Shown: positions 1 to 64,000 of the stretch, piece by piece
How positions within the stretch are numbered: the first letter of the stretch is position 1
How the letters are laid out: every line of letters begins with the position of its first letter
Assembly (NCBI RefSeq): GCF_029215995.1
Contig: NZ_JAEMVB010000004.1
Span: 1-64,000 of the forward strand
DNA length: 64,000 bases
Reading direction: 5' to 3'
Source of the DNA: Sulfurimonas sp. SAG-AH-194-L11
GTDB taxonomy: Bacteria > Campylobacterota > Campylobacteria > Campylobacterales > Sulfurimonadaceae
The notes under the pieces: model-generated
Databases searched by the model: none
What the model saw: only the letters and a program-made list of their open reading frames with translations
What the model was told of the DNA's origin: nothing
Program-made: the position numbers and the translations under genes

Positions 1-1
1 T

Positions 2-91
2 CTTATGCTTTTTTTTAGTAATGGATTAATTTTTGTGCTACTGTATATTTTTATTTTAGAATTAACTATAAGGAGAAAAAAAAATGTTTAA
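2..91 (+). CDS. 3' end of an upstream membrane protein (partial)
   Basis: A frame open from the left edge of the window encodes a hydrophobic stretch (about residues 2-21 of the visible part), then a basic tail ending RRKKNV and a TAA stop at 89-91. This resembles the last transmembrane helix and cytosolic tail of a multi-pass protein. It overlaps the fnlA start by 8 bases, as in tightly packed polysaccharide operons. By position it could be an O-antigen flippase, polymerase or membrane sugar transferase, but only about 29 residues are visible, so the family cannot be named. Confidence 0.45.
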   Translation, partial: LMLFFSNGLIFVLLYIFILELTIRRKKNV

Positions 92-1109
92 AAACAAAAC
101 ACTACTAATAACAGGTGGAACAGGAAGTTTCGGGAATGCAGTACTAAGAGGTTTCTTAAATACGGACATAGAAGAGATACGAATATTCTCTCGTGATGAG
201 AAAAAACAAGATGATATGAGAAAGAAGTACAACGATGATAAGTTAAAGTTTTATCTTGGTGATGTACGGGATGTAAACTCTGTTATAGATGCTGTTCGTG
301 GTGTTGACTTCATCTTTCATGCGGCAGCACTTAAACAAGTACCATCTTGTGAGTTTTACCCTATGCAAGCAGTGCAGACAAATATCATAGGTACTGAAAA
401 TGTACTCAATGCTGCCATAAATGCAAAAGTTAAAAAAGTCATAGTCCTTAGTACAGATAAAGCAGTCTACCCTATAAACGCTATGGGTGTGAGTAAGGCT
501 ATGATGGAGAGAGTAGCAGTAGCAAAAAGTCGAAATCTTGATGATAGTGAAACAATGATAGCCATAACACGCTATGGTAATGTCATGGCGAGTCGAGGTT
601 CAGTGATACCTCTTTTCATAGAGCAGATACGAGAGGGTAAGACTATTACTATTACAGACCCTGCTATGACGCGATTTATGATGAGCTTGGATCAGGCTGT
701 TGACTTGGTGATGTTTGCCTTTGACAATGGAACAAATGGAGATATATTTGTTCAAAAAGCACCAGCATCTACTGTAGAACTCCTCGCAAATACTTTGAAA
801 AATATGCTAGATAAACCAGAACATGAAGTGAAAGTCATAGGTACAAGACATGGTGAAAAGCTTTATGAAACTCTTCTTACAAAAGAGGAAATGGTAAAAG
901 CACTTGATATGGGACAGTACTACCGCATCCCTTCTGATAACAGAGACTTAAATTATAATAAGTTCGTAGAAGAGGGTGAAGAAGTTGTAACTCAAGCAGG
1001 TGAGTACCACTCTCACAATACACATAGACTTAATGAAGAAGAGTTAAAGCAGATGATACTTGAACTTCATGAAGTACAAGATGAACTTAAAGAGTTTGGA
1101 GTAATTTAA
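84..1109 (+). CDS. fnlA: UDP-GlcNAc 4,6-dehydratase / 5-epimerase (FnlA/CapE/WbjB family)
   Basis: Predicted first enzyme of UDP-N-acetyl-L-fucosamine synthesis. It converts UDP-GlcNAc to UDP-2-acetamido-2,6-dideoxy-beta-L-arabino-hexos-4-ulose in the cytosol, using tightly bound NADP. The extended SDR fold shows the nucleotide motif GGTGSFG at about residues 11-17. The active-site segment STDKAVYPINAMGVSK has Met where most SDRs have the catalytic Tyr, which I recall as typical of the CapE/WbjB branch. At 341 aa it has the usual family length. The start follows a clear AAGGAG and a run of A residues. It is followed immediately by fnlB and fnlC, so the pathway assignment rests on the whole trio. 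A flagellin-type PseB dehydratase is the main alternative, but the neighbours argue against it. Confidence 0.92.
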   Translation: MFKNKTLLITGGTGSFGNAVLRGFLNTDIEEIRIFSRDEKKQDDMRKKYNDDKLKFYLGDVRDVNSVIDAVRGVDFIFHAAALKQVPSCEFYPMQAVQTNIIGTENVLNAAINAKVKKVIVLSTDKAVYPINAMGVSKAMMERVAVAKSRNLDDSETMIAITRYGNVMASRGSVIPLFIEQIREGKTITITDPAMTRFMMSLDQAVDLVMFAFDNGTNGDIFVQKAPASTVELLANTLKNMLDKPEHEVKVIGTRHGEKLYETLLTKEEMVKALDMGQYYRIPSDNRDLNYNKFVEEGEEVVTQAGEYHSHNTHRLNEEELKQMILELHEVQDELKEFGVI

Positions 1110-2213
1110 ATGAAAGTTTTAATTACAGGTTCAAATGGTTTTATCGCAAAAAATTTGATAGAGCATTTAAAAAGAGATGAAGAGATAGAACTTTACTTGT
1201 ACTCTAAAAAAGACTCGCTTACTATTTTAGAAGCTTATGTGAAAGAGGTTGATTTTATATTTCACCTTGCCGGTGTAAATAGACCCCAAAACATAAGTGA
1301 GTTTTATAAAGGTAATAGTGACTTAACTAAAAGTATTGTCGATATTTTAGTTAAAGAGGGAAAGAGTACTCCTATTGTGTTATCTTCATCTACTCAGTCG
1401 GCTTTAGATAATGACTATGGTAAAAGTAAGCTAGAAGCTGAAAATATACTTGTAGAGTACTCTAAAAAAACTAATGCAGATGTATATGTTTACCAACTTC
1501 CAAATGTTTTTGGTAAATGGTCAAAACCAAACTACAACTCTGTTATCTCAACATGGTGTCATAACATCGCTAATGACTTAGAGATACAAGTCAACAATAA
1601 AGATGCTGAATTAAACCTAGTCTATGTTGATGATGTTGTAGAATCTTTTGTGCAAAAGCTAAAAAACAGAAGTAGTGATACATATGTTTCAATAGATGTG
1701 ATTTATAAAAAAACATTGGGCGAAATAGAAGAACTGTTGTATAAGTTTAAAGAAAATAGAACTACTTTGGTTATTCCAAATGTTGCTTCTGGATTTGAGC
1801 GAGCATTATATGCTACATATCTTAGTTATTTATCTACTGACAACTTTTCGTATGAACTTAAAGGGCATCAAGATAACAGAGGTACTTTTTATGAGATACT
1901 CAAGACACTAGATAGTGGACAGTTTTCACTCTCTACAACTGCTCCTGGAATTTTAAGAGGTAATCACTACCATCATAGTAAAAATGAAAAATTTTTAGTG
2001 GTTCGTGGTGAAGCACTCATAGAGTTTAGACACATCGTAACAAATGAGATTATTACTTACAAAGTAAGTGATAAAAAAATGGAAGTAGTAGAGATGATAC
2101 CGGGATATACACACAACATAAAAAACACAGGTAACGAAGAGATGCTACTCTTTCTTTGGGCAAATGAAACTTTTGACCAAGATAATCCAGATACATATTT
2201 TTTAGAGGTATAA
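1110..2213 (+). CDS. fnlB: UDP-2-acetamido-2,6-dideoxy-hexos-4-ulose reductase with C-terminal cupin (FnlB/CapF/WbjC)
   Basis: Second step of UDP-L-FucNAc synthesis: C3 epimerisation and NADPH-dependent C4 reduction of the FnlA product. The N-terminal SDR domain begins with GSNGFIAKN (residues 7-15) and lies within about residues 1-240. The C-terminal cupin domain (about 245-367) carries the metal-binding cluster GNHYHHSKNEKF, matching the two-domain CapF architecture and its length of about 369 aa. The ATG directly follows the fnlA stop codon, so translation is probably coupled. Family and context agree well; no key residue looks missing. Confidence 0.9.
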   Translation: MKVLITGSNGFIAKNLIEHLKRDEEIELYLYSKKDSLTILEAYVKEVDFIFHLAGVNRPQNISEFYKGNSDLTKSIVDILVKEGKSTPIVLSSSTQSALDNDYGKSKLEAENILVEYSKKTNADVYVYQLPNVFGKWSKPNYNSVISTWCHNIANDLEIQVNNKDAELNLVYVDDVVESFVQKLKNRSSDTYVSIDVIYKKTLGEIEELLYKFKENRTTLVIPNVASGFERALYATYLSYLSTDNFSYELKGHQDNRGTFYEILKTLDSGQFSLSTTAPGILRGNHYHHSKNEKFLVVRGEALIEFRHIVTNEIITYKVSDKKMEVVEMIPGYTHNIKNTGNEEMLLFLWANETFDQDNPDTYFLEV

Positions 2214-2214
2214 A

Positions 2215-3345
2215 ATGATAAAAAAATTAAAAGTAATGACAATAGTTGGAACAAGACCAGAGATTATAAGACTCTCTTCTGTCATAGCGAAACTTGAAGA
2301 ATCAAAGGCGATAGAACATATACTAGTACATACTGGGCAAAACTATGACTATGAACTCAATGAAGTTTTTTTTAATGACTTTAATTTGAGAAAGCCTGAT
2401 TATTTTTTAAATGCAGCTGGTGGAGGTCCTACTGAAACTATTGGTAAAATTTTAATAGCAGTTGACCCAATCATGGAGAGTGTTAATCCTGATGCTGTAC
2501 TTATTTTAGGAGATACTAACTCTTGTCTTTGTGCCATACCTGCTAAAAAAAGACATATACCCATCTTTCATATGGAAGCTGGAAATAGATGTTTTGATCA
2601 AAGAGTTCCAGAAGAGACAAATAGAAAGATAGTTGACCATACAGCTGATATAAATATGACGTATAGTGATATAGCAAGAGAGTATCTTTTACGAGAGGGG
2701 CTTCCTGCTGATAGAATCATAAAGACTGGTTCACCTATGTTTGAAGTGATTCACTCTAAACTAAAAGATATAGAAGCATCAAATATTGTTAGTAAGTTAA
2801 AATTAAAAAAAGGTCAGTATCTTGTAGTTTCTGCTCATAGAGAAGAGAATATAAGTAGTGAAAAGAACTTTTTAGATTTAGTAGATACTCTCAATAGTAT
2901 TGCAGAGATTTATAAACTTCCTGTAATCATTTCAACACATCCTAGAACTCAAAATATGATAGATTCTAAAGGTGTAAAGTTTCATAAGTTAATCTCTTTG
3001 ATGAAACCTATGGGATTTAATGACTATGTAAAACTTCAAAAAGATGCTAAAGCTGTTTTAAGCGATAGTGGAACAATAAGTGAAGAATCATCTATACTTA
3101 AGTTTCCAGCTTTAAACATAAGAGAAGCACATGAGAGACCAGAAGCAATGGAAGAGGCTAGTGTGATGATGGTAGGGCTCCAAAAGGAAAGAATACTACA
3201 AGGGCTTGAAGTATTAGTCTCTCAAGATGATGATACTTTACGACAAGTAGCTGATTATAGTATGCCTAATGTTTCTGATAAAGTATTAAGAATTATATTG
3301 TCGTACACAGATTATATAAATAAAACTGTTTGGAAGAAATTTTAA
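2215..3345 (+). CDS. fnlC: UDP-N-acetylglucosamine 2-epimerase family, UDP-L-FucNAc forming (FnlC/CapG/WbjD)
   Basis: Third step: C2 epimerisation of UDP-N-acetyl-L-pneumosamine to UDP-N-acetyl-L-fucosamine. The 376-aa protein shows the GT-B-like epimerase features: VGTRPEIIR near the N-terminus, HTGQNYDYELNEVFF, HMEAGNRCFDQRVPEETNR, STHPRT, and SDSGTISEESS in the C-terminal UDP-binding lobe. The general WecB family would look similar; the fnlA-fnlB neighbours favour FnlC. Its start lies one base after the fnlB stop. Confidence 0.9.
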   Translation: MIKKLKVMTIVGTRPEIIRLSSVIAKLEESKAIEHILVHTGQNYDYELNEVFFNDFNLRKPDYFLNAAGGGPTETIGKILIAVDPIMESVNPDAVLILGDTNSCLCAIPAKKRHIPIFHMEAGNRCFDQRVPEETNRKIVDHTADINMTYSDIAREYLLREGLPADRIIKTGSPMFEVIHSKLKDIEASNIVSKLKLKKGQYLVVSAHREENISSEKNFLDLVDTLNSIAEIYKLPVIISTHPRTQNMIDSKGVKFHKLISLMKPMGFNDYVKLQKDAKAVLSDSGTISEESSILKFPALNIREAHERPEAMEEASVMMVGLQKERILQGLEVLVSQDDDTLRQVADYSMPNVSDKVLRIILSYTDYINKTVWKKF

Positions 3346-3346
3346 T

Positions 3347-4510
3347 ATGAAAGTATGTATCATTATAGACGACTCTTTACCAAGTAGCATAAAAGTAGCT
3401 GCAAAAATGATACATGAGTTAGCTTGTGAACTTATTCTTCAAGGTCATGAAGTGAGTGTTATTACTCCTGATACTAATGTTTCTTTTGTAAGTGTCGAAA
3501 AACTAGATGGGGTAACTATATATAGGTTTCACTCTGGTGAGATTAAAAATGTAGGAAAAGTAAAAAGAGCTTTAAATGAAACATTGCTCTCTTGGAATGC
3601 ATGGAAAAATACTAAAGACATACTGAAAGAAAATCCTCATGATTTGATAATCTACTACTCTCCCACTATATTTTTTGGTCCGTTTGTTTATATGTTGAAA
3701 AGAGTATGGAATGTGAAAAGCTATCTGATACTGAGAGATTTTTTCCCTCAATGGACTATTGATAACAAAATACTTAAAAAACACTCTCCTATAACATACT
3801 ATTTTAAATTTTTTGAAAGAATAAACTATTCTGTTGCCGATACAATAGGTGTAATGTCGGAGAAAAATTTAGAATGGTTTAGACGATATTATAAAACTGA
3901 TAAGCCTTTAGAAGTGCTATATAATTGGGCTGACTTACAAATGTTTGAGAAAGAAAGTGATAGATATAGAAAAAAGTTAGGATTAAAAAACAAGGTTGTG
4001 TTTTTTTACGGTGGTAATCTTGGGCATGCTCAAGATATGATGAATATAGTTAGATTAGCTGTAAATATGAAATATGAAAAGCAGGCTCATTTTGTGTTGG
4101 TTGGAGCAGGTGATGAGTATGAGCTTATAGAAGATAATATACAAAGTCAAAATATTACCTTATTACCTTCAGTAAATCAAGAAGAATTTAAACAGATGTT
4201 ATCAGAGTTTGATATAGGTTTATTTACTCTAAATAAAAACCACATTACACATAATTTTCCAGGAAAGCTTTTAGGCTACATGGTACAAGAAATGCCAATA
4301 CTTGGAAGTGTCAATCCTGATAATGATTTAAAAAATGTTTTAGAAAAGTATGATGCAGGGTTAGTTACTGTAAATGGAGAAGATCAACTATTTTATGAAA
4401 ACGCTAAAAAACTTTTAGATGAAAAATTTAGACTACAGATGGGTAAAAATGCTAAGAATCTTTTGATAGAAAAGTTTTCTGTTGGGAGTGCTGTTGTACA
4501 GATACTTTAG
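3347..4510 (+). CDS. Glycosyltransferase family 4 (WbuB-like, probable FucNAc transferase)
   Basis: A 387-aa GT-B protein. It has an N-terminal acceptor lobe starting KVCIIIDDSLPSS, then a donor lobe with NKVVFFYGGNLGHAQDM (around residue 215-235) and the late motif FPGKLLGYMVQEMPILGSV, typical of GT4 enzymes. FnlABC are commonly followed by a WbuB-type enzyme that transfers FucNAc to a lipid-linked sugar, so transfer of L-FucNAc is the likely role; the acceptor cannot be read. It starts one base after fnlC and closes that operon. A 138-base gap with a TATAAT-rich stretch separates it from the next gene. Confidence 0.75.
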   Translation: MKVCIIIDDSLPSSIKVAAKMIHELACELILQGHEVSVITPDTNVSFVSVEKLDGVTIYRFHSGEIKNVGKVKRALNETLLSWNAWKNTKDILKENPHDLIIYYSPTIFFGPFVYMLKRVWNVKSYLILRDFFPQWTIDNKILKKHSPITYYFKFFERINYSVADTIGVMSEKNLEWFRRYYKTDKPLEVLYNWADLQMFEKESDRYRKKLGLKNKVVFFYGGNLGHAQDMMNIVRLAVNMKYEKQAHFVLVGAGDEYELIEDNIQSQNITLLPSVNQEEFKQMLSEFDIGLFTLNKNHITHNFPGKLLGYMVQEMPILGSVNPDNDLKNVLEKYDAGLVTVNGEDQLFYENAKKLLDEKFRLQMGKNAKNLLIEKFSVGSAVVQIL

Positions 4511-4648
4511 GAATGAAGAGATATTATAGTTGTCATAGAAAGAGGTATTTAAATTTTGTAGGTAAGTATCAGAATCAGTTTATTAAGCCAAATCTTTAAA
4601 TAATTATTATATAATATATTTAATCATATAATAATTTTTAGGATAGAA

Positions 4649-5578
4649 ATGCTGATACTTGGTAATAAATATACATTTACAGATTTAGAACTGAAACGAC
4701 TTACTAAAAAGTTTAGCTCTATTAAACATATAAGCTATAAAGATGAAGACCCTCAAGTAGTTATAGCAGATATAGAGGATATCTTTAGTAAGAACTCTTA
4801 TCCTGTAGTGGTTTTAAATACAAAAGCTACACTTGATGATTCTATCATTCGGTATCTTACCAATTTACAATTTAAAAATTCAAATATTACTATTATTGCT
4901 ATTGAGCATTTTTTAGAGAAGTATCTTCATAAATGTTATATCCCTGAGGACAATAATGATTTTCATTGTCTTGATAATATTAAAGGGTACACATTTTTTC
5001 AAACATTACAGAAAAAAGGTGTTGACTATCTCTCTGTTAGTGTATTGTTGATGATGTTTCCATTTATAAAGTATGTGGTTAAGAAAAAGATAGATAAGCA
5101 GTCTCCTGGAAGTTTATACTTTCATCAGGCTCGTGTTGGCTGTAACAATAAAGACTTCGAGTGTATAAAATTTCGTAGTATGCATGAACATGATAGTGAA
5201 AATGATGTACGAACTGCTACTAAAGAGGATGATAGAAAATTTCCTTGGGGTGAGAGTATGCGCAGAATGCGTATAGATGAGTTACCGCAGATTTTTAATA
5301 TTTTAAAGGGCGAAGTTCATCTCATAGGTCCACGTGCAGAGTGGAACAAGCTCACTCAGGAGTATGAAAAAGAGATACCATACTATAACCAACGCCATGT
5401 AGTAGCTCCTGGCATAACAGGGTGGGCACAGGTTATGTTTGTAGAAGGTAGAAGCAAGGATGACACACGCCAAAAGCTTATGTATGATCTGTACTACATA
5501 AAAAACTGGAGTTTACTTTTAGAGCTTAAGATTATCTATAAGACTATAGTTGTCGTTCTGAGCAAAAGAGGGATATAA
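4649..5578 (+). CDS. Polyprenyl-phosphate sugar-1-phosphate transferase lacking the usual four-helix N-terminus
   Basis: Catalyses transfer of a sugar-1-phosphate from a UDP-sugar to undecaprenyl phosphate, the first membrane step of glycan assembly. The last 190 residues are a bacterial sugar transferase domain: a hydrophobic re-entrant segment (about 125-148), SPGSLYFHQARVG, KFRSMH, RMRIDELPQIFNILKG, LIGPRAEW and PGITGWAQV. The first 115 residues look like a soluble Rossmann-type region, as in the middle of WcaJ/WbaP proteins, but the four N-terminal transmembrane helices are absent. An AGGAT ribosome site precedes the ATG. The sugar (GlcNAc, FucNAc or other) cannot be read. Confidence 0.8.
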   Translation: MLILGNKYTFTDLELKRLTKKFSSIKHISYKDEDPQVVIADIEDIFSKNSYPVVVLNTKATLDDSIIRYLTNLQFKNSNITIIAIEHFLEKYLHKCYIPEDNNDFHCLDNIKGYTFFQTLQKKGVDYLSVSVLLMMFPFIKYVVKKKIDKQSPGSLYFHQARVGCNNKDFECIKFRSMHEHDSENDVRTATKEDDRKFPWGESMRRMRIDELPQIFNILKGEVHLIGPRAEWNKLTQEYEKEIPYYNQRHVVAPGITGWAQVMFVEGRSKDDTRQKLMYDLYYIKNWSLLLELKIIYKTIVVVLSKRGI

Positions 5579-6487
5579 TTACTCTCTTTTAAATACTAAA
5601 TTTTTAAGACTCTTCTCTTCATCTGCACTCTTAAACTCAGCTACATTTTCTAAACGCTCTATATACTTAAAACTTGGGGCAAACTCTTCTATCATGTCTA
5701 TGATAAAGCTACTCTCTAGTTCTGGTGAGTTTAAGCATGAGAGTAAGAGACACTCTTCACTTGCAAGCTCTTCTAGTCGTTTAATGAGCTTTTCATAATC
5801 TTTTGTTGCTTCAAAGCTACCTCTTTGAAAACTAGGGGGGTCTATGATAATCATATCGTACGGACCCTTGCGTTTGAGCTTTGTAAAGGACTTGAGAATG
5901 TTGTAGGGTAAAAAGCTCACTCCTCTTGGGTCAAGCTCGTTTAAGGAGTGGTTAGCCATACCAGTTTTAAGTGCTCCCTTACTCATATCTACATTTATAA
6001 CTTCATAAGCACCACCGAGTTTAGCAGCTAGTGAAAAAGCACAAGTGTATGAGAAAAGATTTAAGACTCTTCTGTCTTTAGCATTTTTCTGTACAAACTC
6101 TCTTCCTATTTTCATATCAGGAAAATAACCACTATTACGATTATTTAAAAGGTTGAGTTTTATTTTGATACCATTTTCTACAACATATAACTCTTCATCC
6201 AACTCACCAACTAAAACCTCACTAGTGGTTCCTTTGATATATCTACGTTGTATAACTAAGGTCTTATAGCGAGAGGCATGAGTAAATGCGACAAGCATCT
6301 CTATAAGTTTATCCTCATGAGCCTCTTCAAAGTAAAGAGCAACACTGAGTATGGAGTCTATAGAGTCAATAGTAAGATGCCTCCACTCCTCATAAAGTCC
6401 ACCACGACCATGAAAAAGTCGTTTAAACTCCTCTCTTGTATCTTTTGAAGTGCTTGTTATATGTTTGTGTAAATCTTCTACTGTCAT
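5579..6487 (-). CDS. Class I SAM-dependent RNA methyltransferase (RlmI/RlmK-like)
   Basis: Predicted cytosolic rRNA methyltransferase of the PF10672-like group. After an N-terminal substrate-binding region it has NRNSGYFPDMKIGREFV, the SAM-binding VLNLFSYTCAFSLAA, a VINVDMS acidic loop and the catalytic IIDPPSF motif, matching the RlmI/RlmKL methylase domain. A start 15 bases upstream exists, but the ATG at 6487 overlaps the cysS stop as TAATG, which suggests coupled translation and is preferred (302 aa). Which rRNA base is modified is not determinable. It is the distal gene after cysS. Confidence 0.75.
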   Translation of the reverse strand: MTVEDLHKHITSTSKDTREEFKRLFHGRGGLYEEWRHLTIDSIDSILSVALYFEEAHEDKLIEMLVAFTHASRYKTLVIQRRYIKGTTSEVLVGELDEELYVVENGIKIKLNLLNNRNSGYFPDMKIGREFVQKNAKDRRVLNLFSYTCAFSLAAKLGGAYEVINVDMSKGALKTGMANHSLNELDPRGVSFLPYNILKSFTKLKRKGPYDMIIIDPPSFQRGSFEATKDYEKLIKRLEELASEECLLLSCLNSPELESSFIIDMIEEFAPSFKYIERLENVAEFKSADEEKSLKNLVFKRE

Positions 6488-7887
6488 TAAACTTTTTCCC
6501 AAAAAGTTCCAGCAGGTGTATCCATAAGTGTAACACCAAATGCGAGTATCTCATCACGAAGTCTATCTGACTCTTCAAAATTTTTCTCTCTCTTAGCCTC
6601 GCTGCGTTTCTCCATAAGAGTTGCTATAGTGTCTTTTGTATCTTGATCCATTCCAAATTGGAAGTACTCAAATGGATTTTTAACTCCAAAACCGAGTATC
6701 TCTTCTATGTATGCAAGGTTAGAAATAGTCTCGCGTTTAAGAAGTTTATGTTTACCAGCGGTGTCAAGTATCTCGTTAGCACTACTTAACATCTCTTCTA
6801 TAAGTGCTAATGCAGATGAGACATTCATATCATCACTAAGCGCTTCAAGGAGTTTAGTTTTAAACTCTGTAGCTTCGCTGTTTTGGGCTAATCCAAAGAG
6901 GCGTTTTTTGAGTCTGTAAATCTTATCTAGTCTCTTTTTAGCTATACTCAAGTCCTCACTCTTGAAGTTAAAGTTACTTCTATAGTGAGTACTTAAAAGA
7001 TAAAAACGCAGGACTTCACCATCATACTCTTTGAGTGCATCTTTGAGAAAAAAGCTATTGCCCAAAGACTTAGACATCTTTTCACCATTAATGTTTACAA
7101 ACCCATTATGCATCCAGTACGAAGCAAGTTCATGCTTAGAAGAGCATCGTGTTTGTGCTGCTTCATTTTCATGGTGTGGAAAGAGTAAGTCTGCTCCACC
7201 ACCGTGAATATCAACTGCAAATGCGGTGTCAGCTTGTGCAAGGTGTTTTTCTATCATAGCAGAACACTCTAGGTGCCATCCTGGACGACCAAGTCCAAAG
7301 GGAGACTCATATGTAAGTGAGCCATCTTTTACAGACTTCCACATAGCAAAGTCCGCGGGATTTTTTTTCATACTTGAAGACGCAACTCTCTCTTGTCTAT
7401 CTTCATCATCTTGAACGCGAGAAGAGAGTGTTAAGTAGGCACTATCACTAGCAGTATCAAAGTAAACATCCCCATCTTTAGTAGCATAAGCATGACCAGA
7501 GTCGATGAGCTTTTGTATCATCTCAAACATGGCGTTTAAAGACTCTGTAGCCTTAGGCTCAATGTCAGGACGACTCACACCAATAGCGGACATCTCTTTG
7601 TGAAAAGAGTCAGTATAGTAGTCGGTAATCTCTTTGATGTCTTTGTTTTGTGCTATAGCTTTTTTAATAATTTTATCATCAATATCAGTAATATTTCTCG
7701 CATATGTTACATCGAGTCCATTTGCTTTTAAAACACGAGTAAGTAGATCAAAAACAAGGGCTGATTTAGCATGACCTAAGTGTGCATCATCATATACAGT
7801 AGGACCACAAACATAAAGGCTTACTTTTCCCTCTCTTAGTGGTATAAATTTTCTTTTTTCTTTTTGCACTGAATCATAAATAAACAT
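6487..7887 (-). CDS. cysS: Cysteinyl-tRNA synthetase
   Basis: Class I aminoacyl-tRNA synthetase charging tRNA-Cys with cysteine in the cytosol. CGPTVYDDAHLGHAKS contains the HIGH-like signature and a zinc-ligand Cys; GEKMSKSLGN is the KMSKS loop; HLECSAM and HHENEAAQ complete the zinc and active-site set. At 466 aa it has normal bacterial length, with a C-terminal DALR-type helical region. The gene lies beside murJ as I recall from Campylobacter. Coordinates run into the methyltransferase downstream with a one-base overlap. Confidence 0.97.
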   Translation of the reverse strand: MFIYDSVQKEKRKFIPLREGKVSLYVCGPTVYDDAHLGHAKSALVFDLLTRVLKANGLDVTYARNITDIDDKIIKKAIAQNKDIKEITDYYTDSFHKEMSAIGVSRPDIEPKATESLNAMFEMIQKLIDSGHAYATKDGDVYFDTASDSAYLTLSSRVQDDEDRQERVASSSMKKNPADFAMWKSVKDGSLTYESPFGLGRPGWHLECSAMIEKHLAQADTAFAVDIHGGGADLLFPHHENEAAQTRCSSKHELASYWMHNGFVNINGEKMSKSLGNSFFLKDALKEYDGEVLRFYLLSTHYRSNFNFKSEDLSIAKKRLDKIYRLKKRLFGLAQNSEATEFKTKLLEALSDDMNVSSALALIEEMLSSANEILDTAGKHKLLKRETISNLAYIEEILGFGVKNPFEYFQFGMDQDTKDTIATLMEKRSEAKREKNFEESDRLRDEILAFGVTLMDTPAGTFWEKV

Positions 7888-7979
7888 ATAGGCTCCCTGA
7901 GTAATTGCAGAATTTTACCAAAAACTAATTAAAAATTTACTATAAATCAAGCTTTGGGATAGGTAAAATTTTTTAATAC

Positions 7980-8444
7980 CTACTGGACAGGAATATAGGC
8001 ATAGCCTTCATTCTGTCTCTCAATAAGTCCAATAGTTGAGTTGGGAATAACTTTGACATAAGGTACGATGTCTTTTTCTTGTAACTTGTTAGCTCTCATA
8101 CCGACACCACACATTAAAAACTCTACATCGTATGTATCTGCTAAACTTGCAAGGCGCTTTTTAAGTTCAGTGTAGTTTTTTATGAGTTCATAGTCATCTC
8201 TGTAAAGTGTTGTAGAAGGCTCTTTTACAAAGTATCTATAAGCCCCACCGTGAATAACAATAGTTACATCTAGCTCTCTAAAATCTTTTTGAAAATAGGC
8301 CTTGTGTGCAACTATACCTTTAAGTATATTTTGCTCTAGTTTAGCTACATTTTTAGTAGTTAAGTCATAAACAACTTTTAGGTTTTCTTCATCTGCTTGG
8401 GCAAATGAAAGTAGCAGTAGAAGTGTTAGTAGTGTTTTTTTCAT
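7980..8444 (-). CDS. Periplasmic DsrE/DsrF-like protein
   Basis: A 154-aa protein with an N-terminal signal peptide (about residues 1-17, MKKTLLTLLLLLSFAQA). The mature part is DsrE-like: a VVYDLTT first strand, VTIVIHGGAYRYF, and a single conserved-position cysteine in FLMCGVGM. DsrE-fold proteins bind or relay persulfide sulfur through such a Cys, but activity here is inferred. It lies 53 bases downstream of the rhodanese gene on the same strand, so the two probably form a sulfur-handling operon. Export to the periplasm suggests a role in extracytoplasmic sulfane sulfur rather than sulfur transfer for tRNA modification. Confidence 0.72.
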   Translation of the reverse strand: MKKTLLTLLLLLSFAQADEENLKVVYDLTTKNVAKLEQNILKGIVAHKAYFQKDFRELDVTIVIHGGAYRYFVKEPSTTLYRDDYELIKNYTELKKRLASLADTYDVEFLMCGVGMRANKLQEKDIVPYVKVIPNSTIGLIERQNEGYAYIPVQ

Positions 8445-8497
8445 AAGAAATTCCTTGGCTATATAATTTTATAAATCAATTATAGCTTTTTATCAGT

Positions 8498-8974
8498 TTA
8501 CTCTTCTTCTGGTTCTTTTGTAATGATTACAGTTCCTAAACCCGTTTCAACAGGATACCCAGACCTCGCCCAAGCTTTGAGTCCACCCTTAAGGTTCGTT
8601 GCATTTTTATAGCCTAAATGACGAAGTTGTTGTGCTGCTAATGCTCCACGACCACCACTACGACAGTATGTAACTATAAGAGCATTTTTATCTTTTACTT
8701 TATTTCCTATAACAAACTCTAAATTACCTCGCGTTATAGCATAAGACTCATCAGCATAGATTTCACCCTCTGAACGCTGTTCACTCTCTCTAACATCTAA
8801 AACAATCACGGGCTCTTCTTTATCTATAAGAACTTTGAGTGCTTTAGGCTCCATCTCACCAGCCTCTTTTTTAGCAGATGCTAAAAGCTTGTCTGTATTT
8901 GCAAAGCCTGCCATTAAAACAGTTGTAGATGTAAGTGCAACTACTGTAACTAGGTTTAAAAACTCTCTTTTCAT
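8498..8974 (-). CDS. Exported rhodanese-domain sulfurtransferase
   Basis: A 158-aa single-domain rhodanese. The start at 8974 is chosen because AAGGAAT lies just upstream and the protein then begins with a clean signal or anchor segment (MKREFLNLVTVVALTSTTVLMAG). The catalytic loop is YCRSGGRG, with the persulfide-forming Cys and a basic and Gly-rich cradle; VIVLDVRESEQ and GYKNATNLKGGLKAW are typical rhodanese strands. It probably carries sulfane sulfur in the periplasm. It is divergent from a cysteine-bearing ArsR regulator, with an inverted repeat in between. Confidence 0.85.
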   Translation of the reverse strand: MKREFLNLVTVVALTSTTVLMAGFANTDKLLASAKKEAGEMEPKALKVLIDKEEPVIVLDVRESEQRSEGEIYADESYAITRGNLEFVIGNKVKDKNALIVTYCRSGGRGALAAQQLRHLGYKNATNLKGGLKAWARSGYPVETGLGTVIITKEPEEE

Positions 8975-9007
8975 AACTATTCCTTTATAATAATAGGTCT
9001 TAATAAC

Positions 9008-9029
9008 TAAATGCATAATTAGGCATTTA
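9008..9029. promoter_or_regulatory. Inverted repeat, candidate ArsR operator
   Basis: TAAATGC and GCATTTA form a perfect 7-base inverted repeat separated by 8 bases, midway between the divergent rhodanese and arsR-type genes. The octamer AACTAAAT also occurs twice, at 9005-9012 and 9029-9036, bracketing the repeat. Position and symmetry suit a dimeric winged-helix repressor site controlling both genes. Binding is inferred. Confidence 0.45.
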
Positions 9030-9083
9030 ACTAAATAGATAATGATATGGTATACTTTTATAATTAAAATGTCAAGGAACTAT

Positions 9084-9458
9084 ATGTTAGATATGCAAGC
9101 AAAGATAAAAATTTTTAAGGCTCTAGGGAATGAGACAAGGTTTTTAATCTTTAAAAATGTTTTTACAGGTGGATATACTTGTTCCATTGATAAAAAAGAT
9201 CCAAACGTAGAAGTTAGTGCTCATGCAACTTGTGTCAGTACAATAGCCGAACACTTCAGTTTTTCTCTTCCTACTATCTCTAAACACCTCAAAGAGTTAC
9301 GTGAGGCAAATATTATTACGATGGAGAAAAAAGGAAATAAAATCTATATAGAGCCAAACATAGAGATAGTACGTGAGCTTGGTGGATGTTTTACAACACT
9401 TTCAGATAATTTTGATAAAAATAGAGAACTATTTTTTGGCGATTTAGCAGTTAGTTAA
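9084..9458 (+). CDS. ArsR-family transcriptional regulator with three cysteines
   Basis: A 124-aa winged-helix protein. Start 9084 is preferred because AAGGA lies 6-10 bases upstream; longer starts lack a ribosome site. The DNA-binding helix is read as SFSLPTISKHLKELREANII, followed by the wing EKKGNKIYIEPN. The classic metal motif ELCVCDL is absent. Cysteines stand at about residues 33, 50 and 102, so thiol or persulfide sensing (SqrR/BigR style) is possible. The divergent rhodanese-DsrE pair supports regulation of sulfur metabolism; this is inference from context. Confidence 0.78.
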   Translation: MLDMQAKIKIFKALGNETRFLIFKNVFTGGYTCSIDKKDPNVEVSAHATCVSTIAEHFSFSLPTISKHLKELREANIITMEKKGNKIYIEPNIEIVRELGGCFTTLSDNFDKNRELFFGDLAVS

Positions 9459-9461
9459 TAT

Positions 9462-10874
9462 TTATGTGCCGATAAAAGGCACTATATAACTTTTTAGTTG
9501 CTCAAGAGATATAGCAAATATAAGAGCACCTACTAAGAGTATAAGAGCATTTTTAGAATAGATAATCTCCATAAAGTTACTAAAACCAAATGTTTTTATA
9601 GTAAAAACAAAACTACTAACACCTCCTATAGTTGATGCAAGGGCCAAACCTGCAACTCCTAATGGTTCTATAAGTGAGAGTGCAAGCAGTATATAGATAA
9701 AGAGTGAAAAAGTTGCAATTTTGGCAGCTTGCATCTGCAGCTCTTTAGCATATAACCATAAGGCAAAGAGCTTTTGAAGACCAAAGGGGAGTAGTCCTAT
9801 CATGTACATCTGTAGGACAGCGGTTGTATTGGCTGTGTCACTAGAGTCAAATGCACCTCTCTCAAAAAGTAACCATGTTATTTCATGGGCTAATATAACC
9901 CCACCAATAGTGCTCGCTGTTAAAACAAAACTTAAAAACCAAAAAGCTTTTTTGAGGTTTTCTTTTGCTTTGGCTTCATCATTGAGTTTTAAGTAACGGG
10001 CAATACGAGGAAAAAGGGCTATAGAAGTAGCGATTGCAAAAAGAGCTAGAGGAAGTTGAAAGATACGGTTAGCATAGTAGAGGTAAGAGATAGAACCAGT
10101 GACAAGAAATGAGGCTAAAAAAGTATCTAAAAATGCTGAAACTTGTGCTGTAGAGTTCCCCCACATAGCAGGAAAGAAGTTTTTGCGAAACTTTTTTGTA
10201 TCATTTTTGATAGTTTTACTTTTTACACTGAGGTACTTAAAGCCACCAATGATAAGTTTTAACAGACCTAGCCTTTGCATAGCTATAATATGTACAATAA
10301 GTTGTAAAACCCCACCTATAACAACGGCATAACTAAGGTAATAGACTATCTCACTCTCCTCTTTGTTATATGAGAAATATAGGGCAGCTATAAGAGAGAG
10401 GTTAAGAAGTGCTGTACTAAATGCAGTCGTAGCAAAATGGTTTTTATACTGTAAAATACCACTTAAAAAGGTCATAGCAAAGATAAGAGGCAGGTACCAG
10501 AAGTTTATGGCTACATAGGGGGCTGCAATATCTATAGTTTCTTGATGAAATCCAACTGCTATAGCTTTTGTAAAGAGAGCTGGAACTAGGTTTACTAAAA
10601 GAGTAATGAGTAAAATAATAGAAACAAAGAGTAAAAAGATGTTTACCGAAAAGACAGCCTTGTGTGTAGTTCTTGCAAATGCAGGGATAAAGACTTGTGT
10701 AAAAGCACCCTCTGCGAAGATACGTCTAAAGAGGTTTGGAAGCTTAAACGCGATGAAAAATATATCACTATATACGTTAGCACCAAGTGCTGATGCTGTG
10801 AGTAAATCTCGTATAAATCCTAAAATTCTTGAGATTAAAATGCCGAAACTGTTGGTAAATATTGCTTTAAACAT
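9462..10874 (-). CDS. murJ: Lipid II flippase MurJ
   Basis: A multi-pass inner-membrane protein of the MOP superfamily, proposed to flip lipid II for peptidoglycan synthesis. The N-terminus FGILISRILGFIRDLLTASALGANVYSDIFFIAFKLPNL carries the family signature (RxxGFxRD and the following Asp). Many hydrophobic helices extend over 470 aa, the short end of the family's range. It is in synteny with cysS upstream and the ddl/murF block downstream, so a cell-wall cluster is formed. No truncation is evident. Confidence 0.93.
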   Translation of the reverse strand: MFKAIFTNSFGILISRILGFIRDLLTASALGANVYSDIFFIAFKLPNLFRRIFAEGAFTQVFIPAFARTTHKAVFSVNIFLLFVSIILLITLLVNLVPALFTKAIAVGFHQETIDIAAPYVAINFWYLPLIFAMTFLSGILQYKNHFATTAFSTALLNLSLIAALYFSYNKEESEIVYYLSYAVVIGGVLQLIVHIIAMQRLGLLKLIIGGFKYLSVKSKTIKNDTKKFRKNFFPAMWGNSTAQVSAFLDTFLASFLVTGSISYLYYANRIFQLPLALFAIATSIALFPRIARYLKLNDEAKAKENLKKAFWFLSFVLTASTIGGVILAHEITWLLFERGAFDSSDTANTTAVLQMYMIGLLPFGLQKLFALWLYAKELQMQAAKIATFSLFIYILLALSLIEPLGVAGLALASTIGGVSSFVFTIKTFGFSNFMEIIYSKNALILLVGALIFAISLEQLKSYIVPFIGT

Positions 10875-10975
10875 GGGCTTCTTTATGGATATTTTATAAT
10901 TTTTACATAATTTTAACTAATTTTAGGTTAAAATGTATGCTAATGAAAATAAAATTTATTTTGGATAGATAAGAG

Positions 10976-12883
10976 ATGACATTATTCGGATCAAAAGAAA
11001 AAAAACAATTATCTAAATCAATACGACCAACCGTCGTTCGTACCCAAAATGTTGCTAAAGAACTACAGGCAATTGCTAAAAGCTATGATATAAAAGTTGA
11101 TACACTTGATTTTAACATTTTAGATGTCCAGACATATACTCGTATGAATGATGGTAGTAAAGAGACAGAGTGGGAAAGTCTAGCAAATGAAGACTTGTAT
11201 GAACTTGATGATGAAACTGCTCTCCTTAATCCCCACTTTCAAATTAAACAAACATATGAGATAGAGATATTTTCTCCCTCTAAAGAGACTCCTAAACCAT
11301 GCCCTCACTTAAAAACTGCGGTAGGTGCTAATGCAAGTAAGTGTAAAGTATACTTAAGTATTCTTGAAGGGTCATTTCTGGAAAAAAGTCCTACTTTAGA
11401 AGAAGATCTTCTTAACATCATAAACAAAAAAAAGATTCGTGCTGGAATTCTTATTAATATTTTTGATGAGATGGTAGACGATGTCGTTTCAAAAATATCA
11501 GCACAAGCAAGAGTAGTAGGTAAAGTAGAATTTAAAGAAGCTAAGGCACTCCTTGTTGCAGAATCTTTTGAACCAACTGCTACTAGGAATGATAAACTTA
11601 TTTTACACTATGAAGAGAGTAATAAAAAAGATGATAGTGATAAAGTAGATTACTCCTCTCGTGGTTTTATAACAAGTGCTAAAAAAGATGAACTTCTTAT
11701 AGAGTATATTAAACCTAAACCTGGTACTCCTGGACGTAATTGTCGGGGAGATTTTTTAGAGCCAAAAGAACCTATTGTTTCACATGAAATTACTTTTAAT
11801 ATTGATGAGACGATTAGTAAAATAGAGACAGACGAGTCAATAGAATACCGTGCAAATGAAAATGGTTATATTGCCTTTAATGACAATACTTATACTATCA
11901 AAACTGATATGGATATAGGAGAGATTAGCTTTAAGACTACAGGGTCTATCAACAGTGGTGTAGACTCAGATGTAAGTCTTAACGTTAGTGAAACTGACTT
12001 AGAAAAAGATGCTATTGGTACAGGTATGAGTGTTGAAGTTACTGAGATAGATATAGAAGGAAATGTTGGCTCAAATGCTACAGTTGTGGCACATCGTGCT
12101 ACAGTTGGGGGGCAGACTCATAAAACAGCAACTATAAGAGCTGATGAGCTTGATATAAATGTTCATAAGGGTAAGGCTTTTGGTAAAAATATCAAAATAA
12201 CACGACTAGAGCATGGAGAGATTGATGGCGAGAGTGTTGAGGTAGCTCAAGCATTAGGTGGGAAGATAAGGGCGAAAGAAGTGAGTATAGGAATCTGTGC
12301 TTCACATGTAAATATAACTGCTTCAAAACGTATAGAGATTCAAAAACTCCAAGGTAGTGAAAATACTTTTACTATAAATCCTGTTCTAAAAAAAGATGTA
12401 GTGGATGATTTAAATGATAATCAAGAGACAATTAAAAAAATTGAAAACTCAGTACGAGAGATAGGAAAAGAGATAGCGCGTTATAGAAAACTTATTGAAG
12501 ATGGTACACCTGCGTTTAATAAGATAAAAAAACATCTGATACATTATAAAAAAAATGGTGTGAAACTACCTGCTTCATTTGTACAAAAGTATAAGCAGTT
12601 TACTTCTATGCAAGAGCATCTTAAAGAGATACAAAATGAGTATGAGATTAAAAATGATCAACTCTCTTTGCAGACAACAAGAACTGTCTCTTTTCAAGAT
12701 GACATTATGGATGCTCGTATTATAAATAGAGATAGATGGGTAGGTTATAATGAAATTAGATTTCAACTTGTTGATCCTCCTATAGAACTTATATATAAAC
12801 CATCAGAAGGTTCTAAAGATAAAATATTTGGTCTAGTTGATCTTGGTGATGGTGAGTTTGAAATACAGGCGGTTAGCGAATGA
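10976..12883 (+). CDS. FapA family (DUF342) polymer-like protein
   Basis: A 635-aa cytosolic protein of the DUF342/FapA type. The N-terminal half is mixed alpha/beta with KPGTPGRNCRGDFL around residue 255, a hallmark of DUF342. It is followed by a repetitive right-handed beta-helix-like section (about 280-480) with regular glycine and valine spacing, and a C-terminal coiled coil (about 485-565). The molecular role of this family is uncertain; links to signalling and cell-surface processes have been proposed. The ruvA start overlaps its end as ATGA, placing it in the same operon. Confidence 0.75.
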   Translation: MTLFGSKEKKQLSKSIRPTVVRTQNVAKELQAIAKSYDIKVDTLDFNILDVQTYTRMNDGSKETEWESLANEDLYELDDETALLNPHFQIKQTYEIEIFSPSKETPKPCPHLKTAVGANASKCKVYLSILEGSFLEKSPTLEEDLLNIINKKKIRAGILINIFDEMVDDVVSKISAQARVVGKVEFKEAKALLVAESFEPTATRNDKLILHYEESNKKDDSDKVDYSSRGFITSAKKDELLIEYIKPKPGTPGRNCRGDFLEPKEPIVSHEITFNIDETISKIETDESIEYRANENGYIAFNDNTYTIKTDMDIGEISFKTTGSINSGVDSDVSLNVSETDLEKDAIGTGMSVEVTEIDIEGNVGSNATVVAHRATVGGQTHKTATIRADELDINVHKGKAFGKNIKITRLEHGEIDGESVEVAQALGGKIRAKEVSIGICASHVNITASKRIEIQKLQGSENTFTINPVLKKDVVDDLNDNQETIKKIENSVREIGKEIARYRKLIEDGTPAFNKIKKHLIHYKKNGVKLPASFVQKYKQFTSMQEHLKEIQNEYEIKNDQLSLQTTRTVSFQDDIMDARIINRDRWVGYNEIRFQLVDPPIELIYKPSEGSKDKIFGLVDLGDGEFEIQAVSE

Positions 12884-13452
12884 TAGTTGGGATTACAGGA
12901 GATATTGTCTACAAAGAGCCGAGTTTTGTACATGTAGATGTTCAAGGTATAGTCTATGAGGTTTTTATCTCCTTACAGACTTTTTCAGCACTGGCTAAAG
13001 AGAGTACCTCTCTTTTTACCACTCAAATTATTCGTGAAGATGCCTCTTTACTTTTTGGTTTTATGGATATGAACGAAAAAAAGATGTTTACAAGACTGAT
13101 AAAGATAAATGGAGTAGGGCCTAAAGTTGCTATGGCAATCTGTTCTACATATACACCGTCTCAGTTTGCAACAGTCATAAGTAACAAAGATTTAAATGGT
13201 GTCAAAAAAGTTCCAGGTATTGGACCTAAGGGTGCAGGGCGCATCTTAGTAGAATTAGCTGGATTTGATGTTGAACTCATTGGTTCTGGAGATGGTACTC
13301 CATCATCTTCTTTAGCTTTTTCTCAAGCAACAGAAGCACTAGAATCACTTGGATTTAAAAAAGATAAAATATCTAAAGCACTAACAGTTTGCGAGGGTGA
13401 AGATACAGCCACACTTGTTAAAAGTGCTTTAAAATTACTACAGACAGTTTGA
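12880..13452 (+). CDS. ruvA: Holliday junction branch migration protein RuvA
   Basis: DNA-binding subunit of the RuvAB branch-migration complex. The OB-fold N-terminus (MIVGITGDIVYKEPSFVHVDVQGIVYEV), the helix-hairpin-helix motifs INGVGPKVAMAI and VPGIGPKGAGRI (about residues 70-120), and a C-terminal RuvB-binding domain are all present. The length of 190 aa is normal. Overlap with the preceding gene suggests translational coupling. I see no anomaly. Confidence 0.95.
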   Translation: MIVGITGDIVYKEPSFVHVDVQGIVYEVFISLQTFSALAKESTSLFTTQIIREDASLLFGFMDMNEKKMFTRLIKINGVGPKVAMAICSTYTPSQFATVISNKDLNGVKKVPGIGPKGAGRILVELAGFDVELIGSGDGTPSSSLAFSQATEALESLGFKKDKISKALTVCEGEDTATLVKSALKLLQTV

Positions 13453-13470
13453 GAAAAAAGGAAATATATA

Positions 13471-14508
13471 TTGAAATTAACGATTTTATTTGGTGGGGCG
13501 AGTTTTGAGCATGAGATTAGCATTGTAAGTGCTATTACTATAAAAGAGAAGTTAGCAAGTTTTGATTTGAGTTTTGTATTTTGTGATGGAGATCATAAGT
13601 TCTATCTTATAGATGCAAAAAAAATGAAGTCTACTACATTTAGTGCTAAAGAGCATAAAAAAATGCCAGAGTTAACACTTACAACTAATGGTTTTGCACA
13701 AAAGTCCCTTTTTGGTTCAAAACTACATCCAAATACTGTTTTAAACCTCATTCATGGTGGAGATGGCGAAGATGGAACTATCGCTTCACTTTTAGACTTT
13801 TTTGACATAAAGTATATAGGTCCAAGAAAAGAGGCATGTACTTTTTCTTATGACAAACGTTATACAAAGTACCTCTGTAACGCGATAGGTGTCAAAAGTG
13901 TAGAGTATGAAGTATTTCATAAAAATGAAGCAGCAAACTTAGGTTTAAGTATGCCAGTTATCGTAAAACCAGCCTCTTTAGGAAGCTCTATAGGTGTGAG
14001 TATAGTAAAAGATGAGTCAGAGTTTGACTATGCACTAGATACTGCATTTGAGTATGATGATGCTGTTTTAGTGGAGCCTTTTATAGAGGGTGTCAAAGAG
14101 TATAACCTTGCTGGATATATGGTAGATGATTCGATAGAGTTTTCCATAGTTGAAGAGCCTCAAAAAGAGGAGTTTTTAGACTTTGAAAAGAAGTATATGG
14201 ATTTTTCTCGTTCAGAACAGGTAAGTCAGGCAAAGATAGATGAAGAGCTTACGAACAAACTAAAGTCTAGTTTTGAGAAAGTATATCGTGGGATGTTTGA
14301 AGGTTCACTTATCCGTTGTGACTTTTTTGTTGTTAAGGGCGAAGTGCTTTTAAATGAGATAAACCCTATCCCCGGTTCTATGGCTAACTATCTTTTTGAA
14401 GATTTTGAGCAGGTTATAAGAGACCTCTCATCTAACTTACCTGATGTTAAGAGAGTGAAAGTCTCTTATGATTATATCGATTCGATTGCTAGTGCAAAAG
14501 GAAAGTAA
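13471..14508 (+). CDS. ddl: D-alanine--D-alanine ligase (TTG start)
   Basis: ATP-grasp enzyme that makes D-Ala-D-Ala for MurF. The initiation codon is TTG, preceded by AAGGAA at a good distance. The N-terminus KLTILFGGASFEHEISIVSA, the loop HGGDGEDGTIASLLDFF, the ATP-grasp lysine segment PVIVKPASLGSSIGVSIV, and the metal site RCDFFVVKGEVLLNEINPIPG are all intact. It is 345 aa, typical for Ddl. It overlaps the next hydrolase gene at one base and shares a direction with murF, so substrate and user are co-expressed. Confidence 0.95.
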   Translation: MKLTILFGGASFEHEISIVSAITIKEKLASFDLSFVFCDGDHKFYLIDAKKMKSTTFSAKEHKKMPELTLTTNGFAQKSLFGSKLHPNTVLNLIHGGDGEDGTIASLLDFFDIKYIGPRKEACTFSYDKRYTKYLCNAIGVKSVEYEVFHKNEAANLGLSMPVIVKPASLGSSIGVSIVKDESEFDYALDTAFEYDDAVLVEPFIEGVKEYNLAGYMVDDSIEFSIVEEPQKEEFLDFEKKYMDFSRSEQVSQAKIDEELTNKLKSSFEKVYRGMFEGSLIRCDFFVVKGEVLLNEINPIPGSMANYLFEDFEQVIRDLSSNLPDVKRVKVSYDYIDSIASAKGK

Positions 14509-15242
14509 TGGCAGTTAAATCTATCCAGTATATGCAACATACTTTTGATATAAGTTATGAAATCCTCAACCCTGAGGCCAAAGTAGATTTAATAGTTTTA
14601 CACGGTTGGGGAAGTTCTAAGGCTATAATGAAAAATGTTTTTAGTCCTTTTATGGATAGTTTTCGTCATATTTATATAGACTTACCTGGCTTTGGCAACT
14701 CTACTTGTCCAATCGCTTTAAAAACTTCAGATGTTACTCGTATAGTTGAACTCTTGATGATTCATTTAAACGCAGGTAAAGATATCATACTTGGTCACTC
14801 TTTTGGTGGAAAAGTTGCACTTTTACTTGAACCAAAAGTTCTTGTCTTAGTGGCTAGTGCAGGTATATATATACCTAAACCTTTGAGTGTGCAGTTTAAA
14901 ATAGCAACAACAAAGGTTTTTAACTTTTTAGGTCTTAAAAAATTTCGTTCACTTTTCATAGCACAAGATGCAAAGAACTTAAGTAAACCAATGTATGAGA
15001 CTTTTAAAAATGTAGTAGATGAAGACTTTACACAAGAGTTTAGCACATATCAAGGTAAAGCACTTTTATGTTGGGGTGAGCAAGATACTGCAACACCGCT
15101 AAGCTCGGCACACAATATCAAAGAGTTGATAAAAGACTCAAAACTTCAAGTCTACAAAGGTGACCATTTTTTCTTTACAAAGGTCGCACAAGATATAGCT
15201 GTTCGTACAGAAGAGACATTTTTAGCTACGGTGAGTCACTAG
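14508..15242 (+). CDS. Alpha/beta hydrolase between ddl and murF
   Basis: A 244-aa alpha/beta hydrolase. The oxyanion region is LHGWGSSKA, the nucleophile elbow is GHSFGGK (Ser), an acid is likely in CWGEQDTATP, and the catalytic His in GDHFFFTK. No signal peptide is seen, so it is cytosolic. I recall a hydrolase in the same position in Campylobacter, which suggests a conserved but unassigned role beside peptidoglycan precursor genes. The substrate cannot be told. It overlaps ddl by one base. Confidence 0.8.
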   Translation: MAVKSIQYMQHTFDISYEILNPEAKVDLIVLHGWGSSKAIMKNVFSPFMDSFRHIYIDLPGFGNSTCPIALKTSDVTRIVELLMIHLNAGKDIILGHSFGGKVALLLEPKVLVLVASAGIYIPKPLSVQFKIATTKVFNFLGLKKFRSLFIAQDAKNLSKPMYETFKNVVDEDFTQEFSTYQGKALLCWGEQDTATPLSSAHNIKELIKDSKLQVYKGDHFFFTKVAQDIAVRTEETFLATVSH

Positions 15243-15243
15243 T

Positions 15244-16692
15244 ATGGAAAAGTTTGAACTGCTTATAGCCTTTACTACAAATGCACTGTTTGTTTTTCTT
15301 TTAGGTTGGTATCTTATAACAAATCTACAGTGGTATAACTACTCACTCTCACGTGTTATATTAAAGCATCATAAACCTCAGTGGCATGTACTTTACTTTA
15401 TCATTCCTTTTATCGCTTACTATACTACGGGTAAGTTTTTTGTTATCTTTTTTGTTTTTGCGATTTTACCATCGATAATTATCTGGCATAAAAGACTTGA
15501 CAAAAAACTAGTGCTTACATGGCGTGTGAAGCGTTTTCTTATACTTCTTATAGGACTTACACTATTTCAAAATGTTTTATGTACACTAAAAGATGCTTGT
15601 GAAGTATATGGGGTATTTATGCCATTAGCCCTTGCATATATAGGTTCATACATTATAGAAAAGTATCTTTTTATGGTTTATAAAAAGCAAGCAAAAAGAA
15701 AACTAGCTTCTATGAAAGAGCTACAAGTGATAGCTATTACGGGTAGTTATGGAAAAACAAGTATCAAAAACTTTGTTGCACAGATACTGAGTAAAAAGTT
15801 TAATGTCTATGCAACACCCAGAAGTGTAAATACCTTAGCAGGAATCATGGGTGATGTAAATAACTCTCTACCCCAAGAGACAGAGATATATGTTTGTGAA
15901 GCAGGCGCTAGAGAAAATGGAGATATTTATGATATCGCTACATTTGTTGAACCACAAACCATTGTTGTTGGTAAAATAGGTGAAGCGCATATCGAGTACT
16001 TTAAAACGATACAAAATATTATAAAAACAAAACTAGAGCTTATGCAGTCACCAAAACTAGAGAGAGCATTTATACACACTTCTGTAACCGATGAGCCTCA
16101 TGAAAAAGTAACATTTTTTGGAAATGAGCTGAGTAATATAAAGGCTACTTTAGAGGGTACTGATTTTGATATAGACTTAGGTGATAGTAAACTCTCTCTC
16201 CATACAGAAGTGTTAGGTGAGTTTCAAACGATGAACATCGCCGTAGCAGTTCGTATAGCAAAAAGTTTTGGTATGAGTGATGAAGAGATTATAGATGCAG
16301 TTAAAGAGTTAGAGCCTGTTGAACATAGACTTCAGATGATAAAAGCGGGTGGAAAGCTCATCTTAGATGATGGTTATAATGGTAATATAGACGGTATGCT
16401 AGAGGGTGTAAGACTCTGCTCCCTTCATGAGGGTGGTAAAAAAGTCATAGTTACGCCAGGACTTGTTGAGAGTACAGATGAGTTAAACCTACAACTCATA
16501 AACGCCATCAATAAAGTTTTCGATATAGTTATAGTAACAGGCTCTTTAAACGCAGACCTTTTTAACAAAAACTTAGATGTAAAACAAAAAGTTATGCTCG
16601 CCGATAAAAGTTCTTTGACAGCAGTTTTAGCAAATCAAACAAAATCAGGTGATATTATACTCTTTGCAAATGATGCTCCTAATTTTATTTAA
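15244..16692 (+). CDS. murF: MurF-type Mur ligase with membrane-embedded N-terminus
   Basis: Predicted UDP-MurNAc-tripeptide--D-Ala-D-Ala ligase, the last cytoplasmic step of peptidoglycan precursor synthesis. The central ATPase domain has the P-loop GSYGKTSIKN (about 167-176) and NGNIDGMLEG in the C-terminal domain region; ddl upstream supports the substrate. The first 150 residues are hydrophobic, with roughly four to five membrane helices, and replace the normal soluble UDP-binding domain of MurF. This should anchor the enzyme at the inner membrane. A general Mur ligase-like protein is the alternative, but I recall this form annotated as MurF in related genomes. Confidence 0.82.
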   Translation: MEKFELLIAFTTNALFVFLLGWYLITNLQWYNYSLSRVILKHHKPQWHVLYFIIPFIAYYTTGKFFVIFFVFAILPSIIIWHKRLDKKLVLTWRVKRFLILLIGLTLFQNVLCTLKDACEVYGVFMPLALAYIGSYIIEKYLFMVYKKQAKRKLASMKELQVIAITGSYGKTSIKNFVAQILSKKFNVYATPRSVNTLAGIMGDVNNSLPQETEIYVCEAGARENGDIYDIATFVEPQTIVVGKIGEAHIEYFKTIQNIIKTKLELMQSPKLERAFIHTSVTDEPHEKVTFFGNELSNIKATLEGTDFDIDLGDSKLSLHTEVLGEFQTMNIAVAVRIAKSFGMSDEEIIDAVKELEPVEHRLQMIKAGGKLILDDGYNGNIDGMLEGVRLCSLHEGGKKVIVTPGLVESTDELNLQLINAINKVFDIVIVTGSLNADLFNKNLDVKQKVMLADKSSLTAVLANQTKSGDIILFANDAPNFI

Positions 16693-16721
16693 AAAACAGA
16701 AAACATTAAGTATTAATTGTT

Positions 16722-16727
16722 TATAAT
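16722..16727 (+). promoter_or_regulatory. Consensus -10 element for the DUF3015 gene
   Basis: A perfect TATAAT ending 29 bases upstream of the ATG at 16757, in a T-rich context with no clear -35, as is usual for Campylobacterota promoters. An AAGGA ribosome site lies between it and the start. Confidence 0.55.
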
Positions 16728-16756
16728 AGATCTATCTCATATTTCAAGGATTAAGA

Positions 16757-17200
16757 ATGAAAAAAGTTTTAGTAAGTTTAGCAGCAGTAGTTGCATTAAG
16801 TATGTCTGCAATGGCAGCAAATGATCAGGTTGGTTGTGGTCTAGGTTCAATGATCATTAAAGATAATTCATCTGCTCTTATGTTAGCACTTCAAGCCACT
16901 ACAAATGGTACATCTGGTAACCAGACTTTTGGTATTACTTCAGGTACTTCAGGATGTAAGAAAACTAAACTAGTTATGAATGAAAGAGCAGCAGAGTTTG
17001 TTGCGTCTAACATGGATATACTAGCAAAAGAGATTTCTGTTGGTCATGGTGAAAGTGTTGACACTTTAGCTGAGTTATTAAAAGTAGAAGACAAAGCAGT
17101 GTTCGCAGCGGCTCTTCAAACTAACTACAACAAAATTTATGCTTCACAATCAGTTGAAATGGCTGATGTTTTAGACAACATCTCTACAACTGCACTTTAA
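16757..17200 (+). CDS. DUF3015 exported protein
   Basis: A 147-aa periplasmic protein with signal peptide MKKVLVSLAAVVALSMSAMA (cleavage near residue 20). The mature protein starts with a Cys-Gly segment (VGCGLGSMI) and has a second Cys in TSGCKKTK, so one disulfide is likely. The pattern of GLG, glycine-threonine-rich middle and C-terminal helical part matches DUF3015, whose function is unknown. It is followed by a hairpin terminator and a DUF4105 gene. It has its own TATAAT promoter. Confidence 0.8.
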   Translation: MKKVLVSLAAVVALSMSAMAANDQVGCGLGSMIIKDNSSALMLALQATTNGTSGNQTFGITSGTSGCKKTKLVMNERAAEFVASNMDILAKEISVGHGESVDTLAELLKVEDKAVFAAALQTNYNKIYASQSVEMADVLDNISTTAL

Positions 17201-17207
17201 TTTACTC

Positions 17208-17235
17208 TAACGAAGCAAAATTTTTTGCTTCGTTA
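17208..17235. terminator. 13-bp perfect hairpin after the DUF3015 gene
   Basis: TAACGAAGCAAAA is followed after two bases by its exact reverse complement, starting 8 bases after the DUF3015 stop. The A/T ends at the loop supply a T-run inside the hairpin. It probably ends the DUF3015 transcript and sits just ahead of the DUF4105 gene start. Confidence 0.65.
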
Positions 17236-17256
17236 CTTCTTCGAAAAGGTTTCCCT

Positions 17257-19089
17257 ATCAAATTTTTTACAGCTATAATTTTTCTATTTTTGAGTAGTTC
17301 ACTTTTACTGAGTTCAACTCTTCAAGAGTATAAAACAAAGGCAAATACCTTGCATTTAGCAAAGGATGCTTACTGGCAATTACTGCTACATATGAATAGT
17401 GGTGTGAGCGAAATAGATGACAGTAGTTTCTTCTTCTCTGCCAATGGTGCAAGAGATGCCGAGGCAGAGTTAAATGCAACTTTAGATGCTTTTTTTAGTG
17501 ATGAAATAAAGGATGATAACTCTAGTATTTGTCGTTTTCCTGCTCGGTATGCATGGTTTGAAGAAAAACTGGATGCCTATGACCTACCAACTGCTTCATG
17601 TCCTGAGTATGACAAAATTTTTAATAGAGTCGATCCAAAGTCTGTAACCTTTGTCTTTCCCTCAGCTCACATAAACTCTCCTGCTTCTATGTTTGGGCAT
17701 ACATTTTTACGTATTAACTCTTCATATAACTCCAAACTACTCTCTTATGCTATTAATTATGCGGCAAATGCAAATATGGATACTGAAAATGGTGTTATTT
17801 TTGCTATTAAGGGATTGTTTGGGGGTTACTATGGGAAATATTCACTTTTACCCTATTATGAAAAACTCAAAGAGTACAGAGACTCTGAACAGAGAGATAT
17901 TTGGGAGTATGACTTAAACCTAACACAAGAAGAGACTGTTCGTATGTTTCGCCATATTTGGGAACTAAATGGTACCTACTCTTACTACTACTTCTTTACA
18001 GAAAACTGCTCTTACAATATGCTCTGGTTTTTAGAAGCAGCACGACCAAAACTTCAACTTAGAAATAAGTTTTTGTATCAGGTTACTCCCTTAGAAACTG
18101 TGCATGTAGCGAATGAACAAGGTCTCATAGAATCAACACACTACAGACCCTCTAAACGTACAACGCTTTTAAAGTATGAAGATTTACTCAATGAAAAGGG
18201 TATTGAAACCATTATAAAAGTTATGGATAACAATACAAGTGTAAATCTTATGCTTGAAGCTAAAAATATATCTTTAGAACAAAAAAGATACTTACTAGAA
18301 GCAGGGGTTGAGTACTTAGAATATGAATATAGCAGAGGTAAAATACAAAAGGAGCGTTACTTATGGCTCTTTCACAGACTTACAAGTGAGCGTTCAAAAC
18401 TAGGCATTACAAAAGATATAAAAATAAAAACACCTCCAAACCCACTAGAGAGTCATCAAGCCTTACGTGTGACTTTAGGAGGTGGTGTGCGAGATAATGA
18501 GGCTATAGGTTATTTGGGCTTTAGAGTGGCTTATCATGACTTAGAAGATAGTAATTATGGCTTTTTACGAGGCACACAAATAGAGTTTGGAGATATTTTA
18601 CTCTCCCAACAAAAAGATACAACTCGTTTAGAAAAAGCGACCATAATCTCCATTGTTTCTTTAGCCCAGAGAAGTGCATTTTTTAAAAGTTTTTCATGGC
18701 GAACAAAAATCGGCTGGGATAGAAATTCACTGAGTGAAGATGCTGCTTTTTATGGAGGTGTTGGTGCTGGATATAGTTGGGGAAACAAGTTAGCATACAT
18801 CTATTTTTTAGCAGATCCATTTTTTTATGTGGATAAAAGTTTTCATACAGGAGTAGGGGGCAGTGTAGGTTTTAGCATCGATAAATATGAGTTTATGAAC
18901 ACTAACTTTGAGTTTACACAACGAATCTATGACACAAGTGATACACAAGCACTTTTAAAACTATCTCAAGGCTTTAGAGTGAGTCAAAACTTTCAAATCA
19001 TGCTAAAATATGATTATAAACAAAGAGTGCAAGCAAATACAAAAAATGATGAAAGTAGTCTTGGTCTTATGTTAAAATATTACTACTAA
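17257..19089 (+). CDS. DUF4105 (Lnb N-terminal periplasmic domain-like) protein with beta-rich C-terminus; start codon unclear
   Basis: The first half has MFGHTFLRI (His) and FFTENCSYNMLWFLE (Cys), the expected His/Cys pair of DUF4105. A related domain occurs in the lipoprotein transacylase Lnb. The last 200 residues alternate in a beta-strand pattern and end in KYYY, like an outer-membrane barrel. The first canonical in-frame start is TTG at 17290, with no ribosome site, and it cuts into the signal peptide. An AAAAGG lies 7 bases before ATC at 17257, and the protein from there (I/M-KFFTAIIFLFLSS) has a complete signal peptide. I use 17257 as the likely start, either as a rare ATC initiation or a sequence change from ATG. 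Enzymatic role unproven. Confidence 0.7.
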   Translation: MKFFTAIIFLFLSSSLLLSSTLQEYKTKANTLHLAKDAYWQLLLHMNSGVSEIDDSSFFFSANGARDAEAELNATLDAFFSDEIKDDNSSICRFPARYAWFEEKLDAYDLPTASCPEYDKIFNRVDPKSVTFVFPSAHINSPASMFGHTFLRINSSYNSKLLSYAINYAANANMDTENGVIFAIKGLFGGYYGKYSLLPYYEKLKEYRDSEQRDIWEYDLNLTQEETVRMFRHIWELNGTYSYYYFFTENCSYNMLWFLEAARPKLQLRNKFLYQVTPLETVHVANEQGLIESTHYRPSKRTTLLKYEDLLNEKGIETIIKVMDNNTSVNLMLEAKNISLEQKRYLLEAGVEYLEYEYSRGKIQKERYLWLFHRLTSERSKLGITKDIKIKTPPNPLESHQALRVTLGGGVRDNEAIGYLGFRVAYHDLEDSNYGFLRGTQIEFGDILLSQQKDTTRLEKATIISIVSLAQRSAFFKSFSWRTKIGWDRNSLSEDAAFYGGVGAGYSWGNKLAYIYFLADPFFYVDKSFHTGVGGSVGFSIDKYEFMNTNFEFTQRIYDTSDTQALLKLSQGFRVSQNFQIMLKYDYKQRVQANTKNDESSLGLMLKYYY

Positions 19090-19100
19090 ATAGGGTGAAA

Positions 19101-19580
19101 ATGATAGATAAAATAAGTAATGTCCTAAGTAAATTTATAGCAATAATTTTAGCTCTTTTAGTACTACTTATAGTCTACGATGCAAGTGCTCGTTATCTTT
19201 TCTCTAGTGGCTCAACTGCACTTCAGGAGTTAGAATGGCATTTTTTTGATGTTGTTATACTTCTTTCAATATCTTATGCTCTTAAACATAATGCCCATGT
19301 GCGTGTAGATATATTTTATGATCAGTTTTCGCTTAAAATACAGACACTTATAAATATACTCAGTATAGTTTTTTTCATACTTCCACTCTCTTTTTTGATT
19401 TTTTATATGGGTGTCAGTTTTGTTGAGATTAGTTATGTACAAGATGAGATGTCTTGTGATCCGGGTGGGCTTTCTCATAGGTGGATAGTGAAGTCTTTGA
19501 TGCCACTCTCTTTTGGATTTTTAGCACTCCAAGCAATTTCTCTTTTACTAGAAGAAGTTAAAAAATGGAGATCATTATGA
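19101..19580 (+). CDS. TRAP transporter small membrane subunit (DctQ family)
   Basis: A roughly 160-aa, four-helix inner-membrane protein. The helix pattern and ELEWHFFDVVILLSISYALKHNAHVRVDIFYDQF match DctQ: an amphipathic segment, then helix 2 and the conserved HVRVD. A GTG six bases upstream is the alternative start; the ATG at 19101 follows AGGG. The DctM gene overlaps it by ATGA. No DctP-type solute-binding gene is next to the pair, which is unusual. The substrate is unknown. Confidence 0.85.
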   Translation: MIDKISNVLSKFIAIILALLVLLIVYDASARYLFSSGSTALQELEWHFFDVVILLSISYALKHNAHVRVDIFYDQFSLKIQTLINILSIVFFILPLSFLIFYMGVSFVEISYVQDEMSCDPGGLSHRWIVKSLMPLSFGFLALQAISLLLEEVKKWRSL

Positions 19581-20860
19581 TAGCCTTAGTAATGTTTGTT
19601 GTGGCGTTAGCGCTTCTTTTAGTTGGTATTCCTGTAGCTTTTGCTTTTGGTGGAGTGGCTATGATATTTGCTTTTTTGATTCCAGACTTAGGTTTTGAAG
19701 TTTTTAATATTTTACCTTTTAGAATTTACGGAATTATGAACAACACAACACTGATGGCAGTACCGCTCTTCATAATGATGGGACTCATCTTAGAAAAGTC
19801 TGGCATGGCTGAGAAGTTACTTATCTCAATGAGCAGACTCTTTAAAGGTGTTCGTGGTGGACTTGGCGTTAGTGTAGTTCTTGTGGGAGCTATTTTAGCA
19901 GCTTCAACGGGAATAGTTTCTGCTTCAGTTGTTATGATGAGTGTTATAGCCCTTCCACTGATGATAAGTGCAGGGTATGACAAATCTCTTGCAAGTGGAA
20001 CGATAGCAGCTTCAGGAACCTTAGGTCAAATCATACCGCCTTCTATCATTCTTATCATTTTGGGTGATGTAATGAGTGTGAGTGTTGGTGACTTGTTTGT
20101 AGGAGCAGTACTACCTGGACTAACACTTGTGAGTCTTTATATCACTTATATACTTATTCGTGCTTACATTAAAAAAGAGGATGCTCCTGCACTTGTTAGT
20201 GATGAGAAGATAAATATTATTGAAGTTATTAAGGCGATTATTCCTCCACTTCTTTTAATGGTTAGTGTTTTGGGAAGTATTTTTGCAGGTATCGCTTCTC
20301 CTACAGAGTCTGCGGCGTTTGGAGTTGTTGGTGGACTTTTACTCTCAGGCATAAATGGGACATTTTCTTTAGCGATGATTAGATATGCACTCAAAGAGAC
20401 TATGAAACTAACAGGTATGATTTTTATGATTCTCATAGGTGCTACTGCGTTTAGCCTTGTCTTTAATGAACTGGGCGGCAGTGATTTAATTTTAGAGTTT
20501 TTTAGTGAAGATATTGGGGATGTTTGGGTTTTTATTAGTGTTGCAATGTTGGCTATTTTTATACTTGGATTTTTTATAGACTTTATAGAGATAAGTTTTA
20601 TAATAGTTCCTATTTTAGTACCTATTACTGAAGCTTTTGGTATAGACCCTATCTGGTTTGCTATTCTTATAGCGATGAACCTTCAAGCCTCATTTCTTAC
20701 TCCTCCATTTGGTTTATCTCTTTTCTTTTTAAAAGGAGCGGCGGGAGATAGTGTGAGTACTATGGAGATATATAAGGGCATTATTCCTTTTATATTTTTA
20801 CAGCTTTTAGCACTCTCTCTTGTACTTATCTTTCCTGATTTAGTTTTTGCATTTCTCTAA
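19577..20860 (+). CDS. TRAP transporter large permease (DctM family)
   Basis: A 427-residue multi-helix permease of the ion transporter superfamily that pairs with DctQ for sodium-driven uptake. Motifs such as GIPVAFAFGGVA, MNNTTLMAVPLFIMMG, ASGTLGQIIPPSI, GIASPTESAAFGVVGG and LTPPFGLSLFFLKG are family hallmarks. A GGAG lies 6 bases before the ATG at 19577, which overlaps the DctQ stop, so that start is preferred over 19565. Its 3' end overlaps the convergent sulfur-permease gene by four bases. No binding protein is encoded nearby, so the ligand is unknown. Confidence 0.92.
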   Translation: MIALVMFVVALALLLVGIPVAFAFGGVAMIFAFLIPDLGFEVFNILPFRIYGIMNNTTLMAVPLFIMMGLILEKSGMAEKLLISMSRLFKGVRGGLGVSVVLVGAILAASTGIVSASVVMMSVIALPLMISAGYDKSLASGTIAASGTLGQIIPPSIILIILGDVMSVSVGDLFVGAVLPGLTLVSLYITYILIRAYIKKEDAPALVSDEKINIIEVIKAIIPPLLLMVSVLGSIFAGIASPTESAAFGVVGGLLLSGINGTFSLAMIRYALKETMKLTGMIFMILIGATAFSLVFNELGGSDLILEFFSEDIGDVWVFISVAMLAIFILGFFIDFIEISFIIVPILVPITEAFGIDPIWFAILIAMNLQASFLTPPFGLSLFFLKGAAGDSVSTMEIYKGIIPFIFLQLLALSLVLIFPDLVFAFL

Positions 20861-21924
20861 TCTTTCCATTCAAATATAAAACAACTCGGGAGTAAATCTT
20901 TTGAGTTGAGATATTTGGCTGTAAAAAATCCAGATATGAGTATAGAACTTATAGATAAAAATGATGAAAATGCAAGGGTAGAAATACCACTAAGACCTTG
21001 TCCAACAGTACATCCAATAGTTAAAATACCACCTATCCCCATAAGAGCACCACCAAGCATATTGTTTTTTATACTATGTTTTTGTATATTAGATACACAT
21101 CCAAAACTATATCTTCTGTTTACTCTTGACATCATAAATGCTCCTAAAAGTACTCCTAAAAAGATACTGACTCCAAAAGAGAGCTCATACTTCTCATAAA
21201 AGGTAAAAAGTTCAAGTGTTTGAGCACTCGGATAGACAAAAGAGATACTTGAGAGTTCTATGCTCCTCTCAAAACTCTCATTCATACCAATTGCAGTTAC
21301 CAACCATGACAGAGCAACTAAAAGACCGATAAGAAAACCATCATAAAGAGCAAAAATACGACTTGGTTTTTTAACTATTTTTAATAGTAAAACAATCAAG
21401 ACAAACAAAATTACATATAGGTTTAATGCTGAATTTTCTAAATAAGAAGAGATATGAATCAGTGTCTCATTATGTATAAAGGCATTAAAAAAACCAGATA
21501 AAAAACCTTTTATAGTTGCTAGAGCAAAAATAGCTATAAAAAGTAGTGTAACTAAGGTTTTAAGATCACCTTGTGCAAGTTTTACTATACTTCTACTTGA
21601 ACACCCATCTGCTATCATCATACCAACACCAAAAAGTATCCCACCAAGAACTATACTAAAGTAGTTGATATCTTGAGGATAATAATGAGTATAAAATAGG
21701 TCTATATCAGCATAATTAGCAAGAATCTGCGTAAAAAATATAGCACTAATCATAGCCATAAGAACAGATGCTCCGCGTTTTGTAGAACCTGTTAAAAAAT
21801 AATCTTTTATAGACCCACTAAAACAGAACTGGTTTTTTTGAGCGATAGCACCAAAACTGATACCTATGGCTAAACCCAATATATTAATAATTTTGTATAC
21901 TTCAATGTCAATAAAATCAAACAA
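20857..21924 (-). CDS. YeeE/YedE (TsuA-like) sulfur-compound permease
   Basis: A 355-aa membrane protein with two related halves. Cysteine-bearing signatures KNQFCFSGSIKDYF, MIADGCSSRSIVKLAQGD, YSFGCVSNIQ and LTIGCTVGQGLSGIS match the YeeE/TsuA thiosulfate transporters, in which conserved cysteines contact the substrate. It is therefore likely to import thiosulfate or another sulfur ion, in keeping with sulfite dehydrogenase and rhodanese genes in the window. No TusA-like TsuB partner is adjacent. The start at 21924 gives a normal first helix. Confidence 0.85.
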   Translation of the reverse strand: MFDFIDIEVYKIINILGLAIGISFGAIAQKNQFCFSGSIKDYFLTGSTKRGASVLMAMISAIFFTQILANYADIDLFYTHYYPQDINYFSIVLGGILFGVGMMIADGCSSRSIVKLAQGDLKTLVTLLFIAIFALATIKGFLSGFFNAFIHNETLIHISSYLENSALNLYVILFVLIVLLLKIVKKPSRIFALYDGFLIGLLVALSWLVTAIGMNESFERSIELSSISFVYPSAQTLELFTFYEKYELSFGVSIFLGVLLGAFMMSRVNRRYSFGCVSNIQKHSIKNNMLGGALMGIGGILTIGCTVGQGLSGISTLAFSSFLSISSILISGFFTAKYLNSKDLLPSCFIFEWKD

Positions 21925-22070
21925 TTTACTTACTCCAAATTTTAATTAGGAGTATAGTAGCAGGATTTTATAAAATACCATAGTTAACATAGTATTTAGC
22001 TAAGGTATTTATTTGGTTTATATTATCTATAATTTTGATACAATCCATGAAAAATAAAAAGGTATTAATT

Positions 22071-22397
22071 ATGTTAAGTGTTTTATTAGAATTCAGTATG
22101 TTTCCAACTTCGAGTGATGGTAGAGAAGGTGCTTCTGTATCAAAAAGTGTGAGTAAAATTATAGATGCTATAGATAAATCTGGAGTACCATATCAGCTCA
22201 CTCCGATGGGAACAGTTATAGAGGCTAAGAGTATGAAAGAAGCACTTGGTGTTATTGAATTAGCATATGAGCAACTAGATGACTGTGATAGAGTCTACTC
22301 ATCTTTGAAGTTTGATATCCGTAAAAACACTGAAAATAGACTTAAAACAAAGATAGCATCAGTTGAAAAAGTGTTAAATAGAAAAGTAAGCCACTAG
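22071..22397 (+). CDS. Thiamine-binding-like small protein (MTH1187/YkoF-type fold)
   Basis: A 108-aa cytosolic protein. The ATG at 22071 is chosen because AAAGG lies 7-8 bases upstream and the family motif MLSVLLEFSMFPTS then begins the protein. VSKSVSKIIDAIDKSGVPYQLTPMGTVIEA matches the PF01910 thiamine-binding group of ferredoxin-like proteins. Function in this lineage is not established. The next gene (HIT) follows 17 bases later, so they are probably co-transcribed. Confidence 0.8.
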   Translation: MLSVLLEFSMFPTSSDGREGASVSKSVSKIIDAIDKSGVPYQLTPMGTVIEAKSMKEALGVIELAYEQLDDCDRVYSSLKFDIRKNTENRLKTKIASVEKVLNRKVSH

Positions 22398-22414
22398 TTT
22401 TTAGGAGTAAAGCA

Positions 22415-22906
22415 ATGGAAAATATCTTATATGCCCCATGGCGAGATGAGTATGTTGTAGGTGCGAAGATAGAAGGCTGTGTCTTTTGTCATATCTCACA
22501 AAATAGTGATAAGGATGAGGATTTTCATATTTTACATCGTGATGAACACTGCTTTGTTGTCATGAACAAGTATCCATATACTCCTGGGCACTTTATGATT
22601 ATCCCCCATCTTCATACAGATAAACTCGAAGAGTTAGAGAGTGAGATATGGTTACATATGTCGGCATTAGCACAAAAAAGTGTCAGACTTTTAAAAGAGG
22701 GTTTTGGAGCACATGGCGTTAACATCGGTATGAACCTTGGTGGGGCAGGTGGAGCAGGGATAGCAGAACATATACATATGCATATAGTCCCGCGTTTTAA
22801 CCGTGATACAAACTTCATGACTAGTATAGCAGATACTCGTGTTTACTCAACAGATTTTCAAAGGATTTATACAAAGATAAAAAGTTTAATACCAAAGTAT
22901 TTTTAG
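22415..22906 (+). CDS. HIT-family nucleotide hydrolase
   Basis: A 163-aa histidine-triad protein. The catalytic triad is in EHIHMHIVPR near residue 130. The N-terminus APWRDEYV and two cysteines in GCVFCHI resemble Ap4A phosphorylase/FHIT-like members with a zinc-binding N-terminal part. It likely cleaves dinucleoside polyphosphates or nucleotidyl-amine conjugates. AGGAG precedes the ATG. Its stop overlaps the GTG start of the M23 peptidase. Confidence 0.88.
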   Translation: MENILYAPWRDEYVVGAKIEGCVFCHISQNSDKDEDFHILHRDEHCFVVMNKYPYTPGHFMIIPHLHTDKLEELESEIWLHMSALAQKSVRLLKEGFGAHGVNIGMNLGGAGGAGIAEHIHMHIVPRFNRDTNFMTSIADTRVYSTDFQRIYTKIKSLIPKYF

Positions 22907-24225
22907 TGCTAGTAAAATTACTACTTATTATTACATTTCTCTTTACTCCTTTTTTATGGGCCAATAGTAACTATCCTAAAACATACGATAAGCTCGGTAC
23001 CCCTCTTTTTAATGCTGCACAATATTTTATAAAATATAAAGAGATAGAAAGTTTACAAGAGTTAATTGTAGAGTATGATTCTGAAGTAAATAGAAGTATA
23101 TTAGCTGGATATAAGGCTGATGCTACACAAAATCAAAATCAAAAAAAGATTTATCTTAAACAATTAAGAAAGTTACAGGCTTTATACGATATCTTACTGC
23201 ATAATCTCCATAAGAGTATAAGTGAGAGCATAAAAAATGATGACTATAAACTTTTTTTAGAACTAACATCTTATGCCTTTGATGGCTTATTTATAAATTC
23301 AAATCTACGCAATAGAGCTATTGCTTTTTATACTAAACATAAACATGAGAAAAATTTTAAGTGTAATGTTTTAGAGAAAAGTTTAGCTTATGACAAGTTG
23401 TCTAGTGAGACTCAAGAACTTTTTGCCGCTGAGATAATTCACTCTTCATATAATTCAAAATCTGCAATACAAGCTAAAAAAAGTGTTTATATCAGTGCTA
23501 CAAGAGTACAAAATAGTATAAGTATATTTTTACATAACAAAAATATATATGATGTGACTATTAATATGCACTACAATCTAAAGAATATTAAAATGCAAAC
23601 TAAAGCACCTCTTGAGTTTGTTGTAAAGGCGAATAGTAAATATAAATATGCTACTTTACTCCTAGGTTCAGGAGAAGCCCAATACAGTTTTAGTTGGACT
23701 TACTCTATGGGCTCTAAGGATGCTATACATGATAAGAATTATGTATATAGACTTCCATATAAAAAAGGAACTTCTCATCTTGTGAGTCAAAGCTATAATG
23801 GTAGAAATACTCATAAAGGTAACTCTGCATACTCGATTGACTTTGCTATGCCTATGGGTACAAAAGTATATGCATCACGTGGTGGCGTTGTTGTCAAAAC
23901 AAAATCCAACTCAGATATAGGTGGCTATGATAAAAAGTATGCAAGTTCAGGTAACTATGTAAAGATTATGCATAGTGATGGTACTTTCGCTATATATTAT
24001 CATCTAAAATACAATGGTGTTATAGTAAAAGTAGGGGAGAAAGTTTCAAAAGGAGAGCCTTTAGCTTATTCTGGAAATACAGGTTATAGTAGTGGTCCAC
24101 ACCTACATTTTTCTGTCTTTAAAACTAAAAGTGCAGGGAGTAGAGAAACAATTGCTACAAGATTTAAGATACTTAAAGGTCTTTTAAAAAAACCCATTAG
24201 AGGAAATTATTATAAAGCTATTTAA
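22906..24225 (+). CDS. M23 (LytM) family peptidase, GTG start
   Basis: A 439-aa exported protein starting at GTG within the preceding stop codon. The signal peptide is LLLIITFLFTPFLWA (cleavage near residue 19). The C-terminal 130 residues form a LytM domain with THKGNSAYSIDFAMPMGTKVYASRGG, YYHLKYNG and SGPHLHFSVFK, including the metal-binding His/Asp set, so it may be an active endopeptidase on peptidoglycan cross-links. The long N-terminal part (20-280) is not recognisable. A role in cell shape or wall turnover is likely. Confidence 0.85.
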   Translation: MLVKLLLIITFLFTPFLWANSNYPKTYDKLGTPLFNAAQYFIKYKEIESLQELIVEYDSEVNRSILAGYKADATQNQNQKKIYLKQLRKLQALYDILLHNLHKSISESIKNDDYKLFLELTSYAFDGLFINSNLRNRAIAFYTKHKHEKNFKCNVLEKSLAYDKLSSETQELFAAEIIHSSYNSKSAIQAKKSVYISATRVQNSISIFLHNKNIYDVTINMHYNLKNIKMQTKAPLEFVVKANSKYKYATLLLGSGEAQYSFSWTYSMGSKDAIHDKNYVYRLPYKKGTSHLVSQSYNGRNTHKGNSAYSIDFAMPMGTKVYASRGGVVVKTKSNSDIGGYDKKYASSGNYVKIMHSDGTFAIYYHLKYNGVIVKVGEKVSKGEPLAYSGNTGYSSGPHLHFSVFKTKSAGSRETIATRFKILKGLLKKPIRGNYYKAI

Positions 24226-24247
24226 CTCTTCTTAACCTATGAAGTGC

Positions 24248-24253
24248 TATAAT
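24248..24253 (+). promoter_or_regulatory. Extended -10 promoter for sorAB
   Basis: TGCTATAAT is a perfect extended -10 (TG-N-TATAAT) lying 36 bases upstream of the sorA ATG. An AGGATAGGAT ribosome-site region lies between. It would drive the sorA-sorB pair separately from the peptidase upstream. Confidence 0.6.
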
Positions 24254-24288
24254 AATACTTATAATAAATTTTAATAGGATAGGATAAT

Positions 24289-25485
24289 ATGCAAAGAAGA
24301 GAATTTTTTAAAACTTCAATTGTCGCATCTGCCGCGATTATAGGTACTAGTCTTAGTGCTGGAGAGACTCACCAACCAAGAGATGGACAAAAAATGTCAA
24401 AGATGGCATTCCCTGAGAAACGTCCAATGATTACTTATTCAGATAGACCACCACTTTTAGAATCACCACGATCAGTATTTGCTAAAGGGATAACTTCAAA
24501 TGATGACTTTTTTGTACGTTGGCACCTTCCGGACATTCCAACAAAGATTGATTTAGAATCTTTTAGTATTAAAATTGATGGACTTGTTGAAAAAGAACTT
24601 AGTATTACACTTAAAGAACTTAAAAATGACTTTGAACAAGTTGAAGTTACTGCTGTACTTCAGTGTGGTGGTAACAGTCGTTCTGCATTTACACCTATGG
24701 CTGGTGGTATACAGTGGGGTAGTGGTGCTATGGGTTGTGCTAAGTGGAAAGGTGTACGTTTAAGCGACCTTTTAAATAAAGCAGGACTTAAAAAAGATGC
24801 TCACTGGATAGGTTTTAATGGTTTGGAAAAGGCTGCTTACTATGAAACACCAAACTTTGTTCGTGAGTTAGAGATAGAAGAGTTAGATGATCATGTTATC
24901 GTAGCTTATGAGATGAACGGTGAAGATTTACCATACTTAAATGGTTTTCCACTACGTTTAGTTATCCCCGGATACTACTCTGACTCTTGGGTTAAAATGC
25001 TTAGTAACATTACTGTGACAAATAAGTATAAGTCTCTTTTCTTTATGGATGTTGCTTACCGTATACCTGATAATGCAACCGAGAGTGAAACACCTGATCA
25101 TAGAGCGAAAAAAACAAAGCCTATTACTAACATGAATGTTAAGTCTATTATTGGTTATCCTGAAAATGGGATGAAGCTCTATCATAATGCACATGTTGTT
25201 ATCCGTGGTGTTGCTTTTGATGATGGACATGGTATTCGTCAAGTTATGATTTCGACTGATGCAGGTAAAACTTGGAGTGAAGCACTTCTCAAACAAGAAA
25301 ATGGACGTTATGCATTTACTGAGTTTAGATTTACTTATAAACCAACTCAATATGGAAAGCTAAGTATCATGGCAAAAGCGATTAATCGTTTAGGAGATGA
25401 ACAACCTTTATCAAAAGATATACTTTGGAATCATGGTGGATATAAGTATAACGGTATAGATGTTGTTGAAGTAGAAGTGGTATAA
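24289..25485 (+). CDS. sorA: Molybdopterin sulfite dehydrogenase catalytic subunit (SorA/SoxC family)
   Basis: Periplasmic enzyme that oxidises sulfite to sulfate and passes electrons to a c-type cytochrome. The N-terminus QRREFFKTS is a twin-arginine signal, as expected for a folded molybdenum protein. The Mo-ligand cysteine is C126 in LQCGGNSRS; NGLEKAAYYETPNF and GFPLRLVIPGYYSDSWVKML are conserved cofactor and dimer segments of the sulfite oxidase family. Its 398 aa and the adjacent monohaem cytochrome match the C. jejuni Cj0005c-Cj0004c type, from memory. SoxC of the Sox complex is the alternative, but no soxD, X, Y, Z, A or B lies here. Confidence 0.88.
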   Translation: MQRREFFKTSIVASAAIIGTSLSAGETHQPRDGQKMSKMAFPEKRPMITYSDRPPLLESPRSVFAKGITSNDDFFVRWHLPDIPTKIDLESFSIKIDGLVEKELSITLKELKNDFEQVEVTAVLQCGGNSRSAFTPMAGGIQWGSGAMGCAKWKGVRLSDLLNKAGLKKDAHWIGFNGLEKAAYYETPNFVRELEIEELDDHVIVAYEMNGEDLPYLNGFPLRLVIPGYYSDSWVKMLSNITVTNKYKSLFFMDVAYRIPDNATESETPDHRAKKTKPITNMNVKSIIGYPENGMKLYHNAHVVIRGVAFDDGHGIRQVMISTDAGKTWSEALLKQENGRYAFTEFRFTYKPTQYGKLSIMAKAINRLGDEQPLSKDILWNHGGYKYNGIDVVEVEVV

Positions 25486-25494
25486 GGAGAAGAT

Positions 25495-25803
25495 ATGAAA
25501 AAAATATTATTATTAAGTTTATTGGCGTTTGGTTCACTATTTGCACAAGTACAAGAAGATATTGAAGTTCCTTATATCTCTTATGAGATTAAGATGGGTA
25601 AAGGATTTGATGCTGTTCAGTCAAATTGTTTGATGTGTCATTCGTTTGGTTACATTATAAATCAAGGTCCACAGTCACGTGAATTTTGGGCTAAAAAAAC
25701 AGATAAAATGATTACACACTTTAAGGCACCAATGACAAAAGAAGATATAGATACGGTTGTAGAGTACTTGTTTAAACATTATGGAAATGGTAAATTAAAA
25801 TAA
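25495..25803 (+). CDS. sorB: Monohaem cytochrome c subunit of sulfite dehydrogenase (SorB-like)
   Basis: A 102-aa periplasmic protein: a signal peptide (MKKILLLSLLAFGSLFA), one haem-binding CLMCH at about residues 44-48, and a likely Met ligand downstream. It starts 9 bases after sorA with a GGAGA ribosome site, so it is the electron acceptor of SorA, relaying electrons to the respiratory chain. The size suits SorB rather than the larger dihaem SoxD. Confidence 0.88.
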   Translation: MKKILLLSLLAFGSLFAQVQEDIEVPYISYEIKMGKGFDAVQSNCLMCHSFGYIINQGPQSREFWAKKTDKMITHFKAPMTKEDIDTVVEYLFKHYGNGKLK

Positions 25804-25897
25804 ATCTTTGTATTATCTGAAGTTAATATATTTCAGAATATGATAATAATTATTAGATACAATTTCATTTAATATAAACGAGCAGAAGGTACAAACA

Positions 25898-28024
25898 GTG
25901 ATCAATATAAATAACATGTCAATTAGCAAAAAGATACATATTCCCTTGATTCTATCCATTGTGATAGGATTTATGGTTATATTAACTAACTATTACTTTT
26001 CTATTACAGAGATGAAAGCTAATGTTTACAAGCAAGAAGCAGAGTCTTTAAGTAGTACTTATTCCGAATTAATGAGTGGAAAAGAAAATATTGCTATAAC
26101 TAATGCTATAAATATTTCTAAAAACTACTCTGTAGTACGTGCCCTCAAAGAGAACAATAGACAAATAGCAATAGACGGTCTAAGTTCAATCTCACAAGAG
26201 TTTAAAAACTATACAAATTATAAAAATATAAAAATCCATATTCATGACGCTACTGTACATAGTTTTTTAAGAGCTTGGAAACCAGCAAAACATGGTGATG
26301 ATCTAAGTGGTTTTAGAAAAACTATAGTAAATGTAAAAGCTACAAGACAACCTATTGTAGCAGTTGAACTTGGTCGAGCAGGACTCGTTCTTCGTGGTGT
26401 AGCACCTATTGTAGAAGATAATGAGTACTTAGGTTCAGTAGAGTTTATGCAAGGTCTTAATTCAATTGTTAAAAATGCTCGCAAAGTTAATGGCTATGAA
26501 GTAGTCATAGTTATTGATAACAAATATCTCTCTACAGCATCAGCATTAAAAAATTCTCTTAACATTGGTAATTTTACTTTAGCAGTTAAAGAGAATGTTA
26601 TAAGTAAAGATTTTTATAATGACTTAAAAAACATAGATGTTTCACAAACTGATAATTTTCAAATTACAGATAAATATTTTGTGAAATCAGTAGCTATTAT
26701 AGATTTTTCTAAAAATATTGTTGGATATGCATTGATAGGAAATCAACTACAAGATGTTGATGCTGTCATCTCTCAGTCAGAAGATGCTTTAGTTCGACAA
26801 GTGTATGTTATGTTGATACTTGATATTTTTATTCTTGGTTTTTTAATGTTTATCATTAAAAGAAGTATATCAAATCCTATAGTTAATCTAGCAAATGTTG
26901 CGAATGAGTTGGCACAAGGTGATGCTGATATGAGTAAACGTTTACCAATTCAGTCTTGTGACGAACTAGGGCAGGCAAGTAAAAGTTTTAATACCTTCCT
27001 TGATAAAGTAGAGGTAATCGCTCTAAATGCTCAAGAAGAGGCTAACAAAGCAGAAGAGTTAACAAAGATTGCACATCAAGAAGTAGAAAAAAATAGACTT
27101 ACTCTTGCTTTATCCACAGAGATGATAGCAGGTGCAGTAAATAATGCTAGTAACCTTAGAGAGAGTATGAGTAACAATGTTGATAAAGTAAATGAAGTAA
27201 ATGAGCTTAATAGTAATACAAGTGAAATTATAGAAAATGTAACAGCCTCAACTGAGAACATGAGAGAGAGTATAGGATCAATCACTGAAATGGTTGGTGA
27301 ATCTAGACAGTCATCAAGCGATTTAAATACTAATGTTCAAGAGATTTATAGTGTAATAGCACTTATTAAAGATATTAGTGATCAAACAAACCTATTAGCT
27401 TTAAACGCAGCTATAGAAGCTGCTCGTGCTGGTGAGCATGGTCGTGGTTTCGCAGTTGTTGCGGATGAAGTTCGTAAACTTGCTGAACGTACACAAAAAG
27501 CGACAAGCGAAGTAGAAGCAAATATTAGTGTTTTAAAACAAAACTCTATGAATATGAGTGAGAATAGTGAAAAAATTGAAGAATTTTCTCTCTCCACACA
27601 AGCAACACTTGATGAATTTGTAAATGTACTTGGAACATTGATTAATAATGCACAACTCATTACTGTTGATAATGAAATTATTGGTAGAGACCTATTTTTA
27701 AATATGGCAAAATTAGACCATATGGTATATAAGAACCATAGTTATGCATCTATGCTGGGTGGAAAAGTTGACTCAGAGTTAAATGCCCATATGTCATGTA
27801 ATTTTACACAATGGTATGAGGGAGAAGGAAAAAAAGAGTTTGGTAAAAAGTCAGACTTCAATGCTATAGCACCAGCCCATAAAATAATTCACGATAATAT
27901 TGCCAAAACTATTAGTTTGATTAATAGTGGTGAAATAGATCAAATTATTGCACTTTTTAAAGATACTGAAATGGCTTCTTCAGATCTTTTTAGATATTTA
28001 GATAGTATAAATAAAGAGAATTAA
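25898..28024 (+). CDS. Methyl-accepting chemotaxis protein with C-terminal CZB domain
   Basis: A 708-aa chemoreceptor using a GTG start preceded by AGAAGG. TM1 lies at about residues 14-33. A periplasmic double-Cache-like sensor region (35-295) is followed by TM2 (about 298-320), HAMP, and the signalling hairpin [26 protein letters not shown]. The C-terminus is a chemoreceptor zinc-binding (CZB) domain with [25 protein letters not shown] and PAHKIIH. In this family the Zn-coupled Cys can respond to oxidants such as HOCl. It lies next to sorAB but with its own 94-base gap. Its ligand is unknown. Its end is embedded in a palindrome shared with the convergent small gene. Confidence 0.9.
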
Positions 28025-28036
28025 TTCTCTTTATTT
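28009..28036. terminator. 28-bp perfect palindrome, bidirectional terminator
   Basis: AAATAAAGAGAATT is followed with no spacer by its reverse complement AATTCTCTTTATTT, with T-rich sequence after it. It contains the stop codons of both the chemoreceptor and the convergent small gene, whose two proteins therefore end in the same residues, NKEN. A shared intrinsic terminator is the simplest reading. Confidence 0.7.
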
Positions 28037-28131
28037 TTCTTACTTTTTAATACAAAATAAAATATCCCTGCTATAACTAAAAAAATAGCTATTCTAAGAG
28101 TTAGTGTACCTATATCTGTCGTTTCATTCAT
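28021..28131 (-). CDS. Small single-helix membrane protein, 36 aa
   Basis: An unannotated-size open frame with a strong ribosome site (GAGGAA, 6 bases before ATG). The protein has a short acidic N-terminus (MNETTDIGT), one hydrophobic helix (about residues 10-27) and a lysine-rich C-terminus (KSKKNKEN), a typical small inner-membrane protein with its tail in the cytosol. It converges on the chemoreceptor gene, overlaps its end by a few bases and shares a terminator palindrome with it. The family is not recognised; an accessory subunit of a respiratory or transport complex is possible but unsupported. Confidence 0.55.
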
Positions 28132-28218
28132 CGTAATTCCTCTATAATTTTAAATTTTAATATCATAACATAATTAATATTATTTCCAAAGATTTTTTTT
28201 ATATAACTTAAAGTATTC

Positions 28219-28224
28219 TATAAT
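28219..28224 (+). promoter_or_regulatory. -10 element for the second chemoreceptor gene
   Basis: A TATAAT 31 bases upstream of the ATG at 28256, within a very AT-rich stretch and followed by AATTAAGG as a ribosome site. No -35 is evident. The local AT-richness makes this call only moderate. Confidence 0.4.
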
Positions 28225-28255
28225 AATAATATATATTATTAATTAAGGTCCCAAT

Positions 28256-29893
28256 ATGTTTCAAACTATTAAAGCTAAGTTTATTATAAACTTAAGTATT
28301 TCTATATTATCACTTATAATTATTTTAATTGTTTCATACTTTTTAGCGGTAAGTAATATAAAAAAAATTATGGAAAATGATGTCTCTACAGTTGCTAAAA
28401 CATTAGAGAAAATGATTGAGTATATTTCATTAAATAATAAAGAGGCATATAAAGAAGAAGCCTTTAAAAATCTTATTCATAATATGAAAGTTGGTAAAAC
28501 AGGATATGTTTATATAATTTCTAGTGACGGTACATTACTTATACACCCTAACAAAGAGGGAAAAAATTTAAAAAATACTGATTATGGTGCATATATAACT
28601 ACTCATAAAAAGGGAGGAACATTTGAGTATATTTCTGTAACTACAGGACAGAAAAAATTTGCAGCTTTTGAGTATATAGCTGCATGGGATGCTTACATTG
28701 TTCCTGGTGTCAATAAAGCAGATTATTTTGATGATATTAATGAACATTTTATTCAGTACTTTTCTATTTTAATATTCATTTTTGCAGGAATACTTATTAT
28801 ATTGAATTATTTTACTGGAAAAACAGTACTTGATAATGCGATGATAATTCAGAAAGTTTCGCATGACTTAAGTAAAGGTGATGGAGACTTGACTCAAAGT
28901 ATCCCAGTCTTAAAAGCTAAAGATGAGTTTCGTGTTATTAGTGTAAATATAAATGCTTTTTTAGAAAAAATGCATAACTCGATAGTAAGTATAAAGAGTA
29001 GTAGTTATTATCAGTCTATTTTAGCAAATGAACTCACAAATTTGACACATCTACTACGAGATAAAACTATTGAGTCTGGCGATACAGCAAAAACAACTAT
29101 GGAAGATTTAAATATAATAAGAACACTCTTAGAAAAAAATGTGGCAGCTTCAAAAGAGATACTTGATATAAATGTAGATAGTTCAAGTGTGCTTGTTGAC
29201 ACAACTAGTACACTTGAAAATATAATTGGAACTATATCTTCTACACAAAAGAGTGCAGATAGTATAAGTGATGAATTTGGAAAGCTTATTGGTGATATTG
29301 AATCTTTACGTGAGATTACTACTGTGATTAGAGATATCTCAGAGCAGACAAATCTTTTAGCTTTAAATGCAGCGATAGAAGCAGCTCGTGCAGGTGAACA
29401 TGGACGAGGCTTTGCTGTTGTGGCAGAAGAGGTAAGAAAACTCTCTGAGCGTACCAATAAAGCTATTGGTGAGATAGATTCATCTATCTCTATTTTAATT
29501 CAGTCTGTAGGCGATGCAACACAGCAGATAAATAATAATAAAGATGTAGTAGAGACTCTTGTAGTATCTGGAGGAGAGATAAAAGAAAACTTTTCCACTA
29601 TGGGTACAAGTATAGAAAATAGTGTTGTTATAGCAGAAGAGTCTCAAAGGAGTATGGCACTCATGCAGTCACAAATAATATCTATAGTAGAAAAGATTCA
29701 GTTTATGGCAGCTCTATCATTTGAAAATGGAGAATTTGCCAATGATGTTGATGATATTGCAGAAGAGATTAAAACTGTAGATTTGGAGATAGATAAACAA
29801 CTATCATTCTTTAAAACAAGAGCATATGATACCAGTAGAATATATACTAAAAATGTAAAAACAGTTGAGATAGATGAGGATATTTTTTTTTAA
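28256..29893 (+). CDS. Methyl-accepting chemotaxis protein with single-Cache sensor
   Basis: A 545-aa chemoreceptor. TM1 is at about residues 9-32, the periplasmic sensor (33-165) carries [24 protein letters not shown], typical of sCache_2 domains, and TM2 is at about 168-188. HAMP and a long cytoplasmic coiled coil follow, with [26 protein letters not shown] at the signalling tip. No CZB or CheB/R-tether pentapeptide is visible at the C-terminus. The tip region is almost the same as in the neighbouring receptor, so both probably work with the same CheA/CheW array. sCache_2 receptors often sense small organic acids, but the ligand cannot be read. Confidence 0.92.
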
Positions 29894-29910
29894 GAGAGTA
29901 TAATAAATGA

Positions 29911-29985
29911 TGGATGGGGTGGAGGGACTCGAACCCCCGAATACCAGTACCAAAAACTAGTGCCTTACCACTTGGCGACACCCCA
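29911..29985 (-). tRNA. tRNA-Gln (TTG anticodon)
   Basis: Read on the minus strand, a cloverleaf folds with a 7-bp acceptor stem TGGGGTG/CACCCCA, a TTTTGGT anticodon loop (anticodon TTG), a GGTTCGAGTCC T-arm and an encoded CCA end. Length is 75 bases including CCA. Confidence 0.95.
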
Positions 29986-30008
29986 TCATATATGTAATAA
30001 TTAAATTG

Positions 30009-30085
<77 letters not shown>

Positions 30086-30204
30086 ACATTTAATTGTATC
30101 TTTCTAAGTTGTATAACTTATTAGATGGCGAAATTATAACAGTAAAAAGTTAGAAAAAGCTTAAAAAGTAGGGCACTACTTACTTTTTAGCTAAATTCTT
30201 TTTT

Positions 30205-30540
30205 TTAGTCGATTTTAATGCCTGATGCAACTATATACATAGGAGAATTACGTATGTTTAGCATAGCATTACAGCTTCCTACAGCAAAACCATAGAGGCC
30301 ATTTTCCTCTATAAGTGTTATCCCACTGAACGTATCAAGGTAAGCTAGTGTATCCTGATTGAGTATTTTAGAAGATTCGATACCGGTAAAGGTTATTTTA
30401 ACCACATATATATCTTTTTCATCTTCATCTTGTTCTGTCAAAGTGATAACTTTTGAATTCTCAGTTATATTTATAACAGAACGAATCTGTGTACCTTTAA
30501 AGTTATTGTATCTTTTTAATAGTGTATCTAGTTCTTTCAT
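30205..30540 (-). CDS. Hypothetical protein at the end of the tig operon
   Basis: A 111-aa protein of unrecognised family. It has no signal peptide or membrane segment; a charged loop DEDEKD sits around residue 38-43 and the remainder alternates in a beta-like pattern (IYVVKITFTGIES, GITLIEENGLYGFAVG). It follows the truncated globin gene by 21 bases on the same strand, so it is probably co-transcribed with globin, LRR and trigger factor genes. Function unknown. Confidence 0.65.
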   Translation of the reverse strand: MKELDTLLKRYNNFKGTQIRSVINITENSKVITLTEQDEDEKDIYVVKITFTGIESSKILNQDTLAYLDTFSGITLIEENGLYGFAVGSCNAMLNIRNSPMYIVASGIKID

Positions 30541-30561
30541 TATTTTCCTTTTAATTATGTG

Positions 30562-30960
30562 TTAATCGTCATCGTCATCGTCATTGAGACCAAGGTTCTC
30601 GATAAATTGCTCAGCTATAATGTCAGCTTTTTTATAAAATTTATCAGCGATACTTGGTATAAAATACTTTTGAGTTGTCTCTTTAAATAGTTTTAACCAC
30701 TGCTCAAATGTTTCTTTATATATAGGTCCAAGAAATGCATGAGGAGGAAAAGGATCGCCTTTATACCCAGGTTTACCAATCATCATTAGAAGCCAAAAGT
30801 CATCAAGTGTATGAAGGTGTTCATGCCATTTACCATTATCCAAGTCACTACCTAGCGAATTAATAAAGTAAGGTCCCAGTACATCATCTTTAAGTACAAG
30901 GGCATAAAACTCATGAACTAAGTGGTGTACACTATCTCGAGTAACTGTATCATATAGCAT
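30562..30960 (-). CDS. Group III-type truncated haemoglobin
   Basis: A 132-aa globin. FYALVLKDDVLGPYF, HLHTLDDFWLLMMIG, and PPHAFLGPIYKETFEQWLKLFKETT match the group III truncated globins (the C. jejuni Ctb type), where a proximal His lies in the last quoted segment's region. Such proteins bind O2 or NO; in Campylobacter they are tied to microaerobic or nitrosative conditions. The C-terminus ends in six aspartates from a short hexanucleotide repeat. It sits 23 bases after the LRR gene in the tig operon. Confidence 0.85.
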   Translation of the reverse strand: MLYDTVTRDSVHHLVHEFYALVLKDDVLGPYFINSLGSDLDNGKWHEHLHTLDDFWLLMMIGKPGYKGDPFPPHAFLGPIYKETFEQWLKLFKETTQKYFIPSIADKFYKKADIIAEQFIENLGLNDDDDDD

Positions 30961-30983
30961 TGTATATCCTAATTTTAATTTAT

Positions 30984-31694
30984 TTAAAGTGACACATCAC
31001 ACTTATTATTGATTAAGTCATTTAACCAATGCATGTGCTTTTGTGTAAATTCTATTTTATTATAAAGGCAGTCAAAGACACGAAGTTTTTTAAGCTGTAT
31101 AATCTCATCTTCGAGTTGTGTTAATCTATTCTTCCAAATTGTCAGCACTTCTAAGTTCTTAAGCTGACCTATTTCACTTGGAAGAGATGTGATTTGGTTT
31201 TTACCTAGTTCCAATACCTTTAGATTCTTTAAATCACCTATCTCTTTGGGTATATGAGTTAGTAAGTTTTCTTGAACTAAAAGAAGTTTTAGTTTAGTTA
31301 GTTTTCCTAGCTCTTTAGGTAATACTTTTAGGGCATTACCTGAAACATAGAGTTCTTCTAAGTGTATGAGTTGACCTATCTCTACTGGTAGCTGTGTAAG
31401 CTGATTGTCTAAGAGGTAAAGTTTTTTTAATTTAGTTAGTTTTCCTAGCTCTTTTGGTAAATCATGTAGTTGAGAACCTAATAGGTTTAATTCTACTAGA
31501 TTTTCTAACTTCTCTTTATCTCTAGGTAAACCACGTAAGTAACCACCATTTAAGTAAGAATCATGTTCAATCCATTCAAGCTCAGAGATTTTATTTTTAT
31601 CAGCCCAAGTAAAAATTGCATGAGACCAATCATCCTCTTTTTTACTTGTTAAAGCCAAGCATAATTCCAAATAGTTTATCTTCAGTAAGTCCAA
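30984..31694 (-). CDS. Leucine-rich repeat protein overlapping tig
   Basis: A 236-aa cytosolic LRR protein. About seven 23-residue repeats run from residue 65 to 215, for example LTKLKKLYLLDNQLTQLPVE and LKNLKVLELGKNQITSLPSE, the LxxLxxLxLxxNxLxxLPxE pattern of bacterial typical-type LRRs. No signal peptide or export motif is visible. The only ATG start lies inside the 3' end of tig, giving a 53-base overlap in another frame, which suggests tight coupling. It probably binds a protein partner; none can be named. Confidence 0.82.
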   Translation of the reverse strand: MDLLKINYLELCLALTSKKEDDWSHAIFTWADKNKISELEWIEHDSYLNGGYLRGLPRDKEKLENLVELNLLGSQLHDLPKELGKLTKLKKLYLLDNQLTQLPVEIGQLIHLEELYVSGNALKVLPKELGKLTKLKLLLVQENLLTHIPKEIGDLKNLKVLELGKNQITSLPSEIGQLKNLEVLTIWKNRLTQLEDEIIQLKKLRVFDCLYNKIEFTQKHMHWLNDLINNKCDVSL

Positions 31695-32898
31695 GTTTTG
31701 CAGAGTTCATCAGATTGTTTTCTTCATAGTACTTTAAAAGTTCTTGAGCATCTTGGCCACCCATCATAGCTTGATAACCAATTGCTGCATGAACTTCTTG
31801 ATCTTGTACTATTACACCTTCTCTCTTAGCCAAAGCTTCAACTATAAGTGCAGTTTTTATACTATCTCTTGCTTCTTCGCGAACTGACTCACGAAGTTCC
31901 ATAAACTTACCCTTATCTTCCATAAATTCTTTATGTTGCTCTTGAGAGTAAGCTCTAGTTTTTTCACGTACTTTAGCATCAATCTCTTGTTCGACTATAT
32001 TATTTGGAAGTGTAAAGTCGAACTTAGCAAGAAGTGCTTTGATAATTTTTGGTTTAAGTTCACTCATATATATTTGTGAAAGTTCTTCTGATGTTATTTG
32101 GTCTGCCAGCTTTTCCTTGAGAGTCTCTATTGTGGCCTTTTCATCACTAAGGATTTTTTTAGCAAAAGCATCATCTGGTGTCTCAGGTATCTGTTCTTGA
32201 ATCTCATGTAAAGTTACAACAAACTTACTCTCTTTACCAGCTAAGTCATCAGCCTGGTAATCATCAGGAAAAATCAGAATTACATCTTTAGTCTCACCAT
32301 ATTCCATACCAATTAATTGTTCTTCAAATCCAGGAATAAAAGAATCAGAACCAATTTTAAGGTTGAATTTTTCAGCACTTCCACCTTCGAAAGGTTTACC
32401 ATCTATAAAGCCTTCAAAGTCGATTACTGTAACATCACCATTTTCAACTGCTTTTGGAGTTGGAATAGTTTTAAATGGAGCCTGCTTAGTAGCAAATTCT
32501 ATTAATTTTTTTTCTATATCTTCTGGAGATGCTACTGGTTTTGTAAACTCAGGCACAATATCTTTATAATCTATATCTGCATTAATTTCAGGACTAGTAG
32601 AGAGTTCTACTTCAAAATAAACTGTATCTTCTCTCTGCTCATACTTTTTAAGACCTGGTTGACCTAGGATGCTATCAACTGGAATATTTGCTTCTTTGAT
32701 ACCTGCTGCTATAAAATCTTTAAAAACTTCTCCTGCTGCATCTTGCTCAATTGTATCATCAGAAGGTGTTTCATCTGTTTTCTTCTCTTTAGCTATTTTT
32801 GCTTTAAGTTTTTCAACTTTTTCTTTTATAAGAGAATTCTCAACTGTACCACTTAAAATAAAGTTTATATCATCTGTTTTTTCTACTGTTACTTTCAC
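31642..32898 (-). CDS. tig: Trigger factor (ribosome-associated chaperone), GTG start
   Basis: A 418-aa trigger factor: N-terminal ribosome-binding region, a central FKBP-type PPIase domain with VTVIDFEGFIDGKPFEGGSAEKFNLKIGSDSFIPGFEEQLIGM (about 150-195), and a long C-terminal helical chaperone part. It starts at GTG, 5 bases after AAGGAC. The ribosome-binding loop GFRxGKxP is not obvious in the N-terminal domain, where residues 25-60 look divergent and lysine-rich. The LRR gene begins within its last codons. Confidence 0.93.
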   Translation of the reverse strand: MKVTVEKTDDINFILSGTVENSLIKEKVEKLKAKIAKEKKTDETPSDDTIEQDAAGEVFKDFIAAGIKEANIPVDSILGQPGLKKYEQREDTVYFEVELSTSPEINADIDYKDIVPEFTKPVASPEDIEKKLIEFATKQAPFKTIPTPKAVENGDVTVIDFEGFIDGKPFEGGSAEKFNLKIGSDSFIPGFEEQLIGMEYGETKDVILIFPDDYQADDLAGKESKFVVTLHEIQEQIPETPDDAFAKKILSDEKATIETLKEKLADQITSEELSQIYMSELKPKIIKALLAKFDFTLPNNIVEQEIDAKVREKTRAYSQEQHKEFMEDKGKFMELRESVREEARDSIKTALIVEALAKREGVIVQDQEVHAAIGYQAMMGGQDAQELLKYYEENNLMNSAKLGLTEDKLFGIMLGFNK

Positions 32899-33057
32899 TA
32901 GAGTCCTTTTTAGTTTTAATTATGCAATTTTAACATTATTGTCTAAAAATAACTTTTTAATTGAGATAAGTTTGATTATATTGATTTTTTGTAAGTTTTT
33001 ATAAAGGGTATAAATAAAGGAGAGGGTATTTAAGTGATAAATAAAGGATGGAATATA

Positions 33058-33075
33058 CTCACCCAAAAGGGTGAG
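33058..33075. terminator. Hairpin terminator after the for-type operon
   Basis: CTCACCC and GGGTGAG pair around a four-base loop, 16 bases beyond the stop of the small ferredoxin gene (minus strand). The stem is GC-rich for this genome. The following T-run is weak. Confidence 0.6.
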
Positions 33076-33090
33076 AAATATTGAAAGTGA

Positions 33091-33315
33091 CTATGCTTCG
33101 TGACCAGCCATTTCCATTGTAATACAATTACGGTCTAACATATCTGTACAAACGTATACACATAGTGCACACCCTTTACATCTATCTTCGTCTACCCAAG
33201 ATGTGTTACCATCTTTGTTAAACATAAGCGTATTTGCTTCTGGACAATATAGAGTACAAGTGTTACACTTATACTCAGCACACATATCTGAATTAACTTT
33301 TGCTACATAATACAT
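33091..33315 (-). CDS. forE: Ferredoxin-type E subunit of a five-subunit 2-oxoacid oxidoreductase (ForE-like)
   Basis: A 74-aa protein with two iron-sulfur cysteine sets: C12-x4-C17-x2-C20-x3-C24-P and C46-x2-C49-x2-C52-x3-C56, plus C64. It should carry two [4Fe-4S] clusters and pass electrons between ferredoxin and the TPP enzyme core. It ends a D-A-B-G-E operon, an order I recall for Hydrogenobacter forDABGE. The encoded protein is identical to that at 43660-43884 although the DNA differs at 24 synonymous positions. It may thus serve both enzymes. Confidence 0.88.
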   Translation of the reverse strand: MYYVAKVNSDMCAEYKCNTCTLYCPEANTLMFNKDGNTSWVDEDRCKGCALCVYVCTDMLDRNCITMEMAGHEA

Positions 33316-33327
33316 TTTTATTTTTCC

Positions 33328-34038
33328 TTATACGTCAAATCTAACGATTAACTCAGAACCGCTGATGTCTACAGAATCTGCCATTTTGAATGTTTGATTA
33401 ATAACATCCATATTAGCAGTAAGTAGTTGCTCTTTTTTCTTAAACTTTTTCTCTATTGCAGAGTCAAGTGTAGCAGTACCACCAGATGCAACAAATGAGT
33501 TTCCAAGGAATCTCTCTCTAACTGCAGCTTCAATATGCTTTGTAGTTACAAGTTTAGTAAGACCAAGAAGCATACCCATCATTGCCATATTAGTTGCAAG
33601 TTCAGTACCAGCAATTTTTTTAGCTAGTTTAGTTGCATCAAACTGAACAACAGTAGTATTTAAGTCATTAAGTACTTTTTCATCTTCTTCAGTAAGAACA
33701 TCATAGTCAGTATTAATGATAATTAAAGAATTTGGCTTTAGACCTGTGTAAAATGGCATAGTGTATGACTTACCATGTGTTACAACTTGTGAGTGGTAAA
33801 TCAGAATAATATCTGGATAAACAACTTCACCAACTTCATAAATAGGGTCCGAAGAAGCTCTAACATAAGCTTCAACAGGTGCCATTCTCTTTTCAGAACC
33901 AAAAAATGGTACTAGAGATGCATATTTACCTGCATTATCCATTGTTGCTCCAAGGATGTGAGCAGTTGTAACAACACCCTGACCACCTAGACCAGAGATT
34001 CTAATATTATATCTTTCTCTTTTTTTATTTTCAGCCAT
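33328..34038 (-). CDS. forG: 2-oxoacid:ferredoxin oxidoreductase gamma subunit (For-type operon)
   Basis: A 236-aa gamma domain of the PFOR superfamily. The N-terminus ISGLGGQGVVTTAHILG, FGSEKRMAPVEAYVRAS and the C-terminal GTELATNMAMMGMLLG are family signatures for the subunit that contacts the CoA-binding region. It ends in a short unique tail. It follows the beta subunit by one base and precedes forE by 12. It pairs with the gamma subunit of the second operon at 46678, with which it shares many motifs. Confidence 0.9.
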   Translation of the reverse strand: MAENKKRERYNIRISGLGGQGVVTTAHILGATMDNAGKYASLVPFFGSEKRMAPVEAYVRASSDPIYEVGEVVYPDIILIYHSQVVTHGKSYTMPFYTGLKPNSLIIINTDYDVLTEEDEKVLNDLNTTVVQFDATKLAKKIAGTELATNMAMMGMLLGLTKLVTTKHIEAAVRERFLGNSFVASGGTATLDSAIEKKFKKKEQLLTANMDVINQTFKMADSVDISGSELIVRFDV

Positions 34039-34039
34039 A

Positions 34040-34948
34040 TTAGTTTACCGCCTCTGCTTTACTTGCTTTTCTTGCTTTTCTTGCCGCTTTTTCTTCGCCT
34101 TCAACACGCTCGATTACTATTTTAGCTTCGTCAGTCATATACTCATCAAACTTGAATCTACCTCTACCTAATTCGATTGCATCAGCAAAAACGTCTTCTG
34201 TAGGAATAGAATACTCAATGTTACAAGAAGTGTAAGCATGAATAAAAGTTGGACCAACTTCACGTGCAACGAAGATTGCTCTTCTAATAACTTTTGCAGC
34301 TTGTTTGATGTTAGTTGGTGACATTCTTACAATATAAACACAACCAGCAGCTTTAGCTAACTCAGTCGCAGGCATTTTCTCGAAGTCTTTACCCATTGGA
34401 GCCATCTTAAGAACAGCACCCTTTGGAGACATACCAGATGATTGACCACCAGTGTTTCCATATACTTCATTGTCAAGCATGATTGTAGTAAATCTTTCAC
34501 CACGAATCCATGAGTGCATAGTCATTGAGAAACCGATATCCATAGTACCACCGTCACCGGCAATAGTAATAACATCTTTTTGCTTGTCAGGGAAACGTAA
34601 TCTAAATGCACGAGTAAGACCAGAAGCCATTGCATTTTGATCACCATAGTTACCATAGATAAATGGAACAGCAGCTTGAGAAATCGCAAGACGACCACAA
34701 CCAGCAGTACCTAATGTTACAGTCTCTTCCGGACATGGAAGTGAAGCAAAAATTAGTCTGATGTAGTAAGCCATCCAACAACCAGAACACATAGGGTGTT
34801 CTTCCATTAACTCTTTGAATTGACCCATGTTACCTGGACCAGCTTCTTCTTGTGTTTTTCCGAATGGACCGAAGTCAACTAACTCAACATAATCTTTTGG
34901 CAGGTATCTCTTAAATCTCTCTGCAGGAGTTACATATTTTAAACTCAT
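34040..34948 (-). CDS. forB: 2-oxoacid:ferredoxin oxidoreductase beta subunit, TPP-binding (For-type operon)
   Basis: A 302-aa TPP-binding subunit. HPMCSGCWMAYYIR (cluster or substrate-side cysteines), AGDGGTMDIGFSM (the GDG...N-type TPP/Mg motif, continuing to LDNEVYGNTGGQSSG) and TSCNIEYSIP are the beta-chain motifs. With alpha, gamma, D and E it should catalyse reversible oxidative decarboxylation of a 2-oxoacid, here presumably in the CO2-fixing direction. A lysine/alanine-rich tail (about 275-302) is unlike the second operon's beta chain. Substrate (2-oxoglutarate vs pyruvate) is inferred only from operon order. Confidence 0.9.
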   Translation of the reverse strand: MSLKYVTPAERFKRYLPKDYVELVDFGPFGKTQEEAGPGNMGQFKELMEEHPMCSGCWMAYYIRLIFASLPCPEETVTLGTAGCGRLAISQAAVPFIYGNYGDQNAMASGLTRAFRLRFPDKQKDVITIAGDGGTMDIGFSMTMHSWIRGERFTTIMLDNEVYGNTGGQSSGMSPKGAVLKMAPMGKDFEKMPATELAKAAGCVYIVRMSPTNIKQAAKVIRRAIFVAREVGPTFIHAYTSCNIEYSIPTEDVFADAIELGRGRFKFDEYMTDEAKIVIERVEGEEKAARKARKASKAEAVN

Positions 34949-34960
34949 AATATTTCCTTC

Positions 34961-36145
34961 TTATAATTTCATTTTGTGCTCAATACCGAGCGCTTCATAT
35001 ATTTCAAACATAATAAGTTCAACTGGAAGTGTCATACCACCAAAAACTCTTGGACCTTCATGAACAATACCACCATTAGGAATAGCAGCTTTTACTTCTG
35101 TACATAACCAACCAATGATATTGTGTTCAGGAACAATAACTGTTTTAGCAGTTTTTAATGCTTCACGAATTTCATCTCTTGGGAAAGGTCTAATTGCTCT
35201 TACTTTAACAAAACCAACACTTAGCCCATCTTCTTGAGCATATCTATGTGCCTCTCTAGCTTGAGCAGCTGCACAACCAGAAGCAAGAATCATAACATCA
35301 GAACCTGGATTTTGAACTTCAATTGGTCCACCAAGATACTCATAGATGTATTTCATTGCACGAGAGTTAGAATCCCAAATCTCTTGTTGCCATACTGAGT
35401 GAATTAAATAACTCATAAAGTTTGACTTTTGAACAGGAGCATCACGTTGGATTCTCGCTGGAGGAGTTTCATTGTCCATTGCTGGAACTGGTGAAGCTAC
35501 TGGATCAAATTCTTTGTACACTAAATCTTCTGACATCATGTTTACATAACCCTTAGCATGTGTTACGAAGAAACCTTCTGTAGCAACTGCAACTGGAATA
35601 TAAACGTCAACTTTCTCAGCAATAGCAAATGCTGCAAGTGTAAAGTCAAATGTATCTTGCTGATTTTCAGCATGTAACATAACTGCACCACAATGCATCA
35701 TATAAGCCATTTCTATATTATCAGGTTGAATTGATAATGGAGCATTAACAACACGAGTAAGAATTCCAAGTACTGCTGGAACTCTATGCCCTGGCCATGA
35801 AACAATCGCTTCTAAACCACGAAGTAAACCTGGTCCTGAAGTTGCTGTAAATAGACGAATACCAGCTCTTGATGCACCAGCAATTGCTGACATTGTACCA
35901 AGCTCTTCTTCTGCTCTATAATACTCTTTAATATGCCCTTGAGCAAATACATCACCAACTAGGTGCATTACTTCTGATTGTGGAGTAATAGGATACGCAA
36001 TTGCCATATCAACATTAGCTCTTTTAACAGCTTCTGCCATTGCTTGAGCACCTGTGATAAAGTGTTTCTCTCTTGGAGCCTCATGTAGAAGATGGTTCAT
36101 CTCTACTTGTTTTTTATTTAATACTGGTCTTGTGATTGCACTCAT
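34961..36145 (-). CDS. forA: 2-oxoacid:ferredoxin oxidoreductase alpha subunit (For-type operon)
   Basis: A 394-aa alpha chain with the pyrimidine-binding domain (AYPITPQSEVMHLVGD, ATSGPGLLRGLEAI with the glutamate and glycines of the PFOR N-domain) and the domain II end (VRAIRPFPRDEIREAL). It begins HEAPREKHFITGAQAM, closely like the alpha chain at 44608, so the two are paralogues. It follows forD by 12 bases. The order D-A-B-G-E, as I recall from the Hydrogenobacter 2-oxoglutarate enzyme, favours succinyl-CoA carboxylation, but a second pyruvate enzyme is possible. Confidence 0.9.
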   Translation of the reverse strand: MSAITRPVLNKKQVEMNHLLHEAPREKHFITGAQAMAEAVKRANVDMAIAYPITPQSEVMHLVGDVFAQGHIKEYYRAEEELGTMSAIAGASRAGIRLFTATSGPGLLRGLEAIVSWPGHRVPAVLGILTRVVNAPLSIQPDNIEMAYMMHCGAVMLHAENQQDTFDFTLAAFAIAEKVDVYIPVAVATEGFFVTHAKGYVNMMSEDLVYKEFDPVASPVPAMDNETPPARIQRDAPVQKSNFMSYLIHSVWQQEIWDSNSRAMKYIYEYLGGPIEVQNPGSDVMILASGCAAAQAREAHRYAQEDGLSVGFVKVRAIRPFPRDEIREALKTAKTVIVPEHNIIGWLCTEVKAAIPNGGIVHEGPRVFGGMTLPVELIMFEIYEALGIEHKMKL

Positions 36146-36157
36146 TTAATTTCTCCT

Positions 36158-36871
36158 TTATTCCGCATCAGTGATATGCTCACCCTTCTTTGTCATGATG
36201 AGACTTCTGTACTCACCATAATCAGCAGGTGATAATGTACTGTTGTCCTCTTTTGGTAAAGATGGATTTTCAGGTGGTAAAGTAGTTTCCCACTTAATGC
36301 CTAGTTTGTTTCTTTCTTCAATGATTATTTCTTTGAATTTAGTAATATCAGATGCATGTAAATCTCTAATAGATGCCATAGCTTCTTCATGTCCCATATA
36401 AGCACATAATGCAATAGTGTAACAACTAGTACCTGCACGAATCATTCTAAGTGTAAGGTTTGCATAGTGACAGTGAACTCCAACAAAGACACAAGCTTTG
36501 ATTTTGTTATCAAGGATTGTTAAGTTAGGGTGATTTGGGTTAATCTCAGCTTTAACATCAATCTTTGGATATTTAGGTCTGTAATCCGGCATTGGTATAA
36601 TTTTACAATTAGGAATTTCAGATGCAAGATCTAAAATAGCTGCAGATTTTTCTGCAACATCTTCTTTCCAATCCCACAGAACTTGAGGTCCAGGGAAAAT
36701 TGTTGGATTATCATTTGTAAGTAATGCAATTGCTGCATCTCTCATCGCCTCTTCTGGTGTTACAGTTTCTCCATAGAGTAAAGCTGAACCTTCTGGTGCA
36801 AGCTCAACTCCCATAGAAGGCGCGGACTGAGGCATATAACCTGCAGGTCCTACTGATATTTTTTTCGACAT
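36158..36871 (-). CDS. forD: D subunit of five-subunit 2-oxoacid oxidoreductase, long form (ForD-like)
   Basis: A 237-aa protein without iron-sulfur cysteine motifs. The core FPGPQVLWDW, IPMPDYRPKYPKIDVKAEINPNHPNL, VFVGVHCHYANLTLRMIRAG and MGHEEAMASIRDLH is shared with the shorter D subunit at 44023. I recall such proteins being named carbon monoxide dehydrogenase beta subunit family. It is longer than its paralogue, with extra sequence at both ends (about 25 residues N-terminal, 35 C-terminal). It opens the operon behind an AAGGAG site. Role inside the complex is not known to me. Confidence 0.8.
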   Translation of the reverse strand: MSKKISVGPAGYMPQSAPSMGVELAPEGSALLYGETVTPEEAMRDAAIALLTNDNPTIFPGPQVLWDWKEDVAEKSAAILDLASEIPNCKIIPMPDYRPKYPKIDVKAEINPNHPNLTILDNKIKACVFVGVHCHYANLTLRMIRAGTSCYTIALCAYMGHEEAMASIRDLHASDITKFKEIIIEERNKLGIKWETTLPPENPSLPKEDNSTLSPADYGEYRSLIMTKKGEHITDAE

Positions 36872-37549
36872 ATTTAACTCCTTATATTGTTAATGAAAAA
36901 GTTCTATAAAACACACTACGAAAGTGCATAAAACAGTTTAAATTCAGTCCCTAGTTATAAAATCTTAAAACTAGGTACAAAGCTCTTTAAAAGCATAGCA
37001 TTAGCTACTTTTTAAAAAAACTTGAATTTGTGCCTTATTGTATCGAAATAATCTTTAAATAGATTAAAATAATCCTTTAAATTTTCTCTTAAGAATATCA
37101 AGTATACTAAGTTTAGATTATAAATAAGAGAAAAATATTTATAATTTATAGGTTTATATATGGCTTATATCATAGGAAAACAGGGGTCTTGCAAGGGGTT
37201 ATTCCTATTTTTAGTGATAATAAGAGTTGCAACTATATAGAGAAGGAACTCTAATAATTTTGCTAACTCTAAATTGGCTTATTTGAGTATATTTGTTACA
37301 TTATTTCAGTCTAAAATACTCTAAATAATATCATTTGGGTATATTAGTTACACATTTATATCTAAGTATTGTGTTTACATTAATTTAACAAGCACTAGTG
37401 GCATTATTATTTGACTTTTAGTATAAAACATGTAAGCTTTTTATATGTAGTTATTGATGGTAAAGATTTTTTTATTTATTGGAAGTAGAAGTTAATGAGG
37501 GAATGTAAAGACTAAGAATTTCAAAGTCTTTACATCTTATTAGATTTGT
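36872..37549. other. 678-bp AT-rich region upstream of the for-type operon, no gene seen
   Basis: No supported coding sequence; a 26-codon ATG frame at about 37160 lacks a good ribosome site. The region probably holds the for promoter and a long leader. Visible structure: CCTAGTT/AACTAGG inverted repeat (36950-36975), ATAGGAA/TTCCTAT (37172-37208), and two copies of a motif like TATTTGTTACA (ATTTGTTACA at 37291-37300, a variant ATTAGTTACAC at about 37343-37353). ATTTGTTAC copies also occur ahead of porE. Confidence 0.5.
37503..37535. terminator. 11-bp hairpin after the dab operon
   Basis: ATGTAAAGACT pairs perfectly with AGTCTTTACAT across an 11-base loop, 15 bases beyond the stop of the 105-aa gene on the minus strand. 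The following T-run is poor, so termination may be partial and some for transcription may come from the dab operon. Confidence 0.55.
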
Positions 37550-37867
37550 TTAGTTTCCACCAGCATCTTTTGGTGGTTTTTCGCCAGCATCAAAGCCGAT
37601 TACAACACCACTTCTACTAACAAGCTCACTTGATGTCTCAACATCATCATCATCGTCTTCAGTAGGTCTAACAGTACTATGAATAATAATCTTATCATTA
37701 TAGTCGACAGCTTGAAAGTAATGAGTCATACAAAAATTTTGATTCATTAAACACTCTAAAACACGTGCTTTATTAATCATATCTTCTCTTGTCTCAAATT
37801 TCATATTATTTTTTATGTCACTTTTTAAAAAACAAGCACATTCTTTTTCAATTTCTATTGTATACAT
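37550..37867 (-). CDS. Hypothetical 105-aa protein, last gene of the dab operon
   Basis: A small soluble protein starting MYTIEIEKECACFLKSD, with two early cysteines (C10, C12), more at about 38 and 46, an acidic run (EDDDDDVE, about residues 71-78) and a flexible Gly/Pro C-terminus. No family is recognised. It starts 27 bases after dabA with a good AAGGAAAG site, so it is likely expressed with the carbon pump. It could be a regulator or assembly factor of DabA, but that is only from position. Confidence 0.7.
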   Translation of the reverse strand: MYTIEIEKECACFLKSDIKNNMKFETREDMINKARVLECLMNQNFCMTHYFQAVDYNDKIIIHSTVRPTEDDDDDVETSSELVSRSGVVIGFDAGEKPPKDAGGN

Positions 37868-37894
37868 TTTCTTTCCTTTTGTAATTGTATTGGG

Positions 37895-40768
37895 TTAAAA
37901 TTCTTTGATAATTTTAAAGTCACCATACTCATATGAGTAAACTTTTTTAGCTTTTTTATCAATTATTATTGGACGAATCCATTCATTCAGTATAAACTCT
38001 TTTGCTACTGAGTTCTCTACAGCTTTTCCTACGGTTTCTAAAGGTGCTTCCATATAGGTAAGAAGTCTTATTGGTTCATGGTAGGCCTCGCCTTCTAAAA
38101 GTACTGACTGTGTAGGAAGACCTATTTTTAGATCACTATAGTTACCATTAAAGACACCAATTTTCGAGACGACATTATGATAAACCTTTGAACCCGCACC
38201 ATAAATAGTATTATCTACAGTAGAAAAGTAGTGTTCAAGATTTATCCATTCACCTACCACTAGTGGTCCGTTAAAAATTCGTGTAAGTATATCAGAATTT
38301 TCATTATCTAGCTTATGGTCATATGAGTGTAAAAAAAGTCTATTTCCAAATGACATATGTTTTATGGACTCTCTTGGACCTGCAAATACACCCATATTTC
38401 CTGCTAATCCCCATTCTGGTCTTGTTTCTGACCAGTCCATAGACTTAATCATAATATCATTTTCATTATTAGTGTATGGTAATTGCTTAATTCTTTCACA
38501 ACGTGCAATAGAAGAAGCTTTTTTAAACTCTTTCATTACTATAGAAAATCTTTGTTTCTCTTTGTAGTTTAAAATATCTGTATCGTAAAACTCTATCTCA
38601 TCTGTTGATGTTATATGAAGTGTTGGCATAAATTTTACATCATCAGGGATAATGATACCTTTTTTTGCTATTTCTTCTCTTACATCTTGAGAGTTTCCTA
38701 TCATACAGAGTGCTCTGTTATTAGGAAGACTACTACTACCTCCACATGCACCACAGTCAAGTGCAGATTCAAAAGGATTGTTGTCTGAAACACTCATGTG
38801 TCCTGATAAAATCACAAACTCAGGAAAATTGTCTACTTGACCTATCATTGTTAAGTAGTTGTATAAATACTCTACTTTTTCTTCTAGTGTAAACCCAACT
38901 TTAGATAATTTTTGTTTTTGAAATTTATAATCATCGACTGAAATATTGTAGTTTTCTTTTAATTTAGTTAAGAGTTCAGAAGGTACTTCTACAGAAAGAT
39001 TTCCATCTAAAATTAGATGGTCTCTTATAGCTTGAATATCCTTTGTTGAATACTTTTTAGAACTATTACTTAGAAGTGCTTCACTTATAATGTGAATATG
39101 CAATTTATTAACATACATCTCTATCTCTTCATTAGAGAGTTTATCCATTGTGTAAGTAGTTTTAGGTTTTTTAGCTTTAAAGTTAGAAAAGAATTTATTT
39201 GTTTTTTGTGGTAAAAATGTTTTTCCAAAAAGATTTATACCAAATATCCAACCAATCGCTTCAACCATTATATAAGGAGTATAAGGATTGTTTTTTAGAT
39301 CACTAATAACTTTTTTAGTAGTTTTGTTAATGGTTTTTTTAGCTTTATACTCTTCATCAGACTCAACAGCTAATTCAAAAACTATATTTCCTGGTGTTAA
39401 AACTGCTGGACAAAGTATCTGTTCATGTGCTTTGTCAAACTCCACAAAAGCGATAGGGAAGCCTAAAAAACCTCCAGCACCATATGTTGTATAGTTTCCA
39501 CTACTCTCAATAGCCCGTCTCATAGTTTCTGATCTTACATCTAAACATAAGGTGGCAGATGCAAGTGCTCTTTCTTGTTGGGGTGCTTCGCCTAAGTCCA
39601 TTTCATTTATAAAAGATTGAATATAAGTATCTTCAAGTGACTTCATCCATATATATCCCTCTTCTTCTCTGAGTACTTCCATAATTTTGGCAAGTTCTAC
39701 AAGAGGTATATCACTGTTTTTTAGTATGTCACTTGAAAGATGAACCTGTTTAGCATCAAGATGAAGCTCTTCTTGTACATATCTTTCTAAAATATCCTCA
39801 TAGTTATCAGAATCTTCCATAGCATCTATGTATTTTCCAGGTAAGTTATATTTAAATTTAATCATTTTAAGTATAACAAATGCTGCATTTTCTAAAGAAT
39901 AATCATGCAAAAGATCAAAATTATTAATTTTTCTATGCTGTAAGTATGCTAATTCATAATAGAGTCTAATCGCCATATAATCCATAAGAGAAGAGGGATA
40001 CTTCTGCTGTGAATAATATTCAGGATCTTCAGAACGGTACTTAATAAAACCTGCCCAACCATGTAGTTTTAAAATATGTGTTAAAAGGTATCTCTCTTTA
40101 TTCTTTACATGAAGTTTTTCTAATGCTTCTTCTACAAAAGTTGTAGAGTCATATGCATACTCAAAGTCTTCGTAAAGTTTGAAAGTTTCGAACATTCCGA
40201 ACTCTCTATTTGGCATAGATATAGTGGTTTGCTCTTCATCTAAAAAACGTGAGATATACTCTATGATACTTTTTTCAATAACCTCTTTGTCATCACGATA
40301 AAAAAGAATATCATTAATCTCATAAAGTGTCATATGTTTTGTTATCTGTTTTAACCATCTTTCTTTATTATGGTACGAAAATTGATCATCAAGATATGCT
40401 ATTAAATCTTCGTCAACTTCATGATCCTTCGAATCGGCACAACTTCTAAGGTGATTCCATTGTGGGTTTACTTCTATAAGGCACTTCATCGCCAAATCGT
40501 AATACTCTTCAAGCCCATCAACTTCTAGAATTTTTTTAAGATTTTCTTCTAAAATGTCGTGAGATATTTTTCCTTCATTATAGAATTTTAAATAATAAGA
40601 TGGCTCCATATAAACCTTGCCACCATATATTTTTTTTGCTTTATTGACACCATCCCTAAAAGATAGATGTTCAAAACCTTTTAAAGGATTGTGGTGAATA
40701 AATGATCCAATAGGCCAGTAGTGTGGAATATTATTCTTAATTGCATCAAGTTTTTTCGCTATGCCCAT
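37895..40768 (-). CDS. dabA: DabA, beta-carbonic-anhydrase-like subunit of an inorganic carbon pump (DUF2309)
   Basis: A 957-aa DUF2309 protein. The predicted zinc-active site has C408 and D410 (LCLDVRSETMRRAIESSG), H657 (LSGHMSVSDN) and C672 (LDCGACGG), matching the Cys/Asp, His, Cys arrangement reported for DabA. In the known system DabA and the membrane protein DabB use cation flow to turn CO2 into bicarbonate directionally and build an internal carbon pool. The start overlaps the end of the membrane gene upstream by 10 bases. In this window it lies between two CO2-using 2-oxoacid synthases, so its carbon probably feeds the reverse TCA cycle. Confidence 0.93.
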   Translation of the reverse strand: MGIAKKLDAIKNNIPHYWPIGSFIHHNPLKGFEHLSFRDGVNKAKKIYGGKVYMEPSYYLKFYNEGKISHDILEENLKKILEVDGLEEYYDLAMKCLIEVNPQWNHLRSCADSKDHEVDEDLIAYLDDQFSYHNKERWLKQITKHMTLYEINDILFYRDDKEVIEKSIIEYISRFLDEEQTTISMPNREFGMFETFKLYEDFEYAYDSTTFVEEALEKLHVKNKERYLLTHILKLHGWAGFIKYRSEDPEYYSQQKYPSSLMDYMAIRLYYELAYLQHRKINNFDLLHDYSLENAAFVILKMIKFKYNLPGKYIDAMEDSDNYEDILERYVQEELHLDAKQVHLSSDILKNSDIPLVELAKIMEVLREEEGYIWMKSLEDTYIQSFINEMDLGEAPQQERALASATLCLDVRSETMRRAIESSGNYTTYGAGGFLGFPIAFVEFDKAHEQILCPAVLTPGNIVFELAVESDEEYKAKKTINKTTKKVISDLKNNPYTPYIMVEAIGWIFGINLFGKTFLPQKTNKFFSNFKAKKPKTTYTMDKLSNEEIEMYVNKLHIHIISEALLSNSSKKYSTKDIQAIRDHLILDGNLSVEVPSELLTKLKENYNISVDDYKFQKQKLSKVGFTLEEKVEYLYNYLTMIGQVDNFPEFVILSGHMSVSDNNPFESALDCGACGGSSSLPNNRALCMIGNSQDVREEIAKKGIIIPDDVKFMPTLHITSTDEIEFYDTDILNYKEKQRFSIVMKEFKKASSIARCERIKQLPYTNNENDIMIKSMDWSETRPEWGLAGNMGVFAGPRESIKHMSFGNRLFLHSYDHKLDNENSDILTRIFNGPLVVGEWINLEHYFSTVDNTIYGAGSKVYHNVVSKIGVFNGNYSDLKIGLPTQSVLLEGEAYHEPIRLLTYMEAPLETVGKAVENSVAKEFILNEWIRPIIIDKKAKKVYSYEYGDFKIIKEF

Positions 40769-41514
40769 GTTAGTATCTCCTTAACCCCATAAATACTTAA
40801 TAGCACGAGTGAAACTATTATGGTAAAATGAGTAATTTTTTCTTTAAAATTTAAATCAACATAATGTATGTTCGGATTTTTTTTCCCAAATATTGACTTC
40901 TCTAACACACGCATGGAAACTAGAAAATTTCCAGCATAAAGAGTAATAACTATAACTAGCCATAAAGCATTTGCTTCGCTATTAAAAATATGTGTTAAAA
41001 AAAACAGAGAGTTTGGTAGTGGTGGGTAGAGTCCTATAGTTATGAGATACACTGTGATATGGATTCCTATTAAGGGAGTCGCTAATGTAATTCCTCTAAC
41101 ATAAAGATAGTTTGCACTTCCATAATGTTTTTCATAGAAACTAGCGATAGCATAAATACCAAGAAGCGATACCAGTAGTGATAAACTATAGAATGCACCA
41201 TGTTCTTCAAAGAGGATGAAAAAAGGTGCATTCATAAAGATAAAATAATATCCTAGTTTATAAAAGTTTGTTGTTTGTGTTGCACGATATATAGAATATA
41301 AAGCAGTGAAAAATGAGACAAGAACAAAAGAAGTCATATACTCTCTATCAGTAAAGAAAGAGATAATTACTCCAGTTAGTAAAAGAAATCCACTCACAAT
41401 AAAGATAGATTTTGCACTAAAACTATCACTTTTTTCTAAAAGAATAAAATATGGTACACCACCAGAAAGGAGTAAAAATACAATATTTAAAAATACAATA
41501 TTATCAGTAATCAT
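40759..41514 (-). CDS. Membrane protein between dabB and dabA, antiporter-like (provisional DabX)
   Basis: A 251-aa hydrophobic protein with about eight helices. Its end, GLYPPLPNSLFFLTHIF followed by a long helix and LRxLEKSIFGKK, resembles the C-terminal part of NuoM/NuoN-type proton-pumping subunits, but the N-terminal antiporter core motifs are absent. It overlaps dabB by four bases (ATGA) and dabA by ten, so all three should be made in step. I do not recall a third gene in the described DabAB operons. A subunit that completes or tunes the cation channel is the best guess; a split-off piece of DabB is the main alternative. Confidence 0.75.
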   Translation of the reverse strand: MITDNIVFLNIVFLLLSGGVPYFILLEKSDSFSAKSIFIVSGFLLLTGVIISFFTDREYMTSFVLVSFFTALYSIYRATQTTNFYKLGYYFIFMNAPFFILFEEHGAFYSLSLLVSLLGIYAIASFYEKHYGSANYLYVRGITLATPLIGIHITVYLITIGLYPPLPNSLFFLTHIFNSEANALWLVIVITLYAGNFLVSMRVLEKSIFGKKNPNIHYVDLNFKEKITHFTIIVSLVLLSIYGVKEILTWA

Positions 41515-43118
41515 AGTTTTCCTTTTTTAGAACTATTAAATATTTCAAAATAGTATCCTTCTTTTACAAGTAGTTTATAAAATGACCATTTTGATTTAGT
41601 TGATTTTTCTTTATTTGCTGGTAGTGTGATAAAATGCTGTTTGTATATAAATAGCCAGCCTACAATCATTACAAGAGATAATACAAGTAATGCACTCACT
41701 AAAGTTACATTGAGTGTTGCAGCTTTATAAAAGAGTAGAGAGTCATGACCATAAAGGAAATGTTCAAGAGAAAGACCAATAAACTCATAGCTAAAGAGTA
41801 CTATAATAAAAGAACTTATTATTCCAAAGATTGCTTTGATTGAATCAAATTTAGATACCTTGAAAAAAGATAGAAAAAGCTGTGTTCCTGTAAGCCAAGC
41901 AAAGGCTAAAATAACGATTGCAGCATTAAATTCAAAAAACTCTGGTGCAAGTATCATTTTTATACCAATAAATACAACTACAGGTACAATTGTAAAAAGT
42001 GCTATAAGTTTAAATGTTTTGCTACTTTTATATTTTGTGTTCTCCTCTAGAAATGTCTTATGTGAAAGACGTTCTGGAATATTTGGATCTTTTCTTGCAT
42101 ACTTTATAATACTACCTGACTCTAAGAAGAGCGAAGCTTTGAAAATTCCATGAACTATGAGGTGATAGATTGCAAGACTAAAAGCACCTAAACCTATCTC
42201 CATAATCATGTAGCCCATTTGACCTACAGTTGAGTAACCAAGAGAGCGTTTAATGTCTGATACAACAAGCATAAGCATAGAAGCGAAAATTGCGGTAAAA
42301 AGACCAATAACAAAAGCGATATTTAAAACCATAGGTGTAAGTATAAGTAAATAAGCCATTTTATTAAGTAAGATTCCTCCAACATTTACAACACCTGCAT
42401 GCATTAAACCTGACACTGGAGTAGGGGCTTCGGATGTATAAGGTAGCCATATGTGAAAAGGAACAATAGCTGACTTCATCATAGCGGCTAATAGATAGAG
42501 TAAACCTACTGTGAGTACCATTGGGTCGGTAACTGGACTTTGCGACATTACTAACCATTTTTCTTTGAGCACTAATAAATCAAAACTTCCAAAAGTTTGG
42601 TATGTTAATATAACTGCAAGTAGAAAAACGAAGTCAGCACCTTTATGAATATACATAGTCCATCTTGCATTCTTTACGGCAGTTTTAGAACCTACATTAA
42701 AAGAAACAAGAAGATATAAACCAACACTCATAAGTTGCCATGCTAAAGCAAGTACAATAAGATTATTACTCATAACAAGTAAATAGATAGAAGCAAAAAT
42801 AAAGTTTAAAAGTATAAAAAATCTTCTATAACCTGCTTCATCCCACATATACTTTGTTGCATATTTTCGTATAACTAAACCAAGTATCGCTACGTATGGA
42901 ACAAGAATAGCTGAGAGTTCATTGTAAACAAGTAAACCATTGAATCCAACTATTTGTGCATCATTACTGATTACATAGTATGTACCATATAATGCAAGTA
43001 AGGCTATCATACTTGATAGAATTATGCTTACCTTTGGTATGAGCTCTTTTTTCCTGATAAAAAATAACAAAAATGCTATTAATATGGGTATACCCGGAAT
43101 GAGTAATATTATTTTTTC
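41511..43118 (-). CDS. dabB: DabB, NuoL/ND5-like membrane subunit of the inorganic carbon pump (GTG start)
   Basis: A membrane subunit of the proton_antipo_M family. PLNAR-like core: ALAWQLMSVGLYLLVSF, KGADFVFLLA, AMMKSAIVPFHIWLPYTSEAPTPVSGLMHAGVVNVGG and SDIKRSLGYSTVGQMGYM, with the conserved Lys and the charged helix-break residues. I choose GTG at 43118 because AGGAG lies 5-6 bases upstream and the protein then starts in the first helix; an ATG 45 bases earlier has no ribosome site. The 535-residue length suits DabB. It should carry the cation flow that powers DabA. Confidence 0.9.
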   Translation of the reverse strand, partial: EKIILLIPGIPILIAFLLFFIRKKELIPKVSIILSSMIALLALYGTYYVISNDAQIVGFNGLLVYNELSAILVPYVAILGLVIRKYATKYMWDEAGYRRFFILLNFIFASIYLLVMSNNLIVLALAWQLMSVGLYLLVSFNVGSKTAVKNARWTMYIHKGADFVFLLAVILTYQTFGSFDLLVLKEKWLVMSQSPVTDPMVLTVGLLYLLAAMMKSAIVPFHIWLPYTSEAPTPVSGLMHAGVVNVGGILLNKMAYLLILTPMVLNIAFVIGLFTAIFASMLMLVVSDIKRSLGYSTVGQMGYMIMEIGLGAFSLAIYHLIVHGIFKASLFLESGSIIKYARKDPNIPERLSHKTFLEENTKYKSSKTFKLIALFTIVPVVVFIGIKMILAPEFFEFNAAIVILAFAWLTGTQLFLSFFKVSKFDSIKAIFGIISSFIIVLFSYEFIGLSLEHFLYGHDSLLFYKAATLNVTLVSALLVLSLVMIVGWLFIYKQHFITLPANKEKSTKSKWSFYKLLVKEGYYFEIFNSSKKGKL

Positions 43119-43659
43119 CACTGTAACTCCTGAAGTAATTAAATAGTATGAGACTTTTAGCATTTATATTTTTAAGCCAAGTTAAATATATAAATGAAAT
43201 GTTTATAGTAAAGCTGAAATTTAGTGATTATATTACTAAACTACATATATATACATAACGATAGACTAGTGTTAAAGGTGTAAAAAGTTACACTATTTGT
43301 TACATAAAGATAAATTCTTTATCATTTGTTACCCTTTGTAGCATAAGAAAGTTTGGCCCCAAAACATTATTTATGCTATTTTGTTAAATAGCCCATAAAG
43401 TCGCTATTACATTAGGTAAAATCTCCACGAAATAGATAAAATAAGATTTTAATCCATTAAATTAAAGAGAAATAAAAGGTTATTTGAGTAAAGTGCTATT
43501 CGAGAAACATAAATTATAGTTGATAGAAATGTATTGCAAATACTTTGAGATGTCAGTTTAAAGACATTTGATGGTTTTTTTAATGCTACATGCTATTGTT
43601 GGCTTTTAGTAAAATAGAAGCTGATACCAATGTTTAAGTCATCATTAAGGAGTAAATAA
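43119..43659. other. 541-bp divergent control region between dabB and porE, no gene seen
   Basis: No supported open frame. It must hold promoters for both the dab operon (minus) and the por operon (plus). It contains the GTGTAA-N4-TTACAC palindrome (43278-43293) and two ATTTGTTAC repeats (43295-43303 and 43324-43332). An AAGGAG ribosome site precedes porE. I saw no sigma-54 GG-N10-GC element. Confidence 0.55.
43278..43293. promoter_or_regulatory. Perfect palindrome GTGTAA-N4-TTACAC, candidate operator
   Basis: Six-base arms with a four-base spacer, the geometry of Crp/Fnr-family sites, though the sequence is not the Fnr consensus TTGAT-N4-ATCAA. It lies about 160 bases from the dabB start and 370 from porE. 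An ATTTGTTACAT copy begins two bases after it. Regulator unknown. Confidence 0.45.
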
Positions 43660-43884
43660 ATGTATTATGTAGCAAAAGTTAATTCTGATATGTGTGCTGA
43701 GTATAAATGCAACACATGTACTTTATATTGTCCAGAGGCTAATACGCTAATGTTCAATAAAGATGGAAATACATCTTGGGTAGACGAAGATAGATGTAAG
43801 GGTTGTGCACTTTGTGTGTATGTATGTACTGATATGCTTGATCGTAATTGTATTACGATGGAAATGGCTGGTCACGAAGCGTAG
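43660..43884 (+). CDS. porE: Ferredoxin-type E subunit (PorE-like), identical in protein to the copy at 33091
   Basis: The 74-aa product has the same two [4Fe-4S] cysteine sets (C12/17/20/24 and C46/49/52/56) and is identical residue for residue to the E protein of the other operon. Comparing codons I count 23 changed codons (24 bases), all silent. Here the gene comes first, in order E-D-A-B-G, which I recall for the Hydrogenobacter pyruvate enzyme. A 138-base gap separates it from porD, so it could also be expressed alone. AAGGAG precedes the ATG. Confidence 0.88.
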   Translation: MYYVAKVNSDMCAEYKCNTCTLYCPEANTLMFNKDGNTSWVDEDRCKGCALCVYVCTDMLDRNCITMEMAGHEA

Positions 43885-44022
43885 ATCCAGCAGAGTTGTA
43901 CACGTAGTGTATATGTATAGATTTCTTATCTTAGTGTAAACTTTGATTAGAAAGCTAAATACAAATAAAATAAATCTATAGTTAATATTTAATTATAATG
44001 TAAAAAATTTATAGGAGAACTT

Positions 44023-44592
44023 ATGGCAAATCAAGGCCCCGCGTATTATTCACCGTATCCTGCGGCAATATATGAAGGTGTAATTACACCACCAGAAGGA
44101 AAAGCACTTTTATTAGAAGAAGTGGTAGATGAAGAAATTGCAATGAGAGAAATCGCAAAGCAAATGTTAACTAAAGAGAATGCAACTATTTTCCCTGGAC
44201 CACAAGTATTATATGGTTATAACGATGAAGCAAAGAAAAAAGCGACTCTTATCAAAGAGATGGCTGAAGTTCTTAATGCTAATATGATTCCAATGTATGA
44301 CTATAGACCAAAGTATCCTAAAATTGATGCTGAAATTGAAATCAATCCGAATCACCCAAACTTAACAATTTGGCATAACAACATTAAAGCAGCAATTTTT
44401 ATTGGTGTTCACTGTCATTATGCTAATGTTGCATTAAAAATGGTTAGATGTGAAACAGATTGTTACACGATCGCTATTTGTGGTTTGTCAGGGCATGAAG
44501 ATGCTATGGCTACATTAAGAGATCAGCATTCTTCAGAGCTTGAGAAATTTATCAAGATAGCTAGAGAAGTAAAAGCAGAACTAAAATTATAA
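44023..44592 (+). CDS. porD: D subunit of five-subunit 2-oxoacid oxidoreductase, short form (PorD-like)
   Basis: A 189-aa paralogue of the D protein at 36158. Shared blocks are FPGPQVLYGY, IPMYDYRPKYPKIDAEIEINPNHPNL, IFIGVHCHYANVALKMVRC and GHEDAMATLRDQH. No cluster-binding cysteine motif is present although a CxxxC (VRCETDC) occurs. The protein ends in a short Lys/Glu helix where the other paralogue has a longer tail. AGGAGA lies before the ATG. It is 15 bases from porA. Its job in the complex is not known to me. Confidence 0.8.
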   Translation: MANQGPAYYSPYPAAIYEGVITPPEGKALLLEEVVDEEIAMREIAKQMLTKENATIFPGPQVLYGYNDEAKKKATLIKEMAEVLNANMIPMYDYRPKYPKIDAEIEINPNHPNLTIWHNNIKAAIFIGVHCHYANVALKMVRCETDCYTIAICGLSGHEDAMATLRDQHSSELEKFIKIAREVKAELKL

Positions 44593-44607
44593 GAAAAGGA
44601 GAACTAA

Positions 44608-45807
44608 ATGGCATCAATTAAAGATATGACAGATACACATAACTGGTCTGGACAGAAATTAGTTACAGCAGATCACATGCTTTTCGAAGCACCACGTGAA
44701 AAGCACTTCATGACTGGTTCTGAAGTTTTAAAAGAAGCGGTAAAAAGATGTACAGTTGATGCATCAGTATCTTATCCAATTACACCACAATCAGAAGCAG
44801 CACACCTTATCGGTGAGCTATGGGCTGAGGGTTATGTTGGTACATACTTCCGTGGGGAAAATGAGTTTGGTGTTATGTCAGAAGTTGCAGGTTGTGCAAT
44901 GGCAGGGGCTAGAACTATTACTACGACATCAGGTCCTGGTACACTTAGAGCAATGGAAAACTTTCCACAATGGTCTGGTACAAGAATTCCTTGTCAACTA
45001 ATCCTTATGGCTCGTGGTATTAACTCACCACTTACTATTCAACCAGATAACTTAGAAGTTTCTTTCATGTTAGAAACTGGTTGTATGATTTGGTATGCTG
45101 AAAATGTACAAGAGTTATTTGACATGAGTATCGCTGCATTTATCGTGGCAGAAAAGCCTGACGTTCATGTGCCTATTATTACTGTTGTTGATGGTTTCTT
45201 TGTTTCTCACACACGTGAGTCTGTAATGTTACCAGCTGATGATATCGCACTTTTACCTTATGAGCCATACAAATCTCCATTACCTCCGATTGATTCTGAA
45301 ACTCCTCCAGGACGTTTTCTAAGAGATCCATTTGTAATGAAGTCTAACTATATTTCTTATGCAACTCATGCTTCATGGCAGTGGGAAGTAAGATCTGCAG
45401 TTGAACGTTCACGTCCATATGCTAAGCATTTCCTTAAAGGTCTTGTTCATGTTACTGGAACGCCTGATGCTGAAATCGCATTTGTTACATGTGGTACTGC
45501 TTCTCATCAAGCAAAAGAAGCTGAAAGAGAATTAATGAAGCATGGTATTAAAACTAAGGTTATTAAACTTAGAACAATTAGACCATTTCCAAAAGAAGAA
45601 CTGCTTGCAGAACTTGAGGGTGTTAAACATATTTTCGTACCTGAGTTCAATGTTGTTGGTTGGTTAGAAAAAGAAGTAAAAACTGCTCTTCATAACAACC
45701 ACACTGCAAAAGTTATTGGTGGACCTAGAGTTGCTGGTGGAATGAGTCTACCTGCTGAAGCAATTCTTAAAGAAGTATTTGAACACATTAACGTAGAAGG
45801 AAAATAA
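44608..45807 (+). CDS. porA: 2-oxoacid:ferredoxin oxidoreductase alpha subunit (Por-type operon)
   Basis: A 399-aa alpha chain with SYPITPQSEAAHLIGEL, TTSGPGTLRAMENFPQW, PLTIQPDNLEVSFMLETG and KLRTIRPFPKEELLAEL, the PFOR domain I and II signatures. It closely resembles the alpha chain of the other operon (34961), so the two came from one duplication. In the anabolic direction a pyruvate synthase adds CO2 to acetyl-CoA with reduced ferredoxin; the porEDABG-like order supports this, but specificity cannot be proven from the residues. Confidence 0.9.
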   Translation: MASIKDMTDTHNWSGQKLVTADHMLFEAPREKHFMTGSEVLKEAVKRCTVDASVSYPITPQSEAAHLIGELWAEGYVGTYFRGENEFGVMSEVAGCAMAGARTITTTSGPGTLRAMENFPQWSGTRIPCQLILMARGINSPLTIQPDNLEVSFMLETGCMIWYAENVQELFDMSIAAFIVAEKPDVHVPIITVVDGFFVSHTRESVMLPADDIALLPYEPYKSPLPPIDSETPPGRFLRDPFVMKSNYISYATHASWQWEVRSAVERSRPYAKHFLKGLVHVTGTPDAEIAFVTCGTASHQAKEAERELMKHGIKTKVIKLRTIRPFPKEELLAELEGVKHIFVPEFNVVGWLEKEVKTALHNNHTAKVIGGPRVAGGMSLPAEAILKEVFEHINVEGK

Positions 45808-45808
45808 G

Positions 45809-46678
45809 ATGGCAATTGATATATATAAAATCAACCCTGAATTCCGTGACATTATGCCTAAAGAGATTATTGATCTTGAGGAAAATGCAACATGGGCTCA
45901 AAACCAAAAGAAACCACGTGGTATTAAAGAGATGCCAGACACTAAAGAGATTTTAGAAGAACACTCTTTATGTGCTGGTTGTCCAGAAGCTGCTGCACTT
46001 AGATATGTACTTGCTGCATTACCTAAGCCAGAAGAGACTATTATTGTTAACTCAACTGGTTGTACTTCTTTGATGTTCCCACACATCGCTCTTCATACTG
46101 TTCACTCACTTTTTGGTAATCAAAATGCTGTTGCAACTGGTATTAAAAGAGTTCTTGACTGGAGATTTCCAGATATAGAAAAAGATGTTGTTGTTTTAGC
46201 AGGAGACGGTGCTACTGTTGATATCGGTCTTGACTATACACTTCAGTCTTTCTTTAGACAAGAAAATATCACTACAATCTGTTTTGATAATGAAGTTTAT
46301 GCAAATACTGGTGGACAAGAATCAGGTGCAACTCCAAAAGGTCAAGTTTTCAAAATGGCGCCTACTGGTAAGAAGTTCGAAAAAGTAAAAATGTGGGAAC
46401 TTGCTACTACTGCTGGTTGTCACTATACTATGAACATGACTGCATCTGCTCCTAAAGCGGTTGCTAAAGCTGTTCGTGAAGCTATTTTAGTTGCAAGAGA
46501 AATCGGACCAACATTCCTTAACATTTACACTCCTTGTATCCTTGAGATTGGACTAAGTGCAAATGAAGGTCTTGGCGAAATGAAAGATCAAGATAAAGAT
46601 AGATTTGCATCTTACAAGTTTGTTTCTCCAGAAGCAGAAGAGTTCTTGAAAAAATGTAAAGCAGAAGGAAAGTTATAA
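45809..46678 (+). CDS. porB: 2-oxoacid:ferredoxin oxidoreductase beta subunit, TPP-binding (Por-type operon)
   Basis: A 289-aa beta chain: LCAGCPEAAALRYV, NSTGCTSLMF, LAGDGATVDIGLDY and FDNEVYANTGGQESGATPKG give the TPP/Mg site and Cys signatures. TGCTS is closer to pyruvate enzymes than the AGCGR of the other beta chain. The last 40 residues lack the Lys/Ala tail of that paralogue. It begins one base after porA and overlaps porG by one base, so all subunits are translated together. Confidence 0.9.
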   Translation: MAIDIYKINPEFRDIMPKEIIDLEENATWAQNQKKPRGIKEMPDTKEILEEHSLCAGCPEAAALRYVLAALPKPEETIIVNSTGCTSLMFPHIALHTVHSLFGNQNAVATGIKRVLDWRFPDIEKDVVVLAGDGATVDIGLDYTLQSFFRQENITTICFDNEVYANTGGQESGATPKGQVFKMAPTGKKFEKVKMWELATTAGCHYTMNMTASAPKAVAKAVREAILVAREIGPTFLNIYTPCILEIGLSANEGLGEMKDQDKDRFASYKFVSPEAEEFLKKCKAEGKL

Positions 46679-47400
46679 TGGCTAAAGATTCAATCAAAGT
46701 AAGACTTCCGGGTCTTGGTGGACAAGGTGCAGTTACAGCTGCACATATTGCTGCAACTGCAGCTGATACTGATGGTTACTTCGCTGTTTCTAATCCATTT
46801 TTTGGTGCAGAAAAGCGTATGGCTCCTTCAGAGTCTTATGCAAGAATAGGTACTGTGCCTATTTACGATAGAGGGGAAGTAATTTACCCAGATATCGTTA
46901 TGATTTTCCACCCACAAGTTATTACTATGGGTAAATCATATACTATGCCTTTTTATGCTGGTATCAAAGATAATGGTCTTGTTATCATTAACTCTGACAT
47001 CGATCTTTTAACTGATGTTGATAAGAAAATTCTTGCTGACAAAAATGTTAAAGTTCTTACTCATGACTTTACTAGATTTGCAATTGAGCAAGCTGGTACT
47101 GAGCTTGCTACTAATATGGCAATGCTTGGTGCATTATTTGGTGCTCTTGGTACAATCTCTAAGCCTGCTATTGAAGAGGGAATCAAAGATAGATTTCTTA
47201 AGAAATACACAGCTTCTGGTGGTACTGCTACACTCGATTCAGTTATTGAAAAGAAATTTAAGAAAAAGCAAGAGCTTATTGAGAAAAACCTCTTAACTGC
47301 ATCTGCTGCTTATGATTTAACTGCTGCATGGGCTAAAGAAGTTGGACTAGAACCAATTCTTGAGCCTTCAAAGCACAATAACGGTAACGTTAAGAAATAA
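46678..47400 (+). CDS. porG: 2-oxoacid:ferredoxin oxidoreductase gamma subunit (Por-type operon)
   Basis: A 240-aa gamma chain with LPGLGGQGAVTAAHIAAT, FFGAEKRMAPSESYARIG, QVITMGKSYTMPFYAGIKDN and GTELATNMAMLGALFG. It parallels the gamma protein at 33328 along nearly the whole length. Its start overlaps the porB stop. A strong hairpin follows, so it ends the operon. Confidence 0.9.
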   Translation: MAKDSIKVRLPGLGGQGAVTAAHIAATAADTDGYFAVSNPFFGAEKRMAPSESYARIGTVPIYDRGEVIYPDIVMIFHPQVITMGKSYTMPFYAGIKDNGLVIINSDIDLLTDVDKKILADKNVKVLTHDFTRFAIEQAGTELATNMAMLGALFGALGTISKPAIEEGIKDRFLKKYTASGGTATLDSVIEKKFKKKQELIEKNLLTASAAYDLTAAWAKEVGLEPILEPSKHNNGNVKK

Positions 47401-47405
47401 TCTCT

Positions 47406-47430
47406 ATAACTGTGCCTTTGGCACGGTTAT
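47406..47430 (+). terminator. Hairpin terminator after porG
   Basis: An 11-bp stem with a TTT loop, TATAAC-TGTGCC pairing with GGCACGGTTA plus T, including one G-T pair. It lies 5 bases after the stop codon and is followed by a T-rich stretch. Confidence 0.75.
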
Positions 47431-47539
47431 CTTATTCCCCCTCTTTATAAACTCATAAACTTTTTTTATAAACCCTTTTCTTTTTATCAATCAAAGAGAT
47501 TATTAAACAAGTTTAGAACAACTATATAAGGAAATAGAT

Positions 47540-48514
47540 ATGATACAGTCATTTATAATTACAGGATTTTTAGGTGTTGGTAAAACAACAATGCTAACCA
47601 ATACAGTCAAAGAGCATTTTGGAGATAAAAAAGTAGCTATTGTAGTGAATGAATTTGGTGATATTGGTATCGATGGAGATATTCTTAGTAATGTTTATAG
47701 CGAAGTACTAGAGATTTCTGAGGGTTGTATCTGCTGTCAACTTTCTGAAGAATTTGAGAGTGGTGTTATGGAAATCATTCAAAAGTATGAGCCAGAGATT
47801 ATTTTTGTAGAGACTTCAGGTGCATCTGAGCCTTTTCCTATTTTTATGTCTATGCAAAACCTTGGCGTTACGGTTGAGGGTATTATCTGTGTAATTGATT
47901 CTAAGAACTTAGACTCTTATAAAGATAACTCTACTGCAAAGTATCAAGTTGGTGGCTCAAACATCATTGTCTTAAATAAAACAGATCTTGTAACTGAGAC
48001 ACAACTAGAGTCTGTAAAACAACAAGTTATAGAGATGAAAGAGTCTCATAATATAAAAAATAACCTTACAGGTGAGACAGTTTTTAATAACTATGTTATC
48101 ACTCAAGCAAAAGAGGGTCTTGTAAGTAAAGATATTTTTGAGGGCGTTTATAAAATTGATGAGATTATTGGACTAGCAAAAGATTATCAACACCCAGAGC
48201 ATGCACAGGGTGATTCTATTACTCAGCAGGTAGCTTACTTAAAAGAAGATATAAAATTTGAAGATGTAGATAGAATTTTAAATAATATTCCAAAGAGTAT
48301 TTATAGAGTAAAGGGAGTAGTAAAAGTGACAGATGTAGCTAATCCTATTGTTATCAACTACTCTTTTGGTAATGTTTCATTTGAAGAACTTGATGAATAT
48401 GCACAGCCATCTATTATGATATTTATAGGTGAATCTATCCTTGATGATGTTGAGATATTATGTCAAGAGTACTCTTATCTTAACACCCCAAAGTTTAAAC
48501 TGACTTCATTTTAA
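47540..48514 (+). CDS. CobW/G3E-family GTPase (metallochaperone type)
   Basis: A 324-aa GTPase. GFLGVGKTTML (P-loop), EGCICCQLSEEF (the CxCC metal site), ETSGASEP and NKTDLV (guanine specificity) are the G3E markers, with a shorter C-terminal domain. Such proteins deliver zinc, cobalt or another metal. It has its own AAGGAAA site and is separated from porG by a terminator, so linkage to the oxidoreductase is positional only. It could serve the zinc enzyme DabA or the flavin/GTP-CH genes downstream; no evidence decides. Confidence 0.85.
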   Translation: MIQSFIITGFLGVGKTTMLTNTVKEHFGDKKVAIVVNEFGDIGIDGDILSNVYSEVLEISEGCICCQLSEEFESGVMEIIQKYEPEIIFVETSGASEPFPIFMSMQNLGVTVEGIICVIDSKNLDSYKDNSTAKYQVGGSNIIVLNKTDLVTETQLESVKQQVIEMKESHNIKNNLTGETVFNNYVITQAKEGLVSKDIFEGVYKIDEIIGLAKDYQHPEHAQGDSITQQVAYLKEDIKFEDVDRILNNIPKSIYRVKGVVKVTDVANPIVINYSFGNVSFEELDEYAQPSIMIFIGESILDDVEILCQEYSYLNTPKFKLTSF

Positions 48515-48559
48515 TGATTTTTTTCATATAATAAGTAAAAAATAATAAAAAGAGAATTT

Positions 48560-49588
48560 ATGACACCTATACAGAGAGTATTAGAAGCAATCGATGAGAT
48601 AAAAAAAGGCAAGATGGTCATCATGATAGATGATGAGGATAGAGAAAATGAGGGAGATTTAGTATATGCTGCTGCATTTAGTACTCCACAGCATGTTAAC
48701 TTTATGGCAACTCATGCAAGAGGGCTCATCTGTGTAGCACTTTCTAAGACAATAGCAACACGCTTGGATTTAAACCCTATGGTGAGCTCAAACACATCCT
48801 CTTATGAAACTGCATTTACTGTTTCTGTTGATGCAAAAGATGCTCTTACAGGTATCTCTGCGGGTGAGAGAGATGATACTATTCGTATTCTTGCAAATCC
48901 TATAGCTAAATCTACTGAACTGGTAAAGCCTGGACATATATTTCCTCTTATCGCTAAAGATGGGGGAACACTTGTTAGAACTGGGCATACTGAGGGTTCA
49001 GTTGATATCTGTCGATTAGCAGGTTTAAGTGAGGCGGGTGTGATTTGTGAGATTATTAAAGAAGATGGCGAGATGGCTCGTCGTGATGACTTAGATGTTT
49101 TTGGTGAAAAGCATAATCTCAAAACTGTTTTTATCTCAGACATTGTAGAGTACAGACTTGCTAATGAATCTTTAATAAATGAAATATCAGTTGAAGAGAT
49201 AGATTTTTTTGGTGTGAAAGTCAAAAAACATATATTTGCTGATCATGATGCAATCGAACATACTGCCATAGAATTTTACTCTGCTGGAAGTATTGCAAAT
49301 GTACGTGTGCATAATGTTGTTCCTGATATTGATTTACTTTTAAATCAAGAAAAATATAATAATCTTGTGAAATCTATTGAGTATTTAAAAATAAATAGTG
49401 GTATTTTAGTTTTTATCAACAAAACAAATCATCAAGATAATTCTGCTCCTAAAGAGTTTGGTATAGGTGCACAAATTATTAAATCTTTTGGAATTGAGAA
49501 AATGAACCTTATAACATCACTTAAGTCTACCGAGTTTGTTGGTCTAAGTGGTTTTGGTTTAGAGGTAAATGAAACTATAAATATCTAA
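48560..49588 (+). CDS. ribB: RibBA-type protein: DHBP synthase with degenerate GTP cyclohydrolase II half
   Basis: The N-terminal 200 residues are 3,4-dihydroxy-2-butanone-4-phosphate synthase: MIDDEDRENEGDL, MATHARGLICVAL, TVSVDAKDALTGISAGERDDTIR and RTGHTEGSVDICRLAG contain the Mg and substrate residues. The C-terminal 140 residues keep the outline of GTP cyclohydrolase II but lack the three zinc cysteines (no CLTGDVFGSLRCDC-like segment) and the catalytic arginine region. So only the RibB reaction is expected, giving the four-carbon half of riboflavin. It is followed 3 bases later by apbE. Confidence 0.9.
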   Translation: MTPIQRVLEAIDEIKKGKMVIMIDDEDRENEGDLVYAAAFSTPQHVNFMATHARGLICVALSKTIATRLDLNPMVSSNTSSYETAFTVSVDAKDALTGISAGERDDTIRILANPIAKSTELVKPGHIFPLIAKDGGTLVRTGHTEGSVDICRLAGLSEAGVICEIIKEDGEMARRDDLDVFGEKHNLKTVFISDIVEYRLANESLINEISVEEIDFFGVKVKKHIFADHDAIEHTAIEFYSAGSIANVRVHNVVPDIDLLLNQEKYNNLVKSIEYLKINSGILVFINKTNHQDNSAPKEFGIGAQIIKSFGIEKMNLITSLKSTEFVGLSGFGLEVNETINI

Positions 49589-49591
49589 ATC

Positions 49592-50518
49592 ATGAAACTA
49601 TTTTTTCTCCTTCTGATATTTTCCTCCTTAAATGCTGGAGAACTCTTACAAACTAGAACAAAGGTGCTAATGGGTACCTTTGCTACTATAAGTCTTAGTG
49701 AATCAAATAAGGGACTCTTTAAGGGCGCTTTTTCTGTTTTAGCTAGGGTTGATAACTCCCTCTCCTCATATAAAATAAACTCACCAATATATAAACTTAA
49801 CAAGCATAAAAAAGCAGATATAAATTTGTACACTTATGAAGCACTTCTTTTAAGTCAAAAGTACTATAAAGAGAGTAGGGGATACTTTAATATTGCTATT
49901 GGTAGTATTACTAAAGAGCTATACCGGTTTGGTGAAGATGAACGTATTCCAGAGAGCTGGGAATTAAATGCAAGTGATACCTCTTTTAATACACTCATTT
50001 TTAATACTAAAAGTGCAAAAATAGGCTATGGAATAAAAGTTGACTTAGGGGGCTTTGGCAAAGGTTATGGTGTAGATAGAGGAGTAGAGTACTTACGTAT
50101 AAATAGTGTACAAAGGGCAAGAGTAGCTCTGAGCGGTGATATTCGTTGTCTTGGGATATGTGAAATAGAGATAAATAATCCTTTATCATCAAGACCACTG
50201 CTTCGCTTCTCTACCAAATATCAAGAGATGGGTATATCAACAAGTGGAAACTATAATCGTTTTGTAGGGACTCCTGATAATAACCATCTCATAAACCCAA
50301 ACACAAAAGAGTCACAAAAAAACTTTATATCTCTGACACTGATATCTACACTTCCAAACTCGGATATAGATGCTTATGCAACTGCTGCTAGTGTTATGCC
50401 TAAAGCATTAGCTTATAAGTTTTTGAACTCTTTAGACTTAGCGTATGTTGCACTAGAGAGTGATGAAAGTTTAGTGCTAAGTGAAAATATTGACCAGTAT
50501 GTTAATGTTTATAAATAG
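49592..50518 (+). CDS. apbE: ApbE-type FAD:protein FMN transferase
   Basis: A 308-aa exported enzyme that attaches FMN covalently to Thr/Ser of extracytoplasmic proteins, using FAD. The signal peptide MKLFFLLLIFSSLNA is not followed by a lipobox Cys, so it is soluble periplasmic rather than a lipoprotein. MGTFATISL, KVDLGGFGKGYGVDRGVEYL, ALSGDIRC and NSDIDAYATAASVM are the FAD/Mg-binding motifs. It follows ribB in the same direction and converges on the FMN-binding protein operon, whose product (T150) is its likely substrate. Confidence 0.92.
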   Translation: MKLFFLLLIFSSLNAGELLQTRTKVLMGTFATISLSESNKGLFKGAFSVLARVDNSLSSYKINSPIYKLNKHKKADINLYTYEALLLSQKYYKESRGYFNIAIGSITKELYRFGEDERIPESWELNASDTSFNTLIFNTKSAKIGYGIKVDLGGFGKGYGVDRGVEYLRINSVQRARVALSGDIRCLGICEIEINNPLSSRPLLRFSTKYQEMGISTSGNYNRFVGTPDNNHLINPNTKESQKNFISLTLISTLPNSDIDAYATAASVMPKALAYKFLNSLDLAYVALESDESLVLSENIDQYVNVYK

Positions 50519-50948
50519 AGGCAAGTAGAAGCCAAAGAGTGTAGAGTACAAGTAGTTCTAATAATATAAATGAGATAAGCTTCAGATAGGCAAAAAAATC
50601 TAAACCCATTATGATAAAGTAAGGACTAAAGAGTTCTAAGAAACCTACAAAAAAAATAGCATAAGATAGCTTTATAAACTGTTTGGATGTTCTATGTTTT
50701 GTAAAGAGTAAAAAGTGCAATACAACCATGAAAAAAAGTCCAAAGGCAAAAATATGTGGTAGTATTATTTTTACTATTGTTAACCATGACTTCTCTACTA
50801 AAAATTTATCTTCATTTCCTAAGTAGTACTCCAAAACACCACTAACAGAAAGTCCTATCTTATCTTCAAAGAGTAATAATGAACTCCCTAAAAGAAGCAG
50901 ACTAAACAGTAAAAAGTATAGGACTGCGTATCTATATGCTTGTTGCAA
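50502..50948 (-). CDS. Four-helix membrane protein, distal gene of the FMN-binding operon
   Basis: A 148-aa inner-membrane protein with helices at about residues 7-27, 57-82, 92-115 and 120-145. Histidines H65 and H78 lie 13 residues apart in the second helix, as in haem b ligand pairs, with H85 beyond. It resembles the neighbour upstream in layout (loop, then His-bearing helix), so the two may be remote paralogues forming a dimer. No family recognised. It overlaps the gene upstream by 17 bases and apbE (opposite strand) by 17. An electron conduit between quinol or cytosolic donors and the FMN protein is proposed from context. Confidence 0.7.
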   Translation of the reverse strand: MQQAYRYAVLYFLLFSLLLLGSSLLLFEDKIGLSVSGVLEYYLGNEDKFLVEKSWLTIVKIILPHIFAFGLFFMVVLHFLLFTKHRTSKQFIKLSYAIFFVGFLELFSPYFIIMGLDFFAYLKLISFILLELLVLYTLWLLLASIYKH

Positions 50949-51414
50949 AGTTTAAATTCCATAAAGAGTGTAAGGCCATGATAAATGCCATAATATGCCA
51001 TATAAAAAATGATATAACATAAATACCTAAGATGTTTGGAATATAAAAATAACTTACAAAAAGAGTAACAAGTGAGAGTAGAGCACTTATCATTAATATA
51101 TTTATAACAATAATAGAGTAGCGTTTAATCGAGCAGAGTCGGGCATAAACTGTAGAGAGTGTTAAAAGAATCATCATTATAAAAAAGATTTGTCCATGAA
51201 GATACTCTAAGAATACTGATTTATCCATAGGGTCTATAAATTCATCTATATTTCCAAAAAGAGTCATTTTTATATCTTCACCAAGTAGCCCTAGTGTCGC
51301 GTTTACTACAAAAAAATCAGCTATAAAGTAGAGAACCATAAAGACTAGCAGACCATTAAGTAAAGGTTTCATAGCCATATCTTCTTTGAGATCTTTAATG
51401 AGGGTAAAACGCAA
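50932..51414 (-). CDS. Four-helix membrane protein downstream of the FMN-binding gene
   Basis: A 160-aa protein with helices at about 18-38, 68-92, 100-122 and 128-155. H73 begins the second helix and H140 and H149 lie in the fourth (WHIMAFIMALH), suitable for haem or metal binding. An amphipathic loop (GEDIKMTLFGNIDEFIDP) sits between helices 1 and 2, like the corresponding loop of the next gene product. The start lies 2 bases after the FMN gene's stop; it is translationally linked on both sides. Family unrecognised. Confidence 0.7.
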   Translation of the reverse strand: MRFTLIKDLKEDMAMKPLLNGLLVFMVLYFIADFFVVNATLGLLGEDIKMTLFGNIDEFIDPMDKSVFLEYLHGQIFFIMMILLTLSTVYARLCSIKRYSIIVINILMISALLSLVTLFVSYFYIPNILGIYVISFFIWHIMAFIMALHSLWNLNFATSI

Positions 51415-51416
51415 GA

Positions 51417-51941
51417 CTATTTTCCTTTTAGAAGTTCATTATATATAGCAAATGCGATACGTGAGCCTTCAATAACACTTCTTGCACTCATAGTGGCACC
51501 AGATATACTTGGTATGTCACGATTGAGTCTAAGCATCTTGTCGGTTGAAGTACCTTGTAGTTGTTTATTCCATGTGTTGGATGTTATGTACTCCATTGAC
51601 TCGTTAAATGCAATTATATCTATACCTTGTAGCTGATTGTTCTTTATAAAATAAAGTACTACTGCATTTTTAGAGCGAACCTTTCTACTTACTAAAATAC
51701 CATAACCAAGAGTTTTATCGTCTTTTTTTGCTGTAAATATTCTATATATTTTTGTGTCGAGTTTTGTTTTTGCATTTGTTTGGATGTCTTTAAATTTTTT
51801 ATTTGATAGTAATATATTTTTTTTTGTAATCGTTGCATTAAGGTCATATTCTTCTTGCATAGCTTTAAGAGGTGATACTAAAATCTTTGCTTGGAGTAGG
51901 GAGATAGATAAAATTAATAAAATTAATAAAAGTTTTTTCAT
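51417..51941 (-). CDS. Periplasmic FMN-binding domain protein
   Basis: A 174-aa exported protein with signal peptide MKKLLLILLILSISLLQA. The C-terminal half is an FMN_bind domain as in RnfG/NqrC/NosR and PplA: DIPSISGATMSARSVIEG carries the flavinylation motif, so FMN would be linked to T150 by ApbE. It is 174 aa with a single domain and no membrane anchor other than the signal. An A9 tract lies near codon 40. It may shuttle electrons in the periplasm, with the two membrane genes downstream as partners. A hairpin separates it from the porin gene, and it may have its own promoter. Confidence 0.85.
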   Translation of the reverse strand: MKKLLLILLILSISLLQAKILVSPLKAMQEEYDLNATITKKNILLSNKKFKDIQTNAKTKLDTKIYRIFTAKKDDKTLGYGILVSRKVRSKNAVVLYFIKNNQLQGIDIIAFNESMEYITSNTWNKQLQGTSTDKMLRLNRDIPSISGATMSARSVIEGSRIAFAIYNELLKGK

Positions 51942-51985
51942 AGTTTAAGTCTTTATATTTAGTTGTGAAATTGTATCAAAATAAT

Positions 51986-52018
51986 GAAGTTTTACACTGA
52001 AAATATGTGTAAAACTTC
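51986..52018. terminator. Strong hairpin between the porin and the FMN-binding gene
   Basis: GAAGTTTTACAC and GTGTAAAACTTC form a perfect 12-bp stem with a 9-base loop, 26 bases past the porin stop. On the minus strand the following T-run is only moderate (ATTATTTTG), so read-through into the FMN gene is possible. A TTGATA-N16-TATAAA pair lies just beyond it as a possible internal promoter. Confidence 0.65.
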
Positions 52019-52043
52019 TTTTAAAAATAGAATATATTTTTTT

Positions 52044-53303
52044 TTAGAAAACGAAACCTAAAGAGGCACTAATAGTACTTGAATTAACTCCTGTGTTTGA
52101 GTAGTCATTATCAGCCATTGCATAATCGACTTTTAGTACAACTTGCTCATGTGGAAAAAAGTTTGCACCAATAGTCACTGTATTAACAGGATTAAAAGAA
52201 GTTCCATCAACAAATTTAGCTTGAGGGTTTACACTCTCATACTGAACAAAAAGAGGAAGAGAATACTCAGATGATGTTAAAGAAAGTACATCAAAACTAG
52301 CATTTATATATCCACCCTGTGCAGTCTCAACACCTTTAGTCGCATTAAAGTCTTGAGCATTTGTTCTATTAGTTTGTGTATAAACACCATACACTCTAGC
52401 ACCACTATTTTTATAGTCAGCATGCACTTCATACATAGCTGTAGTTGAGTCTTTTGCATCTGCTGAAGGAGCAACATAGATTGATGCACCAGTAATTAGA
52501 CCAGTTAAACCAGTGTAGTCTACTCTCGCAACCATTCCGAGATTAGGATTTTTGTTTGCAAAAGAACCACCACGACCATTACGAAGCCATTTACTTCCAT
52601 TAGCAGTTGTTTGTAGGGAAGTAATTGCAGCAACCTTATATGATACATCTTTTGCGATATCACCAAATACCATTATACCGCTTTCAGCCCATGTTGTAGG
52701 GATTAGGTATTTTGAAGTTTCTGGACGTTGTACTGTAGTAAAAAGTGTTGGTTCATGTCTTTGAGAGATGATTCCAACAGGAACTAAAAAGTTACCAAGA
52801 CGAATGTTAGCATGTTCATTTATTAGAAAGTCTAAGTAAAGAAACTCTACAACAACCTTGTCCCCACCGCCAGCATCTCCACCAGCTTGCTCAACTCCAC
52901 CACCTTCATATTCTATTTCAGTATTTAAGATAATATTGTCTGAAAATTTATATCCGAAATACGTGATAAATCTTTTAATATTAACTTCTGAACTTGTTTC
53001 ACCTGCTTTGTCAGTTGACTTTATGTACATTTCACCATACCCACCAACACTCAAAGGAGATTTGGAGTAGTAAACTTTAGAAGCTGCTGCTCCAAGACCA
53101 CTAAATGACTTTGAATCATCTACAGTTGTATAGTTAAAACCTGTTTTAAGGTCACTTGTCTCATCAATAAGTGTTTGACTCATCTCTTGAAGCTCTTTTA
53201 CTTGTTGCTTAAGCTCTGCAATATCTGATGCATCATCTGCAAAAGAAGAGGTACTGAGTGCTAACATACTTGCTAATACTAAAGATAATTTTGTGTTTTT
53301 CAT
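52044..53303 (-). CDS. Outer-membrane porin with N-terminal coiled coil, predicted Fur-regulated
   Basis: A 419-aa porin of the OprO/OprP-like or short carbohydrate-type group. The signal peptide ends near SSFA (residue 22). A short coiled coil (DIAELKQQVKELQEMSQTLIDE, about 27-48) is followed by beta-strands such as FITYFGYKFSDNIILNTEIEYEGG, LYLDFLINEHANIRLGNFLVP and a terminal SLGFVF with the C-terminal Phe of outer-membrane barrels. Upstream are TTGACA-N17-TATAAT and a Fur box, so expression should rise under iron limitation. The substrate is not known. Confidence 0.85.
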   Translation of the reverse strand: MKNTKLSLVLASMLALSTSSFADDASDIAELKQQVKELQEMSQTLIDETSDLKTGFNYTTVDDSKSFSGLGAAASKVYYSKSPLSVGGYGEMYIKSTDKAGETSSEVNIKRFITYFGYKFSDNIILNTEIEYEGGGVEQAGGDAGGGDKVVVEFLYLDFLINEHANIRLGNFLVPVGIISQRHEPTLFTTVQRPETSKYLIPTTWAESGIMVFGDIAKDVSYKVAAITSLQTTANGSKWLRNGRGGSFANKNPNLGMVARVDYTGLTGLITGASIYVAPSADAKDSTTAMYEVHADYKNSGARVYGVYTQTNRTNAQDFNATKGVETAQGGYINASFDVLSLTSSEYSLPLFVQYESVNPQAKFVDGTSFNPVNTVTIGANFFPHEQVVLKVDYAMADNDYSNTGVNSSTISASLGFVF

Positions 53304-53328
53304 GTCATTTCCTAATGTGTATTTTTGG

Positions 53329-53349
53329 TTATGATATTTGTTATCATAA
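53329..53349. repeat. Inverted repeat in the porin leader
   Basis: TTATGATA-N5-TATCATAA, perfect 8-base arms, located 26 bases upstream of the porin ATG and downstream of the expected transcription start. It could be a second repressor site or an RNA hairpin near the ribosome site. Confidence 0.5.
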
Positions 53350-53364
53350 TCAAGTTATAGCGGA

Positions 53365-53393
53365 ATTATAAGCAAAAAATGAATTAATGTCAA
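53365..53393 (-). promoter_or_regulatory. Consensus sigma-70 promoter for the porin
   Basis: On the minus strand, TTGACA (53388-53393), a 17-base spacer and TATAAT (53365-53370): both hexamers perfect and spacing ideal. A -35 of this quality is unusual for Campylobacterota. A Fur box abuts it upstream. Confidence 0.8.
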
Positions 53394-53394
53394 T

Positions 53395-53413
53395 GGTAAT
53401 GAGAATAATTATC
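53395..53413. promoter_or_regulatory. Candidate Fur box
   Basis: GGTAATGAGAATAATTATC matches the classical 19-base Fur box (GATAATGATAATCATTATC) at 16 of 19 positions. It lies directly upstream of the porin -35, two bases away, where bound repressor would block RNA polymerase. Confidence 0.65.
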
Positions 53414-53465
53414 AAAGAATTTAATAATTTTAGTTCAAAATCCTTAAAATAGGGGTGTAAAAGAT

Positions 53466-54704
53466 TTAGTCTTTACTAACAACTCTATTTTTTCCACTCT
53501 TTTTTGCTTCATACATGTACTTATCAGCAGTTTCTAGCATTGCATCGACATCTTTGAGTATAGAAGTTACACCAATTGAGATAGTGATTCTTAAGTTTTT
53601 ATCACTATTTAACTCTAATGGTGTTTTTGCAACACTTTTACATACCTTTTGCATGACTTTTATCGCTTGTTTATTCGGACAGTTTGGAAGTAGTATAACA
53701 AACTCTTCTCCACCAAAACGTACAAATATATCAGAACGTCGTAGTACTTTTTTTATGGTGTTTGCAATATGAATAAGGGCCTTATCACCAACTTCATGAC
53801 CATATGTATCGTTAACACTTTTAAAGTCATCTATATCAATCATCGCTATAGAGGAGTGTTGCCCAGCTCTAGAAGCATTTTCAAGTACTTTTACACCCGC
53901 TTCATAAAAGTAAAGACGGTTATGTAGTCCTGTGAGTTGGTCTGTCATCGCCATACCCTTAATCTTCTTAAACATATCAGCAATTAAAAGAGAGTTATTT
54001 ATACGGCTCATAAATTCTTCATTTATAAAAGGTTTAGTAATGTAGTCATTTGCACCAACTTTTAAAAATCTACTAATCATATATGTATCTTCACTACCTG
54101 AGACCACTAGAAGCGGTAACTCTTCAAAAGAGTATTTAGCACGAATCATTTTTACAAGTTCATATCCATTTAGTTTAGGCATTTCATAGTCAGTTATCAC
54201 AAGGTCAATTTTTTTAGAGTTACTGTTTTCTAAATGTTTCCATGCTTCTTCTCCATCAGAGCACTGTACTACATGCATATTTTGAGAGCTAAGAAGTATA
54301 GACATCTGTGTTAAGACTAATTTTGAGTCATCTACTATTAAAATCGTTTTTTTTGAATTTGAGTAAAGACGTTTTACTATTTTAGATACAAAATCCACAG
54401 AAGCCCTTGAGTTTGTAACTACATAATCAGATACATTATACGAAAGTATTTTTTCTCTTGTCTCTTTGTTATCCTGTTTGGTTATGAGTATAACAAATTT
54501 ATCTTCATCTGTAAGTTTTGTAATAATATCAACAGTTTTATCGTCAAGTCGTATGATATATAAATCATACTCAAGTAAATCTTCTATTTTTTCATCTAAA
54601 TCTTTGACGGCAGACACATCTGTCTCAAGAGAGGTTTCTATGTTTTTTTGAAGACTAAAATTGAACCGAGCATCATCATCTATAATAAGTATTTTTTTGA
54701 ACAT
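53466..54704 (-). CDS. REC-REC-GGDEF response regulator, diguanylate cyclase
   Basis: A 412-aa PleD-like protein. The first receiver (about 1-110) is degenerate: after IIDDD the phosphoacceptor position reads YDLYIIRLDD, with Arg where Asp is expected. The second (about 115-235) is intact: LIVDDSK, LVITDYEMPKLNG with the acceptor Asp, and VSGSED, ITKPF. The GGDEF domain (about 250-410) has RFGGEEFVILLP (active GGEEF). It should make cyclic di-GMP when phosphorylated at domain 2. A likely inhibitory RxxD site is not evident. No cognate kinase lies beside it. Confidence 0.9.
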   Translation of the reverse strand: MFKKILIIDDDARFNFSLQKNIETSLETDVSAVKDLDEKIEDLLEYDLYIIRLDDKTVDIITKLTDEDKFVILITKQDNKETREKILSYNVSDYVVTNSRASVDFVSKIVKRLYSNSKKTILIVDDSKLVLTQMSILLSSQNMHVVQCSDGEEAWKHLENSNSKKIDLVITDYEMPKLNGYELVKMIRAKYSFEELPLLVVSGSEDTYMISRFLKVGANDYITKPFINEEFMSRINNSLLIADMFKKIKGMAMTDQLTGLHNRLYFYEAGVKVLENASRAGQHSSIAMIDIDDFKSVNDTYGHEVGDKALIHIANTIKKVLRRSDIFVRFGGEEFVILLPNCPNKQAIKVMQKVCKSVAKTPLELNSDKNLRITISIGVTSILKDVDAMLETADKYMYEAKKSGKNRVVSKD

Positions 54705-54841
54705 TAAATCTTCTTGTATATAGTTTGTATTTACAAATGATTATAGTACGATAATCATTAATTTAATTTTAATTACTATAGTATTTGAGTATTAAGGATA
54801 TAATTTGATATAATGTAAAAAATTTTAAGACTAGAGAGATT

Positions 54842-55564
54842 ATGAGAGAATACTTTACAAGAATACAAGATAATGAAACAATCCATATAGAAATAGAATT
54901 AAATGCTTTTGGCTTTAGTAGTAACAACCCTTGGCTATTTAGTGTTTTTATAAAATTTGATGGTTTAGATGAAAGTCTGAATGGTTTTGAAGAATTTTTA
55001 GAGACAAAAGAGTCTCTTATTATTGCCTTAGAACACCAAGAAAAAGCAAAGTATGTTGCTACTCGTAATGTAGATGGTTGGAGTGAACTTTACTTTTATG
55101 CTAAAGACTCTAAAGAGTTAGACACTATAGCACAGCATATACTCAAAGAGAGTAATTATGTCTATGAAAGTAGTGTTGTTAGAGATACAAAGTGGGACTT
55201 CCATCATAAAAATCTAACGCCATCAGAACTAGAACAGTGCCATATCCAAAGTGAGAAAATCATCTTTATGTTGAGTGAAGAAGAGGATGATCTCTCTACA
55301 GTTCGTAGTGTGGAACATTATATCTCTTTTGAACTTCCAACACAAAAAAATAGATTTTTAAATACTCTAAACATAGAAGGTTACAGACTAAAAGATGAGA
55401 TAAGTAGTGAAGAGTTTGAACATGGTATAGCTCTTGTTAAAGAGCATGATGTTCGCAGCCAAACACTTAAGGTTGAGATAGATAAACTTTTTGTAGAGAT
55501 TAAGAAATACCAAGGGTATTATGAGGGCTGGAGTACTACTTTAGTAGAGCAAAACAAAGCTTAA
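54842..55564 (+). CDS. DUF695 plus RraB-like protein
   Basis: A 240-aa cytosolic protein with two parts: an N-terminal DUF695-like domain (about 1-130; GWSELYFYAKDSKELD) and a C-terminal RraB-like region (about 150-230; VEHYISFELPTQKNRFLNTLNIEGYRL), the fold found in ribonuclease E inhibitors. The pair of domains is a recurring combination. Since Campylobacterota generally use RNase J/Y rather than RNase E, the target here is uncertain. It is followed by the acyltransferase fusion after one base. Confidence 0.72.
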   Translation: MREYFTRIQDNETIHIEIELNAFGFSSNNPWLFSVFIKFDGLDESLNGFEEFLETKESLIIALEHQEKAKYVATRNVDGWSELYFYAKDSKELDTIAQHILKESNYVYESSVVRDTKWDFHHKNLTPSELEQCHIQSEKIIFMLSEEEDDLSTVRSVEHYISFELPTQKNRFLNTLNIEGYRLKDEISSEEFEHGIALVKEHDVRSQTLKVEIDKLFVEIKKYQGYYEGWSTTLVEQNKA

Positions 55565-55565
55565 G

Positions 55566-57389
55566 ATGTATAAAATAGTTGGTATTGTAAACTATATAAT
55601 AGTTATTTTTTTAAATGCTTTTACAGACTTAGGTCATAAAATCATCATTCAAAATACAATTTTTAAAGTATATGATGGGGATATGTTAGTAGTACTTACT
55701 GCAGTTGTTAATGCCCTTATACTTTTACCTTTTATCTTACTCTTTTCTCCTTCTGGATTTTTAGCCGATAAGTTTCCTAAAAATAAGATTATGGAGTACT
55801 CTTCTATATTAGCTGTATTTATCACTCTAGGTATTACATACTCTTACTACCATGGTCTTTTTATACTGGCGTTTAGTATGACATTTTTACTTGCCTTACA
55901 GAGTGCTATATATGGACCTGCAAAGTATGGATATATAAAAGAACTTGTAGGTGAAAAGTATATAAGCTCAGGAAATGCAGCTATTCAAGCAACAACAACA
56001 GTAGCTATTCTTGGTGGAATCATTTTTTATACACTATTATTTGAGAGTAGATATAGTCAAACACTAGCAGATGAGAGTGAGATACTTAAAGCGATAGCTC
56101 CTATAGGGTGGCTACTTGTTTTTAGCTCTGTGCTAGAGTGGTTTTTTGCTTCAAAACTACCAAATAAAATGAAAGAAGCAAGCACACGAAAGTTTAAATT
56201 AGCTCGTTATCTTCGTGGAGCATATTTGAAAAAAAATATGAAAGTCATCACAAGAAAACGAGAGATTTTTGATGCGATTATTGCACTGAGTCTCTTTTGG
56301 TCTATCTCTCAAGTTGTTTTAGCAATTTTTGGAGAGTATGCCAAAAGTAACCTAGGAGTTACAAATACTATCTATGTTCAAGGTGTGATGGCGTTAGCTG
56401 GTATAGGAATAGTAGTTGGTTCTATAATGGCATCTAAATACTCAAAATATTATGTCAATATGGGTCTAGTAGGTCTAGGTGCAAGTGCAATTACATTACT
56501 TGTCTTTATTATCCCTTTTATAGACTCTATGCTTTTAATAGCACCCCTATTTATGCTTTTTGGTCTCTTTTCGGGTTTTTTAATGGTACCACTAAATGCT
56601 CGTATTCAGTTACTCTCTTCACGTGTTCACCTAGGAATTATACTGGCAGGAAATAACTTTATCCAAAATATTTTTATGTTTACATTTTTGGTACTCACTA
56701 CAATTTTCGCATATAATGGTATGGATACTCAAATGCTTTTTTATCTTATGGGGATAGTTGGAATTTATTTGAGTGTAGTCACATTAAGACATTACCTTAT
56801 AGATACATTTTGGGCAATTATGCTTATTATGGGTTCCTTAAGACATAAATATATCTATCATGGATTAGAGAATGTACCACAGAGCGGTGGAGTTCTTCTT
56901 TTGAGTAATCATGTCAGCTGGTTAGATTGGGTAATAATTCAGTTGCCATTTAAGCACCATATAAACTATATGATGGAAAAAGATATATACAATTGGCCTC
57001 TTTTTCATGCTGTTTTTAAAAAAGGTGAAGCTATCCCTATCTCAAGTAAGGCTAGTAAAGATGCTTTTAAAGAGGCATATACTAGACTCAAAGGTGGAAA
57101 GCTTGTAGGGATATTTCCTGAAGGTCAAATAAGTAAAGATGGAAAACTCTCTAGATTTCATAAAGGCTATGAATTAATTCCAAGTGATTATGAGGGATGT
57201 ATTGTTCCTGTTTTTATTGATGGTGTTTTTGGAAGTTTATTTTCCCCTTATAAAAAAAGCAATAAAAAATATTTTTGGCAACGTAGAGTTATAAATGTTT
57301 ACTATGGTGCACCTGTAAGTACAAGCATAAAATCTCAAGATGTACAAGAAATTATACAAAAAATGAAGGATAGATATGAAGTTAAATAA
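55566..57389 (+). CDS. MFS (LplT-like) lysophospholipid flippase fused to a PlsC-type acyltransferase
   Basis: A 607-aa fusion. The N-terminal 400 residues are an MFS carrier with DLGHKIIIQNTIFK, GFLADKFPKNKIMEY and twelve-helix layout, like LplT. The C-terminal 190 residues are a glycerophospholipid acyltransferase with NHVSWLDW (NHx4D), GEAIPISSKA, FPEGQIS and PVFIDGVFG. LplT-Aas proteins usually go on into an AMP-dependent acyl-ACP synthetase domain; it is missing here, so it cannot activate free fatty acids. It should remodel or repair phospholipids at the inner membrane. The dgkA start overlaps its end by 14 bases. Confidence 0.85.
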   Translation: MYKIVGIVNYIIVIFLNAFTDLGHKIIIQNTIFKVYDGDMLVVLTAVVNALILLPFILLFSPSGFLADKFPKNKIMEYSSILAVFITLGITYSYYHGLFILAFSMTFLLALQSAIYGPAKYGYIKELVGEKYISSGNAAIQATTTVAILGGIIFYTLLFESRYSQTLADESEILKAIAPIGWLLVFSSVLEWFFASKLPNKMKEASTRKFKLARYLRGAYLKKNMKVITRKREIFDAIIALSLFWSISQVVLAIFGEYAKSNLGVTNTIYVQGVMALAGIGIVVGSIMASKYSKYYVNMGLVGLGASAITLLVFIIPFIDSMLLIAPLFMLFGLFSGFLMVPLNARIQLLSSRVHLGIILAGNNFIQNIFMFTFLVLTTIFAYNGMDTQMLFYLMGIVGIYLSVVTLRHYLIDTFWAIMLIMGSLRHKYIYHGLENVPQSGGVLLLSNHVSWLDWVIIQLPFKHHINYMMEKDIYNWPLFHAVFKKGEAIPISSKASKDAFKEAYTRLKGGKLVGIFPEGQISKDGKLSRFHKGYELIPSDYEGCIVPVFIDGVFGSLFSPYKKSNKKYFWQRRVINVYYGAPVSTSIKSQDVQEIIQKMKDRYEVK

Positions 57390-57747
57390 ACCAAAGCATA
57401 ATCTTTTTCGAAATGGTGCTTATGCTGTTGAGGGTTTTATAGATATAGTGAAAAATGAGACATCTTTTAAGTGGCAACTACTTATGTTACTTGTCATGGG
57501 AACACTCTCTTGGAGTCTACCAATAAAGTTTGGCTACTCTGCAACTCTTTTTATCTCACTTTTTATCCCTATCTTAGCAGAAGTTATAAACTCTGCTATA
57601 GAGCGTGTTGTAGATCTTGTTACTCAAGATTACCATATACTGGCTAAAAGGGCAAAAGATGTAGGAGCAACTATAGTTTTACTCTCTCTTATTGTGACAA
57701 CTCTAATATGGCTAAGTGTTTTAGCACTGGCATTTGAAGTAGTCTAA
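57376..57747 (+). CDS. dgkA: Diacylglycerol kinase (DgkA)
   Basis: A 123-aa, three-helix inner-membrane kinase that phosphorylates diacylglycerol to phosphatidate. The N-terminus GAYAVEGFIDIVKNETSFKWQ and the signature AEVINSAIERVVDLVTQDYHILAKRAKDVGAT contain the catalytic Glu and Asp/Lys of the E. coli-type DgkA family. The gene overlaps the preceding acyltransferase, consistent with shared use of phosphatidate and lysophospholipid intermediates. Confidence 0.95.
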   Translation: MKLNKPKHNLFRNGAYAVEGFIDIVKNETSFKWQLLMLLVMGTLSWSLPIKFGYSATLFISLFIPILAEVINSAIERVVDLVTQDYHILAKRAKDVGATIVLLSLIVTTLIWLSVLALAFEVV

Positions 57748-57831
57748 TAGAGAATATAACTTTAGCTTTATAGAGATGATATTAGTTTTTATGTAGAATA
57801 TAAAAATATATAACTTAAGTGAGAAATTTTA

Positions 57832-59028
57832 ATGACTAAAAATACTAAAACAACATTGATAATTGGTGCAGGTGGAGTAGGTCGCGTTGTAGTACATAAG
57901 TGTGTACAAAATGCAGGAGTATTTGGTAGAATTGTTCTAGCAAGTCGAAATATAGAGTCGTGTGTAAATATAAAAAAAGAGCTTCCTGATGCAGAGATAT
58001 TTGTAACGGCACTCGATGCAGACATTACAGAGGATGTCATAACACTGATAGAGAAGATTGGTGCTGATATAGTTATAAATGTAGCACTACCGTATCAAGA
58101 TTTGACTATTATGGATGCTTGTTGTGCAACTAAAACACCCTATCTTGATACTGCAAACTATGAGCATCCTGATGAGGCTAAGTTTGAGTATAAACTACAG
58201 TGGGCTAGAGATGAAAAGTTTAAAAAAGCAGGAATTATGGGCTTACTTGGAAGTGGTTTTGACCCTGGGGTTACAAATGTATTTTGTGCCTTTGCGCAAA
58301 AACATTACTTTGACACGATAGATACCATAGATATTTACGACTGTAATGATGGAAACAATGGGTATATCTTTGCAACAAACTTTAATCCTGAGATAAATTT
58401 ACGTGAAGTCTCAGCTAAGGGGCGATACTGGGATGGGGGACGTTGGTTTGAGACAGAACCTCTACAGATGCGAAAGAGTTGGGATTATCCTGAGATAGGC
58501 GAGAGAGACTCTTACTTGATGTACCATGAAGAGCTAGAGTCATTGACTAAAAATATCAAAGGACTCAAGCAGATTAAGTTCTATATGACTTTTACAAAGA
58601 CCTATCTTGACCATATGCATGTTCTAAAAAATGTCGGGATGCTTGGTATCAAAGAGATAGAGCATAAGGGACAAAAACTTATACCTATAGAACTCCTTAA
58701 AACACTTTTACCTGACCCCTCTACCTTAGGTAAACGAACTAAAGGTAAGACCAATATTGGTGTCGTTATAACAGGTGTTAAAAATGGTAAACGTAAGCGA
58801 ATATATATCTATCAAGTGAGTGATCACCAAAAATGCTATAAAGAGGTTAATTCTCAAGCGGTTTCTTATACAACAGGAGTTCCAGCTATGATAGGTGCCA
58901 AACTTATGTTAGAAGGAAAGTGGACCGGAGAGGGTGTGTTTAATATGGAAGAGTTTGACCCTGATCCATTTATGGAAGAACTTGTAACACAGGGTCTTCC
59001 TTGGAAAGTAAAAGAGTTAGAGGTTTAA
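57832..59028 (+). CDS. Carboxynorspermidine synthase (saccharopine dehydrogenase family)
   Basis: A 398-aa oxidoreductase that condenses a diamine (putrescine or diaminopropane) with aspartate semialdehyde to carboxy(nor)spermidine using NADPH. The Rossmann motif IIGAGGVGRVVVHKC, NVALPYQDLTIMDACC, and GLLGSGFDPGVTNVFCAF are typical of CANSDH. The partner decarboxylase nspC lies just downstream, beyond one HDOD gene. In Campylobacter this route yields spermidine, so the product here may be spermidine rather than norspermidine. Confidence 0.9.
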   Translation: MTKNTKTTLIIGAGGVGRVVVHKCVQNAGVFGRIVLASRNIESCVNIKKELPDAEIFVTALDADITEDVITLIEKIGADIVINVALPYQDLTIMDACCATKTPYLDTANYEHPDEAKFEYKLQWARDEKFKKAGIMGLLGSGFDPGVTNVFCAFAQKHYFDTIDTIDIYDCNDGNNGYIFATNFNPEINLREVSAKGRYWDGGRWFETEPLQMRKSWDYPEIGERDSYLMYHEELESLTKNIKGLKQIKFYMTFTKTYLDHMHVLKNVGMLGIKEIEHKGQKLIPIELLKTLLPDPSTLGKRTKGKTNIGVVITGVKNGKRKRIYIYQVSDHQKCYKEVNSQAVSYTTGVPAMIGAKLMLEGKWTGEGVFNMEEFDPDPFMEELVTQGLPWKVKELEV

Positions 59029-59029
59029 A

Positions 59030-59863
59030 GTGAACTTTAGAAGTATAGTAAATCATATAGATTCTTTACCAGCACTCTCTGACACCACTCAGGTAGTAAG
59101 AAAACTTTATGAGGGTGGTGCCCAAAATGTTAACATTAGCTTGTTGGTACAAGCAATAGAATCAGATGTAGTACTCACAGTAAATATACTCAAGATGATT
59201 AACTCTCCCTTATATGGTTTTTCTAAAAAAATTACTTCTATTTCACAAGCAGTAACTCTCTTTGGAACACAAGTTGTATATGGTTTAGTTGTTCGTTACT
59301 CTATAGAATCCGCAATAATTGCAAACCTACGACCTTATGGACTCTCTAACAGTAAGTTTAATGACATATGCCATATGCAGAGTACATTGATGAACCAATG
59401 GTATTCACAAGTTAACTTGCAAGATGCACAGTTTTTAGCACCACTTGCTTTAGTTATGGAGTCTGGAAAACTCGTCATTGCTCAGGAAATCACTCAAAAT
59501 GGTAATATAAAAGAGTTCATTAATGGAGTGAAGAGTGCAGCCAATATCTCAGAGTATGAGAACTCTCTTTTTGGTACATCCTCATACTATGTCAGTGGTC
59601 TTTTGTTTGAGCACTGGAATCTTGATTCACTCTATGTAGATATGTTAAAAGGTTTAGACTTTGAGCATGATGGAGCCTTGAAGATGACTTACTATATAGA
59701 TGCTTTAGATGTTGTGAGAACTGCAGTAAATGTTGTAGATATTTTTACACAAGAGTCTATAGAAGAAGCAAGTGAAATAGTTGCTGATATGGGCTTAGAT
59801 GTTGCAGATTTTAAAAGTGTTTGTATAAGTATAAAAGAGACATATCTAAAGAGTGGTTTTTAA
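59030..59863 (+). CDS. HDOD-domain protein between the two polyamine genes (GTG start)
   Basis: A 277-aa protein with an HDOD domain covering about residues 10-200 (LPALSDTTQVVRKLYEG, IESDVVLTVNILKMINSPLYGFSKKITSISQAVTLFGTQVVYGLVV); most HD metal ligands are absent, as in other HDOD proteins. The GTG start overlaps the upstream region after AGAGG. HDOD proteins are signalling scaffolds; why one sits between the carboxynorspermidine genes is not known. It overlaps the alternative GTG start of nspC. Confidence 0.82.
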   Translation: MNFRSIVNHIDSLPALSDTTQVVRKLYEGGAQNVNISLLVQAIESDVVLTVNILKMINSPLYGFSKKITSISQAVTLFGTQVVYGLVVRYSIESAIIANLRPYGLSNSKFNDICHMQSTLMNQWYSQVNLQDAQFLAPLALVMESGKLVIAQEITQNGNIKEFINGVKSAANISEYENSLFGTSSYYVSGLLFEHWNLDSLYVDMLKGLDFEHDGALKMTYYIDALDVVRTAVNVVDIFTQESIEEASEIVADMGLDVADFKSVCISIKETYLKSGF

Positions 59864-59867
59864 AATC

Positions 59868-61007
59868 ATGCATGATATACAAACACCTTACTATCTATGT
59901 GATGAAACACTTTTAGAAAAGAATCTTAAAATACTCCAAGATGTGCAAAACCGTAGTGGTGCTAAAATCATTGTAGCCCTAAAAGGTTTTGCAATGTTCT
60001 CCACATTTCCTTTAGTAGCTCGGTATCTTGATGGTTGTTGTGCAAGTGGACTCCATGAAGCACGCCTAGCAAAAGAGGAGTTTGCAAAGTACAATAGTGA
60101 AGCAGAGGTACACACATACTCACCAGCTTTTAAAGAATCAGAGATACAAGAGATAGCAAAACTATCAAATCATATAGTTTTTAATTCACCAAATCAATTA
60201 GATAGATTTCTTTTAAAAACCAAAGAAATTAATCCAAAAATTCAGGTTTCTTTACGAATAAATCCAGAAGTATCCTCATCACCTAAAGATATTTATAATC
60301 CTTGTGGGCTCTACTCGCGTTTAGGTACACCACTCAAAAATATTGATGAAAGTACCTTAAATAGCCTAGATGGGCTAAACTTTCATGCTCTTTGTGAGCA
60401 AAATGTGGATGCACTAGAAGAGGTTTTAGTGGCGTTTGAGAAAGGTTTTGGTAAATATTTTCAAAATTTAAAATATATTAACTTTGGTGGGGGACATCAT
60501 ATTACTAAAAAAGATTATGATATAGAGAGATTAGTTTGTATAATCAAAGAGTTTTGTTTGAAATATCAAATAGATGTTTATTTAGAACCGGGTGAGGCAG
60601 TTGGGTGGGAGAGTGGCTATTTAGTTAGCACTGTTTTAGATGTTTTTGAAAATGGGATGCATATCGCTATCTTAGACAGTTCAGCAGAAGCACATATGCC
60701 AGACACTTTAGCTATGCCTTATAGAGCAGAGGTAAGAGGTGCAGGAGTAGCTAATGAAAAAAAGTATACCTATCGTTTAGGCGGGAACACTTGTCTTGCT
60801 GGTGACATTATGGGTGACTACTCATTTGATGAACCTTTAAAAGTGGGTGATGAGATAATTTTTGAAGATCAGATTCATTATACTTTTGTGAAAAACACTA
60901 CATTTAATGGTATAAAACTACCATCTTTAGTTCTAAAAAAACTAGATGGCACAATAGAAGTTGTCAAAGAGTTTGGGTATGAAGAGTACAAAAGTAGATT
61001 GAGTTAG
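59868..61007 (+). CDS. nspC: Carboxynorspermidine decarboxylase
   Basis: A 379-aa PLP enzyme of the alanine racemase/DABA-decarboxylase fold III group that releases CO2 from carboxy(nor)spermidine. The PLP lysine is K39 in VALKGFAM; FGGGHHITK, LEPGEAVGW and the active-site Cys region GGNTCLAGDIMGDYSF match NspC. I use the ATG at 59868; a GTG five codons earlier lies inside the HDOD gene and is the alternative. It pairs with the carboxynorspermidine synthase at 57832. Confidence 0.93.
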   Translation: MHDIQTPYYLCDETLLEKNLKILQDVQNRSGAKIIVALKGFAMFSTFPLVARYLDGCCASGLHEARLAKEEFAKYNSEAEVHTYSPAFKESEIQEIAKLSNHIVFNSPNQLDRFLLKTKEINPKIQVSLRINPEVSSSPKDIYNPCGLYSRLGTPLKNIDESTLNSLDGLNFHALCEQNVDALEEVLVAFEKGFGKYFQNLKYINFGGGHHITKKDYDIERLVCIIKEFCLKYQIDVYLEPGEAVGWESGYLVSTVLDVFENGMHIAILDSSAEAHMPDTLAMPYRAEVRGAGVANEKKYTYRLGGNTCLAGDIMGDYSFDEPLKVGDEIIFEDQIHYTFVKNTTFNGIKLPSLVLKKLDGTIEVVKEFGYEEYKSRLS

Positions 61008-62359
61008 CTCTTTTTTAAGAGAGTTCCTAGTTCATACTTTAGTTGCAGGTGTAGTAGTTGAAGCTCAAAATAGTAATGGAGTTGTTTCTGTTTTGCTTTG
61101 AGTGTTAAAATCTCGCGTTGATTCACAAACAGCAGTGAACCCAGACCCTCTTGATATTTTCGTCTCTCAGCAGACTCTAGCTGTTTGACTAAGTCTATCT
61201 CCTCATCTGCAAGGGTGATGTTTTTTTCCTGTAAAGATATCTTTTGTATAATATTTCTAATATTTGTATCAATATCATTTTTTATAGTCTCTTTGGTATT
61301 GTGAAGTAATATTTTCTCTTTTTTATAAGTCTCATTTTTTCCCTTATAGTTACTTCTTTCAAGTGGAAAGTTAAATTCCATAGCGACCTTATAACCATCC
61401 TCTTTATACTCTAAGTCATAAACACTATCGAGCTTCATATTAAACTTTGGATACTTACTAATGTCATTGTATTGTAACTGAAGATCTAGTTTATCGAGTT
61501 GGTACTCTATTCTTTGAAACTCAGGGCGATTTTTTATCACTATCTCTTGAGAACCCTTATAGAGCTCTTTAGAACTTGTTTTTTTTACTTTTATACTTGC
61601 TAGAGTATAGAGAGTGTCAAATCTTCTCTCAGAAATGTTAAGGTACTTTAAAAAAGTGTTTTTAGCATTTTGGTATCTATTTTTTGAACTTAAGAGTCTC
61701 TGTTTTCTATTTATAATTTGACTCTTTACATCTATGAGTGCTATGGGAGCTAATTTTCCACTTTTTACCTCTTTAGAGATAAACTCATAGTTTAGTTCTG
61801 CTCTCTTAAGTAAATCCTGTTCTGTTTGGTAGATACTTTTGTGAAGCAGTAGTTCAAAATATACTTTTGAACTTATATAGTAAAGAGATAAAATATTTTT
61901 TCTACTCCCTTGACTCAACTCTTTAGTCCTAAGTTTAGCTATTTGATAGTCTAACTTATTTTTACTTGTGTTGTTTATAAGAGAGAGTATAGGTATATTT
62001 ATACTTGTATATAACTCTCCCTCTTTTCCTGTCTTTATATTGTTATACTCTTGTACACCTTGGGCACTACGGTATGCTACTCTAAACTCCATTCCATTAC
62101 CAATAGCCTTTGTTATATCTACTTGTTGGTATTCTCCTTGAGTTGTTGGATAGCGTTTATCGTCATACTTCATGTTAAGACGTGTGTCAAATGCAGACTC
62201 AAACACTTTTTCATTTTTTTTACTTACTGACTCTTTAGCAATAGTTGCATAGTAGTAAGGATTGTTTTCATTTAAGTACTCTTTGATGGTCTCTTGAACA
62301 AAGAGAGTTTTAGAAAACGCTAGTAGTGGTAAAAAAAGTATACAAAGTGTTTTTATCAT
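61004..62359 (-). CDS. TolC-family outer-membrane efflux protein
   Basis: A 451-aa outer-membrane factor. The signal peptide is MIKTLCILFLPLLAFS; the rest is mostly long amphipathic helices with the repeated organisation of TolC proteins (e.g. LAPIALIDVKSQIINRKQRLL and EGLGSLLFVNQREILTLKAKQ near the C-terminus of each half). It starts at the last base of the HlyD gene's stop (TAATG). With HlyD and the ABC protein it forms a type I-like export set. It ends just past nspC, convergent. Confidence 0.85.
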   Translation of the reverse strand: MIKTLCILFLPLLAFSKTLFVQETIKEYLNENNPYYYATIAKESVSKKNEKVFESAFDTRLNMKYDDKRYPTTQGEYQQVDITKAIGNGMEFRVAYRSAQGVQEYNNIKTGKEGELYTSINIPILSLINNTSKNKLDYQIAKLRTKELSQGSRKNILSLYYISSKVYFELLLHKSIYQTEQDLLKRAELNYEFISKEVKSGKLAPIALIDVKSQIINRKQRLLSSKNRYQNAKNTFLKYLNISERRFDTLYTLASIKVKKTSSKELYKGSQEIVIKNRPEFQRIEYQLDKLDLQLQYNDISKYPKFNMKLDSVYDLEYKEDGYKVAMEFNFPLERSNYKGKNETYKKEKILLHNTKETIKNDIDTNIRNIIQKISLQEKNITLADEEIDLVKQLESAERRKYQEGLGSLLFVNQREILTLKAKQKQLHYYFELQLLHLQLKYELGTLLKKS

Positions 62360-63633
62360 TAGCTCTCGTTTGAAGTTTCTAAAGTCATATTAGGTGGGAG
62401 TGCAAACATAAGTCTCCAAATTTCATACCATATAGATACAGTTGCTAGTCGTACCCATACACTTGCCTGTGTACCTATTTTAAGGTGTTCATTTGATGGC
62501 CACTGCGACCTGTTGGCATCTTCTGTGATGATGGCATAGTAAGCACCTTTTTCATAAGTAGAGCGTTCTATCGCCGTCACTATACCAGGGTAGGTTCCAT
62601 GCTTTATCTCAGGCCAACCAGATATCTGGAGTGCTGGCCATCCGTAAAATATTATTCTTGTTCTAAGTCCAACTTTCATGAGAGGCATATGAAAGTCAGA
62701 GATTTTTAAACGGATAGCCCTTTTAGTAACTATGGGTGAAAAATATAAAATATTTTCACCTCTTTTTGTGAGTCTATTTGTATCATTTTGATAAATTCTT
62801 ACAACATAGCCATCCGTTTTAGCGATTATCTCGCGTTTATCATAACGCGAGATATTTATACTGTTGGTTTTTATGTTTTGTCCAATAGTCTCAATACTGC
62901 TTTTTGTTAATAAGATATCATTTTTCAAACTATTTATCTTTAGACTATTCTCATTCTTAAAATTCTCTTTTTTCTGTATAGTTATTGCAAGTTCATTTGT
63001 TTTATTGCGTATATCAGCATCAATTTTTTTAAATTTTGCTTTGGTTTGTAGGTATAGGGAGTATTTTAATTCTAAATCTCTTTTTGACTCTATACCATCC
63101 ATATGAAGAGACTTACTTCGTTTATAGTTTATATATTCTATATCTAAAATATTACTGATGGCTATTTTTTGCTCTTGTAGAGCTTGGAGGGTGTTCTTTA
63201 TTTGTATGATTTGTTTATCGTATATTTCTAGTGTAATTGTATTTATTTTTTTAATACTTTGGAGATTTTCTTTAAGATTTTCTAGTTTTGAGACCTCATT
63301 ATCATACTTACGAATACTCTTTTCTTTTATAGAACGGAGGCTGTTTTGATACTGTGAGTCTAAATCGACCATTCTAAAGAGTTTATCACCTTTTTTTACT
63401 TTTTGATTCTCTTTGACATAAAACTCTTCAATAAAACCATCTATAGTAGCAGAGATTTTATAGTCTCTTTGTACGGGGTTTAAAGCTGTGAGTGTTCCTG
63501 TCCCATATATTGTTTGTTGCCATGGTAAAAACAGTAGAAGAATGAATACAATTAATATAGCAAAAGTAATCAAAGCAAATCTTTTAACAATAGGATGTTG
63601 TTGTACTAATTCTAAAGATTTAAAATTATTCAT
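62359..63633 (-). CDS. HlyD-family periplasmic adaptor
   Basis: A 424-aa membrane-fusion protein. The start at 63633 (MNNFKSLELVQ) is preferred; a longer ATG 54 bases upstream lies inside the ABC gene. One N-terminal membrane helix (about 20-40) is followed by a lipoyl/barrel-sandwich half (GTGTLTALNPVQRDYKISATIDGFIEEFYVKENQKVKKGDKLF), a long coiled coil (about 105-260) and a second half plus beta-barrel. It links the ABC permease to TolC. Cargo is unknown. Confidence 0.87.
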   Translation of the reverse strand: MNNFKSLELVQQHPIVKRFALITFAILIVFILLLFLPWQQTIYGTGTLTALNPVQRDYKISATIDGFIEEFYVKENQKVKKGDKLFRMVDLDSQYQNSLRSIKEKSIRKYDNEVSKLENLKENLQSIKKINTITLEIYDKQIIQIKNTLQALQEQKIAISNILDIEYINYKRSKSLHMDGIESKRDLELKYSLYLQTKAKFKKIDADIRNKTNELAITIQKKENFKNENSLKINSLKNDILLTKSSIETIGQNIKTNSINISRYDKREIIAKTDGYVVRIYQNDTNRLTKRGENILYFSPIVTKRAIRLKISDFHMPLMKVGLRTRIIFYGWPALQISGWPEIKHGTYPGIVTAIERSTYEKGAYYAIITEDANRSQWPSNEHLKIGTQASVWVRLATVSIWYEIWRLMFALPPNMTLETSNES

Positions 63634-64000
63634 ACTCTTTACTCTCCAATGTTTTTGAGAGTTTATCGACCTTGTAAAAGCCCTCAATCATGTCATAGAT
63701 ATAGTCAATCTGCTTCATAAAGTCTCTAAGAGCATAAACAACAGAGATGATGATAATCTCAATAGCAACAAACTCACCAATAGGAATCATCCCCTTAAAC
63801 ACAAGGTATCCGCCAAGTATAAAAAATGAAGCCAATATTAGACCCTCAATAAAGAAGCTAATAGAGAGCTGTTTTACAATAACCCTAAACATATTGTTTC
63901 TCGCTGCAAGAAAATCAATAAGAAGCAGATCTAACTCCTGTAATGTCTCATCTTTTGATCTTTTGTGAAGTAAAATATTCTGTATAAAGAAAATTGTTTC
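63626..64000 (-). CDS. ABC transporter transmembrane-domain protein, 5' part outside the window; ends without an ATPase domain
   Basis: The frame stays open to the right edge, so the start is off-window. The visible 124 residues are the end of a type I ABC export TMD: QNILLHKRSKDETLQELD, ISFFIEGLILASFFILGGYLV, GEFVAIEIIIISVVYALRDFMKQIDYIYD. It stops after DKLSKTLESKEYE, the point where a nucleotide-binding domain normally begins. Either the ATPase is N-terminal or on another gene to the right, or this is a TMD-only half. It overlaps hlyD by 8 bases. Confidence 0.75.
   Translation of the reverse strand, partial: ETIFFIQNILLHKRSKDETLQELDLLLIDFLAARNNMFRVIVKQLSISFFIEGLILASFFILGGYLVFKGMIPIGEFVAIEIIIISVVYALRDFMKQIDYIYDMIEGFYKVDKLSKTLESKEYE

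Follow-up and report, generated by a model that had tools for sequence, protein, structure and literature searches.

Five-subunit 2-oxoacid:ferredoxin oxidoreductases and a Dab complex share a mobile gene island in Campylobacterota that may supply bicarbonate in oxygen-rich water

The reverse TCA (rTCA) cycle is usually viewed as limited to low-oxygen, CO2-rich places. The five-subunit 2-oxoglutarate and pyruvate:ferredoxin oxidoreductases (OGOR and POR) of Hydrogenobacter thermophilus and Aquifex aeolicus are encoded in what we take to be the gene orders forDABGE and porEDABG. H. thermophilus uses five-subunit OGOR under oxygen (as cited in PMC10066037), and five-subunit Aquificales-like OOR and POR have been reported in Sulfurovum sp. 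AR and in the small-genome plume bacterium U. Sulfurimonas pluma, together with all rTCA genes in the latter (Molari et al. 2023, PMC10066037); bicarbonate, inorganic carbon and carbonic anhydrase (CA) do not appear in the main text of that report. Scott et al. 2024 (PMC10880623) state in general terms that rTCA genes can have genes for transporters or CA as neighbours, and that a cell depends for its HCO3− on a transporter if it has no CA in the cytosol; the sections consulted contain no statement of an island of five-subunit For/Por and Dab, its spread, β-CA exclusion or a shared operator. The five-subunit Sulfurimonas enzymes (2023) and the general co-location of inorganic-carbon and rTCA genes (2024) are already published. 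A literature search on Sulfurimonas with Dab, CA and rTCA gave no match, and we found no earlier account of the linkage and its conservation, the loss of the anhydrase, the exchange of cassettes or the common operator reported here.

The locus lies in a 64,000-nt stretch (the window) of a Sulfurimonas-like genome that is 79% complete. As the initial annotation had claimed, three operons in the order forDABGE (minus), dab (minus) and porEDABG (plus) span exactly 33091–47400, and all 14 of their open reading frames are intact with the ends given below. Minus-strand transcription runs forD, A, B, G, E and dabB, the 251-aa membrane protein gene, dabA, the 105-aa frame.

33091..33315, minus strand: forE, epsilon subunit, 74 aa, 8 Cys for two [4Fe-4S] clusters
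33328..34038, minus strand: forG, gamma subunit, POR domain
34040..34948, minus strand: forB, beta subunit, TPP-binding, CxxC
34961..36145, minus strand: forA, alpha subunit, POR_N and PFOR_II
36158..36871, minus strand: forD, delta subunit, CO_dh PF02552, the five-subunit-type marker
37550..37867, minus strand: orf105, 105 aa, downstream of dabA
37895..40768, minus strand: dabA, Zn ligands C408, D410, H657 and C672
40759..41514, minus strand: third dab gene (X), 251-aa hydrophobic membrane protein
41511..43163, minus strand: dabB, NuoL/Mrp-like subunit
43327..43343, no strand: palindrome TGTTACCCTTTGTAGCA, TGYTAC-N5-GTARCA, in the dabB–porE divergent intergenic region
43660..43884, plus strand: porE, epsilon subunit
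44023..44592, plus strand: porD, delta subunit, CO_dh PF02552
44608..45807, plus strand: porA, alpha subunit
45809..46678, plus strand: porB, beta subunit
46678..47400, plus strand: porG, gamma subunit
47540..48514, plus strand: CobW/COG0523-type GTPase, GCICC motif

Pfam searches of the For and Por subunits found POR_N, PFOR_II, TPP_enzyme_C, POR and two-cluster ferredoxin domains. The alpha, beta and gamma subunits belong to the POR/OGOR family, the epsilon subunits carry two [4Fe-4S] motifs, and the delta subunits, related to CODH beta/epsilon, match PF02552 (147 bits for ForD and 162 for PorD). The gene orders are D-A-B-G-E and E-D-A-B-G, and in the PorA tree the Campylobacterota island type is sister to Hydrogenothermaceae with 100/100 support. 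Domains, order and phylogeny thus support the assignment of For and Por to the Aquificota-type five-subunit OGOR and POR, in agreement with the initial proposal of Hydrogenobacter-like enzymes for 2-oxoglutarate and pyruvate. Judged from orthology, gene order and published work (PMC10066037, PMC10052474), For would act on 2-oxoglutarate and Por on pyruvate, and both would be oxygen-tolerant. The Campylobacterota enzymes have the same set of five subunits as those of H. thermophilus and A. aeolicus, with a CO_dh-like delta and an epsilon that carries two clusters. They differ in two ways: dab genes and a gene for CobW regularly adjoin them, and in any one genome the epsilon subunits of For and Por have stayed almost the same; in the window the two epsilon proteins are identical. 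In the near-complete relatives G409, G413, G266, G481 and G495, no 2-oxoacid:ferredoxin oxidoreductase other than For and Por was found. Four-subunit PorA/OorA is gone from these five genomes, is kept in G402, G404 and G406 and is present in 6/6 controls. As the sole such enzymes in several relatives, For and Por should be the CO2-fixing pair in an rTCA organism.

The central operon encodes a DabA that matches PF10070 (668 bits) and, adjoining it as in DAB/DAC systems, a DabB that matches the NuoL-like family PF00361 (135.8 bits). In Halothiobacillus neapolitanus numbering, the β-CA-like Zn site of DabA is C351/D353/H524/C539. Residues C408, D410, H657 and C672 of the island protein align to the Zn ligands of H. 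neapolitanus DabA2 (9rd0), and the active-site residues are intact. The complex is predicted to accumulate inorganic carbon in an energy-coupled manner. Conserved Zn ligands and a NuoL-like DabB are also found in H. neapolitanus DAB1 (hneap_0907–0909), DAB2 and MpsAB; a third small membrane protein is shared with DAB1, and the 251-aa protein is probably the counterpart of its small membrane subunit. Unlike these three systems, the island Dab is linked to rTCA carboxylases rather than to RubisCO and carboxysomes, and is accompanied by an extra CxC protein, Orf105. DAB hydrates CO2 to HCO3−, and the reverse reaction is reported to be absent (PMC13144422). A P-II gene adjoins dab in four relatives. 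Orf105, encoded 3′ of dabA in Campylobacterota islands and often duplicated, has an invariant CxC...C..H motif, which hints at metal binding; Pfam gave no hit at E ≤ 1, nothing in the PDB matched it significantly, and its predicted fold is of low confidence (pLDDT 69, pTM 0.47).

The layout is not confined to one strain. It recurs identically in independent genomes, including that of the single-cell Sulfurimonas sp. SAG-AH-194-C21 (L115 = G490), which rules out a chimeric assembly, and variant orders occur on the single-contig chromosomes G402, G404 and G406. The cluster is also present, in several gene orders and with the CobW GTPase, in Sulfurovum, Sulfuricurvum and Aquificota (Hydrogenothermaceae), and Sulfurovum AR of Molari et al. 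has its por–dab part (L143). The bacteria that carry it are sulfur bacteria of the sea and some of their relatives in hot springs. In the survey that the initial annotation had proposed, dab lay within 10 kb in 34/44 Campylobacterota and 5/6 Aquificota PorA-anchored loci; where it did not, the contig was cut beside por in eight of the ten Campylobacterota cases and in the single Aquificota case. Among Nitrospirota and Nitrospinota five-subunit loci, most of them cut by contig ends, dab was nearby in 0/10, and in A. aeolicus, judged from locus numbers in PMC10052474, dab is not adjacent to for or por. In the window's genus, DabA accompanies the five-subunit marker in 20/20 genomes and occurs in 2/115 others, mostly within 15 kb of the five-subunit genes in the former; this co-occurrence is far beyond chance, kinship being ignored. 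The linkage with Dab is thus supported as one that is conserved in two phyla and outlasts rearrangement. The island also moves between lineages: PorA of Sulfurovum NORP77 and HLG01, for example, nests with Sulfurimonas. Within Sulfurimonas, dab distances do not track those of por/for (rho about 0–0.2), yet the dab slot stays put, which indicates in-place cassette exchange. CobW, a regular neighbour in both phyla, diverges in step with porA (rho 0.80) but not with dabA (0.03), and for this reason we did not adopt it as a zinc chaperone for DabA.

Island genomes mostly lack β-CA. It is absent from 17/20 island genomes of the window's genus against 15/115 others (p = 3e-10) and, independently, from 20/25 island genomes of Sulfurovaceae against 28/150 others (p = 4e-9), kinship being ignored in both comparisons; three island Sulfurimonas and about five island Sulfurovaceae retain it. 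A γ-class CA homologue with its three histidines is encoded in G000, G402, G413 and G266 and may provide CA activity in the cytosol, so we rejected the absence of all cytosolic CA. The α-CA of the window genome carries a lipobox, which places it outside the cytoplasm and led us to reject a cytosolic α-CA.

The palindrome between dabB and porE is the only perfect match to TGYTAC-N5-GTARCA in the window. The motif has 30 matches per 630 kb against 3.7 expected, mostly at dab, por and for promoters, and it stands near for in some relatives; no match turned up in the Aquificota loci, and sigma-70 promoter matches were no commoner than in shuffles. Co-regulation through this motif is plausible, and dab and por would probably be transcribed divergently under one regulator bound there.

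We favour, with some reserve, the reading that the island supplies HCO3− in oxygen-rich, CO2-poor water, its oxygen-tolerant carboxylases being combined with a Dab that replaces β-CA; the parts would be kept together because water that is rich in oxygen tends to be poor in CO2 as well. The five-subunit 2-oxoglutarate and pyruvate synthases would take the place of the native four-subunit enzymes at the rTCA carboxylations and draw directly on dissolved CO2. The three-subunit DAB1-type complex, driven by the proton motive force, would hydrate CO2 as it enters the cell, the extracytoplasmic α-CA may bring this CO2 to the membrane, and the resulting HCO3− pool, standing in for the product of cytosolic β-CA, would feed PEP/pyruvate carboxylase, acetyl-CoA carboxylase and carbamoyl-phosphate synthesis. 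A broader formulation is tentative and somewhat doubtful: that Campylobacterota and Aquificota have in common a transferable and co-regulated island which, with no compartment, acquires carbon for an rTCA cycle exposed to oxygen, and in which a vectorial CA replaces β-CA and one regulator couples this proton-driven enzyme to the oxygen-tolerant ferredoxin-dependent carboxylases.

The initial annotation had instead proposed a dedicated CO2-supply module, and this did not hold up: DAB yields HCO3−, For and Por use CO2, and most island genomes lack β-CA, so direct feeding of For and Por by Dab is not supported and HCO3− supply in place of β-CA fits better. A version in which Dab raises internal inorganic carbon and CO2 is released to For and Por by γ-CA or spontaneous dehydration, without a compartment, seems unlikely to us. 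The strict linkage and shared operator, the γ-CA homologue, a putative local CA, and the abundance of both DabAB and the five-subunit enzymes in the Aquifex proteome (PMC10052474) speak for it, and as in a strict CO2-concentrating mechanism, which combines a pump with local CO2 release at the carboxylase, the pump is genetically linked to the carboxylases; but β-CA is absent rather than recruited, DAB output is HCO3−, and free CO2 would leak away without a compartment (PMC10880623). We give still less credence to ecological hitchhiking, in which dab and for/por each bring a benefit in oxic water and remain neighbours only through joint transfer, with no functional or regulatory coupling. Horizontal transfer such as that into NORP77 and HLG01, and the independent history of dab, are what it would predict, but the linkage outlasts several rearrangements and replacement of dab in place, different gene orders have the palindrome in common, and β-CA is absent in two families. 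That For and Por oxidize pyruvate and 2-oxoglutarate catabolically, with Dab serving anaplerosis only, is very improbable: the enzymes are reversible in principle, but orthology and gene order match the autotrophic Aquificota enzymes, other such oxidoreductases are lost in relatives, and rTCA genes with high expression are reported in a related species (PMC10066037).

On the favoured reading of HCO3− supply in place of β-CA, the horizontally transferred cluster would be an 'oxic rTCA' island. That its genomes mostly do without β-CA hints at the form of carbon for which the pump works, and the island takes inorganic-carbon pumps beyond the Calvin cycle to another pathway. Oxygen-tolerant enzymes joined to an inorganic-carbon pump on a conserved and mobile island would explain, in concrete and testable terms, how bacteria with the rTCA cycle colonise open, oxygenated seawater.

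ORFs and domain matches in the window bore out every gene of the initial annotation, each in its place. The window lies within contig C34 of a 1.81-Mb source genome (72 contigs, 79% complete), whose closest relatives by PorA are Sulfurimonas-labelled records. The locus comprises:

minus strand: forDABGE
minus strand: dabB, a third gene (251-aa membrane protein), dabA and a 105-aa ORF (orf105)
plus strand: porEDABG
33091–33315 and 43660–43884: the two epsilon genes (proteins identical, DNA 89% identical)
47540–48514: CobW/COG0523 GTPase gene, accompanying por in both Campylobacterota and Aquificota

A globin-like protein with a weak Bac_globin match is encoded near for (30562–30960), with similar genes near the island in several relatives; it is possibly O2-related.

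PF02552, which marks the delta subunit of five-subunit enzymes, matched strongly in just 2 genomes of an even sample of 397 across the class, and 20 of the 135 genomes of the window's genus carried the domain. DabA was present in all 20 of these versus 2 of the 115 others (Fisher p = 6e-22, kinship ignored), and both DabA-only genomes have distant dab genes (dabA 29–38% identity) together with a beta-carbonic anhydrase (beta-CA, PF00484). Of the 20 island genomes, 18 had dab and at least one of for and por on a single contig in the retrieved DNA; in the remaining two (G398, G405), dab and for/por lie on separate short contigs. Gene orders were as follows:

for-dab-por: window, G409, G413, G429, G490, G496
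dab|por-cobW-for: G402, G406, G448, G428
for-tig-...-dab|por: G404, G495
dab-...-tig-for, por elsewhere: G266, G481
por-dab, for on a different contig: G488
por duplicated: G397, with two copies of the operon (L090:1002-4705, L091:5634-9337) around its dab and for operons

Anchoring a scan of named genomes on PorA yielded 61 loci. Among the 44 from Campylobacterota (Sulfurimonas, Sulfurovum, Sulfuricurvum and records bearing the name Sulfurospirillum or Arcobacter), 34 had dab within 10 kb of porA, as did 5 of the 6 from Aquificota; eight of the ten Campylobacterota exceptions and the single Aquificota one are contigs ending beside por. No dab was found near porA in ten Nitrospirota/Nitrospinota loci, most of whose contigs also end nearby. 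The Hydrogenothermaceae order is for-cobW-dab(-)-por(+).

For and Por are the sole POR_N proteins in the near-complete G409, G413, G266, G481 and G495, and likewise in G490 (88% complete); because this group has no others, its gene content makes them the likely rTCA synthases there. Proteins sized as four-subunit PorA and OorA are kept in 6/6 control genomes, and G402, G404 and G406 hold five- and four-subunit sets together. The window genome additionally encodes a NifJ-like protein (1195 aa; L088, G000:C13:22933-23625) and a fused alpha-gamma oxidoreductase (618 aa; L089, G000:C14:20017-20661). Five-subunit OGOR is reported to be the H. thermophilus form under oxygen (PMC10066037). For and Por epsilon subunits are more alike within genomes (mean 98%) than between them (92%), a pattern that holds in 17 of 18 genomes and extends to odd C-termini; they have thus evolved in concert, which suggests an electron-donor interface common to both enzymes.

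In the PorA tree, Campylobacterota form a single clade, sister to Hydrogenothermaceae (100/100), with Nitrospirota/Nitrospinota outside. PorA of Sulfurovum NORP77 and HLG01 nests inside Sulfurimonas and thus points to horizontal transfer, a picture consistent with Molari et al. 2023 (PMC10066037). Separately, L145, from a MAG labelled Thiorhodovibrio, holds a Sulfurovum-like por fragment (82%), reflecting transfer or mis-binning. Within Sulfurimonas, divergence of dabA, dabB and the third gene is mutually correlated (rho 0.77–0.87), versus about 0–0.2 for dab against por or for; the window and G409 share PorA at 98% identity and DabA at 63%. CobW divergence follows porA (rho 0.80), not dabA (0.03), and the protein possibly serves in metal delivery. 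Two DabA clades (100/99; 100/100) occupy one and the same slot, and G428 contains both. Given this and the decoupled divergence of dab and por, we conclude that the dab cassette was exchanged in place. Since the slot stayed while the cassette was swapped, this argues for selection for a dab operon at that site.

The 496-bp dabB–porE region carries TGTTACCCTTTGTAGCA at 43327, the only perfect match to TGYTAC-N5-GTARCA within 64 kb (0.01 expected). Allowing at most one mismatch, 630 kb of island loci hold 30 sites versus 3.7 in Markov shuffles. Because the motif was picked from these same sequences, common descent accounts for part of this enrichment among close relatives; recurrence across different gene orders is the stronger argument. 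Sites lie mainly between dab and por, and also near forD in G402, G406, G448 and G428. To judge from these sites, the island operons may have a common regulator.

U. S. pluma and Sulfurovum AR were already known to have five-subunit enzymes (PMC10066037), and inorganic-carbon genes were known to be co-located with rTCA genes in general (PMC10880623); also known are DAB biology and the abundance of Aquifex DabAB together with five-subunit enzymes (PMC10052474). In the accessible literature we found no account of a conserved for-dab-cobW-por island across two phyla (the Molari synteny figure and Scott Fig. 2 may show part of the linkage), in-place dab exchange, the shared palindrome or epsilon concerted evolution.

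Residues C408, D410, H657 and C672 of DabA align with C351, D353, H524 and C539, the Zn ligands of H. neapolitanus DabA2, and are conserved. Through its extra membrane gene, the operon resembles three-subunit DAB1 (PMC13144422). DAB2 is described as a PMF-driven CO2 hydrase whose reverse reaction is prevented (PMC13144422), and its product is therefore HCO3-. A P-II signalling gene adjoins dabB in G402, G404, G406 and G448 (L092:9773-10168; L093:18962-19348; L095:9871-10266). The small orf105 protein (37550–37867), with an invariant CxC...C..H, matches no known family; it lies 3′ of dabA in Campylobacterota islands, where a divergent extra copy with GSCGC at its end is common.

PF00484 is absent from 17 of 20 island genomes versus 15 of 115 others of the genus (p = 3e-10), from 8 of 11 versus 2 of 68 among genomes at least 90% complete (p = 3e-7), and from 20 of 25 versus 28 of 150 in Sulfurovaceae (p = 4e-9), kinship again being ignored; of this association the accessible literature gave no account. 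It is present in none of the genomes of three Sulfuricurvum loci (L126–L128) and in 2 of 6 Aquificota. Alpha-CA showed no depletion (15 of 20 island genomes versus 63 of 115 others); that of the window genome is a predicted lipoprotein by its lipobox, and a gamma-CA homologue, a candidate anhydrase, is present. Scott et al. 2024 (PMC10880623) hold that CO2-reliant cells must obtain HCO3- through a transporter or a cytosolic CA, and that keeping both is wasteful; MpsAB and CA are interchangeable in E. coli and S. aureus (PMC6689103). The absence of beta-CA counts against the idea, proposed in the initial annotation, that Dab supplies CO2 to For/Por, and fits the rule of either a CA or a transporter.

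What the first reader, a model, noticed from the sequence alone, without database searches (positions are those of the whole stretch)
40759..41514. Possible undescribed third subunit (DabX) of the Dab carbon pump
A 251-aa membrane protein overlaps dabB by 4 and dabA by 10 bases, so all three are made in step. It resembles only the C-terminal part of NuoM/N-type subunits. I do not recall it in described DabAB operons. It may extend the DabB cation channel or set ion specificity.
Basis: partly seen in the sequence, partly recalled or inferred. Interest (0 to 1): 0.7.

Follow-up and report, generated by a model that had tools for sequence, protein, structure and literature searches.

The report
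Half-NuoM third subunit of DAB1
The small gene between dabB and dabA is real and belongs to a known but unexplained three-gene version of a bacterial CO2-capturing pump; its product looks like the back half of a complex I membrane subunit (NuoM) that has lost its proton-carrying residues, so it more likely braces the pump than carries ions.

Summary
The ORF is real. It lies on the minus strand, codes for 251 aa, and overlaps dabB by 4 nt and dabA by 10 nt. [quoted passage not shown] What appears new is its nature. Relatives sit at this site in about 115 DAB1-type loci (Campylobacterota, Pseudomonadota, Aquificota). X-bearing DabA proteins form one clade (64 of 67 tips). Two-subunit DAB2 loci lack X. 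In about 20 Aquificota loci X is naturally fused to the C-terminus of DabB. A confident AlphaFold2 model (pLDDT 91, pTM 0.89) superposes over its whole length on the C-terminal half of NuoM/ND4 (Z 23). By sequence the family matches NuoM/MrpD, not NuoL, NuoN or DabB. Its membrane core has lost the Lys/His/Glu of the proton path, while DabB and DabA keep theirs. Most likely X is a permanent, proton-silent scaffold half-subunit that packs on DabB as NuoM's C-half packs on NuoL. Docking is inferred, not shown.

The parts
41511..43163 (-). dabB: NuoL-like 550-aa proton-conducting subunit
   Evidence: PF00361 E 2.4e-39 and PF00662; matches DabB2 chain 9rd0_B E 1.4e-39; K305, H334, H338, K342 conserved in both DAB1- and DAB2-type DabB
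40759..41514 (-). X ('DabX'): 251-aa membrane protein, C-terminal half of a NuoM-type subunit, Hneap_0908-type third DAB1 subunit
   Evidence: ORF and overlaps; family alignment of 72; NuoM C-half by profile and by fold
37895..40768 (-). dabA: DUF2309/PF10070 957-aa zinc, beta-CA-like subunit, DAB1 type
   Evidence: PF10070 E 2.6e-200; zinc-site residues C408, D410, H657, C672 and finger Glu E503 conserved with DAB2-type DabA
37550..37867 (-). small 105-aa ORF 27 nt downstream of dabA, unknown; takes the place of the P-II gene seen in other DAB1 operons
   Evidence: no Pfam hit; kept at the same place in L005; P-II at this place in N. hamburgensis, Halothiobacillus and the Aquificaceae locus

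Best explanation
X is a permanent third subunit of the DAB1-type energy-coupled CO2-hydrating complex. It is a stand-alone C-terminal half (NuoM TM7-TM14 equivalent) of a NuoM/MrpD-type antiporter subunit. DabB (NuoL-like) and the membrane-inserted finger of DabA keep the proton path. X has lost the Lys/His/Glu of an antiporter half-channel and so does not conduct. It most likely packs sideways against DabB as the C-half of NuoM (ND4) packs against the N-half of NuoL (ND5) in complex I, capping and stabilising the N-terminal helix bundle of DabB. Making it from overlapping genes, or as a DabB-X fusion, fixes it at one copy per complex. SHOWN: gene structure, family, clade restriction, natural fusions, predicted half-NuoM fold, loss of charged core residues. 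INFERRED: physical membership in the complex, one-to-one copy number, the docking face, the scaffold role.
For: Overlapping dabB-X-dabA, conserved order and coupling. X in about 115 DAB1-type loci versus 3 without, two of which have no dabB upstream and one a truncated dabB. X-bearing DabA form one clade, 64 of 67 tips, support 0.95. About 20 natural DabB-X fusions in Aquificota. X distances track DabB and DabA, r 0.86-0.94 within groups. Profile matches NuoM/ND4/MrpD C-half, best E 8e-10, and the genome's own NuoM but not NuoL, NuoN or DabB. X model pLDDT 91.2, pTM 0.89, superposes on ND4 192-459 at Z 23.1, rmsd 3.5, 244 residues, and on E. coli NuoM 220-490. Model of a natural DabB-X fusion pTM 0.85 over 783 aa. 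Core helices of X lack charge; DabB and DabA path residues kept. Three-gene H. neapolitanus DAB1 complements CA-free E. coli (PMC7714395).
Against: No experiment on X alone was found. No coordinates or inter-domain error were available, so the docking face is unmapped; pTM 0.85 is only indirect support. A comparison of DabB with and without an X partner gave no clear contact patch. Two-subunit DAB2 works without X. X evolves faster than its partners (15% identity between phyla versus 33%). Thiothrix caldifontis lacks X, though its dabB is truncated too.
Confidence: 0.6

Rival explanations
1. X extends the DabB channel or sets which ion is used: it supplies a second half-channel beside DabB.
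For: It has the fold of the half of NuoM that holds one half-channel. The S. aureus relative MpsAB is reported to use sodium (PMC13144422), so ion use varies in this family.
Against: Core helices of X have 0-1 charged residues in 72 sequences over most positions, including the NuoM TM12 Glu position and TM7/TM8. DabB keeps its own path and DabA its finger Glu.
Confidence: 0.1
2. X is an assembly factor or regulator that helps DabB insert or pair with DabA but is not part of the finished complex.
For: Fast sequence drift, loss of catalytic residues, gene placed between the two partners so that it is made before dabA.
Against: Natural in-frame fusion to DabB in about 20 loci keeps it attached for good.
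Confidence: 0.15
3. X docks DAB1 to another membrane complex or makes DAB1 dimers, as antiporter-like subunits line up in complex I.
For: A NuoM C-half carries the natural contact face to a NuoL-type protein. Third-type dabA clusters hold full-length NuoM-like plus NuoL-like genes.
Against: No candidate partner found in the window; not tested.
Confidence: 0.1
4. X is a dispensable leftover, like mpsC of S. aureus, whose deletion has no effect.
For: mpsC is dispensable (PMC6689103); DAB2 and MpsAB work as two subunits.
Against: mpsC is reported as not kept with mpsAB outside staphylococci, whereas X is kept across three phyla and fused to DabB.
Confidence: 0.05

Closest known systems
DAB1 of Halothiobacillus neapolitanus (Hneap_0909 DabB1, Hneap_0908, Hneap_0907 DabA1)
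   Same: Same gene order dabB-X-dabA, long DabA, a small unnamed transmembrane protein between them (PMC13144422; PMC4633670). A congener (L074) has cbbO-dabB-X-dabA-PII-cbbQ, and its X belongs to this family.
   Different: The window genome has no RuBisCO hit, the operon is flanked by 2-oxoacid:ferredoxin oxidoreductase genes instead of carboxysome genes, and the P-II gene is replaced by an unknown small ORF.
DAB2 of H. neapolitanus (DabA2-DabB2, cryo-EM 9rd0/9rd8/9rd9)
   Same: Same DabB (NuoL-like) and DabA (zinc, membrane finger) core, with path residues kept.
   Different: No X gene; DabB is followed directly by DabA in DAB2-type loci.
NuoM / ND4 / MrpD antiporter-like subunits
   Same: X superposes on their C-terminal half over its full length and matches by profile.
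   Different: Half length, no N-half, proton-path residues lost.
MpsABC of Staphylococcus aureus
   Same: NuoL-like plus DUF2309 pair with a third gene in the operon.
   Different: mpsC lies downstream, is dispensable and restricted to staphylococci (PMC6689103); X lies between the two and is widespread.

Membership tests
DAB1-type three-subunit DAC (vectorial carbonic anhydrase) | DabA (PF10070) with zinc-site Cys/Asp/His/Cys | tested here: met
   PF10070 E 2.6e-200; C408, D410, H657, C672 aligned with DAB2-type DabA
DAB1-type three-subunit DAC (vectorial carbonic anhydrase) | NuoL-like DabB with the proton-path residues | tested here: met
   PF00361/PF00662, 9rd0_B match, K305, H334, H338, K342
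DAB1-type three-subunit DAC (vectorial carbonic anhydrase) | Small membrane protein X between dabB and dabA | tested here: met
DAB1-type three-subunit DAC (vectorial carbonic anhydrase) | DabA falls in the X-bearing clade | tested here: met
   Tree of 96 DabA, clade of 67, support 0.95
DAB1-type three-subunit DAC (vectorial carbonic anhydrase) | Rescues growth of a carbonic-anhydrase-free host in air | not testable with these tools
   Shown for the three-gene H. neapolitanus DAB1 (PMC7714395), not for this operon
Hneap_0908-like protein family | Homology to Hneap_0908 itself | not tested
   The Hneap_0908 sequence was not at hand; tied by gene order in a named Halothiobacillus congener (L074) whose X aligns in the same family and by 9 of 11 genomes of that genus carrying it
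NuoM / Proton_antipo_M (PF00361) | Curated family hit of the protein itself | tested here: not met
   P0001 no Pfam hit; only 7 of 72 family members touch PF00361
NuoM / Proton_antipo_M (PF00361) | Fold of an antiporter-like subunit | tested here: met
   C-terminal half only: ND4 192-459, Z 23.1
NuoM / Proton_antipo_M (PF00361) | Two inverted halves with conserved Lys/Lys/Glu proton path | tested here: not met
   One half; core without charge
MpsC | Third gene downstream of mpsB, dispensable, staphylococci only | tested here: not met
   X lies between dabB and dabA and occurs in three phyla (PMC6689103); sequences not compared

The most novel reading that the evidence does not exclude
X makes DAB1 a cut-down version of the NuoL-NuoM pair: a silent half-NuoM sits on the lateral proton-gating face of DabB (the side of the ion pairs that DAB2 modified) and tunes or insulates proton flow, giving DAB1 a different coupling from DAB2. 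Third-type dabA clusters with full-length NuoM partners would be the evolutionary stage from which X was whittled down.
Probability: 0.2. Interest if true: 0.75.

Novelty: new member of a known kind. Interest (0 to 1): 0.5.

Why it matters
DAB pumps feed carbon fixation in chemoautotrophs and are used to engineer CO2 uptake in E. coli. The cryo-EM mechanism (2026) is for the two-subunit DAB2 only. In the papers I could search, the extra protein of DAB1 is called hypothetical or unnamed and given no role. Recognising it as half a NuoM, a marker of the whole DAB1 clade and often fused to DabB, gives a testable structural role and a practical warning: constructs called DabA1/B1 that leave it out may be incomplete. 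One group found the three-gene construct works in CA-free E. coli (PMC7714395), and another found 'DabA1/B1' inactive (PMC12859837, which does not say whether the middle gene was included).

Tried and rejected
(1) X as a fragment missing from this DabB: rejected, DabB is full length and X does not align to DabB1 or DabB2 profiles. (2) X as a replacement for a missing NuoM of the host: rejected, the genome has NuoL, NuoM and NuoN elsewhere. (3) X on plasmids by single-sequence tblastn: nothing, because X diverges fast; the Nitrobacter hamburgensis plasmid copy was found through DabA instead. (4) Aligning DabB and X rows together with a fusion for folding: X rows fell on DabB; solved with 18 natural fusions. 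(5) Looking for the docking face by contrasting DabB with and without X: differences scattered, inconclusive. (6) Affinity of X to the NuoM-like proteins of third-type dabA clusters: scores 37-46 bits, no better than ordinary NuoM, so an origin there is not shown. (7) The original DAB paper (Desmarais 2019) is not held. (9) An automatic count first showed DAB1 loci 'without X' because open frames of dabA run upstream; corrected by domain positions and by eye.

Full report
OBSERVATION. The ORF at 40759-41514 is on the minus strand and encodes 251 aa from ATG. Read on that strand the order is dabB (41511-43163, 550 aa), X (251 aa), dabA (37895-40768, 957 aa), then a 105-aa ORF (37550-37867). dabB and X share ATGA (4 nt); X and dabA share 10 nt. 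dabB matches PF00361 and PF00662, dabA matches PF10070 with E 2.6e-200, and X alone has no significant Pfam or NCBIfam hit. A second genome of the genus carries the same trio with X 59% identical and again overlapping. dabA is rare in this phylum: 2 of 298 sampled genomes.

IT IS NOT UNDESCRIBED. The DAB2 cryo-EM paper (PMC13144422) states that H. [quoted passage not shown] coli. A named Halothiobacillus MAG (L074) has VWA protein (CbbO-like)-dabB-X-dabA-PII-CbbQ, and its X belongs to the same family as the window's. X is found in 9 of 11 genomes of that genus group.

HOW CONSTANT IT IS. A DabA profile scan of named genomes returned 80 loci, to which searches in Aquificota and Gammaproteobacteria were added. 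After removing loci fetched twice, X lies between (or fused to) dabB and dabA in about 115 DAB1-type loci: about 31 Campylobacterota, 56 mostly Pseudomonadota, 28 Aquificota. A few species may still be counted twice because the collections overlap. Three DAB1-type loci lack it: Thiothrix caldifontis L056, where dabB is also truncated, and L115 and L121, where no dabB precedes dabA. About 29 other dabA loci (DAB2 type and a third type) lack X; the one apparent hit, L156, is a full-length NuoM-like protein. In a tree of 96 DabA the X-bearing ones share one clade (64 of 67 tips, support 0.952), with all 29 others outside. Start and stop are usually overlapped by 4 nt or nearly so.

FUSIONS. An Aquificaceae MAG (L060) encodes DabB and X as one 783-aa protein. 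About 20 Aquificota loci do so and sit together in the DabA tree. In several of these the last helix of X is trimmed. Permanent attachment to DabB is the strongest sequence evidence that X works on DabB.

WHAT IT IS. A profile of 72 X proteins matches, among solved structures, the C-terminal 200-250 residues of NuoM/ND4/MrpD (8e9g_M 292-492, E 8.4e-10; 4he8_M, 7qru_D, 3rko_M and others) and neither NuoL nor DabB2; 26 of 72 members hit NDH_I_M in NCBIfam. Against this genome's own subunits the profile finds NuoM (hhalign E 6e-5) but not NuoL, NuoN, DabB1 or DabB2. AlphaFold2 gives pLDDT 91.2 and pTM 0.89 with a broken helix at PPLP (residues 147-178). The whole model superposes on bovine ND4 192-459 (Z 23.1, rmsd 3.5, 244 residues) and E. 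coli NuoM 220-490 (Z about 20) (Foldseek). From my knowledge of NuoM topology this is TM7 to TM14. X is thus half a NuoM.

IS IT A CHANNEL? Column counts over 72 sequences show 0-1 charged residues at almost every position of the core of the TM7-, TM8-, TM11- and TM12-like helices. The position aligned with the NuoM TM12 Glu (P0001 F172) is Phe/Met/Leu. Strongly kept features are prolines and glycines (P147, P164, P167, G141, G210) and basic residues at helix ends (R/K77, K/R28, K/R35). NuoM-like proteins of third-type clusters still show the K, H and E motifs in their sequences. By contrast DabB keeps K305, H334, H338, K342 in both DAB1 and DAB2 types (by alignment these should correspond to the DabB2 residues whose replacement impairs DAB2 in PMC13144422), and DabA keeps the finger Glu (E503). 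The proton path thus needs only DabB and DabA, as in DAB2.

HOW IT PROBABLY WORKS. In complex I the C-half of ND4/NuoM lies against the N-half of ND5/NuoL (established structural knowledge, not tested here). DabB is NuoL-like, so a half-NuoM is the very piece expected to fit its side. The model of the natural DabB-X fusion reaches pTM 0.85 over 783 residues; its DabB part aligns with NuoL (Z 32), and its weak stretch (about residues 332-355) lies toward the DabB C-half, the general region where the DabA finger enters in DAB2. A pTM this high suggests a defined arrangement of X on DabB, but no coordinates or error maps were available, so the contact face is not shown. A DabB contrast between types did not reveal it. 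I therefore propose a silent scaffold or lateral cap at 1:1, with about 0.6 confidence. That X belongs to the complex at all I hold at about 0.85, and the half-NuoM identity at about 0.95.

LITERATURE HINT. The three-gene DAB1 complements CA-free E. coli (PMC7714395), whereas 'DabA1/B1' cloned by others failed while DabA2/B2 worked (PMC12859837). The latter text does not say whether the middle gene was included, so this is a lead only. The third gene of the S. aureus system, mpsC, is dispensable and differently placed (PMC6689103).

RELATION TO OTHER KINDS. Some gammaproteobacterial clusters pair a third type of DabA with NuoL-like and full-length NuoM-like proteins, once as a 1045-aa NuoL-NuoM fusion (L166). 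They suggest a series DabB alone, DabB plus half NuoM, DabB plus whole NuoM, but X is no closer to those NuoM-like proteins than to ordinary NuoM.

VERDICT. Observation right, novelty claim wrong, channel idea disfavoured, third-subunit idea well supported and given a concrete structural identity. New member of a known kind, with a newly recognised nature of its third subunit.

Noticed in passing
window 33328-36871 (-) and 44023-47400 (+): Two paralogous 2-oxoacid:ferredoxin oxidoreductase gene sets (each with a PF02552 CO_dh-like subunit and POR domains) flank the dab operon on opposite strands; the genome has no RuBisCO hit, so DAB1 here probably serves a reductive TCA cycle.
   Followed up: partly
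window 37550-37867 (-): 105-aa ORF without Pfam hit takes the place of the P-II gene of other DAB1 operons; in L005 a second, related small ORF follows it (4376-4693 and 4859-5128).
   Followed up: partly
L164, L165, L166, L167: Third type of dabA cluster with NuoL-like plus full-length NuoM-like genes, two tandem dabA in Thiothrix (L164) and a 1045-aa NuoL-NuoM fusion beside dabA (L166).
   Followed up: partly
L056 4554-9045 (Thiothrix caldifontis): dabB ends at 444 aa and X is absent while dabA is intact: a deletion that removed the DabB C-terminus and X together, or an assembly fault.
   Followed up: partly
L006 2437-12949 (Nitrobacter hamburgensis X14 plasmid 1): Two tandem copies of dabB-X-dabA on one plasmid; the two X proteins carry the same accession (WP_011504819.1).
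   Followed up: no
L169-L175, L178, L182, L184, L185 (Aquificota): In many DabB-X fusions the protein ends soon after the loop that follows the TM13-like helix, so the TM14-like helix of X is lost.
   Followed up: no
L134 and the Campylobacterota clade: DabA of the Campylobacterota groups with an Aquificota sequence (L134, separate X), suggesting gene transfer between the two phyla.
   Followed up: no
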